Shown piece by piece: positions 1 to 64,000 of a stretch of DNA of 64,000 nucleotides (position 1 is the stretch's first letter; each line of letters starts with the position of its first letter). The notes beneath the pieces are model-generated. The model worked only from the letters and a program-made list of their open reading frames with translations. It ran no database searches and was not told the DNA's origin. This DNA comes from Pezicula radicicola (taxonomy: Eukaryota; Ascomycota; Leotiomycetes; Helotiales; Dermateaceae), in contig PDUO01000001.1 in NCBI GenBank assembly GCA_003008705.1, positions 1,295,694 through 1,359,693 of the forward strand, written 5' to 3'. Made by a program: the position numbers and the translations under genes.

Positions 1-771
1 AGCCCTCTATCTCCAAAGACAGAAGGTTGGTATGAGCTGCAGGGCATGCATATTCTTGACATCATCACACTAGCTATTCGTGCTGCCAAGATGTACTACA
101 CAGCTCACGAACAGCCAGCTCGACTCGCAACCATAAAGTCTGAACGAGACGTACGGTCTGAATTATTGTCAGTTATGGAGGTGCTGAAGAGGATGGCAAC
201 GCGGAGTTTTAATGGTGGTATGCGAACTGAGGAGAGAGAGATTATGGAGGTTTGGGTCGCAAGTGTCTATAACTTGCTGAAACAAGAAGAAGATATGGAA
301 GAAGCCGAGAGACAGCAAATAGCTAGCTGGACATGGTTGGATGATTCCTGGCAAGGTGATGCCATTGACCGAGAGTATGCTTTCCTCAAGTCCATGGATC
401 CTGAGGCCGACAGTCTCCCTCCCTGGACGTCATTGGATGATGCTCACGAGCTCCCAACACCGTTCCTAGCCGAGCTCAGAGACGGTTTGCGGTTAGTGAA
501 GTTGCACAATACTATTGTACGGAGGAGCAAGCGACCCTTTGGAGCAATTCCCAAATACCACACTGATACACGGAAACCGTATCGATGTGCGGACAATCTT
601 CGATACTGGATCAAAGCCGCAGAGCTTCGATGGGAGGTCGTGTTAAAGGTCGACGTAGCGGGAGTTGTTAATGGCTCTGACGAGGCATGGCAAGGGTTTG
701 AGCAGGCGGTATGGAAGTGGTGTGAAAAAGTGCGCGAAGAGATCACGGCTGAGCTGAAATCGAAAGTTTAG
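1..771 (+). CDS. Unrecognised fungal protein, 3' end only
   Basis: An open frame runs from the first base of the window to a TAG stop at 769-771, so the start and N-terminus lie outside; at least 256 residues are visible. The first in-window ATG (46) is preceded in frame by residues reading SPLSPKTEGWYELQG and is not convincing as the true start. The visible part is mostly helical in character and soluble, with charged segments and several Trp residues (LDDSWQGD, WKWCEKV), no membrane segment and no signal peptide. I do not recognise a domain, so no function is proposed. Sure that it is coding, because the frame is long and free of stops up to the edge; unsure of everything else. Confidence 0.7.
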   Translation, partial: SPLSPKTEGWYELQGMHILDIITLAIRAAKMYYTAHEQPARLATIKSERDVRSELLSVMEVLKRMATRSFNGGMRTEEREIMEVWVASVYNLLKQEEDMEEAERQQIASWTWLDDSWQGDAIDREYAFLKSMDPEADSLPPWTSLDDAHELPTPFLAELRDGLRLVKLHNTIVRRSKRPFGAIPKYHTDTRKPYRCADNLRYWIKAAELRWEVVLKVDVAGVVNGSDEAWQGFEQAVWKWCEKVREEITAELKSKV

Positions 772-1493
772 GTGTGAGAGAGGAGAGAGAAGAAGAAGAA
801 TGGAGTGTGTGTTTAATGTACGACGAATGTTCATAATGATGCTTACGGTCTACGGAAGGGAGGACCCCATTGTACATACTAGGTTTGCGCGATACCCAAA
901 TGGTTTAAGGGGGAAGAGTCCCTTTCGTCTCTACTTTGTATACTTTGGTTACCCAAGAGATATTGTACTCACGTTTGCAGGCTACATTGATGCAAAGGGT
1001 GCCAAAAGGGAGGAGCATACTCTCCATACTTTCCTTTTCTATAGTTTCCATACTTTCCGACTTTCCAGACTTTTCCCAATCGACTTCGAGACTCTGGGGC
1101 GTGGTGACTTCCCCTTTCCGCTAGCGAAGACAGACCAGCGCAAGTGCACACTCAAATTCGTTCTTTCTCATTGGTCCCTGGATTATCACCACTAGGTGAG
1201 TACTTAGTTCCTGTCAAGTACCCATCAAGCACAAAAGAAGAAGGATCGCACGGCATCTCTGGATCAAGGATCAAGTACATACAACTCCCAAGTCGCGTTT
1301 CAGAGGCACTCAAAAAACTACAATTATCATACTGTACTTGCATCTCAGATGGTCGACACTTTCCTTCTTGATAACAATCAGCATCCGCATCATACACATC
1401 ACTTCGTGCAGGTGAGTTCACACAAACCCTTCACTCAAGAGCAGTTTTGCTGACACTCGGAAGGCAAGCACCCAATTCCAAAGAAGCAGCCAC
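772..1493. other. Intergenic, no gene seen
   Basis: The stretch lies between two genes on the same strand. Several overlapping short open frames occur on both strands (800-1195 is the longest), but none has family resemblance or splice partners. It probably holds the terminator of the gene to the left and the promoter of the membrane protein gene at 1494. Confidence 0.5.
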
Positions 1494-2261
1494 ATGCAAC
1501 AGTACCATCGTACGCCCACCATGCCGACCCCGGCTCACTCATCGACCATAGCAGTGGAACAATTTACTTCAATCCCAGATTCAGACAACTTGGACCCCTC
1601 GTCCAGCGGATTAGTAAAGATCCCCTTCTTCATATTCGTCACAATCCTCCTCTTCGTCGTCATAGCCGTCGTAGGCTTCTGCGTCTGGCTCAGCCGACAC
1701 CTTACCAAACCACTGGCCTCCCAACACACCAAGTCATACGGCCGAGGTATGACGAGATGGCGCGAGTGGAAAGAGGTTGATATTGAGCGAGTTGGTATCT
1801 TACGGGAGAGCAGTAAGCTAGGTCATAGGGAAATGACGCGTGCCTATGGTAGCCAGGATTCAATATTTAAACGCGTTCGATTCTCAGAGGAGAGTCTAAA
1901 GATGGAAGAGGGTAGGGGGAAAAGAAAGGCAACGCCTGACAGGAAGGAAAGGATGCAGATTTTTAGGACGGAGGATAGGAGGGAGCAGGATATTCATAGG
2001 CAGCAGACTGAGATGCTTGCTGAAAGTTCTATGAGAGATGAGCGGGCACGGGCTATGAAATTGGCGGTGGAAGAGGAGGCGAGGAGGTTAAGGGATTTGG
2101 AGGCTCAGAGAGATGCCATCAGTGAAGGTGAGCGGGATGAGAACCTAAAGAAGAGTATTGAGAGTGTTTATCCTGAGGTTGATGAGCCCATGGAGGGAGA
2201 ATACCTAGGTGGGGAGGCCAGGGTTTACTTCAGAGATGAGGGTATGAGACATATTAATTAA
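1494..2261 (+). CDS. Small single-pass membrane protein, function unknown
   Basis: An intronless 255-residue protein. Residues about 1-40 are polar and Ser/Thr/Pro-rich. A single strongly hydrophobic helix follows at about 43-67 (IPFFIFVTILLFVVIAVVGF), then a basic stretch (SRHLTKP). The remaining ~180 residues are very rich in Glu, Arg and Lys with heptad-like spacing (MKLAVEEEARRLRDLEAQRD), suggesting a cytoplasmic coiled coil. Another ATG at residue 10 could also serve as start; the first was chosen because nothing argues against it. No catalytic motif is visible. The composition is consistent with a membrane-anchored scaffold, but that is inference and I do not recognise the family. Confidence 0.6.
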   Translation: MQQYHRTPTMPTPAHSSTIAVEQFTSIPDSDNLDPSSSGLVKIPFFIFVTILLFVVIAVVGFCVWLSRHLTKPLASQHTKSYGRGMTRWREWKEVDIERVGILRESSKLGHREMTRAYGSQDSIFKRVRFSEESLKMEEGRGKRKATPDRKERMQIFRTEDRREQDIHRQQTEMLAESSMRDERARAMKLAVEEEARRLRDLEAQRDAISEGERDENLKKSIESVYPEVDEPMEGEYLGGEARVYFRDEGMRHIN

Positions 2262-2438
2262 TTCGCTTTGTTATAGCGAGCGAGATACGAAATACAATAG
2301 AATAGACTAACACTTCGTTTTAGTTGTGGTGGATGTTTTCTTACAGTTGACGTTCACAGCCTCACAGAGGATGTATTCACTCTTTCTATCATAATACTCA
2401 CTTCAGTAACTTGAAGTGAGACGCCACAATACCAAGTT

Positions 2439-2516
2439 GAGGAGAAACGTTCTGGATCCTATTTCCTGCTATTAATCATTAACTTACTTTGAACTTGGGA
2501 GGAGGAGAAACGTTCT
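2439..2516. repeat. Short direct repeat, 63-bp spacing
   Basis: The 15-mer GAGGAGAAACGTTCT occurs at 2439-2453 and 2502-2516. Sequence after each copy is loosely similar (TCCTATTTCCTGCTATTAATCATTAA against TCTCCTTTCTCAATCATCAATCATT), which suggests an old 63-bp tandem duplication just downstream of the membrane protein gene. Confidence 0.6.
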
Positions 2517-2845
2517 AGAGTCTCCTTTCTCAATCATCAATCATTGGCCTACGGGCGAGCTACTCCGAATAAGAACTAGGTATAATAAGCTTGTCATTGT
2601 CAGTTTCGACCTCGAGTCTAGACTCTCCTTATCGAACTCTCTATTGACGTCTAACTCTCTTCAATACATCTCAATATTCGAAGATACCCACTGATACGAT
2701 CATTAGACCAGGAAGTAATGAAGTCCAGACTCTTAAATATCGTGATCGAAAATGATCATTGAAGTTTCTTTTTTAATTATTTGACATTATTATAAGTCTA
2801 CTGTCGTTTTCATCGATGGTGGTGCAATCTCATCGGAGTATAGAT

Positions 2846-5800
2846 AGATGTGCGACAAAGTATGAGAGAATATTGAATTAGGATGCCGAGAACAAGCAAG
2901 TTGATAATGGTATTTGCTGCGTCCGGGGAACAGGCTGATAAACCATATCAGCGGAAATCGAATGTGTAGATGTGTAACAAAATGTTGTAAGCAGTACGAT
3001 GTTTAACACTATTGAGAACTTTTTACCTATAGTGTCGCGATTTCGACGAAGTATAGATGTGCGACAAAAGTATGAGATGATATTGGATTAGGATACTATT
3101 GGCAGCTTGGTAATGGTATTTGCTGCGGCCTGTATGTAGACATGCAACAAAGTGTTATAAGCAATATTAAGCTCGGCGCTATTGAGATTTGAGAACTGGT
3201 TGGGGATGAAAGTGTAAAATAGTTAGGTTAGATCTGCACTAAGAGGATCGAGACTTGAATTTATTTTCGGATGGCTTCGTTAATATTGGAGTGGTAGGTA
3301 GTTTGATATTTTCTAGATGTGCAGCAAAGACTAGATTCGGGATTAAGATGCGGTCCTAATGACAAGTAAAGTATTCCGAGTTTTTATAGATGTGCAACAA
3401 AGATAATATTTGGCATTGAGTTGCGATGGTAATGAAAAGATAAAGTAATTGATGTTTGTTCAGATGTGCAACAAAGATAAGATTCGGTATTGACGCTTGA
3501 TATTAGGTGTAAGAGGTACGTAACCAATATTATGAGAATGCCTTAAGTTGACCATAGTGAGAAGTAAAGTGGTGGGCCTGTCGATGTGCAACAAAAACTA
3601 GATTCAGAATTGAGATAAGATATCAATGAAAAGAAACGTAATCCCAGGTTTTTACAGATGTGCAACAAAGATAAAATCCGGCGTCTAGGCTTAAAGCTCG
3701 TTATAATAGCATGGCTGATAGGTGTGGAGATACGTAACCAATATCGTAAGAATGCATAAGTGAAAGATAGTTAAAAGTGAAGTAAGTAGTAAATTTTGTA
3801 GATTCGGGATCGAGACCTAACATTGTTTTGGACCGGCTTCCTTTAGTCTGTAGAGGTAAGCAACTAATTTTATAGTCGAGATTAGATACTGATGAGAGTA
3901 AACTATTAGCAGATGTCTAAATATGTTGGATTCAACATTAAGACTTGACGTTACCTGGATAGTTTGGATTATGATGCAGAGCAAGGTATTATTATAAGGA
4001 CGTATCCAGATGCGACACTTATTATGTTGTAAAATGCCGCGGAGATATACAGATGTGCAACAAAGAATCAGGCTCGGCATCTAGACTCGAGGTTACTTAA
4101 AACCGGCTTGATTTATAGTGTAAAGGTAAGCAACTACTATTGTAATGACCTATTTAGACACAGTAGGGCACTATGAAAATGTATATAATGGCGGAAACCT
4201 GTGAAGTATAGACGTGCAACAAAACAGCGAAAGTCGTTTTATACTCTGGTCTAGCTAAAATTCGAGTCCTCATTAAAAGCCTAAGTTCCTCTAGAGTAAT
4301 CTCGGAGTACTTTGAGGTTTGATATTACAAAGGAGTAAAACACTAAGGGAAAGTACGTGAAGTACAGATGTGCAACAGAACACTTGGAAGCCAATTAATT
4401 CTTTAGTATAGGAGTCTAGTTCCCATTAGATAGGTAAGAGTAAGATACTACTACGGATAAAAGTGTAACAAGAAACTAGGAAATATACAGATATGCAACA
4501 AAAAACTTGTGAGCCTCTTATACCTTAGTATAGGAATCTAGTTCCCCCTAGATATTACAGACAGTTTTTAACATAACTAAGAGTGGGGGCTCAAATCCGA
4601 AGAAAAGGGTGAGGAGAAATTCAGGGCAAAATACAGATGGGCGACAAAATAGTATCTATGGATTAGTTAACGTTTTAGCCTATGATCCTACTTATCAGTA
4701 GATGGAACAATAATTCCTTGCCTTACTACAACAAAGGAATGCGTAAGGACAAACAAATGATAGATATGCAACAAACCAGGTTTATGTCTCTAAATACCAT
4801 AACCTAGAATCCCAGTTTTTGTCCAGTAGTACAAGCTTTCAATAGCACTCCACATTTTGGCTCCACTAAGTAAAGACGCAGAGTAATGACACATCATGGA
4901 GACATATTTAGTACCACTTATACTCTCTTCTCCATTGGAACAGACTTCACTAAAGTCCTTACAATACTTAGCAAGGTCTCCATTTAGAAATCCCCACCGT
5001 GATGTAATTGCGAGCAATGATCAGATATGCAACAAGATATTACTGATTCCCTACCTACAAACATGAAGTCCCAATTGATGTCACTATAAGCTGTAGGTAG
5101 TTTAGTATTTCAAAAAGGTTCTTAGAATTTAACAACCACTGCACAAATTGGGTTATAGGAGATCATTTTGGTTACGAAGTAGGGCAACTGAGTTATTCAA
5201 ATCAAGTGAGTTACTCAACCCTATCTATTATGTCCGAATATGTAGGTATTCAAATGATCTATTGTAAACTAACTCGTACGGTACTGGGATTAGCCAGTTA
5301 GTGGTAGCACTAATACTTTCAAACTTTTCAAGTTCGCAAAAGACTAATACGCTGGTCTGATTCTAGCAAGGATGTTCGTATGTAGATATGCAACAAAAGC
5401 AAACCCCTATAAATCTAGATCTATAGGCCATAGATGATGTATTCACTGTTGAAGGAGTACCTTGGTTATTCACCGATTACAGATCTACAACAGAGAACCC
5501 TTCCAAAGAAAGACTGCCGACTATCGAAATGTCAAATTCTCATCTCTTCTCAGATTTGCAACAAAACAACGGGCAAATTATACCAATTCAAACCCAGCTC
5601 TAGAATCACGAACTTAAACTACTTACTATCAAATTCTCAAATTCTTAGCACTCTTAGATATGCAACAAAAACACAGGCGAACTATACTAATTCAAAACCA
5701 GCTCTAGAACTACGAACTTAAACTGCCCACTATCTAAATGCTAAAGTCTCACCATCTTTTAGATACGCAACAAAAGACGCTAACTAGCCAATTATACTAA

Positions 5801-5875
5801 TCCAAAGCCTACACGAACTTAAATTGTCAACTATCAAAGTATCAAATCCTTAGCACTCTTAGATATGCAATAAAA
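2846..5875 (+). repeat. Interspersed 15-bp motif array (AGATGTGCAACAAAG type)
   Basis: A 15-bp motif recurs about 22 times, always on the same strand, starting at 2846, 2968, 3055, 3138, 3315, 3388, 3462, 3582, 3656, 4051, 4210, 4366, 4489, 4635, 4762, 5023, 5384, 5481, 5552, 5656, 5761 and 5861. Spacing is commonly 70-160 bp. The last four copies sit in visible repeats of about 100-105 bp that share flanks such as ACGAACTTAAA and CTTAGCACTCTT. Two copies near 4366 and 4489 share a flank (TTAGTATAGGARTCTAGTTCCC). Elsewhere the flanks have lost similarity while the motif is preserved. Variation is concentrated in bases 4-7 (ATGTGC, ATATGC, ACGTGC, ATACGC), mostly transitions. The picture is a decayed tandem array whose core survived better than the rest. 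Confidence 0.8.
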
Positions 5876-6002
5876 GGCATAATCCAATTCTACCCATTTA
5901 AAGCCGACTTTGTGCTCTAAATCAACCCTCTTAAAAGCAAGTCTACCTACCATCAACCGAATTATCTCCCAATCTTCTCCCCCACCTCGTCTATACCTCT
6001 TT

Positions 6003-6024
6003 CCTACCTACCTACCTACCTACC
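6003..6024 (+). repeat. (CCTA)n simple repeat
   Basis: Five successive CCTA units lie just beyond the stop codon of the zinc protein gene (reverse strand), probably in its 3' untranslated region. Confidence 0.8.
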
Positions 6025-6029
6025 CTCCC

Positions 6030-7071
6030 TCACAAAAGCCTCCTCCCATCAAAGGTCTCATAAGCCACAGCATCAGTATCATCAGGATCAAACCCAATGA
6101 AATTCCTAGCCTACATATTCATCATTTAGCAACACCACACAAAAGACACACCAGTCAATCCCCTCCCCCCTCTTTTAAAAAAAAAAGATCAAAAAAAAAA
6201 CGGGCTAGAAAGAAGAGAAAGAAAAAAACACATACATTGACACCCAAAACATCCTTCTCCGGATCCACCTCACCCTTCCACTTAGGAATCTGAAAATCAA
6301 TCAAGATATTACCACCACAATTAGGACAGAATTTATGAAGTTTCTTCTTCGTGTTGAATTGATAGGTTTTCATTGTTTCGTAGCCTAGTTTTCGGGGAAA
6401 GGAAGGAGATTAAGTTAGTTTGATTGGTTTCTTGCTTCGGGTTTTGATGTGGGATTGATATATAAGTCTATTAAGATGGTAGTATCATGACTTGGGTTAC
6501 TGTCACTGACAGATTTTGAGAGTGGGGGCTCTTTCTTGAGTACTGTAGGCACTGTAAGGGATACTCATTCACTTAGATGGGAACTCTCACCATTAATCCA
6601 ATAAGCACGTAATTGAACCCTAAGAACCTAGCATCCAAAGAATCCAACTGCCCCCCTTCACTTGAACCCCCACACTTAAATCCAAACACCGTAACCCCCA
6701 AAAAGGAAAAAAAAGAAAGAAAGAAAAACACCAAAAACCTAAGGAAAAACACTATCTCACCCTGCTCAAAAACAACATCCTCCCTCTTAGGATAAACAAG
6801 TAAATACCCCTGCTGAACACATATCGAACAATTACACCTATTCACTATAAAAACAGACTTCCACATTAGCTAGCTCTCGAATTGCTAAATATCTATCTTC
6901 AAAAGTACGGTACGCACCTTTGTATTTCGGAAAGGGATTATCCAACGTGACGTCAAACCTGACCGTTCCGCAATGGCATTGCGCTTTGTAGGTTGTCCGT
7001 TCGTTTTCTGGGGTTGCCTCGGTGGAGAGTTTGCTTATTGGTGCTTGTGGTGCTGGGTCGGTGTTGCTCAT
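6030..7071 (-). CDS. GFA/CENP-V family zinc protein (Mss4-like fold)
   Basis: Four exons are inferred: 7071-6918, 6844-6761, 6384-6236 and 6110-6030, giving about 155 residues, the normal length for this family. Zinc-binding cysteines are in the expected order: CHC in exon 1 (KAQCHCGTVRF), CNCSIC in exon 2 and CPNCGG in exon 3, ending with the family-typical tail VNARNFIGFDPDD. Members resemble the glutathione-dependent formaldehyde-activating enzyme domain; most fungal paralogues have no proven substrate, so the reaction is open. The start MSNTDPAPQ (7071) was chosen over an upstream in-frame ATG at 7155, which would add 28 residues of low similarity. All splice sites are GT..AG and phases match. 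Intron 3 and nearby sequence carry A-rich tracts (6177-6200, 6711-6730), unusual among the introns here. Confidence 0.8.
6177..6200. repeat. A-rich tract inside an intron
   Basis: Two runs of eight or more A interrupted by GATC lie within the third intron of the GFA-family gene (6111-6235). Confidence 0.7.
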
Positions 7072-7415
7072 GGTAGAGGTTATGGTGGCTTTTGGGGATG
7101 ATGGAGAGTAGAAGTTTCGAGTGAAAGAATCTTCTTTTATTATGCACTGCAGCAAAGCCTACCTACCCACCCTGTTTCCGGGTAAATATGAGTGAGATTC
7201 GATCCCTGCATATCTTTGCCGGCGGCCAATCTGAATAGTGTCTGACATGCAGCTCCAACCAAGCCTACAGCCACCAAAAGACATTGCACGAGAATCAAGT
7301 GACGTCTTCTATACCAGTGTTTTATTCATTTACAAGCCTTATGGGCCAGCGTCATCATACTCCTTATCACCTTTCGCCTCAAGTCCGAGCCTACCTAGTG
7401 GAAACATGAACAATT
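7072..7415. other. Intergenic between pyc 3' end and GFA gene start
   Basis: Both neighbours are on the reverse strand. The stretch must hold the promoter of the GFA-family gene and the terminator of pyruvate carboxylase; no clear TATA box or other site is evident. Confidence 0.4.
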
Positions 7416-10400
7416 TTACTCCTTCGCAATCTTGCAGATCAGGTCTGAACCAGCGACTGAGTCGCCTTCCTTGACCTGCATGCTGGCCACCTTACCAGCG
7501 TGTGGCGCAGAGATAACCATCTCCATCTTCATGGCACTCAAGACAGCAATAGGATCACCCTTCTTGACATCAGAGCCATCCTTGACCCGAGTCTCAACAA
7601 CAACACCAGCCATAGGTGCTCCGACTTGAGACGAATCACCGGAATCAGCCTTCAGCCGGCTGGTGTTCTCCACAGCCGCCTTGTTATCATCCACAGTGAC
7701 TTGACGGACCTCACCTAATGATACGTGTTAGTAAAAGCAATATGGTAAGCGCATGTGAGAATCGTACCATTCATCTCATAGAACACTTCACGTTGTCCAG
7801 TAGTGTCCGACAGAGGACCGACTGCAAGAAGCTTCAAGATAAGGACTTTACCCTTCTCAAGCTCGACATGGAATTCCTCTCCAATCTCGGGTCTTGAGAG
7901 GAAATACCTGGTGGGAAGAACGCTGAGGTCGCCGAATTTCTGGATGAATTTTCGGTAATCGTCAAATACCTTGGGGTACATGGCATAGCTGGCGACGTCG
8001 CACTCTGTCACGCTGCCATACTTGGTATGGATGTCCTTCTTTATTTTTGTAAGGTCAAGTGGCTCCAAGGAAAGTCCAGGACGTTCGTTCAAGCCCTTCT
8101 TACCACGAAGAGCCTTGGATCGAAGTGGCTCTGGGAACCCTCCATATGGCTGCCCCATGTAACCCTGAAGAAACTCTAGAACTGAGCCAGGGAAATCAAG
8201 TTCACCTGCTCTCTTCTGAACATCATCGAAGTTGAGCTTGTTAGAAACCATAAACTGAGCCAAATCTCCAACAACCTTTGATGTTGGTGTGACCTTGACA
8301 ATGTCACCGAGTAAGTCGTTAGCTTGCTCATAGGCCTTCTTTGTCTCCGCCCATTGAGCACCAAGACCAAGCTGAGAAGCCTGGAACATCATGTTGGTCA
8401 GTTGACCTCCTGGAATCTCATGTTCATAGACCTCAGGGTCTGGTCCTGTTAAACCAGCCTCGAATGGCGAGTACAAAAGACGTAGCTGGGACCAGTATGT
8501 GTCAATTGCGCGGACGTGATGTACGTTCAATCCTGGGTCGAGCTCGGTACCCTCGAGGGATGCAAGAACAGCACCTACGCTTGGCTGAGATGTCATACCA
8601 GATAAGCTGTCGGTAGCCGTATCCACTGCATCAGCGCCTGCATTGGCACATGCAACCATCGATGCTACACCAGTACCAGCGGAATCGTGAGTGTGAACAT
8701 GGATTGGAAGATCTGGGTACTTCTTGCGGATGGCGCCAATCAATAATGTGGCTGCTCTTGGCTTCAGAACACCTGCCATGTCCTTAATACCAAGCACGTG
8801 AATCTTCAGGTCCACAAGTTGGCCAACCAACTTCATGTAGTACTCGAGGTTGTACTTCTTGTGTGGGTTCAACACTATAAATCAGAAACTCGGAGTTAGT
8901 TTACTTGTTCTAGATATTATCGGGAGTAACTCAAACATGATTCAGGAGCAATGAGTAAATTAACCCCGAAGAGGCAAATTTGCTCCGAGAACTTGGAGAC
9001 TTACTATCTCCACTATAGCAGACAGTGCCCTCAACAACACCGCCAGCTTTGTGAACAGCCTTGATACCAACTTCCAGTTGGTTGATATCGTTCAGAGCAT
9101 CGAAGACTCGGAAAATATCAACACCATGTTTTTTTGCTTGCTCGCAGAAATGGTAGATGGCATTGTCAGGCAAAGAGGAGTATGCAACTCCGTTGGCGCC
9201 ACGGAGCAGCATCTGGAAAGGAATGTTGGGGATGAGCTTGCGCATCTTTCGTAGTCTGTCCCAAGGATCCTCATAAAGGAAACGCATGGCGACATCGAAC
9301 GTTGCACCACCCCAGCACTCCAGACTGTACAGGTTGCTGTAAGCATGGCTAGTCTCCTTGGCGATATTCAAAAGATCGACAGTTCGGACACGAGTTGCCA
9401 GGAGGGACTGATGAGCATCGCGCCATGTAGTGTCCATGAGGAGACATCCCTTGTTAGCTCGCACGGCCTTAGCGAACGCTTCAGGTCCTTTCTCGACAAG
9501 AATGTTTCTCCAGCCCTTCTTACAAGGCTCTGAAACATCAATCTTCTTTCCATCATCGGTAAAAAGCTCTGGAATGATGATCTCTCCCTTGAACTTTGGC
9601 TCTCCGATCTGGCCCTTGATACTGCTGCCATTGACAGCAACGTCACCCAGATATGCCAGGAGCTTCTGAGCTCTGTTCTGACTACCGACAAGATCAAAGA
9701 GCTCAGGGGTATCATCAATAAAGGTGGTCCAGCAGTTGCCCTCGATGAATGTAGGATGTGTCAGTAAGGATGTCAAGAAGGGGATGTTTGTCTTGACTCC
9801 ACGGATACGGAACTCAACCAAAGCTCTGATCATCTTTCGGCGGGCAATCTCGTAAGTAGATCCATGGCAAGTACATTTCACTAACATTGAATCGTAATGC
9901 GCTAATAAAAAAACAAGAGTTAGTGATAAGAGTCCAAAAAACTCCAAAAATTGTGTGGTTCCTGATGATGAGCCGAGCTAAGAGCTCGACTCACGCGCCT
10001 CAGCAGCACGCTTCTTGTGCTTCTGCGACGTGAGGTGAATCTTCAACTTCGTGCTCGTGATGATCGTGTCCAAAGGAAGGTGCACTGCAGTCCAGGAAGG
10101 CAGGGGGATTGGGGAAGAAGAAGGAAAGAGCAACTTACGAGTGATGACTGCGCCCGCGAAGCCATTGCCACCATCCAATCGGACTCCATTACCGCCAGCA
10201 GAACGGTAGACCTCGATCTTGCCGGTGTCCGGCTGGAATTGTTTTGCAGGATCTTCTGTTGTAATACGGCACTGGATGGCGAACCCTCTTGTGGAGATGC
10301 GGTCTTGGGTAAGTCCCAATTGAGCCAAAGTAGCACCAGCGGCAATTTGAATCTGGGCCGCGATAAGATCGATACCAGTAATTTCTTCAGTGATTGTGTG

Positions 10401-11901
10401 CTCGACTTGAATACGAGGGTTGATCTCAATGAAGTAGTATCTGTTCTGCTGATCAACCAGGAACTCTGCAGTTCCCGCGTTGCGGTAGTTAACCGACTTG
10501 GCCAATTTTACAGCATCGTTCAAGAGGGCATCTCTGACATCGGGTGGAAGATCCTTGGCCGGAGCTAACTCCACGACCTTTTGATGTCTTCGTTGCACCG
10601 AGCAATCACGTTCGTACAAGTGAACAATGTTGCCATGGTTGTCTCCGAGCAGTTGTACCTCGATGTGCTTTGGTTTGTCGAGGAAACGTTCCACAAAGAC
10701 TGTGCCGTTACCAAATGCAGACTTCGCTTCGGATGTTGCACGCTCAAACGCGTCTTCCAACTCCGTTTGCTCGCGTACTACTCGCATACCACGTCCACCA
10801 CCTCCGTATGCTGCCTTGATGATGATTGGAAATCCATACTCGTCTGTGAACTTCTTGACATCGGAGAATTTCTCCACAGCACCTTCGGTTCCTGGAACAA
10901 CTGGAACGCCAGCCTTGATGGCTAGTTCTCTTGCTGAGACTTTGTCACCAAGAGAATCAATAACTTCAGGCGAGGGCCCAACGAACTACATAAGAAGGTT
11001 TAGTCAGTACATGCCACTCTTAAGAAAGGTAAGGTAACTTACGATGAGACCAGCCTTCTCAACGTTTCTAGCGAACTCAGCATTTTCGGAGAGGAAACCG
11101 TATCCTGCACTTGGAATCAGCGACCTTGTCTCTCAGCCCAAGCTGGCCTTCTTACCAGGATGGATCATTTGGACGCCATGCTGCACGGCAATCTTGATGA
11201 TTTCGTCCCCAGCCAAGTATGCTCCGACAGGTGTGTATTGACCGCGCTTGCCAATGACGTAGGCTTCATCGGCTTCTATAAGACGAGTAACAATCAGTCA
11301 ATGTTCTAAGAGGGGTTTTTACTTGAGATGACTTACTCTGCCTGTGCATACTAAGTCGGTCCTCATAACTGCCACCACGTCAGCCCAGCCCTGCATACAC
11401 TATATTTTACCAATTACCTAAAGACTGCTACTGTCTGGAGAGACAACTCGTGTGCCTGCAAGCATCAAGTTAGTATTGCGTACATGCTTCAGTGCGTTAT
11501 GTGGTGATGGTAGGGGTAACTCACTGTACGGAAAATCTGTTCGAGGCGCACACGGGTAAGCAAGGTTCAAAGACAATGTGGAAAGAAGCATCGAGGACAT
11601 ACACGAATGGCTGCAACGCGTTAGTGAGATGGACCAAAAAGGAAATAGGATGGTTGAGACTTACGGATTTCTCCACGATTGGCAACTGTTGCATTACCCA
11701 ACACGATTAGCCTTTCTCCTCGCTTGGATGGCAGTAACTCAACATGCGCTTTGGGCACTCACCGAGAATCTTCTTCAGTTGCATGATGCTGGAATTGGCC
11801 CGAATCCGATGCACCGTCTGTGCCTGCTTGATGTCGCTGCCCTCCTCAAAGACCTCGCTGTAGACGCCGTTGGGGCCATGTTCATCGTGAGATTGGGACA
11901 T
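7416..11901 (-). CDS. pyc: Pyruvate carboxylase
   Basis: Biotin enzyme converting pyruvate, bicarbonate and ATP to oxaloacetate (anaplerosis; cytosolic in most fungi). Exons: 11901-11763, 11685-11665, 11610-11603, 11536-11525, 11455-11418, 11368-11337, 11275-11156, 11104-11043, 10985-10139, 9901-9005, 8874-7768, 7714-7416. This gives 1193 residues, typical for the family. Domain order: biotin carboxylase (VANRGEI near residue 47, [16 protein letters not shown] glycine loop, [10 protein letters not shown]), carboxyltransferase ([36 protein letters not shown]), then the biotin carrier domain ending with the AMKMEM biotin-lysine site near the C-terminus. Two micro-exons of 8 and 12 nt encode PIR and IFRT; both are needed to keep the conserved sequence. 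An optional in-frame 90-nt cassette (9995-10084) is listed separately. The start at 11901 was chosen because the family N-terminus is short; an upstream in-frame ATG at 11952 is possible. Confidence 0.96.
8875..9004 (-). repeat. Introner-like intron in pyc (copy A)
   Basis: This 130-nt intron between the two carboxyltransferase exons shares long stretches with the clathrin intron at 15991-16153. Matching blocks on the plus strand include GTTAGTTTACTTGTTCT, ATCGGGAGTAACT, AAACATGATTCAGG and GGCAAATTTGCT. The element spans the whole intron from splice site to splice site. Confidence 0.8.
9995..10084 (-). other. Possible alternative cassette exon of pyc (90 nt)
   Basis: Inside the 237-nt gap between pyc exons 10985-10139 and 9901-9005, the segment 10084-9995 is bounded by a good acceptor (CTGCAG) and a good donor (GTGAGT). 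It is exactly 30 codons long, stop-free and in the same phase as both neighbours. Inclusion would insert a basic peptide (with KHKKRAAEA) just before the conserved PHYDSM. Skipping it restores the normal family sequence and length, so the skipped form is taken as the main product. Confidence 0.5.
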
Positions 11902-13561
11902 GATTGCGATTGTCGTGGTGCGGTGTGGGAATGGGAGCTCCACGAGCTTCAATTGATGAGACTGTGCTCACACGAAGAGGTCGGACGAGGGAATATGATG
12001 CGTAACAGATGTATTTTTTCGTTGTAGGGATTGCAAAAGATAAGGTGCAATGTATACTGGGGATAATGAGAAGTAAGGAGAAAGGGAGGTGAGGTGAGGT
12101 GGGAGAGACGATGGAGGGCTGCTAGCACTTTTGAGCAAGATGGAATATGCCTTTTCTGTAGCTCCTGCCGCGGGACGGATGGAGGGGTTAATCGTTAAAG
12201 CTGGTGCAAGCGCAAGTGGAAATGCCGGTGGGAAGCCAATCAGAAGCTACGGATAGGGGGAGCTGTGACTCTCTCTTGTCAATTTCCAGGTTCTCTCTCC
12301 ACCCCCCCAAAATTGATGTCACCGATTATGGAAATATTTGGTATGTGGTATTTTTCGACAAGACACAACGCAAGAATGGTGGAAAGAAGTAGGAAGGTAG
12401 TAGTAGTAGCTGCAGATTATTCAGGTGCAGAGGGCGTAAACGTGTGTAGGACAGAAGGAAGAAGACTGTCACAGCAGGAATTGGATTGATAGCACAAAAA
12501 GACGTGGGACGTGGGGACACATGCTGCATTTTAAATCCAGCCCTTTTGGGAGAGCTTCAGAGAGCTCGCAAGTACAGCCGAGTGAGCACCGTTTCGAGGA
12601 CAAGGGAAGCAACTCCTTTCGTACAATGACAAGAAAGGACGGACTGCCCAGGGAAGGGGAACAGCACCCGCGAACCTTGGCATGTTTAGAAAAGCAGATT
12701 CCGCGTCCTGTACGAACTGTACGTGCACACTTCGAGAGAGAGGGACGAGGGACGAGGGAAATTCTTCCGCGAGTGTGATCATCATGAGTCTAGGTACATA
12801 CGGAGGGGAGAAAAAAAAATCTGCGATTCATGTGTCTCTTCGGGCTCCTCCAGGCGGCGTGCGTGGCTTGAAGATTCGCCGACAGCGGCTTCGCACGATT
12901 TGCACCGTCGCAGCAAAGAAATGCCGAGATATATCTCGGAGTTGAACAATTCAGGTACGGTACAAAGAGTAATACCGAACATAGCCGCTTCTTCCCCATC
13001 TTGGCTCCGTCCAGCCTGTGCGCCAGCATCTAACCTCCCAACGTAAACCTGAAATTGTGACCCATCATATCGTCTTACCACTCCTACATTTTTCTATATT
13101 TGCCTGCACCAAGATGTAAACAATGGATTCCCAAGGTTCCTTTGACTCTCGCTGTTTCACCGCCGCGTCTTCCAAGAAAGCCCCAAGGAAAGTGTTCCAC
13201 TACGCTAAAGCAAGTCAAGAACTCTACGATGCAGCCAAGCGTCGCAACGGATGCAGCTTCATCATTTCAACTTTCACATTTACATATGTATCCAGTACTT
13301 AAAGTAGAAGGCGCTTTTTCTAGAGTACATCTGAACGTCTAGTAAAAGCAGCAAAGCACGACGCCCCTTTCAATTATACACGGCTTCTCATCGGTGGTCC
13401 CAAGCACACACACTTATCCACCCAATTCCATGAGGCATAAAACTACACATCGTGATGGCGAGATATCATACGAAAACCCTTTGTACCCTCCGCTGTGAAA
13501 TCAGAAAAAGTACATCGCAGATGCCGCATAATTATGTATATCCGTTATCATCTGCAAACCC
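11902..13561. other. Intergenic: pyc promoter and clathrin 3' region
   Basis: About 1.66 kb between two reverse-strand genes. It contains many short overlapping open frames on both strands (12521-13081) but none with recognisable family features. The half nearer 11902 should contain the pyc promoter and 5' untranslated region; no definite site can be named. Confidence 0.5.
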
Positions 13562-16500
13562 TCAAAAGCCACCGTAACCGGTTGCTTGAGGAGCAAAGCC
13601 GTTCGTCTGACCAAAGGCAGCTGGAGACTGACGTCCACCTTGAGGTCCAGCCGTTATCATGAGACGACCACCTCCAAGGATGGGAGTGTTGTTCTCCTCC
13701 TTCTCCTGTGATTTCTCCCGAAGCTTGCGCTCCTCATTATCCTTCTTCAAAGTCTCAATGGTTGAGCTTTGTTGAGCCAAGTAGTTGATCATGAAAGGCA
13801 TCGTAAAGTCGGTAAGACCGTGACGCCATGAAATCTCCATAACAACATGAAGGGGAATCAATTCGTAACAAGCGTAGAGCATGCCCACATAGCATTCTCG
13901 GCTGCCGATATCGACGAACTGCGAGACATTTAGCCGGTATTCGTCACGGAAACATGGAGCAAATGGGGATCAACTTACGTATCGGAGCAATTCCTCAACA
14001 ACATCAGACTTGCCGGAGATGGCCGCCGTCTCAATAGCATCCTTGAACAACTTGTCTTGCTTTGAGAGAGCAATCGATTTCTCCCAGCGCTTATTCTTGC
14101 GGTAGATGTTAGCAGCAATTTGACGGAAGAATACCAGGTCATGGCCCTCCAATCGTTGGGCAAGTTCCACTGGATCATAATTATCGTAATTCTCGACCGA
14201 GTCGCGCAACGTCTTGTAATCCTCCTCCTCAATCAGAAGATCATTAATGGCGTTATTGACAATCTTCTTGTTTTGTGATTGAACATTAAGAAGGAATGGT
14301 TTGATGAGAGGGATATTGTCTGACTTCTCAAACATTCGTACAACACGGTTGACATCAATTCTGGGTGTCAGGGCCTGGAGTAAGTCTGTCAACAGCGATG
14401 GTTGCTCTTGAAGGTAGAAGTTGAGTGCGCGGTAGTATATTTCCAAGTTGGCCACCTTGATGATAATGTCTTTGAATGAATGGTGTTCCCATGCCGAGGC
14501 AGCACGCTCCATCATTGCCAGAGCAGCGTTATCGAACTCATCGTAATGGACGTAAAGGAAGACAAGTTCTTGCCAGAGATGAGCTTCCTCGGTTGCACGG
14601 ATCATCTTTGGGATGTTAATTCTGCTCCAGAAAAGCTTCAAGTGCTCCATCGTCTGCTCAGGGTGGTATTTTGACAACGCAATGCCGAGCTCCGTGAACA
14701 TACCCATATGGGCACGCTCAAGACCAAGACCCTGCTCAAGGAGTGCAATCAACTCATCGAAGTAGCCGTTGCGCTCATATTGCTTTACGAGACCTTGAAG
14801 CTCTTCGGCATCAATAATCAAGTTCAAACCACAGATCTGAGCAAGTCTGAATTCCTTCTTGTCAACGCATGCGGCATTGACTTGCTTCCAGACCTTAATA
14901 TTGTTTGCTTTGCGAGCACACTCAACAGCAGCTTGGTAATCCTCAAGATGAACGAGAGTGGTAGCAAGCTTGGCCCAGTTGGAAATGCTTGTGAAGAAGA
15001 TCTTGGCGGCTTGGTGGAAGCCTTCAGCATAAGCCCTGTCACCAGACTGTTCAATATCGGCAACGTTCGTGCCTCGCAAAAAGTCCTCAAGATCACCAAG
15101 TTGGTCGGTTCGGGCATATGCGAAGGCCAAGGCCGTATCGATTGCAGGCTCACGTTGTGTTTTACGCGCCATTCGCAAAAATTTAATGAGATCCTCATCC
15201 TTTCTAGCGTGGGTGGCAATCTCGATGACTTCGTTGTAATTGCTAGGATCCTCTGCACGAATGTAAGATGCAATACCATCACTGACACGGAGACCATCCA
15301 ACTGAGCTTTGGCAACCCGGCTCCAGACCTCGGGAAGCTCGACTCTTTCAGCATACTCCTGGGCACGGTCGATGCTCACAATGTGTTCCACGAGAACATT
15401 GGTAGCGCTTGCATGGTCATTGATCTTCTTATAAATCTCGAAAGCTTCCTCAAACAAACCGACATCGATACAAATTTGTGCGACATCGGGTGCGTTGTAA
15501 CCATCCAGCTTATGAATGTAGTCCATAACCCGGCTCTTGTCAGCTTTGGTCGCGGTGAAGATAAGCAGGTTCTGTAGATTTTCGTTGTCCGAGAAAGGCG
15601 AAGGCTCGAGGATAATCTTCTCAAGAAGCTCAATGAGTTCCGCGGGCAAGTCGGCAGCCAAGAACGAAGCGACTGCGACAGAGACCTTTTCGGGTTCAGT
15701 AGACTCAGGAACGGCGGTAGAGATGATCTGATCAATGACAGAACGACGATGAATATTGTTGGGGCTGAGAACAAAGGACCACAATTCGTTGTCGGCTCTC
15801 TCGAGGAGGTAACGAGCTTGAGCCTTGAACATAGAATTCTCATTTGTGATGCCGATCAATTCGAGGTCATTTTGACCTTTGGAGTATGCAATATACGCAA
15901 GACTTGGGTCCCGTCTCTCACAATATTTACCGATTTGCAATGTATCATACTGGTCATTCTCTTTCAGGAACTTGGCAGGATCGTTGTTGCCTAAGATCAG
16001 AAATTTGAAGTTAGTTTACTTGTTCTGGATAATATCGGGAGTAACTTAAACATGATTCAGGGGAAAGTTACTCAGAACAAGAGAGTTACTCAAAACAAGA
16101 GCGAGTAATAGAAGCAAAAGGGGCAAATTTGCTACGAGAAATTGGGTACGTACTATCGATATAGATCTTAGCAAGTGCATTGTAGACGGCCTGTTGTTGG
16201 TTGCCTGCAGCCAAAGTGGCCTCGAGGAATGAAAGTAGGAGCTTCAATCGGTTGCGCGACTCAACCTCGCTCACAAGCTCATCAATGGGCACAGAAGCTG
16301 GGTTGACAGTCTGAAGAAGGCTCTTGATGATTGACTCGTCACAGTCAACATCGAGTAAGCCACCAACGACAGCTGGTGTACGAGCGGGGTTGACACGCTG
16401 GACGTAGACCTCGATAGACTTGAACTGTTGGTTTTGGTAAAGGTAAAGGACTAAGTCATGGATGAAATTGAAACGATCGCAGACGATGATGAGTGGGAGT

Positions 16501-19174
16501 TGTTCTGCCAGCTTGGCCTCTTTCAAGAAATTCTTGACTTTCTCGGCGTTGTAGAAATTACTGTCTCGGCAGATTCGCTCTACTTCGCTGAATTGGCCCA
16601 ATTTAGTAGCAGCTTCGATGTACTTGAAGTTCACATCTGGGTCTTCGCTAAGGTTTACGATACTTCCCAAGTAGTGGAAAAGCCCTTCAGCTGTTCGGTA
16701 CTTCTCGAAAAGATCGATAAGACGGACTGCGCCAAGTAGGTCCGAATATTTCGTGGCTATTTGTACAACGGCGGCAAGGTTCTGGCGAATATTCGTCTTC
16801 AGCATAGCATCAAGGCAGTCCAGGGATTGTTCGAGGGAAAGGCGGCCGAAATAGTTTGTGAGCCAGTCTTGGCTGAAGTTGGGTGTCGCAACAATATTAA
16901 CTATCACTCGCTTAACAGCCTCGGGATCCTCATAGTGCTCTAATGCACGCTGAGAAAGACCTTGCTGCTCGCAGAGTTGAGCGATCCGTGCCTTGTCGTA
17001 GTAAGAGAACATCTCATTTCCGAGGATAGCATCGGCAACTTGAGGGGCATTTATCAAGTTCATCTCAAGTAGACGAGTCTGAAGATGGCCTTGCTCAGGC
17101 TTGTTGTCCTTCAGGGCATCCAGCAAGAAAGCAGTGGCGGGCTGGACCATACCTTGGGACTGGAAGACATCCACAACTCGGTCAATATCAACGAGAGAAC
17201 CGCCTTCATTGTTCGCGAGCTGGGTTGCAAACTCGGCACCCTTTTCAGGATTGATACGAACTTTTTAAATGATGTTAGCGAATGCTCTGTAAGACTCCAA
17301 AAGAAAGCCAGTCCAAGAGGGAAGGGATGATCAAAGGGGAAGCGCGACTTACCAATGTGTTGCAGTAGCTGAACGTAGTCTGGCTGGTATCCAGCCTGTG
17401 ATGCATATGGCAAGATCTTGTCAAACTGTCCAGTCTCTGCAAGAGCAGCTACAACCTTTTGGGGGACATTTGCCTTTAAGTAAATGCTGAGGGCGAGGTT
17501 TATATCATGAGGCCTAACTGCATCACCAAGTTCTTCGGAGCAATCAAGCTTGTTCTCCTTCATCCACTTTTCTAGCAAATGCTTCCGGTTTTGAGCAAGG
17601 ACTGGTCGAACGAGCTCCAATGTCTCGTGTTTGTTTAGAGTTCCCTTATCGAGGAGCATACCGAAATACTGAAGGATGACAGATAGCTGACCGGGCTGAG
17701 GTTGGACTGCCTTGAAACGCTCAATTGTTTGTGGGGTGCGGAGGAAACCGCGTGGCGAGTTTGCAGCAATTTTAGCAGCTTCGGCATAACTGCCTGAGTT
17801 CATGAGCTGTGTAAATTGATTCGCATAAAGATCATCAGCGCCGGGTAAACCTGCTCGCGATGCAAGCTTGACTGCAAGACCAGAGTTTGCGGGATTTTGT
17901 AGAAGGTAGGGAATTATGGTTGTCTCATCAACAGCAACAGACAGCACTTGTCCTTTGCGGTTGACTCCAACAAGACCAGCAGATTCGGCGTCTTGCGCGG
18001 TAATAAATATGGTCTCGCTCGAAATGCGGTTCATGAAAATGCAGGTACCGGTCTCGAGATCGTAAAGGTGGATAAAGCCGTACTTTGTGACCAGGTAAAT
18101 CACGCTGTACTTCTGAGAGACCTGCATAGCGACTGGAAAGTCATTTACAGCCTCTGCAGGAAAGTACACATCTACAGCCTTCTTTGCAAAAGCTGGATTC
18201 GAAGCCTGATGGTCGACCTCGACGATATGTAGCTTTGCGCCTGTGGCAGTTCGGACTGCGAATGTGAAGACTTTCGTGTCTGCCGGTGCGCCTTCTAGTC
18301 GTAATGTTCCAAAAGCAGCCGCATGCCCTTCTATTGCTTGACTGATGCCCCGATCTCTGGAATATAGCTGCATAGCACCAACAACCCGACCTTGCTGCTG
18401 CGAAATTCCAACAACCACCATCCATTTCGAATCGTCACTGACTCGGTAATTGATGATTTGGCATCCCTATATCTGTTAGAATAACCACCGCACACACTTG
18501 AAAACTGGCTTCAGTACCTGAAGATTTGGATTTCTCTTAAAGACCTCTACGGGTGCAGCTTGAGATGGATCAAATACATCCCAGTGGTAAACTGTGGTAT
18601 CTGTAACTAAACCCAAACTCGTTTCGCTGAACCACTTCCAGAATACAACATCCTCATTCATGGTAGCCGATTTCAACTTCGACTTTTGTCCTAGATCGAA
18701 GATTTGTAGGGTCCGCGATTGTGCCTTGAGAGCAATGACTTGCTTGTTCCAGTGCATAATAGCACTATCGGCTTTGATGGGGCGTCGGACGACATTGTTG
18801 TTGTTCTTCAGATCGATGATTACAACCTCCGGTGATGTAGCTCCAGGTTTTGTTTCGCGCACGCAGATGAAAGAATCGGATTCGAGTGTCTAGAGTCGTA
18901 GTCAGTATCATACTGAGAGACAGATGTGCAGTGGGTAGAACACTTACACATGAGTTAAATCCAATCGATGCAGGCTGTAAAAAAAGATGTCAGTAAGGTG
19001 CCCAACTACGGATGCCTGGCAAGATGAGCTCAACCAGCTGCGGTCCTGGGGGGGACCTACCTCAACACCGGCGTTGGTCAACTGAAGCAACTCCGTAAAT
19101 TTGATGGGCCTGTACAGCAGATGGTCAGCGAAAGGAGGCGCGATGTCTGGCAACGATCCTTACAGAGGAGCCAT
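13562..19174 (-). CDS. chc1: Clathrin heavy chain
   Basis: Structural triskelion leg of clathrin coats in endocytosis and Golgi-endosome traffic. Eight exons: 19174-19164 (11 nt, MAP plus part of L), 19109-19061, 18974-18948, 18889-18518, 18466-17353, 17260-16154, 15990-13979, 13918-13562. The frame is consistent throughout and gives 1682 residues, the usual length. The N-terminal beta-propeller begins [14 protein letters not shown], as in other fungi, and contains SIGFNSCTLESDSF. Long CHCR repeat segments follow ([23 protein letters not shown]-type helical pairs). The C-terminal trimerisation region ([13 protein letters not shown]) is followed by a QK/E-rich tail and a Gly/Gln-rich end (QATGYGGF). 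The 163-nt intron at 15991-16153 is introner-like. The first exon was placed from the family N-terminus, as its ATG is only 11 nt before the donor. Confidence 0.96.
15991..16153 (-). repeat. Introner-like intron in clathrin heavy chain (copy B)
   Basis: This 163-nt intron is closely related to the pyc intron at 8875-9004. It has an internal duplication on the plus strand (GTTACTCAGAACAAGAGA followed by GTTACTCAAAACAAGAGC), which accounts for the extra ~33 nt. Confidence 0.8.
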
Positions 19175-19929
19175 CTTGTTTGGTTCGCGCTGTGGCGCTT
19201 TCTCCCAGAACCGTAATCAGCTTCAATAAACGCCAGATGACACGAAATGCAGTGAAAAAGAGAATCGATCCTAATAACTCCCAAGTAGAAAATTGAGGGA
19301 AGCTATTAGCTTGATGGTAGATGTTGGGGGGATTTGCGGAGGAAATGGGATTATGGGGTTTGTTTGCTGTCTTCTTCGCACCTAACTTTGTGTAAGGCCA
19401 TCAACATCGCGACGCCAAGACCAACCTATCGCGCTAAACCCTTTTCGCACCAGCTGAATAGGGGCCACATGTGGTTTTATGTTTCACCATATTTTGATCT
19501 AAGCTGGAACCGAGTAAATTAGTATTCAAGCCAAAGACTCTCTAACCTACGTACCACTAGGGTTCCATCACAAGAAAAGGCAAGGCGTAAGTTACTAGGC
19601 AGCCGGGCGGTCGCAGAATAGCTTGCTCTACTTCGTACTTTCAAGAGTTGCAATCTCTTTATTATTTTGTCTACTCATAAGATAGACTACTCTACGTAAG
19701 TGGTGTGTACCTCTAAAACTATTCTACTTATACACCCATAGCTACACGGATGTAGCCTCTTATGGGGAAAACATCTAATATTACAAGGAGAAGTGTGTGT
19801 ATGTTGTTGGGAAAGCCCTTCAAGCTACCGACCAGTAGCAATTAATGTCAATCATGTATTTCCTCCTGAACGCCGCGCTGATGAACCATGCAAGAAACTG
19901 TGCTGTAAGAGTAAATCCACATCGCGCGA
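19175..19929. other. Intergenic: clathrin promoter and MFS 3' region
   Basis: The stretch lies between the clathrin start and the stop of the MFS transporter, both on the reverse strand. Short open frames (19334-19522, 19793-20101) do not look like genes. No definite regulatory motif was recognised. Confidence 0.4.
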
Positions 19930-22681
19930 CTACGCGGCACCCATCTCGATCTTCTTTCCTTTCACACTCTTCCATTCGATAGCAGCACTTCCAATAATGG
20001 TCAACGCCGCCATACATGCAGCAACTAAGAAGGCTTCTGTAAGGGCATTGTTGTATGCGAGTGTAACACCAGCGAGGTACTGTTTCTCAATCGTTTTCTG
20101 AATGCTCGTTGCTCCGGTGGCCAGCACGATAGCTGGGTCAAGACTGGGCACATATTGCTTCAATCCCTCCATCAACTCGTTCGTGAAGACATTTTGGCCA
20201 ATGCTCACAAAAAGGGCACCACCTAAGAAATTAGCTCCATGTTTTCTCAACGGCAAAGAGTAAGGATCGTGAGGGTTACTCTCGGAGTTGCAGCACTCAA
20301 GTTATGTGGGTTCCTTAAGAAATATGTTGCTTACCTAGGGTCTGAAGGAAGATTATGACAGAGGTACCAATAGGCACCTCACTGATGTCAAGAACTGTCT
20401 GCACTGCGATCAAAGGCTGCTGCATTCCGAGACCAACACCAATGCCAGCAATCGCTTGATATCCGATCCAGACCGCGTGGTTGGAATCTGGTTTGAAGGT
20501 GCTCATGAGCCCAACACCAACGGCAGCTAAAATACTGCTTCCGATCATAAGAGGCGCATAATACCCAATAAGAGTGACGCCAATGCCAGAGAATATGCTT
20601 GTAAGTACAAGGGTGAGAACCTAAGTCAATTAGTATGAAAACCCTTCAAAATGTTGTGTATTTTCAGGCTTACCATAGGGAGATTCATGATACCAGATTT
20701 GACAGCGGAAGCTCCTTTGACCGCTTGGAACCAAATCTGCATATTAGAGTCAGTCAACTTTTTCTATAAAAATCAAAAACAACAACACAGGTATACTCAC
20801 AGGAAGGTAATAGATCAGCAAAAGGAAGAAAGCCCCTACAAAATGTCAGTTTTCCTTGACATCAAACACGCAACGTAACTGGATTCTATACCAAGTGTGA
20901 ATGAGAACCAAGATGCGGCCCACATGCTGCGGTTCTTCAGAATTCTTGGAGGAATCGTTGCGCTGTCTTGTTTAATGAACTGTATTGCCACAAACACAGC
21001 GATCAAGACCCCAAAAAGGACGAAGAGCAGGATAATTCGCCAAGAACCCCACTCGTATTTGGAACCACCCCATTGTAGGGCCAGTAGTAGGCAAATAATA
21101 GCAGGCATGAAGACTGCGGTACCGTATAGGTCGAACTCCTTAATTCGCTCTTTCCAACCGAGGGATGCAACAGCGGCACCTACAATCAAAAACTCGGAGT
21201 TAGTTTACCTCTTGTAGATAGCTCGGCAAAAATTGAGACATAGGACAGAAGCAGGAACAGATAGTTCGGAGAAAGAATTTAGATACGTACGCTCTGGAGC
21301 CTTGAAAAAGAATATGATGAAGAGCATTGCAATGGCACCGATCGGCAGATTGATGTAGAAACACCAGCGCCATGTGGCTTTGTCCGTGAAGACACCTCCT
21401 AGAAGTGGTCCAGCGACAGAAGCAATTCCATACTGTTCAAGACGTTAGCATTAGCGTTACTCCTATAAATATTGATGCTCGAAGCAAGTCAGATAGGAAT
21501 AGCCAGCATGTCTCGAAAATAAGCTCTGTAAAACTCCTTGAAAACCAGGCGACGAGAAAATGAACCCGAATACGAACCATAGCTCCAATAAATCCAGTGT
21601 ACCTGTAGTCAGAAAATCAGAGTTAGTTTATTTTTCTACATAGTTCGGAAGTAACTCAAACAGGGCTCAGGAGCAATGGCTGATGAATTCAAAAGTGTCA
21701 CCTACATAGGTCGTTTGGCGAGCGGGACAGAATAGGCGACGATGATAAGTGCGCCTGAGAAAATTCCTGTTTAATAGTTAGCGCTTGAATAAAACAAATA
21801 AACATCAAACAACTATACCTGCAGACCCAACTCCAGCAACCGCACGACCAATAATCAGAGCAGTCGAATTTGGGGCTGCTCCGCAGATAAGACTAATTGA
21901 TGAGATTTGTTAGCATTGCCTCTTGTTGAGTACTCGGGTATATGATGACCATAAGCGATCGATGCGCACCTTCCAAGCTCGAAGACAGCAATGGCTGCCA
22001 GGTAGACCCATTTGATTGAGAAGAACGTGTAGAATTTGCCAAATAACAGTTGGAAGCTTGCCGTAGTCAATAGATAGGCTAGATATCTATTAGAATCCAG
22101 TGATCCAAGTGCCTTTTCGAGGTGTACTGTACTTACCAGAGCCATACCACCCAACGTCTGGTAAACTATGGAATTGATCTGTTATTTTGGGAATAGCGGT
22201 TGCAATTATGGTATTATCGAGTGCCATCAAAAACACTAAGACTTAGGTGTTAGCATTGCTTCTTCTAGAAAATTAAACAGTTACTCGAGTCGAGTGACTC
22301 GAAGGGTAGCGAGCAATGCTCAGCGCGAATGCTATAGCTGCAGCTCTCAAAGTGCCTTAACATAATTCAGATGGGCGAGCTTCACTAACCTGATAGACAC
22401 AAAGCCGTAGAAATCAAGCCCAATTTCAAACCCGTAGGGTATTCAACACCTTCACCACTAGTCATAATCTTATGCATCTCCTCAGCCGCAGTTTCCTTTG
22501 CTGATTTGTGCGTCTCAACTCTGTGGATATCGGGTTTCTCGTGGGATTGCGACGTCGAGAGTTCGCGATTCGCTGGCTCTACGGCCACAGGAGCTTCCTT
22601 TTCGTTCATACTTAGTGCTGAACCTTTAAGTGTATTCGAGGTATCAGAAGCAGAGTCTGGGAGTATTTTCGAGTCCGTCAT
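19930..22681 (-). CDS. MFS multidrug transporter, 14-TM DHA type
   Basis: Proton-coupled export permease of the plasma membrane; substrate unknown. Twelve exons: 22681-22390, 22235-22137, 22078-21970, 21892-21819, 21766-21706, 21602-21578, 21432-21291, 21179-20892, 20835-20801, 20736-20674, 20620-20335, 20222-19930. All phases agree, giving 588 residues. A ~90-residue polar N-terminus is followed by TM1 with the family motif [22 protein letters not shown], and the antiporter motif C region [25 protein letters not shown]. Later helices include [11 protein letters not shown] and end in a short basic tail. The exon density (one 25-nt and one 35-nt exon) is much higher than in neighbouring genes. 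Two introns, 21180-21290 and 21603-21705, carry introner-like sequence. There are no biosynthetic genes next to it, so a general efflux role is the simplest reading. Confidence 0.9.
21180..21290 (-). repeat. Introner-like intron in MFS gene (copy C)
   Basis: This intron of 111 nt contains the plus-strand block AAACTCGGAGTTAGTTTAC that is identical to part of the pyc intron (copy A). The rest is more diverged. Confidence 0.6.
21603..21705 (-). repeat. Introner-like intron in MFS gene (copy D)
   Basis: This intron of 103 nt has plus-strand blocks AGAGTTAGTTTA, GTTCGGAAGTAACTCAAACA and GGCTCAGGAGCAATG, in the same order as in the pyc intron (copy A). Confidence 0.65.
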
Positions 22682-24225
22682 GGTCGTTGTAGCCGTGGAA
22701 TTGTTTGATTGGCGACCGAGAAGTTGTGTTTGTTTTGACAGGCTGTCTTGTAAAAGATTGGAGGGGGAAGGCTATTGTACTTTTTACCCACCAGATCCTC
22801 TTCGTTAAGCCTTGAACGTTCGACCGAAGACACGGAGAAGACCCTTGCCGACTTGTTCTGAGATGGGAGATCACCGCTGGGGCTTAAGATTGGTTGGATT
22901 GCCCTGAGTCAGGGGTGGACAGAGTGGACGCGCACGACTTGAGTCAGGGGTGGGCAGTCAGTAAGTACCGTAGTGAGCGCTTCCAGCACTCTAATAGGTG
23001 ACAGCCTTAAAGTTCTCAGGGAAGGTGAGAACGGGTACATCAACTCAAAATAAGAGAGATCGGAGATATTGGCGATGCGGAGAATCAAAGGCTCGATAAT
23101 ACTGGAAACAAGAATAATGGAGCACACAAGCTTGTATTGACGTTTATATTTTTCAACAGATACGAAGGCCTGTCTTTCTGAGTCACCAACCACTTCAGCT
23201 ACGGGCACACACGGGCACTTTTCAATCATTACCACACATTCCAGGTTCTCGCAAAGATCAAAGTGTCATAGGCGGTGGAATATTATGCCTTTTCGACATC
23301 ACCAGATGGAAATTCGGATATCGACAATTCTCCGGTTGACCAATCACAGATCCATGACCACGCCTCACACACGCCCCTTTTGATCGCAAACGAACACGAT
23401 AGGGCCAACCTCGCACCAGGCAACTATTGATGAGGTATCATTCTCATGGTATCATCCTCATTTATCTTGTTCTTGCCGGTAAATAAGCTTACATTCTTCA
23501 CATTTGCGTCAGGAGACTTCTAGCCTTTCCAGCCTGTATGTTCCGCCGAGCAACGGGAAGTATGAGAGATAGCATCAATTATCCAGGATATGCTACAATA
23601 TTTTAAGGTATGTACATGGCTTATTCAATGTGTTGCTACGCGATCACTTATTACCTTACGAGTCCCCCAATAACCACGGCCTTACAATATCCAAATCAAC
23701 GGACTTACCGAATGCAACGGACTTAATTCAAACCGACGGATTTACACAAATGACATACGCCCCCTTAGGTAAGTACTTATTAAAGTTCTAGCAGAACCCA
23801 CGTGGCATGTGTTAAATTTAACTTGCAGCAGTGTGTACATGAACCAGCACTACTGAAGCCCACATTCAAGGCGGTGACCTCAGCCTACAGAATCCAACAG
23901 GTATATGTTACAACGGTCCCGTGGAACTAGTTAACCACTAGGTTACACAACAAGGCGTGGCCATGCTTTCGTAACTAGTAGAGTACGTTGCTAGAAGATC
24001 ACGAGAGCAGCGCTGTATTCCTTTTGAAATGCAGTCAATCATTTGGTTGAGTCTAGCGATCGAACCTGGAATTACAGGTGGTCTTTACAAACCCCTGCCC
24101 GTTACCTATCAAGCTAATTTTGCCCAATCTATCGACTCCCAGAGTATGCATAAGGGTACCTACCAAGCGATCTTCGACATCGCCATGCCAGGTCTAACAA
24201 AATCGAGCACCATCTATGTCAAATC
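22682..24225. other. Intergenic, MFS promoter and eIF2-gamma 3' region
   Basis: About 1.5 kb with no convincing gene. Open frames at 22909-23235 and 24029-24229 lack family features. The MFS promoter should be at the left end. No other structure was seen. Confidence 0.45.
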
Positions 24226-25989
24226 TTAGGAAGTGCTTGGCTCAAGCGTGACGCCGGCAGCGATACTAAATATGATTGTCAGCATTTTATTCCGATGGAA
24301 AATTTTCGCGAATTTTGGATTGGCCCTTGTATTCCCATGAGACCCAGAACTATCTGGATTGAAGAGAAATCCCTTTTCTAGGGTGCCAGTCTTTGAAGGG
24401 GAGTAAAGGGAAAACTCACGTAGCCCATCCAATCAATCGCCAATGCTTCTCAATACGACGACTCAAAGCCACCTTCTCTCCCACATTTGTGCAAGCCGGA
24501 CTCGTCAAAACCAACTTCGCAGCATCCTGCTTGACAGCCACAACCTTGGCACCAGTAGCCGTGGAACCAATATTTACCATGAGCACTTCGTTCTTGGAAA
24601 GCTTAGCGACCTTGGCTTGTTTGCCGTCGGCAGTCTTAACACCTAACAGACGACGGAGGAGGTAGTAGTTGACTTCGATCTCAATGTAGATATCTGGCAG
24701 GCGGCCCTTCAATCCAAGGACGAAACCAACCAGGCGATCAGCTCGGCAGAGTGTAGGGTCAATCCTCGTACCAACACCAATCAGTCCACCAGGTACGGCG
24801 TACTTCAGCTCGTTGTTCTCAGAGTTCAAGGTAACAATTCTGCTGAAAATTGGTATGCACTTGACACCGCCCTTCTCATCTCTTGTGACGATACCAGGTC
24901 GGATCTCAATTTCGTCGCCCAACTTGATGACACCGTGAAGAATACTTCCACCAGCAACACCACCCTTCAAATCTTCGATTTCCGCACCAGGCTTGTTGAC
25001 ATCGAAGGATCGAATAACGATCATCTGTGGATCCATGCTGAAATCTCTGAGAGGAACGGGGATGGTCGAGACAATGGCTTCATTAATAGCATCAATGTTG
25101 AACTTCAATTGAGCGGAAATTGGGATAATTGGAGCTCCTCCTGCAACAGTTCCTCGGATGAACTTCAAGATTGACTGGTAATGCTGGTTGGCACCTTCTT
25201 CCCTCATCAGATCGACCTTATTTTGTAGGATGATGATTTTGTCGAGCTTCATGATTTCGATTGCTGCAAGATGCTCGGATGTTTGTGGTTGTGGGCATGT
25301 TTCGTTACCAGCGATGAGAAGAAGGGCAGCGTCCATGACTGCGGCTCCAGACAACATAGTACTCATGAGAATGTCGTGACCGGGGCAATCAACGAAGCTG
25401 GCATGCATGTTAGCATTTCTGCAATAATCAAAAGCACCATAGAATCTTACGAGACATGTCTAAACAGTCGATATGTACCAGAGCATCCTTCCCGTTCACA
25501 TGGTGGATCAACTTCTTTATCACTCTTGTAACTCCTGAAGCAGGTTGGCCGTGGGCATTCCTCATTGTCGCACTTGTAAATTTTTGCGTTGGCATAACCA
25601 AGCTTGATTGTGATATTACGCTCCAACTCGTTCTTGAATCGAACTGTCTGCACACCTGAAATTGCCTTCACCACTGTACTCTTTCCGTGTGCGACGTGTC
25701 CGATCGTACCAATGTTGATGGTTGCTTGTCGGGCAATAATCTCAGGTGTAAGGGGGCTGAGTGTCTTGACGTCTAAGTCTTTTGGTTCGGTTTGCGGTGG
25801 GAGAGTCGGTCTTATAATCGCTGGTACCGCCTCTTTGCGCGTATCCTTCTTCAGTGACGATTTTATTGGCTTCTCATCAATCTCTTCAACATCGTCTACA
25901 TCGTTCTGCGCCTGCAAATTGGGAGATCCTGGCTCAGACTCCGAGTCCGAAGACAAATCATTCCCGTATCTATCGCCGTTCGCCGCCAT
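24226..25989 (-). CDS. gcd11: Translation initiation factor eIF2 gamma subunit
   Basis: GTPase subunit of eIF2, which carries initiator Met-tRNA to the 40S ribosome in the cytosol. Three exons, 25989-25451, 25397-24420 and 24265-24226, give 518 residues, close to yeast Gcd11. The acidic N-terminus is followed by the G1 loop GHVAHGKST, switch 1 region, a zinc ribbon with cysteines in [11 protein letters not shown] and CEREGC, G3 DCPGHD, G4 NKVD, and beta-barrel domains II and III ending [20 protein letters not shown] 154-nt intron separates the last 13 codons ([13 protein letters not shown]), which match the conserved family ending. The gene is divergent from the mitochondrial coiled-coil gene at 26426, with 436 bp between their start codons. 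Confidence 0.97.
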
Positions 25990-26425
25990 GTTGGGTGGTT
26001 TGGAATCTGGGATTTGTGGTGATATCGCGTGGAGGGCTCGGCGGGGTCGATATTGAGGTTTGTGAATCTTTTAGGGCTTTGGGTGTGGACTTAATGGGTG
26101 TTATTTTTTGGACAGCTTCAAATGACCCTAGTCGCGGTAATTTTGATTAAATGTGGATGTATATGAGATGAGAAGTTGTATGGGATTTCAAGCTTTCCAA
26201 GAATTCCTTCCCACTGCGATCTTGAAAATTCGTGGGTTGTGACTCTTTCTAAGGTTCCATGTCCCTAGCCAATCAGATTAGCGAAAGATTTAAGAGCCTC
26301 GAACCCACGTCACGCCCCGTGAACCTCTCCGCTGTCGGAAATTCAACAAATCTTAAGCTTCACCAACACGCAATCGAAATTCGAGAAGCTCTCAGTTATC
26401 GTCTCTTTGTGACAACTTTTCAGCC
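25990..26425. promoter_or_regulatory. Divergent promoter region, eIF2-gamma / DUF1640 gene
   Basis: The 436 bp between two outward-facing start codons must contain both promoters. No TATA box at a usual distance was recognised. Confidence 0.6.
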
Positions 26426-27286
26426 ATGGCTAATGCTGGTCTTCACGTCTCGCAGGCTCTCCCTCGATTCCTGCTGCCCCGCCTGAGCTGGCAAGGCCCC
26501 GCGCATCAAAATGCTATTCGAGCTTTAAGCACTGTATCTTCCAGCCATGGAAAATCTACGAGTTCCTCACGTCGACCTTGTGATAGGAGTGCTCTAGCTC
26601 ATATAAGTAAACATGCTAGCTCTCCCCGATCAACCAGGAGCATCTTGCAGAACCCGGCGCATCATCGAGCTTTCCATGCTACTGCACGACGAGCCCGCGA
26701 TCATCATTTCGATACGCTTAAATTTGTCCAGAGACTACAGGAAGAGGGCTTCACAGAGGCTCAAGCGGTAGCAATGATGAAGGTTTTGAGCGATGTCATT
26801 GAAGAGAGGTCCGTTTGTGATTCTCCCTAGAAATGCACCTTGCTAAGCTTTTGCAGCATCCAAAACCTTACTCGCACAATGGTGCTCCGGGAGGACCAAG
26901 CAAAGGCCACGTACGAACGAAAGGTTGACTTTCAGAAGCTGCGCTCTGAATTGCTTTCTGCCGACTCGACAGAGTCATCCACGACTCGAGCCTCACATGA
27001 AAGGCTCACCAACGACCTAGCTAAATTAAACAGCAAATTAAAGGACGAGATTAGCAGAACTCAGGGCTCAGTAAGATTGGATCTGAATCTCGAGAAAGGC
27101 AGGATTAGGGAGGAGGCAAATGTGCAGGAGCTGAAAATTAAGGAGACGGAGACTAAGATTGAGCAAGAAGTTGCCGGGCTCAGGGAGAAATTAGAGGCAG
27201 TCAAGTTCCAGACTTTGCAGTGGCTAATGGGAGTCTGCACTGGTACTGCTGCTCTTATTTTGGGTGCTTGGCGCCTGTTGATGTAA
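26426..27286 (+). CDS. Mitochondrial coiled-coil protein, DUF1640/CCDC90 (Fmp32-like)
   Basis: Two exons, 26426-26808 and 26857-27286, separated by a 48-nt intron, give 270 residues. The N-terminus is rich in Ser, Arg and His without acidic residues, typical of a mitochondrial targeting sequence, with RAFHATARRARDHHFDT near its end. The family core starts FDTLKFVQRLQEEGFTEAQAVAMMKVL, continues with a long coiled coil (LRSELLSADSTESS..., LNSKLKDEISRTQG) and ends in a single C-terminal membrane helix (LQWLMGVCTGTAALILGAWRLLM). The order coiled coil then C-terminal TM is that of the DUF1640 family (yeast Fmp32, animal CCDC90/MCUR1), inner-membrane proteins linked to respiratory-chain assembly or calcium uptake. 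The start lies in a good context (GCCATGGC). Confidence 0.87.
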
Positions 27287-28239
27287 AGTCATGTTGCAAG
27301 ACGACAGTTTTGGGGCCGACGCGTCCTAGAACAAGAGCGAAACAAATAACGTTCATTTGTTCAAAGACCAGCGTTCTTCATCTGGTCCTTGAGAAGTTTT
27401 CAAAAGCAGTAGCTTTCACCTGGGGGATAAAGCCATGCTTACCAAATTTTTCAGGAAGTCCATAATCAAGGCAATCCCAAGTAAGTTTCTCCAACTTTTT
27501 ACGTATATTTAGAAACAAGTGTTTAATGTCTATTTTGTTTGACTTGATTTTCATGGGTTTCAGGACCTAGAGGCTGGGGGCTTTAAGGACCAAAAATTGG
27601 TTCAATCAAGGGGGAAGTTGCCAACGCTTTCCCTTCCCTGGAATTAGTAATACCCGCAATTCGATAAATCCTGATTGCGATGTAACTCAAAGGTAGTAAC
27701 TTTACAACTGAGGGCAAATTTCATACGAATGTGAATTACGTTTCAAGTCAGTTATGGAATTGGACAGTTACTAAACTGAAAACGTGTAGGGGGAGTATTT
27801 TCTCATGTCTTGAGTACATTGAATTTCTTTTCCAAGCTATCTAGGATATCATTCCATATGTAGAAACCTACACTGGCATCCAATTGAGATGAGACACGAG
27901 ACTTCTAGAACCTCCAGATAAGCAATGGACGTTTCCGAGTTTCAGTTACTAACTTATTTCTGGGCAGACTAGCGCAGTGGCTGACGAATAAGGACAACAA
28001 TGCTTACGGAGAGTGGACAGTCATTGAAAAATGAATTGTGCATTTGTCCCTAGAATCCATTGCTTTGCTGAAATAATTCTCTGCTATCAAGCCATAAGTA
28101 TGTTATTTCTAATGCCTACGTTCCCAGCTGCCGAAAAGAATGTAGATACTAACATAAAAGCAAGCCTCGTCTCGAAAACCCACGCCCACCACCAGAACCC
28201 AGAAACACCTTGAAAACCCATCGAATACAACAGGTATTT
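27287..28239. other. Convergent intergenic region, no gene seen
   Basis: The stretch lies between the stop codons of two converging genes and contains their 3' regions. A short open frame at 28031-28213 is not convincing. Confidence 0.5.
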
Positions 28240-30099
28240 TTAGTAATTGAAGCGATCATTAGTCAATGGATCCACGAAATATGTGGTCTTCTGCTGTTTC
28301 TTTCCTCTCCGTCCCTTAAACTCGTACTCTCGATTGGCCGTGACAAGACTCACGAGATCAAAGAGCTCCGACTTGAATTCAGGAATAGCTTCACGCTCTT
28401 TCTTGAATGCAAATTTGGAAGTTCCAAAAGATACTCGGCGACTCTCCGCGTCTTCGCTGCCATACAGTTCCTCGTCATCCTCGGTTCCGTTGTTCCTGTG
28501 CTCGAGAAATGGCCTGACTGCTGCCTTCAAAAACAATGCTCGGACTGGGTGGTCACTTGGCAATGTATACGCCTTTCTGATATGGCTTCCCTCCAGCGCG
28601 TTTCGGTGTTTCTTAAGTATGTCCTTCAATCTTTCTTCGACTAGGAGTGCTGGTCCTGTAATCGAGCATCTGTCGGCGAGGACCACGAAGTCGAGGTACT
28701 GGTCGATTTCAGCAGACTTGATCATTGCATCCCTTGGTACAGGAGTTATATTTTTGCTATAAAACGAACATTCTATGTCAGTTTACTCACCACAAAGAAC
28801 TGGGCAAATAGTCAAATACGTACCATAACAGCCATTGTAGCAGGAGATCGAATGCGTTTTGTGAAACGTCATTCAGTTGGAGTTGGGGCTCGGCGTATGC
28901 ATTCTGGGGAGCATCGATAAGACTTTGAAGATATTTAGAGTCTGAGCTGAGGATTTGCCTGGGGATCCAACGAGAGCCATTTTGCAGGATGACATTGACC
29001 CATTCGTCGTCCTTTTGGAAGTACTTGTCGACCCAAGAACAAGCCGGTATCAACTTCGCTGCAGCTTTCTCATCGTCTATTCTAGCTTTCTTGGCAGCAC
29101 GTTGGTGTTCCTATATTCCGTTAGGTCTCCTCCCACAATGTCATGTTTCTTTGAAATTTGGCGATACGTTTGAAATCGCCATAAATGGGACGGGAAAGTA
29201 GCAAAGAGACTTACTTTATCAGCCTCAGCTCCTCTCTTCAGTGATCTTCTGAGAAGGTGATCTGGGTCTCCACCTTCCAATACCCCTTCTGCATCAGCAT
29301 TCAAGAAAGCGTCGGTTAGACTTCCACCATTTCGTCGAATCGACTCAAGACACATACGAACGCTTGCTCCAGGTAACATATCACGAAGTTGTGCTACCTT
29401 CTCCCTTAAGCTCTCATCGGTGATTGATTTCAAAAGCTCATCTCCTTTCACATCGTTTGAAGAGGCGAGAAGGTTAGCTTGGTGTTGTCGGGCAAGATAT
29501 TTGTTATCCTCTTCTTCATCACCTTCATCGTCTTCATCATCATCCTCAACAGGGAAGAAGTCACCGTCCTCGTTTAGTGAGGTATCATTGCTAGGTTCTC
29601 GAGGTACCAGGCTTAATCCAGATCGAGGACGAAGAGTTCGAGTACTGATACGAATACTGGGAATGAGAGGACTTGTAGTGACAGACTGTGAAGTTGATGC
29701 AATAGCCCCAAGTATTGGCTGAACATAGGAAGCTGATGAAGTTAGTCGTTGAGGCACAAAAAGTGAATTTTCATCATCAGCCTCCACTTCATATTTTACT
29801 TGTTTGCTGGTTTGGTCGTCTGCCTTGGCGAGTAGCGGTTTGGAAGAAGAAAACAGATTATTCTCATCTTCAACTTTGACTTTGGGTTTGAGTTCTCGGT
29901 CGCTTCTGTTGCTTGAACCTGCTTCTTCTCCCATGAGAATGATGCCGGCATCTTCGATATTGCCGTTACAAGCCATCAGGTGATCTCGGGCTGCTCGGAT
30001 TGTAGTGAAGGGGAATGTTTGAATGAGAAGGTCTACTTTGTTTCGGGTATCTTCGTCAAGTATGTCTTCAAGACTGAGGTCTGGTCCGTGCGTCGACAT
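28240..30099 (-). CDS. CUE-like and BTB/POZ-like domain protein
   Basis: Three exons, 30099-29215, 29110-28824 and 28756-28240, give 562 residues. Residues about 8-55 form a CUE/UBA-like helical domain (VDLLIQTFPFTTIRAARDHL) and a second copy lies near 225-275 (KVAQLRDMLPGASVRMCLES), both with the hydrophobic-Pro pattern expected of ubiquitin-binding CUE domains. Between them is an acidic run (VEDDDEDDEGDEEED). From about 320 on there is a BTB/POZ-like region (VNVILQNGSRWIPRQILSSDSKYLQSLID, LLLQWLL). A role in ubiquitin recognition or as an adaptor is inference. The acceptor of exon 3 is ambiguous: an in-frame alternative at the AG ending at 28739 would drop about 6 residues. Confidence 0.75.
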
Positions 30100-31741
30100 C
30101 TTGACAGTTGAATAAGATTGCTGTGGAGATGGTCAAGAGGATGTTGTGCGAAGGAGAATAATTTGTCAAGACTGATGCATGAAGATAGCGACAAGCTGAG
30201 TTGTACCCTTGGCGATAGGTGAATGAAGACTAGTTACCAGTATTAGTAAAATCGCTTAATGTAGAATAATGGTAGTTTGCTTGGGATTGTTGTTGTGTCC
30301 GGTGCAGAAGTTGCTAACGTTGTAAACCGCAGAGAACAACTTCGGTGTTGGCGAGTATTGAAATAAGCAATTGAGTGAAAGAAACTTCTTGAGTGTGGCT
30401 AGCTTATAATGATGCAAAGTGTGGTAGTGGATCAAAGTTACGACACTCCATATACGAAAAGTCGAGCTAGAACCTGAGTCTCGGAAATCTCCATAGATGC
30501 TTTAATAGACCATCTTCAAACCTGCTACACCTATTAGCGAATTACCTCTCTCTTGCTTTCTTAGTAACAATTTAAGAGATTAATCATTTCCCTCTATTAA
30601 TACTAAAAGACCTCCCTATGTTCTAACTTGAGTGAAATAGCAATAAAGATATGTCAACCTGAAATTAATATTAGCATTGCGAACTTGGACGTATATATCA
30701 CGTCGTCGCTTAATTTCTCAACACCCACTATTAACAGTCTAGACACTTCCAACACTTCCAAAGTTCTCTCTCATAGTGGATTTTTTTGAAGCTCTTTCAT
30801 GTGTCATAGTCCCTTTGATTACAAATTTCAATATCAGTACTATCGTATCTCAGAGTAGTGCGTGCTATTTTCTTTCTATAGAAATCTATAGAAACCAGAA
30901 AGCTTTCTGTCCAGTAGAATGCAAAATATAGTCATTTATTTAGGTTTTCATATCTGATGGTATCACATATCTGAAATCAGTAACTTCAGTTCATTTGAGT
31001 AGTTCACTTAATTTGAGTAACTTACCTATATAATTTCAGTATCTAATTTAAAGCTTATATGTAGCAAAATAGCAAGATACTATAACATGAAGAAGTTGAA
31101 GAATGCGCATCCAAGCCTTTAGAATAGGCGAGCAGAACAACCTATTAGTTTATCAATCATGCCTGCAGCTTACAACCACAGATTTTCTCTTCTTGGTGCT
31201 ACATTTGCTCGAATAGCGCGGCAGTGGATGAGAATACTAGCTATGTACTTAATCTTCACCTTTCAAAACAGAAGTTCTGCGCATACTATTAGTCCATAAG
31301 GCCGTACGCCTGTTCTGTTTGTCGATCAGGAGGTAGGTAGTTCTTGATGAAGTTAAGTATCTTGTGCTGTATGATAATGAGAAGTAAGGTCCGCCATATT
31401 GGCTTTGAGTATCTGTATACTTTTAGTTATTATTTCACTGCAAGATGTTTAGTGGTGCCTAAAAAAGTTTATGCTCTTCAAAACGGAAAGGGAAAATAAT
31501 CAAATCACGATTGTAGCTTGAAAGGTTATGGCGAGCGATAACACTTTTGCCTTTTATAGTTTTTGTATCTAGGGTATTTTACGTCGCTCCATAATTCTCA
31601 AATCACTGGAGTCCCTCGTGCAAATTGAAGACATCAATGCCACGTCAAGCACGCCTCAAACACCAGCACACATATCTTGATCCATTCCTCATAAACCCAT
31701 ATCCATTCTTGCTCAATACGAATTGTCCGAACTTCAATAAT
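30100..31741. other. AT-rich intergenic region, no gene seen
   Basis: About 1.6 kb, richer in A/T than the flanking genes. It contains the promoter of the CUE/BTB gene at the left and the 3' region of the kinase at the right. No open frame of note, repeat array or RNA gene was recognised. Confidence 0.5.
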
Positions 31742-33973
31742 TCATTGGTACTCCTCTTCATCAGCTGGCTCGACTCTGACCAGAATCTCTTCTAGCAAGC
31801 CCTCCAAAAAGACGTCTACATCTTTGCCCATGCCTACTGGTTCTTGCTTATCCCAATGGTCAATCTCTTTGCAGACATGTGCTAGTTTGAAGACAAGTTT
31901 AGTCAATTTCTGGTGAGCAGCTTGGGCCCTCTGTTGCTTTGGAGTTGCTCCTGTGCTGTGAAAAGCTTGTTGCAGGCGAAACTGTCGACGCTTTAAGGCT
32001 TCCTCTAGAGCGGGGAAGATCACATCATTCAGAGCATCCAATTGTCCATCTGGGCTGGCTGGGGCGCGGTCAGGCATGGCCTGAAATGATGTTCTTGGCG
32101 ATTCCGATGATACGCTTTCGCGTGATGGTTGGCGCAGTAACTTTGACGGCAAAGCTGGTAATGGCTGCTGGGACAGGTGCTTGGGGTTAAAGTTTTGTGA
32201 TACTGCTGATTGCATAGTTGGGGGTGGTGGCTGTTTGGGAGGTGCAGGAATGGGCTGGTTTGTCATTTTTTGAAGAGGTTGCTGTCCACGAAAAGGCGGA
32301 ATCTCTGGTAGCTTGATAGGACCGAGCTTCGGTAATGGTTGTTGTGTTGCTGGCCGTGGGGGACCAGGCTCAGTTGTTGCGTGTTGCGCTGATGATTGAA
32401 TTGCCCTTGTGGCTTGCGGGGGGCTAGAATCAAGAGTTATAAAGCCCATATCTCGCTGTAGTTGTTCTTGTAGAGAACGATCATAATCAGGAGAGTCGTT
32501 TATCTGAGGAGTTGGAAAGGGCTTTTGACTCGCTCTTGGGGTTTCCGGTGCCTGTGCACGAAACTTTTCTGGTGAAGGGGGCAAAGGCATCTTTGCGGGA
32601 GATTGAGATTGCATACTGGGAACAGGTCGTCGTTGCGGTGATGCTTGACGTGGCTGACTCGTGATTGGAGAATTTGAAGCTTTGACAGTGTCAGCACTAG
32701 ATACATAACCGGAGTCTTTGGTCTTTATTGGAGACAGTTTCGTAGAGGATGGTTCTCGTCGTCGTTCTGCATAATCGTCTTCGCTCTCCGATGATCTTGC
32801 AGACCTTGCATTTGTGGCTGATTCGCCCATAGCATTGAGACCTGGTCGCCCAGCTCCTCTACCACCCACCGGTCGCACTGTTCCAAAGTCCCATAAGTCC
32901 TCATTTACTGGAGTAGCCCGGGGTGCTACATCATGGCCATCATCCGAATCCTCATCGTCACTTTTGTGAAGTACAGCCCATCGCTCGTATCTCTCTATCA
33001 ACTCTGTGAGGTAAGATGTCTTCTTGGCTCTTCGTACAAAAGGGTGTCTCAAGAGCTCCTTTGCCGAGGGTCGTTCTCTTGGATCTCTTTGTAGGCATAA
33101 CTCGACGAACTCTTTGAAAGCCTTTGTAAAATTCCCCTCCAATCTAGGAGGTGCATTCTTTGGAATGAGGAACAATACTTTCATAGGATGGATATCAGAA
33201 TAAGGAGGCTCGCCATTAGCCAATTCAAGGGCCGTGATCCCCAATGACCATATGTCAGCCTTGTGATCATAGCCAGACTGCTTGATAACTTCAGGTGCCA
33301 TCCAGAATGGTGTTCCAACGAAGGTGTTCTTCTTTGTCATTGTTGCAGACAACTGCCCAGAAACCCCGAAATCTGCAAGCTTGACTTGACCATTGGACCC
33401 CAGTAAAACATTTGCAGCTGTCCAGAGTTAGTTTTATCTCCAGGAGAACTCGGGCGGGGCTCAATACCTTTAATATCCCTGTGCAGCTTCTTGTCTCCAT
33501 GAAGATATTCCAAGCCAAGCAGCAATTCCCTTATGATGATAGATATATATTCCTCCTGTATGAGGCCTGGCTTCATCAAGTCCCCACAGCTGCCTCCCGA
33601 GCAGAATTCCATAACGATCCATAGATCTGATCCTTTGAGAAACGACCCATGGTATTGAGTAACGTACGGCGAGTGTAGCTCTGAGAGAATGGAGATTTCC
33701 TGTATAATGTCTTCGACTTCGTCCTCAGCATTCTCGACGTCAATCACCTTAATGGCAACAGCTTGGCCAGTGCGTTTGTCAACTCTGTCACGGGTCAGCG
33801 TGCATTCCAGAAAGTTTGTGCCGCAAATTCAATCTGCGATGGCTGTAGTGATTGAGCAGATATGGGACAAACCCTTTGTAGACCTTCCCAAAGCTTCCGC
33901 CCCCTATACAATTCTGCTTTGTATACAGTGTATCGGGGTCCACCACACCGCTCATCATGCCGTCGCCAGACAT
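31742..33973 (-). CDS. Germinal-centre-type Ste20 kinase (Nak1/POD-6-like)
   Basis: Serine/threonine kinase. Exons 33973-33873, 33784-33468 and 33417-31742 give 697 residues. The N-terminal kinase domain (about 10-265) has the Gly loop [19 protein letters not shown] (catalytic Lys), HRDIKAANVLL, DFGVS and the Ste20-family activation segment [13 protein letters not shown] proline- and serine-rich linker of about 300 residues follows ([19 protein letters not shown]), then a C-terminal helical region ([13 protein letters not shown]... [17 protein letters not shown]). An N-terminal kinase with a long linker and conserved tail fits group III GCKs of fungi, which act upstream of an NDR kinase in polarity (Nak1 in fission yeast, POD-6 in Neurospora); Sid1 and MST-1 types are possible alternatives. 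Confidence 0.9.
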
Positions 33974-35032
33974 CTTGCCAATCCGTATGTCGCCAAACGT
34001 CGAGAACGAGGGCCAAGATCGGATTATAGAGGCCGATTGCTGTCGATCTGCATAGGCTGCGTATCACCTTCTCAATTACTGACAAGGCTGAGCTCAGTGA
34101 ACAAGATGGGATGATATGTATGTTCTTTGTATTTCTCGACTGGCGGGGGTTAGGTTGACTGAAATGGAAATCAGTGGATGAGGGCCAGTGGTGAGAGACC
34201 AGGACGCGTGCGGGGCTTTCGAAGTTCTGGTATGTTCTCGTCGCCCAAATCTATGGATACTGGCTCGTGGGCAAGCGTGAGGAAGCAGTCCCGTTGCTAT
34301 GGTAGTCGCTGGACAGGAAGCCGGTGGTTTCAGTGAATTCCGGGGAAGTAAGCGCGACTGGTGACTGGGCTTGATTGATTGTTCAGGTACGGAGGTACTG
34401 AGGAATGTCACGCCAAAAGAGGGTAGGCAGATGGAGAATTTAGCATCTTGAAGACTCGTTCTCCGTGAGAAGAGCGTATTGAACGCGGGAGCGGTGTTGT
34501 TATGGTTGTTGGCTACGGACCAATCACCCATGTTTTGCCCGCGATTGTTGATTTCCAGGTTCCAGGGTCGCATTTTTGAGCAGAACCACAATACCTACTC
34601 ACTTGCTTGCTCCTTAGGGCTTCTTATTCCATGCCAGTCCCTTCCTGTACGGCGTTAATATTATCCCTTTTTAATTCCTCCATCAGCAAGTTTTTCTATA
34701 GGTTCATCGAGTCTATTGTTCTCACTATCATCAAAAATTATACAATGCTGTACAAGTACATAAGGCTGCGCGCTCATCAAATCACGGTGGGTTGTGCGCT
34801 AGCGCGGAGGCACGTCCGAGAAGTACTCCAACTCATGTGATAAAAAGAAGCATTTCATTGACTGAAACTGCCTCGGTCCTCCTAGATTGGGGTCCAATGC
34901 TCATACATGCATAATATCTATTGCGACTCGCCATCAAAATGCCACTGCTCTTCTAAGTATTGAAGGAAAATGGGGAATACCGCAACCATCAGCAACGCCA
35001 GCCATGAAAATCCCGTCATCTGCACCATCCGT
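33974..35032. other. Intergenic: kinase promoter and UBX gene 3' region
   Basis: Just over 1 kb. A reverse-strand open frame at 34094-34591 lies upstream of the kinase start; it is probably 5' untranslated sequence, since it has no family features. Confidence 0.45.
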
Positions 35033-36693
35033 TTAGCCCTCAATAAATTCCACCATCACTGTCTGATTCTTGAGACCGGCGTCCTCAATTGTCTCGTCCA
35101 GATATTCGATAAGATCCTTTCCAACGCTCTTTAGCTCAAACTCGACACCCTCCTTGCCTGCTAGAGGCTCCGCCTTAAGCCACTCATAAAGACGTCGGAC
35201 AGGATCATGGATGTTGAATCGGCGGATGACGCGACCATCAGAGTGTCTGAATTGAATCCGAGTAACATCAGGGGCTTGGGCAGGCTCAGTATGAGGGTTG
35301 TTTGACAAGATCTGAGCAAAGGGCGTCGCAGTAGTACTGCCATGGCCGTTTGCAGTTTCGTCAATACTCGCTGAAGTTCCTTCTATTTCCTTGCCCTTGC
35401 CTTTACCTGTATCTCCAAAACTCTTCGTCAGATCATCCGGATCATGTTCCTTTGGACCAGGTGTACCACCGGGTGCGAGACTGTTCTGCAATGCCAAGTC
35501 CAACATTTCCTGTTCTGTAAGTCGATCGACATCAAGCTCTTTGGGTTTCTCGGATTTCCGCTTCGCTACGGGATTCTTCTTTGTAACATCGAGACTATAC
35601 CGATCGAGGAACTCCACCAGTTGCATGAGGAAGTCAGGAGCCTTTGGTCCTGGAGGGCCGGACCAAACTTTCACTTGCTCCCCAGTCCGAGGATCGACGA
35701 TAGCAATATGGGGATAGGCTGCCGAGCTATCCTTCATTTGGAAGTAGTAATTGATGTATGGTGCACCTCGGGGATCATCCTTGGAGTATTGGATGAAGAT
35801 AAAGTTTTCCTGGACCAGCTCCTTGATGCCCTGGTGCTTCCAGATGTCTCGATTGAGTGACTGGCAATCAAAGATAGACATGTCTTGAACGTTTACTAAC
35901 AGCCACTTTGACTTCTCTTTTCCTTCCTCGCGAGCCCCATCCCATGAACCTCGGTACATCATGTCGAAAGGAGGTCGGAAAAGTTCCGCAAGACGCTGCT
36001 GCTTTGCGCTAACTTCATTTCCAGGAGTAAAAGTCGATCTCTGTGATGCGGCATCTCTTTCCGTATCATCCCAAATTGATGGTCCTGGTCGGAAATCAGC
36101 TCGTTGACTGAAAGGTCCAGGTTGGTCTGCCGTCCGTTAGCATAAGAAGAAGCTGTTTTGTTAGACAAAGGGAACGAACCCTCAGCACGGCCTGCCCTAT
36201 TCCTCATGAATTGCATAGCAGGACTGAAGTCATCCCCATAGTCACCACCTGGTCCACCAACGAGTGTCTCTGTAGTACGTTCTATTGGCGCCCGAACACC
36301 CTCAGAATCTGTTCCACCACTTGCATACAGTTCTTCCTGCATTCTTCTTGCGATGGCCTCGTCATCCTCATAATCTGCAGCTCGTCCCACGGCGGCAGCC
36401 CTCGTTGCTTCCTGGTCGTCTTGATCAACAAAGTCCATGTCATCTTCGTCTGAATCGATTTCTACCGCTTCTCGTGCGCCGTCACCGCCCGTGGTATATT
36501 GCTGAGGCCGTGTAGAGCGGGGTATTGGCGGGGGTTCGTGAGTAGCTTGAACTGGGGAGGCGCCCAGATCTGGTGAGTCGAAGAACAATGTCGTAGCCTG
36601 CTCCAAGTTGCCCTCGGTCATGCCCAAGTACCGTCTTGCCACATTCTCATCGGCCTCGGTGACCATCATAAACATGCTGATTGCCTCGTCCAT
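35033..36693 (-). CDS. UBA-UAS-UBX protein (Ubx5/UBXN7-like)
   Basis: Cdc48/p97 adaptor that recruits ubiquitylated substrates. Two exons, 36693-36180 and 36126-35033, with a 53-nt intron, give 535 residues. The N-terminal UBA-like domain (VTEADENVARRYLGMTEGNLEQATTLFF, about 10-40) is followed by an acidic stretch and an E/R-rich helix (EDDEAIARRMQEEL). Next comes the UAS thioredoxin-like domain (KSKWLLVNVQDMSIFDCQSLNRDIW through PHIAIVDPRTGEQVKVWSG), then a UIM-like helix (LTEQEMLDLALQNSL). A C-terminal UBX domain closes the protein (VTRIQFRHSDGRVIRRFN... VMVEFIEG). This order is exactly that of Ubx5/UBXN7. The gene is divergent from ecm29, so the two proteostasis genes share a 721-bp intergenic region. 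Confidence 0.93.
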
Positions 36694-37414
36694 CTTGTCG
36701 ATTATGATGCCCCGTGGACGGGAGCGGAACGATTTGGAAAGAACGGATGAGGTCGATTAGATAGGAATGGTATGTTTTAGTGCGCGAAAAGAAATATTAT
36801 TATTCGTTTGCGTGAACAGCAGATGAAGTGCTCAGAAGGTCACCAAGTCCAGCTGTAATATGTTCGTAAGTGCAGGGATCGTTGTTGGCAGGAACTAATC
36901 GCAATGTTTGTCCTGGCGCGTTCCCGAGATCACACGCAGAGGCCAAAGGGGGTGGCATTCAAAGATGGCTATGATCGTAGTTATGAAAGTTGCAGTTTGT
37001 TTGAAGTTGAAGTTGAAGTTGAAGGAGAGACCGAGACAACACAAAGATATTTGGTTCGACGAATGACGATAGGGTGAAGAAGATGATGGCGTCTCTCGGC
37101 TGCAGCCTCGCGCTCGCGGGTAAAAAAGGCCCAGGGCCCCTCCGTGCCAATCACGTGCCTCTAGTCAAGCAACGTCGGGTCCTATTCTGGAAACGGCGAG
37201 ACATAAGGTAGGCAGAGAGACAACACGCAACTGATGGAAGGCAAAATGGCTTCGTAATCATAAAACAAAAACAAAACAAAACACCAAAGAATTCTGCATT
37301 TAGATTTGCTTCTCTTTCTCTTTCTCTTTACCCATCTCAAAAATCAAACCTTCATTTCCCTTTTGACCTTTGCCCACGGCATGTATTGCATCTATTGCGA
37401 TTTCCAATACCGAG
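36694..37414. promoter_or_regulatory. Divergent promoter region, UBX gene / ecm29
   Basis: The 721 bp between outward-facing start codons includes a GAAGTT-type repeat run (37000-37023) and CT-rich sequence (37310-37330) just before the ecm29 start. Both genes act in ubiquitin-proteasome handling, so shared control by a proteasome-stress regulator is plausible, but no site was identified. Confidence 0.55.
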
Positions 37415-40400
37415 ATGTCTGCATCTACAGAGGCCAGAGAGTTGGAGTTGGTTGGCAAGGTCGAGATGCGTATAGCTCTCGCGAAGGACGACAAACTTGA
37501 ATCTCTTCTCAAGCCTTACTTGCCACCCTTGCTGTTGAAATTGACCAGCGAACATCAGTCTGTTCGCAACAAGGTAGGAGGAGACATTGCCACAACATGT
37601 CTTGATGGCTTACCTGGTGACAAGCTGACCTTTCCATAGGTAATATCAACATGCCAACATATCAAGATTCGTCTTGCTGGAAACCAGTAGGTAGCCCACA
37701 CATCCCCCACCATCCTGCCGTCCTAACTTTACCAGGGGTATTGTATTGCCGGTAGCTGCTCTATTGAAGCAATACAAGGAGAACCCAGACTCTGCCATGC
37801 TACGGCATTTTGATCTTATGTTTATACAACAAAGCATTGGCAAATTATCACCAACCGTAAATTTCACACTCGATGCAGATCTGCTGTAATTGCTTGCTAA
37901 TGGTTGATAGGAGCAAATGGATTTACTGCCCACGCTGCTGCACGGATTATCCGAGGATGCTGGCAAAGCAACGTGTGCCACAGTCTTCAATTTATTTCTT
38001 CGCCTTCTGCCGCAGCTCCGAGTTCCTCTGAGAGGTAGCACAGAGGATGCAGGCTTAAGGCATCAGTTGGGACTTGATGACCATATTGCAGACGCTAAAT
38101 TTGTTGCTTTGTGGTTCTCAAAGCTCATATTGCTCACAGTTCTTCGCTCTGCTCCCGGGTCTCGTCTCACATGTCCTGGTCTTACAGTCGAAGAGTATGA
38201 ATTCTTAACACTTAATGGCAAAGCCGAGACTTGGGAACCATCGTCTGACGAGGGCCTCAATCTCACTTTGACGAAACTGACAGTATTAAACTTTCTTGCT
38301 AGTGGGGCTTTTACTGACGAAGAGCGATTCCTATCGGCGTTGTTCGCATCCGGAGATGCTAATTCTCGTATTTCCAGTCTCGGGGATGACTTGCTTAAAC
38401 GTTCAAGTGTGTCTCTGGAGGATGTAGAGATTATCAATAATTTATTTGAGATCTACTTCAAACTTAAGCCGGCATTGCAGACACGAATTCTGGGTCTGCT
38501 AACAAAGTCAGCCAAATCAACAACTTTCCCGAGGCAGATAATTAAAGTTGTGCAAGAAGGCATTCAACCACATGACAACTCAAACACTCCAGCAAAGGGA
38601 CTTGAGACGGTAAAGTTTCGAAATGCAATGTTTAACTACATGAATTGGGTCTCACGGATGGGATCCGCAGATGATCTTGAACAGGTTGCACCGCAACTTG
38701 TTGGGTTCTTGAGAAGTTATATTGAAGACCAAGGCTGGCCAATACCGAACGAAAGAACATCAGATGCTGCAGCGTTGAGAGCTCTAGGTTACGAGACACT
38801 GGGATCTTTGGCGAAATCAACTCCTTCGATTGCTGTGGAACCAGAATTATCCCTAGTGCGTTGGCTGTTCCGTTCATTAACAGAAGAAGGTTCATCCGAT
38901 TCTATATTTGTCAGCATTGAAGGAGCGCTTGCAAGCTTGTTGAGCGCGTTTTCTGGTCCTCTTGACCCATCTCTCAGAGGTGCTCTCCGATTATTGCTTC
39001 TCGATTACATGACTTTGCCAGAGGGTAATCAGATTGTTAGAAGTGCTCGATTCGCCACTGTCCGATGGGCAAATCGATGCCTCGAATATAATGATATTGT
39101 TGGACGATGGATAGATATATTGGCTCTAGCTGGCCGCACAGACGAACGTAGTGATGTCGTAGAGGAAGGAAAGAAAGGGCTGGTAAGTGCTCGCCATCGT
39201 TTCCTTGTGAAGACTAACTGACCTATATTTCAGGATCCTTACTGGTATCGCCTTCTGAATCCCTCGGGTGCTTCAGCCGAATGTCCTCTTCCTGATTGGA
39301 ATGGGATGGTGAAAGTCTTCTTCACTGGCCATAGCATGCTCGAAAACTCATCTGTCGCCAATGCGATGAAGACAGGCATGGAAGTTGATGGCGTCTCGGT
39401 CTTTGGCAACTTCTCTGGCGCGAGGATAAATGCATTTTCATCTGCTGTTACATATTGTCGGCGAGTGCTGTTCTTGGGAGCTTTAGAAAAGACTGAAACG
39501 CCCCTTGAGATCGACGCTGATTGGGAGCGACAATTAGATGTCTTATTCCGCACTGATAAGGAGTCTCGAAAGGCGATGAGGAACTATGTGAGGTCCATGG
39601 ATGAAGAATCTATCTATACATACCTTTCTGCTGCCTTTGAGGGTATGTTGCGAAGAGATGGGAATGGCCTCGAGGAGTGTGGAAGATGCTTCGTGGAAGT
39701 CGCCTCACTTGCATCAAGCAGTACCATTGCTCGCCTAGCTGGAAGGGCTGTTGAGCTACTGCCGTCAGTCAGAAGCAATAATGTAGCTACGCGTTTCATT
39801 TCCGCCCAAGCCTTTGGAATACTTGCTGCACACCCATTAGCGGGTGCGGAGTCAATCCAGCAATTACTGGGAACACTCCTCGTCGATATGAAGCCATGGG
39901 CATCTGCTGTTGGCGCAGAGGCGAACAAAGTCCATGGCTCTATTCTGGCTCTTGGATTCATTCTAAGCCGTATATCCTATTATGGCCACATTGGAAGCAT
40001 TGATAACACAATTATCCAGCAGGCGGTATCCACGATGCTAGAGATATTAATGGGCGCAAAAGATGCTTCAACAAGAGAAGCTGTTTATAATGCAGTTGGT
40101 CAGATCAGTTCTTCTGGCGTATTAACAGAGGCCCATCTCGAAGCCACGTCATCAAAGGCTGGTGGTATCATTAAACTGATCGCAGAAGAGGCAAAAAAGA
40201 GCAATGAAAAGGCAATCTCATGTCTTGGACGTCTAACCCTAGTGTTCAAACAAAATACCGAAGAAACACCCGAATCCTCGCTTTCTTTAGCTTTGAAAAG
40301 CCTTTATGATCTTTATGAGTTGAAACAAGCAGAAGTCCACTTCTCAATCGGGGAAGCGCTAAGTTGTGCAGCTGCAGGGTGGGAATCAGATGCCCTAGTC

Positions 40401-43145
40401 CTTAACCTGGACATCGATGCACAGTACGTGGGACGAGGGAAGCGCCAGCAAATACTCCGAGCTTTGATGGATAAACTTTTGCAAGATTGCAAGACCACAA
40501 AGCCTTCTCTCAAGAAAGCTTCCGGTATCTGGTTGTTTTGCCTCATCCAATATTCTGGTCACTTGGAAGAAGTTCAGACTCGCCTACGAGAGTCCCAAGG
40601 GGCTTTCATGGGCCTGTTGTCTGCTCGCGACGAACTTGTCCAGGAAACTGCATCACGTGGCCTTAGTCTTGTTTACGAACAAGGCGATAAGGAGCTTCAA
40701 GAGAAGCTGGTCAAGGATCTTGTAGCATCCTTTACGGGGACAAGCGCGCAGCTTAAAGTTGATGAAGACACTGAGCTCTTTGAGCCTGGTGCCTTGCCAA
40801 CCGGAGAAGGAAAGTCAGTCACTTCGTATAAGGACATCATCTCATTGGCCAATGAGGTTGGTGATCAAAGTCTAGTGTACAAGTTCATGTCTCTGGCATC
40901 CAATGCTGCGACTTGGTCAACTCGAGCTGCATTTGGAAGATTTGGCTTGAGCAGCATTCTCTCCGAGTCAGAGATTGATCCAAAATTGTACCCCAAACTA
41001 TATCGGTATCGATTCGACCCTAATCCAAACGTCCAGCGTTCCATGAATGATATCTGGTCTGCCCTTGTCAAAGACTCAAGTGCTACGATCAATCAGTACT
41101 TCGACGAAATCTTGGCGGACCTCCTGAAGAGCATTCTTGGCAAAGAATGGCGTACAAGACAAGCAAGTTGCGCAGCTATCGCGGATCTTGTGCAGGGTAG
41201 AGATTTCGAAATGTACGAAAGACATCTCCATGATATTTGGCAAGTGGCCTTTAAGGTGATGGATGATATTAAAGGCTCAGTTCGTGATGCTGCATTTGCT
41301 CTCAGCATGGTCTTGACAGGTATTCTGGTCCGACAGGTTGAAGCCGGGACATCTTCGAGACATGCACAGGCCATGTTGAAGGAAGTTCTTCCATTTCTTC
41401 TCTCTGGACAAGGCCTTGAAAGCTCTGCAAAAGAAGTTCGAATATTTGCAACCAGTACGGTCCTTAAGCTTATCAAGAGTGGTGGCAAAGCACTTCTGCC
41501 TTTCGTGCCTGATCTGGTCGAGCGTTTACTAAGCCTCTTGAGTACCCTTGAACCAGAAGGTCTTGACTACGTTTACCTGAATGCGGCACAATATAATCTC
41601 ACAGCAGAGAAAGTCGACAATGCACGATCATCTTTCGTCTCTCAGTCACCTCTAATGGAATCTATTGAGCGCTGCCTCGATATTCTTGACGAACCAACCA
41701 TGAAAGAATTAGTTCCTCGACTTGAAAATGTCATTAAGACAACTGTGGGAATGCCGTCCAAAGTGGGCTGCGCTGGCGTTCTTGTCAGCCTCGCTACTAG
41801 ACACTCCTTTGTATTTCGGCCACATGCAGATACATTCCTCAAAGTCATAGAAAAATCTGTTTTAGACCGCAACAATGCCGTCAGTGCTGCATACGCACGA
41901 TCTGCTGGTTATCTCGCAAGACTTGGCTCCGACAAATCTATATTACGCCTCGCATCCTACTCAAAAGCACTTTATTTGAACGCCGAAGACGAAACAAAAC
42001 GACAAGTGGCTGCAGACATCATTTACGCAGTCTCGAAATTTGCTACAGATCGCTTCAACACTCTTGCTTCCGACTTTCTCCCCTTTGTGTTCTTTGCCAA
42101 ACATGATTTTGATGAGCATGTCAAGAAACAGTTTGAGAAGACCTGGAGCGAAAATGTGGGAGGTTCCCGTGCAGTCATGTTATACTCCAAGGAGATCAAC
42201 GTCATATCGATAGAGCATCTGGAATCTCCCAAGTGGACCATCAAACACACCGCGGCTCTGACAATCGCCGACGTCGTTACTTCATCGGGAGCAGAGATCA
42301 GTGGAGTTAATGCAGCAGTAATATGGCCCGCTCTAGAGAAGGCTCTTGCACTCAAGACCTTCGATGGAAAGGAGAAGGTCCTGGATGCATTTGTTAAGTT
42401 CACCAAAGCAGGCAAGTCGCTGTGGGAAAAAGAATCTAGCGTTTCTGCAGCCATGAAGAAGATCGCCATCCGGGAAGCAAAGCGAAACAATGATGCATAC
42501 CGTCCACACGCTTTTGCCAGCTTAGGAGACTATAGCGAGGCTCGTACGGATATTGATATGTTCGAAGACGTATATGGTATAATTGCTCCCACACTTGAGG
42601 ATTATATAAGCGATGATAAGATGGATACCTCGGAAGATAATAACGGAAGGGATACCTCCGATGAATCTGCTACTATCACAGCTGGTCTTGCAAGTCTGTT
42701 TAAAGCAGTCAACGTCAAGCAACTAGATTTTTCTCCTCTCACCCACTTACCGAAACTCTTGGACTTCACGAAGGCCATCGTTAAATCATCAAAGTGCGAC
42801 GTTGCCACTAGGTCAGCTCTCTACGAACGGACCAAAGCACTTTTTGATGGTCTCTGTCAGCGAACTTATGCGCAAGGTTCTAGTCGCTATGAACTCGCCC
42901 TCGGGTTCTTTGCCGTTCTGGATATACCTAGTGGATCTGGTAGCGAGAGTATCAGAACGAAGCGTGCCGAGGCAGCAGAAGCCATCGTCCTTGCTCTTGT
43001 AGGTGGTGTCTTTGGCATGTTCAAAGAAGGTAGGGATACTTTTAAGGATACGACGAAGGAACTAGTCTCTGAGGGAAGGAAGAATGAGAGGTCACCAGGC
43101 GTACAGGGCGTTCTTGATAGGGTACTTAAAGCACTTGATGAATGA
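37415..43145 (+). CDS. ecm29: Proteasome adaptor/scaffold Ecm29
   Basis: Large HEAT-repeat protein that tethers the 19S cap to the 20S core and checks proteasome assembly. Five exons, 37415-37573, 37640-37686, 37736-37856, 37911-39182 and 39234-43145, give 1836 residues, near the yeast length of 1868. The N-terminal block (ELELVGKVEMRIALAKDDKLESLLKPYLPPLLLKL) and the conserved DPYWYRLLNP after exon 5 begins are typical. The later part holds HEAT-like helices such as EWRTRQASCAAIADLVQGR, NPNVQRSMNDIW and YRYRFDPNPNVQ. The start MSASTEAREL (37415) was chosen over an in-frame ATG at 37370 because the family N-terminus begins near it. The second exon is only 47 nt. Confidence 0.93.
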
Positions 43146-44097
43146 GCGATTACATATATGTGCTTTCTATATGTATATCGCTCTGGGTGCGCTGCCTCCT
43201 TGGTTTTATAAATAGACCTCTGCTATTGACATATCTAGATGAACTAGACTATCTAGACCTACTAGCTGTACTTGTACGTCTCGTTTGGTAATGCAACATT
43301 TTAAGCGATGTCGGTATAGTGCCTATAAAATAGCTTCCATGGCAGACATATTGCTTATAGTCTTGAGAAAAGTCGTATGAGGTAAGTATACGAAAGAAAC
43401 TAGAAGGAAGTTGTTTAGATAGGGCATTCGGTCTTGGATGAGTCAGTTCCGTTGAATAATGCTGTGTCTGCTGAAGTTCTGCATCTGCATACCAATGCCA
43501 TTGTTTTAGCTGTAGAAATTCTTCCCCTAAATCTCGGCCGTAATAGTCGGACGTCGCTATGATTTATGTATGAAGTCAAGAATTGAGGCCATTACTCTTT
43601 ACTACTTTGCTATTCCCACAATCTTTCCATCTGACGAGACTACGGACGGGATTTTCCACTTGTGTAGTAGCTGGAGCCTTCATGTAGGATACTAGACCGT
43701 AGGACACTAAGAACGATATGCTAGGAAATTTTGAGAACGAGAAGCAGTGTGTGATTGAGCTTGTGGCTATCGTCAATTTCTGGTAATTCCAGCCTTCAGA
43801 GAGGAGGCAAGCCAAGTAGCACTTAGAGCAAGACCGACAGATAAGAGGTAAAGATAAAAGTGGAAATCGTCTGTTTCGAGTTCTGCGCCCGGTATGTAAC
43901 CAGACTAAATCTATTGTCGCTTAAATTATTGACGTCGCTTAGGGATACGGGTAGCTCGGTAGGGTAGTAGAGCAATTGACTAGCTTAAGGGGAATATATG
44001 AGGCATTTGCCGTATTTGATAACACTAAATTCTCCTATATCTATTTGCTGAATATTTCTTTCATCCTGGAAGATTGACACCATATTATTATGAATGG
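43146..44097. other. Convergent intergenic region, no gene seen
   Basis: Lies between the stops of ecm29 and an MFS gene and marks the border between the housekeeping block and the accessory region. A reverse open frame at 43576-43815 has no family resemblance. Confidence 0.5.
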
Positions 44098-45954
44098 TCA
44101 TCTAACCAAAAGAGTACCAATTAGTGCTACAAGAGCCAAATTCCACCATACTATTCCAACCATCTCATTTTCCAGCCCGTAAGCAAAGCAATAGGAACCT
44201 AAGATGGGTCCCAAAGTTCGAGAGGCTGCAGAGACAGATTGTCCTATACTATTTACCGCTGCGAGTAGAGATGGGTGTGGAGACGATCTGTTCAAAAGTA
44301 TGATAGTCGCTGGCACCGAGACAATTCTGGCGATCGTATGTAGAAAGAGGATGAGTGTGATATATGCCCAAGTGGGTGGTCCCGGAGCTTGGCTTTCGGA
44401 TCCAGAAGTAGAGTGGATGAAAGATAATAATGGCGTCAAGGCGTAAGAAATTGGAAACAAGACGCTGAAAAGTCTGTAAGACATAACTGTCCCGAAACGC
44501 CTGTGGATTACCGGGTACAAGAATATCTGTAGAGGAATTGCAATAGCACCAACAAGTGCTGTGGCAACACCAGCTTGTCCTGCTGACATTCCGAGACCTC
44601 CAGTATCTTTATGAGGCGAGTTCTCGATGGTAGGAGCGCATAGGTATAGTACCCAAACAGTGGTGAAAGCCCTAGATTACTTTTACTATAGACGTTTAGG
44701 AAGATTGAAGGAAACTACATACCCCATGTGCAAGTCAAAAACAGCTTGCATAAGCAATGTATATATCACTTTTCTAGTCCAGAGATACTTCCAAGGAAGA
44801 CTTTTAGTTGATCCTGGGTTCAAAACGACTTCGTACTCCGCACCAGAATATTGGTTCCCCAGATAATCTGAGGAAAAATTTATCATTTCACTTGTTTGGT
44901 CAGAAGATACCGGCGAATACTTTTGACATCGTGTGGTAGTTCTGTAGCACATCACCCTGCGTAGGAACCTCCCCAAACGCAAGCCTGCATCATCTGCAGT
45001 CTCGCGGGTTGAAAGAGTCTACTACAGTATTAGGCCTATTGTATGAACAAGAAAGGGGTGGTTCTTACCTCTTTCAGTACCAAAAAAACACCAAGTGCAC
45101 ATACGAACAAAAAGAACGCACAAGTTAACGCTGGGAAAGCGTAAGGAAACCTTTGTCTCCACAGACTACCAATCCCCGGATGATTTGCAACTACATCTGA
45201 CAAAAGCCCACCAAGGACTAATTGAAAAGTCAGCTATGTCATTTACTCTATTTAGATAATAAAGCAAGGGCACAGATAACTTACTTGGGCCAAGGAGCGC
45301 AGCTAGATTAAAACTTGAAGGAAGGATTAGGAACGCAAGGGGCTGGTATCTTTGACAAGTTAGGATGATGTTGGCTATGAGAGAAGTGTTTACTCACGCC
45401 TTGTCTTTGACACTCTCAGCAATCATTGTCATGCTTCTCTTCTTAGTGTGATAACTTTAAATTATATTGTGGTATTCTTACCTGATACCTGCATTTCCAT
45501 TGATAACGCCGCCTAGAATTCGGAAGATGAGTGCCTCTAAAACCCTCTCAGAGAATCCAAGTCCCACGCATGAGAATGCTGTTCCCAATAGTCCAATTAA
45601 TAGAACTTTTTTCCTCCCGACCAAAGGCTCATCCGCAAATTTCCCCCACAGTATAGCCGTGAGGCCCTGAGCAGCAGTGAAGCTTCCAGAGAGGATTCCT
45701 GCCTGCCGAGATATCTCGGGGTCTGGAAGGGACGGATTGAATGACTTTAACTGGTAGAACATATACGATTGAAAAGATGTGATGTTCAAGAAATCAAAAA
45801 AACGAGTGAAGAACAGAATGGCAAGTTGGGGTTTTTCTGGAAGTGATCGCCAAGAAGTGGTCGCTTCTGAATCTTTTTCATCTTGGGCTTGGCTGATTCG
45901 AACAGGTCCTGTTCGCTTGATCGCGCCGTGCATATTCATCTGCCGTTCAATCAC
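44098..45954 (-). CDS. MFS transporter, ZIF-like/YCR023C type
   Basis: Twelve-helix major facilitator. Six exons, 45954-45482, 45433-45398, 45349-45285, 45217-45069, 45018-44723 and 44671-44098, give about 530 residues. The first half has LAILFFTRFFDFLNITSFQSYMF and motif A, GKFADEPLVGRKKVLLIGLLG, followed by EALIFRILGGVINGNAGIS and MTMIAESVKDKA. A hydrophilic central loop of about 80 residues precedes helix 7, and the second half ends with GPILGSYCFAYGLENEMVG. The first ATG is used; Met codons at 45939 and 45933 are alternatives. As the known dikaritin clusters include an MFS exporter, it may serve the RiPP pathway to the right, but this is inference from position; orthologues outside such clusters also exist. 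Confidence 0.85.
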
Positions 45955-46586
45955 TTTTCTATAAAATTTTCTTGAAGTGTATTGTACTTGTACAGTATAT
46001 ACTTTGCTGTGATGAATAAGTCAAAGTTGTGGCACAGAAAATCACTTAAACTACAAATGAGCTAGCGCTTAGTAGAAGCTGTGAAGAATGGGGTGCATGT
46101 AGTAGGATTATTATTCCGTGGTCCACCGAGATACGGCTTTCGCCATTTGATCCGTTGATTACCTTGACTGCATAGCATTAGTCTGTAAAATATACGATTA
46201 TGTCCGTTTTTGACAACCGGCACTTATGCATTGTTAACAGTAAGCTGCGTATGGTGGTTTCTAAAGACGCACCCTTTCACTGCTCCACTCTGCGAGTCTC
46301 GGTAAATAATCAATCTGACCATAAGCGACGCCGACGATTATTAACAGCTATGTGTTTTTATATAGCCAGTAATTTATAGCCTAGAATTTATGACATTGAA
46401 ATACGATCACGTGAAAACTCGGAGGTGGGTGAGGGCTTCTTCACAAAAGTTCAGCGGTTCAGTCTTACAGGCAGTTACAGTCACTCGGCGTCGATGTGGA
46501 CTTGAAGAAAGCTCACAAGTTTATAGATAAATTTATTGATATTCTCGCAAAACTCCTGCTATCAAGTCTTGAAATCTATTTCCTAG
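45955..46586. other. Intergenic, MFS promoter side
   Basis: AT-rich sequence between two reverse-strand genes. No gene or repeat recognised. Confidence 0.45.
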
Positions 46587-47384
46587 TTACAGATCGGAAT
46601 TTAGCCCAGCTACTGACTTCGTGTTAATCTCATCCAACGGTCTACATGCCGTCAAAGTTGTCGAACAATGATGGACATGGTAGTCTCCTTCGAAGCTCTT
46701 CTCAATAACTACTTTCCCGCTGACTCTAGCTCTTGACTCTTTCCTCCAGTAGAAGAGACAATGGTTTATATGCCATTCATGTGTTGTCCAAAACTCCGCC
46801 TCGGGTCCCTTTTTCTCGGCTAGCAAAGCCACTTCCTCAAGAGTGTATGATCGATTGCCATCTCTATCTGCGTAATAATCCCACCTTCCTCCCGGACCGG
46901 CAGAATCAAACTAATAAGTCAGAATCTCAAAACACTTAATTAAACAAAGAGGGGAGAGAAGGAGAGGAGAGGAGAATATCTTGAAGATTTTGATATGTTC
47001 AGCTCTGAATATTTATCTGCCAAAAGGAGTAAAACCACTCCGAAAACTGAGGCTCACCTCCGCAGATAGTTCATCGTCACGGCAAGCGGGAGGAAGCCAA
47101 GAGGTTGCCATGGCGTCGTATTTGCAGCCTTTCAAGATAGCTTCTGCAATGGAAGAGCCACAGTTGCAATCCACTTCCTTTGGCGGAAAGACATGATTCA
47201 ACATCGTCGAAAAAAGATTCAGGGTACCCCAGAGAGATAACAGAGCGACAAATGTCCAGAAGAGAATTGTGACAATGTGCCACTTTCTCCGGTGATTCTG
47301 AATCATGGGCTTCGAGTGGAAGTGTTCTTCGCTTGCCAGTAAGACCTCGTAACCCGTGGCTGCTCTGAGTGGGAGAGAGTTCAT
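46587..47384 (-). CDS. Fungal membrane protein with HxxHC-type tail, family unnamed
   Basis: Two exons, 47384-47058 and 46910-46587, give 216 residues. A single membrane helix (IVTILFWTFVALLSLWGTLNLF, about residues 36-57) precedes a Cys-rich stretch (CNCGSSIAEAILKGCKYDAMATSWLPPACRDDEL), then EEVALLAEKKG and a C-terminal domain with HEWHINHCLFYWRK and DYHVHHC. Proteins with this layout are common in filamentous ascomycetes; I recognise the pattern but no established function. The HxxHC arrangement resembles the metal-binding His/Cys motif of the UstYa family, and it sits beside four UstYa genes, so a related oxidase-like role is possible (inference). The 147-nt intron is long for this window. 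The gene is divergent from the UstYa homologue at 48187. Confidence 0.75.
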
Positions 47385-48186
47385 ATCGACGGAAGGCCTT
47401 GAGCATTGAAGGACTTAGTATGAAAACGTTTTCATTTGCTGAGTAGATGGGTGATTGATACCTGTAACTCATACTTAGATTTTTGACACCGCTTGATGTT
47501 CTCGAACCAAATACAATTTGAACTCCAAAGGAGAACTTTGGCAGTATTGGCGGTGGATTTGGAAAGTTTGAATTTTTACAAAGGGGCTTGGAAAGCTGGG
47601 AGATGTCGAATGCTGATAGTGACTGGGGTGTAAAAGTTCGGAGAGTCAAGTGGTCAGTGTCGGTTTGATATTCTTACCGTAAATACAGGTTTCTGTCTTT
47701 ACGGTAATCAAAGTTTGGTCCAAATCAAAATAATATATGCAAGTTTCCTAGTGCATAAGTATAGTCTAGATCATGACTCCATAACAAGGTGATCACCGAT
47801 ATCTCGTTTACCGAGGATTGTGCAATGCTATCTAAATGCACTAGTGCTGCACGGGGATAAAGTCCTGTTTTGGTCAAAAAAAGAACCTCAGATCAAATTC
47901 AGAAAAGGAATATTCCAAGGGTTCCACATATACGTGGATTACTGTACATGCCACATGCCGTATGCAATGAGATTATGCACATGTACAGCCTGCCGTAAAA
48001 CTGGGGAGAGATTGAAGCGACTGTGAGGCGCAGCTGGCAATTGTTTCTGGCCATCTGCAGCATTGGCCCGCATAGCAGTCTAACCACTTTTAGACATTGC
48101 TTCGAGCTTGGGGACGCCCTGACTTCGACCAATTCCACCTCATGCTTTGTGGAACTCAGTATTATCGACTCCAAGATTTTAGAAGA
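47385..48186. promoter_or_regulatory. Divergent promoter region in the RiPP-like cluster
   Basis: About 800 bp separate the HxxHC-tail membrane protein gene from the UstYa homologue 1 gene, transcribed outward. No specific binding site could be named. Confidence 0.45.
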
Positions 48187-49079
48187 ATGTCAAGCAGAAT
48201 GTCATACTCCTCTGAACCCTCAGAAGATGGCCATATGTTGCCAAAGACCGATAGAGAGACATTTACAATGTCTAAAAAGACACAAAGAGGGCATTCACTT
48301 AGACAACTCGCACTTGTTGCAGTTTTGAGTTCAGCCATTTCTGTTCTTGTAACTCTCTTTACACATCAAGTTGCACTTTCTCGAACTCCCCACAAGCCAA
48401 ATGAAACACTTCTGCCAGGACTAGCCATTCCTCAGTGTAAGTTGACATTTAAAGCTGTTGTAACTCTCGTTAACACTAATAGTGGGATCCTTTGAGTCTG
48501 TGTTCAAACCAGAAGGAATATACAGACAACCACCTTCCAATCGAAGCCGTGAAGCTTGGATGGGACTTTTTCCAAGTATGACTCTTTGCCACCTTATTAG
48601 ATAGGGCATGAATGACAAGTAGAAAAGAAGGAAAAGGATACATCTCAACCATCGAGCTCGAAAAAGTTGGCCCCATTCCACAATTCATCCAGGATATGCC
48701 AACAGACGGCTCTGGGCGCTTCTGCATTGCCGCCTTTCACCAGATGCATTGTCTGGTAAGTAAATGTATACTTTATCTGAATTTAACTGACAGGTTGTAG
48801 TATCTAATACAATCTGAATTCCACCAAGCCCTGGAAGGAAGCATTTCAAAACCAGGCCCCCACACACGACATTGTATAGATTACTTGCGTTCAAGTATTA
48901 TGTGCGCAGCAGATACAACATTAGAACCATTCACAAGTCGTCTTCAAGGATTTTCAGGGGGGGATTCTGTTGATGGATTCGACTCTCCCCATCAATGTCG
49001 TAGTTATGATCAGCTGTATGAATGGGCTGAGAGATTTAGATATAATGACAACACTGATGCTGATCACTTCAATGGATGA
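48187..49079 (+). CDS. UstYa/DUF3328 oxidase homologue 1
   Basis: Type II membrane protein of the family that performs oxidative cyclisation in dikaritin RiPP pathways. Four exons, 48187-48436, 48483-48575, 48628-48755 and 48801-49079, give 249 residues. A short polar N-terminus is followed by a membrane helix (LRQLALVAVLSSAISVLVTLF). Next come SFESVFKPEGIYRQPPS and the two hallmark His/Cys motifs: HQMHC at about 152-156 and HCIDYLR at about 181-187, with IMCAADTTLEPF and a closing QCRSYDQLYEWAE. The start at 48187 could instead be the ATG at 48199. It is the first of two tandem plus-strand members, followed after 504 bp by homologue 2. Confidence 0.88.
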
Positions 49080-49583
49080 GGTTCAGATAGTCTGGCTTTT
49101 GGTATAATATAATACGATTAGAAACACTACTTTTAAAAACGAGCTGTGTCACTCAATTTGACTGAATCATTAAAAAGTAGTTTGATGAAATGGAAACCTT
49201 TGCAAAAACAAATTTGGAATCGTTCTAAAATGACTAAGTTACTGATACCTATAACCGTTTTTCCACATAAGTCAATTATTTCCTGAAGTCCCGGAAACAC
49301 GTTTTCCTAAGAAAGATCCACATGAACCGCAAATAATTTGCTGAAAGCGTAGCGTTTCCATGCATTCCCTCCCATGCATGGCGTATGTCGTATCTCTTGC
49401 CATATCCGCCAATAAAATATTCACAGAACTTGCATGGTACGGACCTATCAGCAGTTATCTGACCTGGACTTGCATAAATTGCGTGGAAAGCCTCCAACTC
49501 TCTCTCCTCTCCCACATTTTCTTACACTTGACAAATCTCCTCCCTCTTCTTCGACAAGAGATATACCATAAACAATCTTCAAA
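49080..49583. other. Intergenic between UstYa homologues 1 and 2
   Basis: Contains the homologue 1 terminator and homologue 2 promoter. A short reverse open frame at 49276-49515 has no resemblance to known proteins. Confidence 0.45.
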
Positions 49584-50860
49584 ATGGTGTTCTCATCACT
49601 TCTATCTTGGAAGTCCAAGTATAATTCAGTAGCTGGCCCTGAATCTGATGACGACGACGACATCGAGGAGGCTACCAAGAAACTTGAATGGAAACAACGC
49701 CAGAGTCGGCTGGCTAGATTCAGGGCTCGAGCCTTTTCGGCTTTGAAGAGTGTCTTCTCTCCCAGTGCAGGGTTGCCTTGGGTCATCATTTTCATCTTAT
49801 CTGTTGCTCTCGCCTACGCTCATATCACCAGGCCGTTGGATTCGATACTTGTTTACAGTAAGTATTCCTCCTTTCGTGAAAATGGTTCCGAAGAACTAAC
49901 TGACTTTACCATTTCAGCTCCTGTAAACGTAAGTTCTTAGTTTTTTAGAGCGATATTTGCTTTTTAGTAGATGTGGGAGTTTTTCACGCATTCATGGCTG
50001 AATTTTTCACATAATTTTTCACATTCAAAGTTGAGAGTCTCAAAATATTTTTATATATAAAAAAAACCCCTCCTTTCTTCTCCGCTATATTTCTTGATTT
50101 TGGAAATACTGACTCCAAGGTTCTGACTTTTAGCATCTCATTGAATACGAAGAAAAAGTCTTCACCCATCAAACTGACACAAAATTCATCGGTCCTGTTG
50201 GTGATCCAAGAATTGACGCGGCATGGGAAGACTTGTACTCTGGTGAGTTACTCCTGGAGCTGAAAGAAATTCGTAGAGAGTTACTCTTCAAGTGACGATC
50301 ACTCTTACAAAGGAGAAACAAACACTGACATCGCCACAGCTGGACTCGCACTTGAATTAACAGAAAAAGAAGCAGCGCTGATTCCTAATAAAACTTGGCC
50401 CATTACCCAAATTCCAGGGAGATATTACGCAGCACTAAATGTGTTTCACAGTCTTCATTGCCTTGTAAGGGTTCTGAAACGAACCGGACAGGCTACAGAG
50501 CTAACGTAGCTATAGGACACCATCCGAAAAGTGCTTCACCCAGATATTTACGATGCAGCTGCACTCCGCTCTCTCGGACACATTCCTCATTGCTTCGATA
50601 TTCTTCGAGAATCAATAATGTGTACCGGCGATACATCGGTCAGTGTTTGGCAATGGATTCCAGGCGATAAGCAGGCCAAACAAATGACCAATACTCCTCA
50701 CACTTGCCGTAATTTTGACAAGATTAAAGATTGGGCAGAAGAACGAAGAATGAGTGTAGTTTTTGATGACACAACGGACCACACATCTAATCCTCTGGCT
50801 GGTGTATGGGATGAACCAGCAGACTCGCTGGCTAACCAGAACCAAGTATCAGATATTTGA
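49584..50860 (+). CDS. UstYa/DUF3328 oxidase homologue 2
   Basis: Five exons, 49584-49857, 49918-49928 (an 11-nt micro-exon encoding part of TPVN), 50134-50242, 50340-50464 and 50516-50860, give 287 residues. An acidic N-terminus (ESDDDDDIEEA) and a basic stretch precede the membrane helix (LPWVIIFILSVALAYAHI, about 69-86). The catalytic-type motifs follow: HSLHC at about 168-172 and HCFDILRESIMC in the last exon, with GDTSVSVWQWIP and a CRNFDKIKDWAEER close to the end. The order and spacing match UstYa proteins. The 205-nt intron between exons 2 and 3 includes an AT-rich stretch and is the longest in this gene. Function by family: copper- or iron-dependent C-H oxidation or ring closure on a secreted peptide; the exact reaction here is unknown. 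Confidence 0.88.
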
Positions 50861-51229
50861 AGCATTGAGTAGTGCAGGAGCGACTGTTGATTGTAGAGTG
50901 TTGCTGTCGAGTTTTGAATGTTGAATGTTGAAGGTTGAAGGAGGCGTTGAATTTCGTTCATTTGATATAGTTTCGTAGTTTCGTAGTTTGGTGGATGAGG
51001 CAAGATGATGATGATTGAAATGGGAGCGGTGTATTTTTTGTTGAATAGGCGTGGATAGAGACACATGCGTGCAGAAATTGGAAATTGAATTACTTAAGCT
51101 AGACCACTACCTTATCATCTCCTCCCTCTCCTCTCTTCTTCTCTCCCACTTCTTTCAAACCTAAACCTCTTTTCAATATTCGCTCATGTTTGAAATTCTG
51201 AATCTTGGACATCTATAACAGCACGCAAG
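50861..51229. other. Intergenic, UstYa 2 to glycosyltransferase-like gene
   Basis: About 370 bp holding a terminator and a promoter. CT-rich sequence (51116-51150) precedes the start of the next gene, common in fungal promoters. A short direct repeat (TTGAATGTTGAA) lies near 50920-50940. Confidence 0.5.
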
Positions 51230-52750
51230 ATGTCTGGTCAACAACTCAAATATGTTCGAGTAGCGATCATCGCTCTGGTTTTAATATTTCTGCTCCTGAC
51301 TTCGAGCTTGCTGATGGGACAAGTGGCACCAAACCTTCCATACCGATTCATGCCACTTGAAACTCTCAAGCCGCCCACGTCCACATTCAAACCATCTGGC
51401 GAGGCCCAAGAAGTCAGGAAAACCAAGGGCTTTAAGCTTATCGCCATGGTCTTTTGTGAATACCCCTCACTCAGTATTATGTACAATTTTGTTGATTTAT
51501 TTGTAGATGGGAGACGGCAATATGTTGAGATTCTCGACTGCTATTTGAAAAGAAATCTCGCTGAAAACGGTGGTCTCATTGATGAGGTTCATTTCATGGC
51601 AAACACGGCAAGGCGTGGAGACCTTGAATACTTGGATTATCTTCTCACCACCTCTAAATCTTATGTGAAGATTAAACCCAGGAAACTGAATCTTTTTGAT
51701 GAGATGTGGGGTGAGTTTTTCTAAGCAAGAGTATCCAATTTGGAACATTCGGGGTTGAGTGCTTCAAGATGCTTAGGATATTTTCCCCTCCCTTTCATTG
51801 TCAAACTGCTGACGGAGAGCCTCGATTCCAGCACATGCTACAGATAAAGATTCCATGTACATTAAGATTGACGACGATATCGTAAGATTACATTCTGACC
51901 CTTTAAGTTTCTTAAGCTTAACAGATCTTTTTAGGTATACATTCACGACGATGCCATACCTCGACTGGTCAACACTTTGATTCAGCACCCGGAAGCCCAC
52001 TTAGTTTCAGCAAATCTCATCAATAGCGCCCTTTCAAACTGGCAGCATTTCCATACAGATGCCATCTTGCCATATCTTCCAGAGCCAATACCACCAATGA
52101 GATCTCCCCATAGCAGGAATCTGACATCCTGGAGAGCTTCAGAACTTCCAGCTTACCCAACAGTTCCAGACGCCCCATGGTATTTCCCCGAAGTTCCTTT
52201 CGGTGGCCTCGATATTGGGGCACCTGGTGGTCCTCCTTTTCAAGGACACCGCTGGCTTCCGCTTCCGCCTGATGCCAAAAGCCTCCTCCAGACCCCTATC
52301 TTTGGTGCAGTATATGATGCTGAAATGGGAATCCATCATCAATGGGCCATTGCAGCCCAAGAACACTACAGCTTTTTGGAGAATTTAGAAAACAACCAGC
52401 TAGCTAAGTACTGGACTGGAAACCGTGAAGGGATCTGGAATCTCCAGTATCAGAGACACAATCTAAATTTTGTAGCAATTTGGGGGAGCAGTGTCGCCAA
52501 CGACTTACCTGGTCAGCAAGATGAGATAGATTTATTTGTTACAATCCCAAAAAGGATAGGAAAACGTGAGTTATTGATTTTTCTGAGTGTGGAAAGAAAA
52601 CTGTCTAACTTTGCTACAGCTGCAATTATTGATACCCATGCGATTGTCTCACATTTCTCATTTTGGCCACAAGCAAGAGAGCTTCTGACTACTGATTTAT
52701 TGGAACGCTATAAGATGTATGCTGAAGAGACAGTGTGCAAGAAAATATAG
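51230..52750 (+). CDS. Glycosyltransferase-like membrane protein
   Basis: Five exons, 51230-51455, 51507-51710, 51844-51881, 51935-52565 and 52620-52750, give about 409 residues. A type II signal anchor (RVAIIALVLIFLLLTSSLLMG, about 10-30) is followed by a lumenal domain containing YGRRQYVEILDCYLKRNL, then a DDD motif (YIKIDDDIVYIHDDAIPRL), which fits a metal-binding DxD of GT-A-fold transferases. Later parts carry a Pro-rich segment, HHQWAIAAQEHYSFLE and DEIDLFVTIPKRIGKPAIIDTHAIVSHFSFWPQ. I recognise the family layout but not a substrate. It sits between UstYa genes and the GNAT gene, so glycosylation of the RiPP product is an attractive but untested idea. Plain cell-wall or Golgi glycosylation is the alternative. 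Confidence 0.75.
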
Positions 52751-52859
52751 CCCCCAAAATAGCATAATTCATCAACTCATCTAAAACTCATGAACTTTCG
52801 TATTTCTGCATGCCATTGTGAGAAGACTTCACGCCATCCTTCGTTGAAGAATCTCTATC

Positions 52860-53803
52860 TCACTCAGGCTTCTTTGGGAGACGCTTCATGTAGCGGATGA
52901 GATAACGGCCCCAGATGGCACCTTCGCCCTCTTCCTTGGGAGGAGGAGCAGGTGCCCATTCATCGAGATCAAGGTCAAGAGTCCCAATGGTCGCGAATCC
53001 GGCCTTTTCGTAAGCCTTGTAGGCGGGTACTGAACTGTGAACCCAGGCAAATACCTGGAATCTGTCTGCTACGTCGGTTCCCCACTTCAATAGAGCAGCT
53101 CCAACTCCTTGCTTCTGAAATTTAGGATCCACTGAGAAGGAAACAACCTAAAGGCACAATCTCGGAGTTAGCTTTTGCAAAGCAAGAACAAGGGAGAAGA
53201 GGGAAGTGTTCCGAATTAGGTGAGATACCCTCCCATTCCGCATTTGTCAAGGGATGCATTAACTCTGAGAAGTTGAGAACTCACAAACATGCACTTGGTA
53301 CCTTCGGGCATCAACTTCTTCATCCATTGAGTCATGTCTTCGTCTTCCATGGCATTAAGACGCTTGATAATGTCGTCATCGTCATCCGCAGGCTTCTCTA
53401 CTGTAGCATTATCGTTTGTCTTCTGACTAGCTGCAGCGTCGGCTTTTGCTTTTTCGTCCGCTATTGCTTTCTCATCCTTCCAGACCGGCTTGTCGGGTGG
53501 GTCAAACTCCTGCTCTGTGGTAGACAGCCTGGGGGCTTCACCGGGTTCGAATCCACGAAAACCCCATGAACTCCATCCCATGATTTCTCCGGTCTCGTTG
53601 TGGACAGCTTTCATGCAGACGCACTTCTCGGAGTTGATAAGATTTGCTAGGCCTGACCTGCTGATTTCTTCCATGTTGTAAGGGGTTTTGCCTAGCCCCT
53701 TCATCACAGTGTGTCGATCGACGAGAAAGGCATCCGCACTGATCTTGCTGACGACAGGAATATCGGCATGGAGAAGGGGCTGCAATGTGAAATGCTGTGC
53801 CAT
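52860..53803 (-). CDS. GNAT-family N-acetyltransferase
   Basis: Two exons, 53803-53285 and 53147-52860, give 268 residues. The N-terminal part (MAQHFTLQPLLHADIPVVSKI) and SGLANLINSEKCVCMKAV lead into beta-strands with GWSSWGFRGF. A charged insert follows (DEKAKADAAASQKTN... DDDDDIIKRL), then the acetyl-CoA-binding loop in exon 2, VDPKFQKQGVGAALLKWG (Q/RxxGxG/A), and YEKAGFATIGTLD. The 137-nt intron shares the segment CTCGGAGTTAGCTTTTGC with introner-like introns, although the match includes the branch-site consensus. GNAT enzymes transfer acetyl groups to amines; the substrate is unknown. The gene converges on the glycosyltransferase-like gene, with only 109 bp between stop codons. Confidence 0.85.
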
Positions 53804-54318
53804 CTTGCGACAGAAGCTGAGATGTGAAGAAGTGGGATAGCAGATGCCTATTTGGGTAAATGAGAAGAAGGTAGACAATTCGTGGTCGATGATGAATGAA
53901 CTTGAAGTTGTGTTGTCTCGGAGATGATTGGTTTTGAGGATGGTGGAATTGGGCTTGATATCTTTTGTAGTCGAGTATTTATTTACTAGTAGTACCCCGG
54001 ATAAACGAGATGCATGCTATACGGCCAGAGGCAAAGTGCATTTATCCATGGAAGGTAGTACAAATGCAGATTGCCCTGCAGATATAACTGCCAATGATTA
54101 GGCTTTTACCACTAGACCGGGAATAAGCGAGTGTAGCGAAGATGAGTAATGCGGTGAGAAGTGCCGTGCTGTTCGACGAGATAAGAGTTACTACTGCCGT
54201 ATAAATATTCTAAACGTTAAATATTAGAATATACGGTATAGTTATCAGTAGACCCTTCGTACAGTAAGCTGCATGTGAGGCTGCTGCATAAGGCAGAGTG
54301 CAGGTAGCCATGCGCCAA

Positions 54319-54380
54319 TGTACCCAGAAGAGATAAGGCTGCTGCATGCGACGGCACGAAGCGAGGAGCCCCTGGGTACA
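54319..54380. repeat. Short inverted repeat, TGTACCCAG / CTGGGTACA
   Basis: Nine-base perfect inverted repeats bound a 62-bp segment (54319-54327 and 54372-54380). The block GGCTGCTGCAT also occurs twice nearby (about 54281 and 54337). The origin is unclear; a small transposon remnant is possible. Confidence 0.45.
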
Positions 54381-55110
54381 CCATCACTCCCTACCTTATG
54401 CGACCCATAGAGTATCAGTAGAAAAGAAATCGTAGATCTAGCAAGCTCAAAAATCTAGGCTGATAGATTCAGATGCACTTTATGATTTATTTGCCGAGCA
54501 TATTTCCCGTAGGCCTTAGAGAAAGAAGTACTTTTGCGGCACAGCAACCGTCATTTACGGAAGGTGGTGAAGCGGTCTGTTGTATGTTTGGCAATAGTAT
54601 GCAACTATGGGCCGGTAGCTGCAGAATTTTTTGCCCATGTATGTCATGCCTTATCATCGGAGTAGAGAAGTAATCGTCATCCGCCAAATCTGCAGTGTTA
54701 ACGAGGGCAACTTGGTCAATACATACAGCAAGCATTCGAAGCATTGCCAATGCGGCCAAGCTTTCGAAGATTTGTGTGCCATACAATTCTATTCATCTTT
54801 CTCTGTCAAAATCCCTGTCTTCACTCTGCAATTCAATTGTCAAGTACAGTGCCATCAAGACAAGCGATTGCCGAGCACCCTTTCCATCAACACAAGAATG
54901 CGATTTTCGTTATCACAGCACATCTGATTAGTACTGAGAGTGAGGCAGGTCCGAACATGTTTCCTATCAGTAAGTCACAAAACATTGGATAACTGAAAAC
55001 TACCAAACTTTCCTCTCATGGTTGGATTGTGGTGGGAAAGGGGTTAAGCGAGGATTTACCGAGTACCATTACCGAGTACTATTAAAGAGAATGATAATTA
55101 TTTACTTTAC

Positions 55111-55260
55111 TACAGGCCCAAATGAACCCTATTTCCGTCTGAGTTATGGCTATGTAAAATAAAGGGTCATTAGCCAATCACTTGACTAGAAGTCCCCCTT
55201 TTTTATACCTATAACTGATTAGTTACGCACAGACAGAAATAGGGTTTATTTGGGCCTGTA
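55111..55260. mobile_element. MITE, Tc1/mariner-like (TA target site)
   Basis: A 146-bp element (55113-55258) with 29-bp terminal inverted repeats starting CAGGCCCAAAT. The two ends differ at only 2 of 29 positions, both transitions, and the element is flanked by TA on each side (55111-55112 and 55259-55260). It has no coding capacity, is AT-rich inside, and fits a non-autonomous mariner-type element. Confidence 0.85.
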
Positions 55261-56329
55261 CAGGAGTAGACATTGTGAAGTTGCACGAACGCCACGCAAG
55301 TGCATAGCGCTTGCTGTGCCGTAATACAATTCCTTGCTATTCCTTTGCCTGTCATTGCGACTTTTGGTGTGAATCCGGTCTTGTGTCGCAAAAACTCCAA
55401 AAGCCGATGAGCTACCGGTCTGACTACAATAGCTCGCTTATCCCTGTTACACTAAAAGTCGCTCCCGCCGACGGGCAAAGGGATATTCTCCGAGGCCACA
55501 GTGCGCTGTTTAGAAGTACCGAGATAGCATAACTGTGATAACTATTAATCTACGCCGCGCCCAGACTTCTGAAAAGCATTATTAACGGACTTACCCGTAC
55601 AGCACATGTCTAGAATACTACATCATGTTGTGCTACTGTATGTGCTAGGTGCTAAGGTTACATTGCAGAGGGAATGAAGGATAAACTCAAGATTGCTATA
55701 CTTAGGAAAGGTCCAGTAAAAGGCTTGTTTTGGTATAGATTGGCATTGATATACCGTCAGGGTATTCTGAAAACCCAATGGTACAACCCTAGAAAGTCAA
55801 GAAGGTGGGCGGAGTCGTGTGGCTCCCTTGTAACCCATTTTCTCCCCAGATCATCCAATAAGCCACCCTTCCTTGAGCGTACACTACCAGGTTGAATTAA
55901 GGTCAAAGAGACTAGGCCATTGTGGGTTTAGGCTACGCGAGCTGCCAAGACATTTCAACCTCACTTCATCTTTTCGTACAGAACACCGCATCAAGATCAA
56001 ATGAATGTTCAATTGAAAGCGGAGGAATCTCCTCAGAACTATGCAGTCATCTTCATATCCATCTCGACCTCGACCTCGACCTCCACCTCCAAAAGTTTGA
56101 CGCTAACTCGGACTTGGCTTAGGTACAGTACAGGAGTTGTGATTTTCTCAAGTCAAACTACCCGTATACGAGCTTACGAAATTCCACTGCAAAAAGCCCC
56201 ACGACACAGAAAAAGAAAAGTTCACCGTCAAGTATTGTACGGCCCCCTATATTTTTCCACCCACTACCTTGAAATTATAAGCTTACCGACGGTTTGGGGA
56301 GAGGAGGCGACGTGGTGAAGGCTAGGCCT

Positions 56330-56875
56330 TTACGCGGCTGCGTCTACCTCCTCAGTGACAGCGTGAGCAACAGCAACAGGTGTGCGTTTCTCGACAGCAT
56401 CTGGGTCTCCAGCAAGGGAAACACCAGGGTCTATAAAATATTAGAATACCTAGGTATGTGAGATAAATGGAGGGAGGGCAAATACAGGAGTTAGTGCGTT
56501 TCTCGACAGTATCTGGGTCTCCAGCAAGGGAAACACCAGGGTCTATAAAATATTAGAATACCTAGGTATATGAGATAAAGGAATTGTGCGTAAATACAGG
56601 AGTTGGTGCGCTTCTCAACGGCATCTGGGTCCCCAGCAAGGGAAACACCGGGGTCTATAAAATATTAGAACACCTAGCTATGTGAGATAAAGGGAGGGAG
56701 GGTAAATACAGGAGTTGGTGCGCTTCTCGACAGCATCTGGGTCTCCAGCAAGAGAAACACCTGGGTAGCTGTTGGTGCGCGCAACGACCATTGCCATTCC
56801 ATCATGAGCAACCGGTGCTGCCGTTGTGAATGCCAACATCGCTACAAAGAGCAGTGCTTTGGTTATTTGGACCAT
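56330..56875 (-). CDS. Kex2-processed repeat precursor peptide, candidate dikaritin RiPP precursor
   Basis: Four exons, 56875-56710, 56654-56598, 56542-56486 and 56430-56330, give 126 residues. The N-terminus is a secretory signal peptide (KALLFVAMLAFTTAAP). After a short spacer ending VVAR, four near-identical 19-residue units follow, each starting TNSYPGVSL and ending in EKR, i.e. each bounded by a Kex2 site. A 17-residue tail (TPVAVAHAVTEEV...) closes the protein. In unit 3 the unit end reads DPDTVEKR instead of DPDAVEKR. Each unit has one Tyr, the residue used for ring closure in the known dikaritins. The three introns, each exactly 55 nt, split the Tyr codon (T|AC) of units 2-4; unit 1 has the codon intact. 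The neighbours include four UstYa proteins and an MFS transporter. Product unknown; toxic or signalling activity cannot be judged. Confidence 0.82.
56386..56766 (-). repeat. Tandem 112-bp exon+intron repeats in the precursor gene
   Basis: A 57-nt coding piece plus a 55-nt intron form a unit of exactly 112 bp (56709-56598, 56597-56486, then 56485 onward), repeated with few changes in exon and intron alike. The first coding unit (about 56773-56710) lacks the intron. The segment TCTATAAAATATTAGAA (plus strand) marks each intron end. Confidence 0.92.
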
Positions 56876-58026
56876 GTTCGCTGAGAATGATGTGAAGAGT
56901 CGGTGGTGTGGGCAATTGCTCAGATTCTTGAAGATAATCAAGTCAAGAGTTTCGAAGTCGAATAATTGAAAGGATAAAAAGACCGGGGATTTCTCCCCTT
57001 TTACAGTCAGAAAGAAAAATATATCAATGACGTTTAGTTTTGGAACTTTTATCATTCACAAATTACTTTGCACTTTCTTGCCCTTAGGCAAAATACCCAT
57101 TCTCTTACCCTGCAAGAGTCTCGCCGTGCTCAGGAGTGTCTATAGTACATGATTTTACAATCTGTATGCAATATCTAGTTCATATGCAGTAAGCAAGACG
57201 TCTGCTGCAGGATGCTAAGACTTTATGCAAGCATGTTACTAAGTAGGTCCTTCTGCTCCATTTCTTACCCTATCGCAGCAACCTACCTATACGAGTAAGT
57301 CCTATACTGCACCTTGAGCTGTCCAGTTCTCGGAGCAGGTTCGGGAAGGTCTCTAACTAGAGTATTCGAAGAGTTGAATGCCTTAGAATCCTTGAAACGT
57401 TCCATTTGCCTCCCCTCCTTCTTGATTTGGAAATAATGGCTCCAACTTTTTGATTACAAACTGATCGGCAGCATGCCGTGTCTGCCAACAGTGCAGCGTA
57501 TCTGCATTCATCTACATTAGTATTGATGCGGCCAAGATAAGTAGAAACTCTCTCAGCAGAAGGCTCCACATTCTGCCAACCCTGAATAAACCCCGAATGT
57601 AACATGTCTTATCTTTCCGCTCCGTCAAGATACTGCAGATGAATAGGTCGCGTGAACATGGCTGGACTATTCTTTCTCAAAAGACACTAGGGCCAAGGTC
57701 CAATGAGTTGTCTTCCGCCCGTTTTTTATACATGCATTTTTATATGATAACATTCATATTGTCAACTGCCGCAATTTGATGGATGGATGCCTTAATAGAG
57801 TTGGTTTATGCGGCTATGTCGTTAGCTTCGGTCAGACGACGAAACAAACTCCGTGTTGTCAAAGGTGTTGCCACAAATGATTGCTGAGAAACCATCTTCC
57901 CCACCAAATAATGTAAGAGGTGCTAGTCCTCCCAACTTCTTTCTCGCCCACTTCATGTTTACACTCAATTCCTCTAACCTCTTCATCATACTCTCGTCAT
58001 TCTTTGATTAAGCATAGTCATTCACA
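56876..58026. promoter_or_regulatory. Divergent region, precursor gene / UstYa homologue 3
   Basis: About 1.15 kb between outward-facing start codons of the precursor gene and UstYa homologue 3, so both promoters must lie here. A reverse open frame at 57357-57605 has no family features. No binding site for a pathway regulator could be named. Confidence 0.5.
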
Positions 58027-59354
58027 ATGGAAGAAGCATATTTGGATGACCCAGCCTCTTACGCCCGTGTCTCTCTCGAGAAACGTGATGAAGACACTAT
58101 CTCAGAGTCTGATGCTGGCAACAGCCCCTATCATAGCCTACTCGGAACAGGAAAACAATACAAAGGCCTGTTCGAACGACAGCTTAAGAAACTTCAACGT
58201 CGATTTACCAAGAGAGTAATAATTTGGGCATTCCTGATCATAATCTTCCTAAGCCATATTATCTTCTTTTCATTGGGCTTGAAGTTTAGGCCAAACCTCG
58301 ATCGGGTAAGACTCAATCTTTCGAAGTTCCTTTCCACCTCACTTGCTCGAGAATTTGGGAGAGTATCTCATGCAATCTCGAACATTCAGAATGTCTCCAG
58401 TTCACCTGAGAAAATTTCCTTCTCTGAGCAACCCTCATTCCCTTCTTGATCTCAAAATACTGACCGAAAAACCTAGACATGCATGGAACACACTTCTACC
58501 TACTGTAAGTACTAGTCTATTCGCTAGAGAAAATCAAGCTGATCCCAAAACCAGCTCCTGTGCTGAAGGAGATCAGTTCGAATTACAAGAAGGTCAAATT
58601 CAACGGGACCCTTGGCTTCAAGTCAGAATATTCTGGAGATCCGAGCCCGGAAGTTGACGCTGCATGGGCCAAGTGGGCTTACGGTAAGATGATTAAACTA
58701 CAGCATTGATGTTTTCTAACGCGAGAAACTAGTCAAATACGCCAGTATTCCGGAAGATGAGTTTATGAAGCTTGACGGAGCAGATCCAGATGCTTCAAGA
58801 CTTACTCCCGAGTATGGAGGGGGGTACATCGGGTTCTTAGAAATCAGTCACCAATTGCATGTAGGTATTACTTTGGATGTGCAATATCTTGTTTTCTGAC
58901 AACTCTTAGTGCCTTAATCTTCTGAGAAAGGGTATTCACAAGGATTACTATATGCAACCGGAACACATCCCCGAAGAATTTACAGATAGTCCATGGACTG
59001 TTAAGCTTCACCTAAGTAAATGTTTTGTTCCTATACTTTCACTTTCTTGACTGATTTCAAATTTAGCGCATTGCATCGAGATTCTACGTCAGAACATCAG
59101 TAAGTCATTTCCCCCCACAAATTCAACATTGTCCAAACTCACGATTTCTAGTGTGTAACGCAGATGTTGGTATCATTACCCATCAGTGGATAGTGCAAAG
59201 TCCAGATCCATTCGCAAATTTCAATAACTGGCACATGTGTCGCGATTTGGAATCTGTCGAGAATTGGATCCATAGTCACGAAATCCCTACGACTCCAGAT
59301 CACAGCGATTTGCCTATTCCTCTTGGTTCCAAAATCTACCCAACTCCTCCTTAA
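58027..59354 (+). CDS. UstYa/DUF3328 oxidase homologue 3
   Basis: Seven exons, 58027-58305, 58477-58504, 58555-58683, 58733-58860, 58910-59015, 59067-59099 and 59152-59354, give 301 residues. A polar N-terminus precedes the membrane helix (VIIWAFLIIIFLSHIIFFSLGL, about 66-87). TYSPVLKEISSNYKKVKF and DAAWAKWAY, the family's conserved middle, follow. The first motif HQLHC (about 185-189) is split by an intron; the second, HCIEILRQNIMC, starts near 225. The C-terminus ends with CRDLESVENWIHSHEI. This gene stands divergent to the precursor gene and is therefore the likeliest member to act on its product, though all four are candidates. It has the most introns of the four homologues. Confidence 0.88.
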
Positions 59355-59891
59355 GAGGCGAATTGGAAACCTGAGTAGATAGTTCTCAAGTAGATTATGA
59401 TTGTGATTAGGAATTTTTATGGTGGAGATTTCACAGCTTTCTCAAATTACTTGTGAAATTCCCGTTATTTTGGCAGAAGCTCTTTCAGGAACGTTGGGAG
59501 GCATCTTTGAAATGGAGGTACAATTTTCCTTAATGACTTAGAATGAATCAATGAGCTTCGGCGTCTTTTCTGTCTTCGAATACCTTCAGTTCAGTCAATG
59601 TCTTAATGCTCCACAGATGAGCCTTCCATGAGTGTCCCATGAGATATCAGACATTCACGGGGACCATATCTGTGAGCTGAGCTGAGCAGAGCAATTTCCC
59701 CCGACTTTGCATCTGCAATACAAACAATCTATTCCTGAAATCCCAGTCTCGTCCGTCCAATAGTGCAGTCAGCTCTTGACCCCTCTTTTCACAGCCAACA
59801 AGTATAAATATGGCTATCCTCCCCCTCCCTCCATCCCAGATTTCCCCGTCGTATTTTCGCAAACTTTCTCAACCCAAGGTCTTTTTTCAAA
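59355..59891. promoter_or_regulatory. Promoter region of UstYa homologue 4 with TATA-like box
   Basis: The stretch between the stop of homologue 3 and the start of homologue 4 has a TATA-like sequence (GTATAAATA at 59802-59810) about 82 bp before the ATG, followed by CT-rich sequence. Confidence 0.55.
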
Positions 59892-61085
59892 ATGGAGAAA
59901 AAAAAGCAAAACACACGTCCTGATGCAATACCAGAAGAAGAAGAAGAAGAGTACTTCGACGATATCCCCACTGGAGAAACCGACGAATTTCTTCTGAAAA
60001 ACAACCCAAAAAACATATCTGCGTCCCGTCAAACATCCATCATTTCTACGCGTGCCAAGATTCTTCATCTACTTTTTTTCTCCGTGTCACTAGCATTTTT
60101 CATTGCCGCTTTGAAAGTTGGATACAGGCCCATCAAATGTGATACAGTAAAGAGCTCTTACAGAGAAACTGCTTTCACACCTGAATTCGCTCTCAGCGAG
60201 GCTGACAGGGCCAAAAACTCCAATATTGAAGCTGCCCCAGTTGAACACAACGACACCAGTATGTTTTCACTAAACTAAACAAATATTATAAATTTAGGTT
60301 CATCGTTTGGCTAATAAAATGATGTTGATAGCATGCCATGATCCATACGTTTGGTGTAGCTATGAGACGAAGAGATTTACGGATGATGTGGATTCTCCGT
60401 ACAGAGTAGCTGGGCCTGAGGCTGAAGAGATATGGGGTATTGACACCAATGGTAAGTTAAAAAAAAATCAAATCCAGATCCAGTAACAAGAAGAAAGAAG
60501 GCTAACACGAACATGAATACCAACAGCGCAACCTTTTGGCATTTCTCAACAAGTGCTTGACGAGATAGACGGTCCGGTTGATGCTGCGACCATGCCTGAA
60601 CGAATGTCAGTCCTCAATTCCCTCCTTGATTTAGAGATACTGACTCTGAGATTCTGAACTTTAGGGGAGGAGGATATGTAGCTAGTCTCGCGGTTCACCA
60701 CCAATTGCACTGCGTTCGGATTCTATGGCAGTACTCTAAATTCGAATACTACAAGGACGTGGAACCGATCTTTTTTGAATCTATGGATAGTATCCACCAG
60801 CATCTAGGTAACCTAACCATCTATATATGACTAACTGTCCGAGAAACTTGTTACTGACTTTTTTTCTCCGTAGACCATTGCGCTGATATTCTACGTCAAG
60901 TCTTGATGTGCCACGGTGATACTAGCCTTATCACTTATACATGGTGGAAGGGCATCAAGGATGGCCCTGGGGCTGTCCTGAACGCAACGATGAATTTGCC
61001 TCGTCAATGCAGAAATTATGATGAGATTATGAGGTGGTCAAAGCACCATGAGTTTAAGACGATTCATTTGGGTGATGGAATGTAG
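59892..61085 (+). CDS. UstYa/DUF3328 oxidase homologue 4
   Basis: Five exons, 59892-60258, 60332-60451, 60527-60605, 60665-60807 and 60874-61085, give 306 residues. The N-terminus is charged with an acidic run (EEEEEEYFDD, from a GAA/GAG tract near 59936-59952). The membrane helix follows (ILHLLFFSVSLAFFIAAL, about 57-74), then GPEAEEIWGID, and the motif HHQLHC at about 200-205. The second motif DHCADILRQVLMC starts near 237, followed by GDTSLITYTWWKG and QCRNYDEIMRW. Upstream of the first motif it carries a segment HDPYVWCSYETKRF not seen in the other three homologues, so it may recognise a different substrate. It is the outermost member of the cluster on the right. Confidence 0.88.
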
Positions 61086-61566
61086 GTTGGGGGAGAAGAA
61101 AGTACAGCTTGAAGGAGCATGAACAAATAATGGGCAGTATGATCTATTCTGATTAGTGGTACATTAAGGGTGGAAGACTGGATGAATTCTTTTCTTTAAG
61201 CTTTCTTTTCTTATTTGTCTCCATGATGATAGAATATTAGGAGATCTCATTTCTGGGTCGAAGAATTTAAGGAATGATATGACTTGATATAATCACACTC
61301 TCCTTCTCGTCCCTTGGGTGAAAACAAAGACTGATATCTATGCTAATATTGGTGCAATAATAATAATCCGTAAAGAAAATCGGTGCCACACTTCGCCCCA
61401 TTAGTTCCCACAATGGTATTCCACTCGTATAACCCGAAGTCATGATACTCTTGGTAGCAAACAGTGAACAGTACGATATTAATTCTGATTGCGTTGGAGA
61501 GGGTATGAAAAAGTTCCATCTCAAATAATAAAGCTGGAAAATTGTCAAGATTCCACCGCTTGACAG
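61086..61566. other. Convergent intergenic region, right edge of the cluster
   Basis: Lies between the stop of UstYa homologue 4 and the stop of the reverse-strand hypothetical gene. Short reverse open frames (61267-61573) show nothing recognisable. Confidence 0.5.
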
Positions 61567-64000
61567 CTAGCACAAATATGCAACAATATCCTTATCGTCC
61601 TGCGTTTCGAAGCGTTCGAGTTTGTGCTTCAACCGACCTCCTGCCATGGTAGGTTGTGAGCCAGGCACGTCATCTGAGGACTTGAGTATACGTCTCCAAC
61701 TCATGTGGATCGCGGGATTATACCTGATTCCTATAGGTAGGAGTGCGTGTTTTCGGGGCCTGACATGACGAGCTAAATTGGCATGTCCATGAAGAGAAAA
61801 TGCTAGGGTATCATTATGCGTCGAGGTGAGGATCACTGTTGCGTCCTCTGCTTCAGAGCTGCTTAGTTTGTAAGGCGGGAAATAGTAAATCGTTCTGCTA
61901 GTGGAAGAGCTAGGTAGATAGATTTCATTTCCTGAGACTTCAACTTCGTTTTCGAAGGATGCTGAACTCTGTAGTGGCACCTTGAAAATTTTTAATGTTG
62001 GAAAATCTTGACTTGGATCATTATGTGTGATGTAGAGCCATTCCTCGGTCCAAGTAAGCGTATATGGTAGTCTGGAGATTGGTAGCGTCTCTGCGGAACC
62101 TAGATTCACTTGAGTCCGGAATATCAGATGCGGTGCACAGCGTGCAGTTTTGCTAGTTGAGAGCTGGTGCGTTGATATTTGCATCGACAGACTTAATGGC
62201 TTATCTTTCGGGACTTCGTCTTTTGGTTCGTGCAAATATTTTCGGGGGAGGTCATTTTTCCGTGCTTCCAAGGCTGCTATATGAAGGAAGTGACCGCAGG
62301 AGGAGAAGCGGCATTTTATAGAGATAAAACATGCTTTACGAGAAGAGCGATTAAGTCTTCTCGAGAAATATGTTTTACCCGAGAAGTCAACGAAGACTAA
62401 CTCTCCACCTCCCAACGGCCAAACTAATAACGGTGCTGATGGGTGAAAAACTGGAGGAGAGTTATATAGGTTATGAGACCGTTCTTGGGAGTAATGAAAA
62501 ATCTGGATAGGCGGGTCTGAGAGGGTATCGTATATTCGCACACCTTCTCTGTTGTACGAACTCGACTGCGATTTTGCCTTGACCTTTCCACTCATTAGGT
62601 TATCGAGCCTTTCACCTGCTCGGTTGGATGTTTCACTGCCTTCAAATTCGGAGTCTTCATTTGAACTCTGCTCAGAACTCCATTCGGTTTGATCGCTAAG
62701 AAGAGCACTATTATTCTCGCTATCGCTGTTGCTTTCTTCACTTTCCTTGTAGTATTGAACCGTTCTGGGCAAGTTTCGGCCACGGTAATCATCGTGAAGC
62801 TCTCTAACTTCAGAAGGCTCTTCAAAAAGTCTCCCATCAGTTGGATAATCAAGCCCAAGTGCTGCGCGTTGTTCCAGAGGTTCAACAAAGTTGGAACTGT
62901 ATGGATCCTCAGAGTCGCTCGAATCTTCAGATTCCGAACCGAAATTTTCCAAATCTCCATTTGAATCAGAACTAGTGCTATCATTCCACTCTTCGGGTTC
63001 GCTGGTGTCATCGGATGCGAGGGACGTCGGTGCCTTACTCTCCCATTCATATGTAGAATTATCGTCATCACTGATCTCGATTGCGGGCGATGCCACATAT
63101 GGATAATCGGAGCCGCTTGAGCTCGTACTTCCTGTGCGAAAAGGAGATAAACGGTGCGCCATAGGTTCATCAGCTGATTGTAAATTTGGATTATCGTCAT
63201 CCGGGTTCCAGTTCGAATGTGCAAAATCTGTAAGTGGCTCAGTTCGTTGCATATCACCGGCCCAGCCTTCGTTATCTAAAAACGACTCTATGAATTCGGA
63301 GAATGCGTTAAAGATATTTCCGTCACTTGCGGACCTCTCGGGGGTTTCCTGTAGGAGATTCCGCCGCCGCGTAATGGCAAGATAGCGATCATTGCTTGCA
63401 AGCTCCTCAGCATATTCCTTCTCTCCAGTTTTAATGGGAATTACGGCATAGATATAACTGTCCTCTCTAAGGAAAAGTTGTGATCCAACCCTTAGGTATT
63501 GGAGATTTGTGGAGGTATCTATTAGTGCGGGAATCCCAATGTTCCCACTAGGTCGGCAGGGGTCAGCGTAAAGTTCCATCTGACATTGTTCGATGTCTAT
63601 TAGCAGTGTTTGAGAGCACCGAATTCTCGGCTGTGAGGCCTCTAAAGACCATGTTTGACAAGATAAACTCAGTTCGTGTAACCCAGAAGCAGGGTTGAAA
63701 GAACTGTCAGCAAGGACTTATTAGCTACCTAGAGCGTGAATCTTGGGAGGTTTGTAATGTAGGTACTCACATCGTACTTTTAGACATCATTCTCAAAAGC
63801 TCACTTCCATCCGCTGAAATGGCGTCTTTATACATCGACCACGTCTGATCCTCATCTGCTGCGTCTCTGGCAAATATGAAACTATGATATCGACATTTTA
63901 GACCGCTAAGAAAATTCCAGGAACCCAACGCACCCAAGAAGCACCGATCGATTTCTCCTAAGCATCTGCTTTCGAGCAAAGAACCCCATTCGCTGACAAA
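61567..64000 (-). CDS. Large acidic low-complexity protein, N-terminus outside window
   Basis: Two exons are visible, 64000-63771 (open to the window edge) and 63703-61567, giving at least 788 residues with the start outside. The upstream part has hydrophobic and Cys/Trp residues (GALGSWNFLSGLKCRYHSF, SGLHELSLSCQTWSLE). A long acidic and serine-rich middle follows (SDSEDPYSSNF, SSDSNGDLENFGSESE, EWSSEQSSNEDSEF). The C-terminal third (LVWPLGGGELVFVDFSGKTYFSRRLNR, LTWTEEWLYITHNDP, IYYFPPYKLSSSEAED) has beta-strand character reminiscent of a propeller, but no repeat could be confirmed. I do not recognise the family. The exon join (AT|T) was chosen because it keeps the frame. Confidence 0.7.

Follow-up and report, generated by a model that had tools for sequence, protein, structure and literature searches.

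Does a repeat gene lying among UstYa genes in the fungus Pezicula radicicola specify a dikaritin-type RiPP, and which of its neighbours take part in making it? The question concerns a window of 64,000 nucleotides, the whole stretch of DNA analysed here. A preliminary description of this window proposed such a cluster, made up of a repeat precursor, four UstYa genes, an MFS transporter, a glycosyltransferase-like protein and a GNAT acetyltransferase. The known dikaritins (ustiloxins, phomopsins and asperipin-2a) have in common with this locus a secreted multi-core precursor, KR between the cores, a Tyr in each core and adjoining UstYa genes. Their cores are YAIG/YVIG, YVIPID/YVIPFD and FYYTGY. 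As judged from sequence, the locus is very likely a dikaritin-type RiPP cluster, whose precursor would be spliced, cut by kexin and oxidised by UstYa proteins. Its product is probably a modified small peptide derived from a secreted repeat protein.

The precursor gene

The precursor gene and its parts are as follows.

56330..56875, minus strand: precursor gene with secretion signal, pro-region, four TNSYPGVSLAGDPD[A/T]VEKR units and C-terminal tail; 4 exons
56816..56875, minus strand: predicted signal peptide MVQITKALLFVAMLAFTTAA, from hydropathy, with a putative cleavage point
56720..56776, minus strand: core unit 1, without intron, preceded by AR (not KR)
56608..56719, minus strand: core unit 2, including intron 1
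56496..56607, minus strand: core unit 3, including intron 2
56384..56495, minus strand: core unit 4, including intron 3

In the spliced model, four exons (56875-56710, 56654-56598, 56542-56486 and 56430-56330) separated by three GT-AG introns of 55 nt encode 126 amino acids, with four 19-residue units and KR at the end of each. At the DNA level, Tandem Repeats Finder reports a repeat at 56382-56766 (period 112, 3.4 copies, 89% matches, score 630). By hydropathy the N-terminus is strongly hydrophobic, residues 8-16 having the best nine-residue Kyte-Doolittle mean (2.97), and the protein is probably secreted. The repeat precursor with signal peptide and Kex2 sites that had been placed at 56330-56875 is thus borne out by the spliced model, the four KR-ending units and the hydrophobic N-terminus.

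A Tyr is present in all four units. When the units are compared, eight codons vary, seven of them only synonymously, a pattern in keeping with selection acting on the frame after splicing. Unlike the dikaritin cores given above, which TNSYPGV does not match, units 2-4 contain predicted introns. The earlier assignment as an unfamiliar core is supported, and a TNSYP-type core was not found in the literature searched, as far as its accessible text goes.

Predicted introns inside the core units

In three of the four units, a predicted intron interrupts the Tyr codon.

56655..56709, minus strand: predicted intron 1, 55 nt, GTATTT...TATAG, splitting the Tyr codon between T and AC
56543..56597, minus strand: predicted intron 2, 55 nt, at the matching place in its unit
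56431..56485, minus strand: predicted intron 3, 55 nt, at the matching place in its unit

Units 2-4 each consist of 57 coding and 55 intron bases. The splice ends and a CTAAT motif are invariant among the three introns, while the intron middle varies. Translation without splicing ends the frame after one full unit plus TNSCIYPPSLYLT. No feature of the locus is more unusual than this predicted intron-per-core layout. The accessible text of the fungal surveys searched makes no mention of it, and the strings intron, splic and exon are absent from the main text of the KEP survey (PMC7329392). The introns were missing from the preliminary description. Their origin as copies of a genome-wide element was considered and rejected, as the 112-bp unit matched only the precursor gene.

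Two details of the precursor count against the dikaritin-type reading: unit 1 follows AR, and the GTATTT donor occurs in none of the 21 neighbouring introns modelled. The donor, together with the complete and intronless unit 1, would also suit a gene whose introns are retained, so that the product is a short one-core protein and units 2-4 are remnants. This is highly improbable in view of the mostly synonymous variation, the constant 57 + 55 bases, the invariant splice ends and CTAAT around a variable middle, and the multi-unit protein of Periconia described below. Decay or silencing of the locus is about equally hard to credit, since the models of the precursor, the four UstYa genes and the divergent gene U5 are open throughout and the codon changes between units are mostly synonymous.

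An intron likewise precedes every core Tyr in a second precursor of this genome, which lies on contig C17 and has the core DYVGGID. The two split-core precursors show no detectable sequence similarity to each other, and the internal exons of both are whole in-frame units of 57 nt. The closeness of intron to Tyr is not claimed as a signal, two cases being too few. Tentatively, and with more doubt than confidence, the two genes may stand for a hidden group of RiPP precursors in fungi whose core repeats are exon-intron units, the intron falling in the Tyr codon or beside it and the internal exons being whole in-frame units. Such genes would be missed by ORF- or KEP-based mining, and splicing would be able to set the number of cores per mRNA; in-frame exon skipping, or truncating or frame-shifting retention, could then determine how many cores are delivered. 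If introns can indeed split core repeats, surveys that start from annotated proteins would count too few of these peptides, and gene finders may overlook the genes.

The UstYa genes and a divergent relative

Five genes with a double HxxHC motif lie on either side of the precursor.

48187..49079, plus strand: U1, UstYa; HQMHC and HTRHC; 4 exons, 249 aa; PF11807 1e-26
49584..50860, plus strand: U2, UstYa; HSLHC and HIPHC; 5 exons, 287 aa; PF11807 2.8e-42
58027..59354, plus strand: U3, UstYa/DUF3328 oxidase; HQLHC and HLTHC; 6 exons, 297 aa; PF11807 1.7e-51
59892..61085, plus strand: U4, UstYa; HQLHC and HLDHC; 5 exons, 306 aa; PF11807 2.2e-34
46587..47384, minus strand: U5, divergent UstYa-like; HINHC and HVHHC; 2 exons, 216 aa; motifs and one TM-like stretch
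56876..58026, no strand: intergenic stretch of 1151 bp between the divergent precursor and U3; putative promoter

The four UstYa genes of the preliminary description (48187, 49584, 58027 and 59892) all have the right start coordinates and match PF11807, with 94.6 (U1), 145.5 (U2), 175.7 (U3) and 119.7 bits (U4) against a curated cut-off of 25. Each carries the double HxxHC, the motif at which the DUF3328 enzyme CctR holds two coppers per monomer (PMC12435403). In the U3 model, the acceptor of the first intron is the least certain. Among solved structures there was no match for U3, and the two matches of the UstYa profile were at chance level. U3 stands head-to-head with the precursor, and the interval between them is a possible shared promoter.

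U5 had been overlooked. It matched no Pfam family, falling short of the PF11807 cut-off, and NCBIfam gave nothing above cut-off for U5, the precursor or the glycosyltransferase-like protein. Elsewhere in the P. radicicola genome, the U5 family adjoins UstYa genes at 7 of 14 loci. Both motifs are present in U5 and nine aligned relatives, in an alignment of ten members from which two of 11 extracted frames, having no complete motif pair, were left out. Three of the ten match PF11807 weakly (best E 5.4e-5), and the family aligns to the UstYa profile with an hhalign probability of 83% (E 9e-6), over 44 motif columns only. By its TM-like stretch and HxxHC(x)nHxxHC pattern, U5 is UstYa/DUF3328-like in a wider sense. 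A family lying beside UstYa genes and mostly below the Pfam UstYa model offers a lead to further oxidases.

Homologues in other fungi

The precursor has homologues in Periconia macrospinosa (DM02DRAFT_625319; E 1.7e-25, 54% identity) and in Rhypophila (E 1.7e-5). In this protein-level comparison, with both models apparently incomplete at the C-terminus, KR-TN(S/I)YP is kept in the two species and a Tyr is found in every unit (four in Periconia, three in Rhypophila). A second Periconia protein, DM02DRAFT_625320, is 70% identical to U3 over 65% of U3. As the two Periconia genes have consecutive numbers and equally sized contigs (both 279,770), they can be taken as neighbours, and the precursor-U3 pair appears to be conserved. 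The two loci differ in that the Periconia unit carries a second Tyr (TN[SI]YPGV[KR]YPGD) and that the first motif is defective (HHMHG) in its UstYa protein as annotated. Linkage of the precursor outside P. radicicola was judged in this one species and concerns U3 only. Orthologues of the precursor without UstYa neighbours in many species had been named as a sign against a cluster; in Periconia, where this was checked, a UstYa gene apparently adjoins.

Transporter and transferase genes

Three further genes had been assigned to the cluster.

44098..45939, minus strand: MFS transporter, gene model incomplete; membership unproven
51230..52750, plus strand: glycosyltransferase-like protein with DDD motif, 431 aa; membership by position only
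52860..53803, minus strand: GNAT acetyltransferase, 268 aa, Pfam 2.9e-7; membership unproven

Pfam confirms the identity of two of them, the GNAT protein and the N-terminal part of the MFS protein (MFS_1, 7.3e-11); the C-terminal MFS piece (44098-44676) had no Pfam match. The glycosyltransferase-like protein matched neither Pfam nor solved structures; a few homologues in its listing bear the name glycosyltransferase or hexosyltransferase. In the genome, none of the eight non-self GNAT matches or the nine MFS matches (the query being an N-terminal 166-aa piece, partly spliced by eye) has a UstYa match within 50 kb. The three genome matches of the glycosyltransferase-like gene were its own exons. 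At E 1e-10 or better its relatives number 315, the best 120 of which were listed. Xylographa soralifera, Trichoglossum hirsutum, Exophiala spinifera and Phyllosticta citricarpa are named in both its listing and that of U3, and in all four the two relatives are on differently sized contigs, among the matches listed. This comparison is weak because a close relative of U3 (58%) is found in X. soralifera alone (contigs of 217,444 for U3 and 84,178 for the glycosyltransferase-like protein), the Trichoglossum contigs are short and the Phyllosticta entries pool contigs. With nothing beyond position to tie them to the cluster, the three genes may be bystanders or optional members.

Among the genes and open frames from 43 to 64 kb run against Pfam, no peptidase, kexin, methyltransferase or tyrosinase was recognised, and in this the locus differs from the dikaritin clusters, with their tyrosinase, methyltransferase and peptidase genes. 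The kexin P-domain (PF01483) has two matches in the genome, on contigs C25 and C22, and none on C1. Rfam found nothing in the 64-kb window at the gathering threshold.

Proposed pathway and its alternatives

The three short introns would be removed from the precursor mRNA, restoring the Tyr codon in units 2-4; translation shows that a retained intron would truncate the frame or shift it. The protein would then enter the secretory pathway, where the fungus's own kexin would cleave after each KR to give peptides starting TNSYPGV. Kexin is proposed because two other fungi keep the KR and the TN(S/I)YP that follows it, and because the genome has P-domain matches at other places. Copper oxidases of the UstYa type, U3 in particular, would oxidise the freed peptide and, going by the chemistry of the family, most likely join the Tyr side chain to another core residue. 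U4, U1, U2 and the divergent U5 could carry out further oxidations or serve a pathway of their own. Of the original interpretation, the class (a secreted Kex2-type precursor with UstYa proteins and a Tyr core) holds, on the strength of Pfam, of precursor homologues in two fungi and of the apparent precursor-U3 neighbourhood in Periconia; for the membership of the MFS, glycosyltransferase-like and GNAT genes, nothing but position speaks.

How many oxidases act on the peptide is less clear. It is quite possible, if not what we would expect, that the pathway comprises the precursor and U3, perhaps with U4, and that U1, U2 and U5 serve another UstYa-dependent pathway or lack co-regulation. Signs of conservation are confined to one pair, the head-to-head precursor and U3. 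On the left, U1, U2 and U5 lie over 5 kb away from the precursor, separated from it by the glycosyltransferase-like and GNAT genes, which show no sign of belonging, and with about 35 UstYa places in the genome unrelated neighbours may occur. Yet four UstYa genes and a U5-family gene within 15 kb are a dense group, and known clusters can hold several DUF3328 genes, that of the phomopsins having five (PMC7329392). The precursor could also be a secreted signalling or pheromone-type KEP giving linear, unmodified peptides, the UstYa genes acting elsewhere: 6,120 of 7,878 KEPs have no DUF3328 neighbour, and mating factors are among the KEPs. This is unlikely, however, given the Tyr in all units of the precursors of three species, the apparent UstYa neighbour in Periconia, and annotated pheromone KEPs that almost all lack DUF3328 neighbours (PMC7329392).

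The dikaritin-type reading places the P. radicicola precursor among the KEPs with DUF3328 genes nearby, which in the same survey make up 22% (1,758, the DUF3328 genes being at a mean 3.09 genes) and have Tyr in their repeats in 65.6% of cases, vs. 38.2% (PMC7329392). The epichloecyclins of Epichloe (gigA cluster) likewise derive from kexin-processed repeats with a Tyr inside the unit and not at its start; their cluster is small, with one DUF3328 gene, and differs by imperfect repeats of 27 aa and by a kexB gene, which is absent here (PMC9233826, PMC7317419). If this reading is right, TN(S/I)YP is an additional RiPP core family, present in the genomes of three fungi and adjoined by an oxidase gene in two of them. 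It also predicts precursors with TN(S/I)YPG exons, possibly unannotated because of such introns, beside the U3-like genes of Penicillium vulpinum, Aspergillus alliaceus, A. tanneri and Xylographa.

The precursor gene and its repeats

The candidate dikaritin-type cluster consists of a repeat-protein precursor gene accompanied by four UstYa/DUF3328 genes (U1 to U4) and a divergent gene, U5.

56875-56330, minus strand: precursor gene, four exons
47384-46587, minus strand: U5, with the motifs HINHC and HVHHC
48187-49079: U1, full-length UstYa, PF11807 E 1e-26
49584-50860: U2, full-length UstYa, PF11807 E 2.8e-42
58027-59354: U3, full-length UstYa, PF11807 E 1.7e-51
59892-61085: U4, full-length UstYa, PF11807 E 2.2e-34

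In the spliced model, the precursor protein is made up of MVQITKALLFVAMLAFTTAAPVAHDGMAMVVAR, four units TNSYPGVSLAGDPDAVEKR and a short tail, unit 3 carrying Thr where the other units have Ala. Tandem Repeats Finder reports 3.4 copies of a 112-bp unit with 89% matches. Units 2, 3 and 4 each comprise 57 coding nt and a 55-nt intron (GTATTT...CTAAT...TATAG) interrupting the Tyr codon between T and AC; unit 1 has no intron and a whole TAC. When translated without splicing, the frame hits a stop soon past unit 1. The spliced frame is probably real, because seven of the eight codons that vary across the four units show synonymous changes only, the intron ends are constant (first 6 and last 16 bases, with 10 of 55 columns differing) and the intron length is compatible with that in neighbouring genes (median 59 nt in 21 hand-modelled introns). 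Against this reading, the donor GTATTT occurs in none of these 21 introns, and such an unusual donor may mean weak splicing. Skipped exons would leave the reading frame intact and yield three or two cores. Retention of intron 1 or intron 2 is predicted to give shorter products (65 and 109 aa), and retention of intron 3 a frame-shifted product of 137 aa.

UstYa oxidases and the U5 family

The four UstYa genes named in the preliminary description are indeed all full-length and match PF11807 (E 1e-26 to 1.7e-51), with two HxxHC motifs each. CctR, a characterised DUF3328 enzyme, is described as having two copper ions per monomer and as inactive when the HxxHC motif pair is mutated (PMC12435403). 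U3 and the precursor gene face away from each other across 1,151 bp. Each of the four UstYa models places an intron within an HxxHC motif or a single codon past it. In two annotated relatives, P0010 and P0011, the first motif is damaged or missing, apparently from mis-set splice sites.

U5 has no match in a Pfam search. Matches to its family number 24, spread over 15 places of the genome; excluding the window, 7 of 14 places have a UstYa match within 10 kb. Sequence that close to a UstYa match makes up about 1.2% of the genome, and a rough binomial for 7/14 is 1e-10, a figure that treats loci as independent and uses a limit picked after the co-location had been seen. For the alignment, 11 single open frames were taken from five places, each close to UstYa genes; two of them were dropped, a 127-aa frame lacking the motif and another with a single HxxHC. 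The six motif residues are invariant in U5 and the nine remaining relatives, partly by choice because of these two omissions. PF11807 is weakly matched by three of the ten aligned proteins (best E 5.4e-5), U5 not being demonstrably one of them, and when the family and UstYa profiles are compared, only the motif region aligns, at 83% probability (E 9e-6). Judged from these sequences, U5 is likely a distant UstYa relative, and the proteins of its family are possibly unrecognised oxidases. The members of this family are membrane proteins with a double HxxHC, most of which fall short of Pfam's UstYa model, and the family is enriched near UstYa genes.

Relatives in other fungi

The precursor was searched against 5.8 billion proteins, of which 7,996 candidates were scored. 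Three matches have E <= 10, and two are precursors: P0001 from Periconia macrospinosa (E 1.7e-25), with units TNIYPGVKYPGDADDIAKR and TNSYPGVRYPGDTDDITKR, and P0002 from Rhypophila (E 1.7e-5), whose units include TNSYPKYGKAEDYEAVNSNEKR. The third match, at E 1.8, appears fortuitous. The precursors of the three species share KR followed by TN(S/I)YP, beyond which residues diverge; the exceptions to KR concern unit 1, preceded by AR here and by ERTP in Periconia.

The U3 search yields 70 matches at E 1e-30 or better, including P0010 (Periconia DM02DRAFT_625320; 70% identity over 65% of U3). The preliminary description proposed synteny in related species as a check on the cluster, and in Periconia, a pleosporalean root endophyte (PMC5910433), the genes of the precursor (DM02DRAFT_625319) and of this U3 relative appear to adjoin, since they share the species, a contig size of 279,770 bases and consecutive numbers. 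U3 also has relatives of at least 55% identity in Penicillium vulpinum, Aspergillus alliaceus, A. tanneri, two Xylographa species, Kalmusia (across half the length) and one unnamed metagenomic contig; the best-scoring U3 paralogue in the genome of the window reaches 36%. The protein search found no precursor in the species with these relatives, where it may be an unannotated intron-bearing gene or may be absent.

Other repeat precursors in the genome

The 61-Mb genome (152 contigs) has 62 PF11807 matches, grouped into 35 places. Of the 34 outside the window, 22 were read in 25 stretches of 5-10 kb, beyond which precursors would escape, and scanned for KR-flanked and tandem repeats. This brought out four more repeat proteins of precursor type.

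C17:28425-27838 (L036:3426-2839), minus strand: second dikaritin-type precursor, core DYVGGID, intron in every repeat
C86 (L037:6399-6764), plus strand: repeat protein, units KR-SQDSTAAYPVIEEDIVESK, repeats without introns
C1 at 2.24 Mb (L022:8996-10000), plus strand: long repeat protein KREAHHTASQIAAKKAG, extending beyond the stretch
C65 at 798 kb (L024:2999-3138), plus strand: short repeat precursor KREAEPEKAYDYAEYSVEG, immediately upstream of a UstYa match

In the C17 precursor, MLFWKCLLVVALCGAVTAKPVFSKR is followed by TTTGQTVE and then by repeated DYVGGIDVDKR-GTAGQTVE; the protein has no detectable sequence similarity to the window precursor. Each of its four DYVGG is preceded, one codon before the Tyr, by an intron (51, 51, 59 and 60 nt), and three internal exons measure 57 nt; an extra 49-nt intron follows the signal peptide. 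Two UstYa matches (C17:26583 and C17:32091) and a U5-family match (C17:37838) lie nearby. Two of the five repeat proteins (window and C17) thus have introns within repeats; those on C65, C1 and C86 are uninterrupted in the parts read. The C86 protein lies amid several U5-family matches, with a UstYa match some 4 kb away, and the C1 protein, near UstYa matches, has a di-histidine in place of Tyr. Further tandem repeats lie at L018, L039 and L041, with no precursor recognised in them.

Proposed pathway and known systems

The sequences contain repeat units, KR sites, the conserved TN(S/I)YP and intact copper motifs. The precursor mRNA would be spliced and the protein secreted; a kexin would then cut it, KR would be trimmed off, Tyr would be oxidised by U3, perhaps also by U4, U1, U2 and U5, and the product exported. 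Modification probably affects TNSYPGV and a few more residues, while the acidic GDPDAVE stretch would serve as follower, a division based on the conservation pattern among three species only. Kexin-type P-domain matches occur on contigs C25 and C22, and none at the cluster.

This kind of cluster is already known, since DUF3328 neighbours at 1,758 of 7,878 fungal Kex2-processed repeat proteins (KEPs; PMC7329392) and nine dikaritin clusters in the apple scab fungus (PMC9632046) have been published. In the literature searched, TNSYP occurs in a single paper, on fish skin peptides, and SYPGV, IYPGV and YVGGID nowhere. The word "intron" is absent from the main text of two KEP surveys (PMC7329392 and one other) and appears once in a review, concerning basidiomycetes. 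No title found there recognisably concerns introns within core repeats; the subscription literature mostly lies outside this search, and an earlier report is possible.

Limits of the cluster

The natural left boundary is near 43.1 kb, because ECM29 and other housekeeping-type genes lie beyond (8 of 10 open frames match Pfam). The glycosyltransferase-like gene is widespread among fungi; the only fair comparison is with Xylographa soralifera, where this gene and the U3 relative lie on different-sized contigs. None of the relatives of the GNAT acetyltransferase and MFS transporter genes lies near another UstYa place of the genome; GNAT is still a possible member, since a UstY cluster containing an acetyltransferase is described in lichens (PMC12048977). 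Ten more small open frames of the region have no Pfam match. At the right edge lies a 716-aa open frame (61567-63717, minus strand), also without a Pfam match. Two unrelated tandem arrays lie at 3309-3491 (73 bp x 2.5) and 5513-5775 (104 bp x 2.5).
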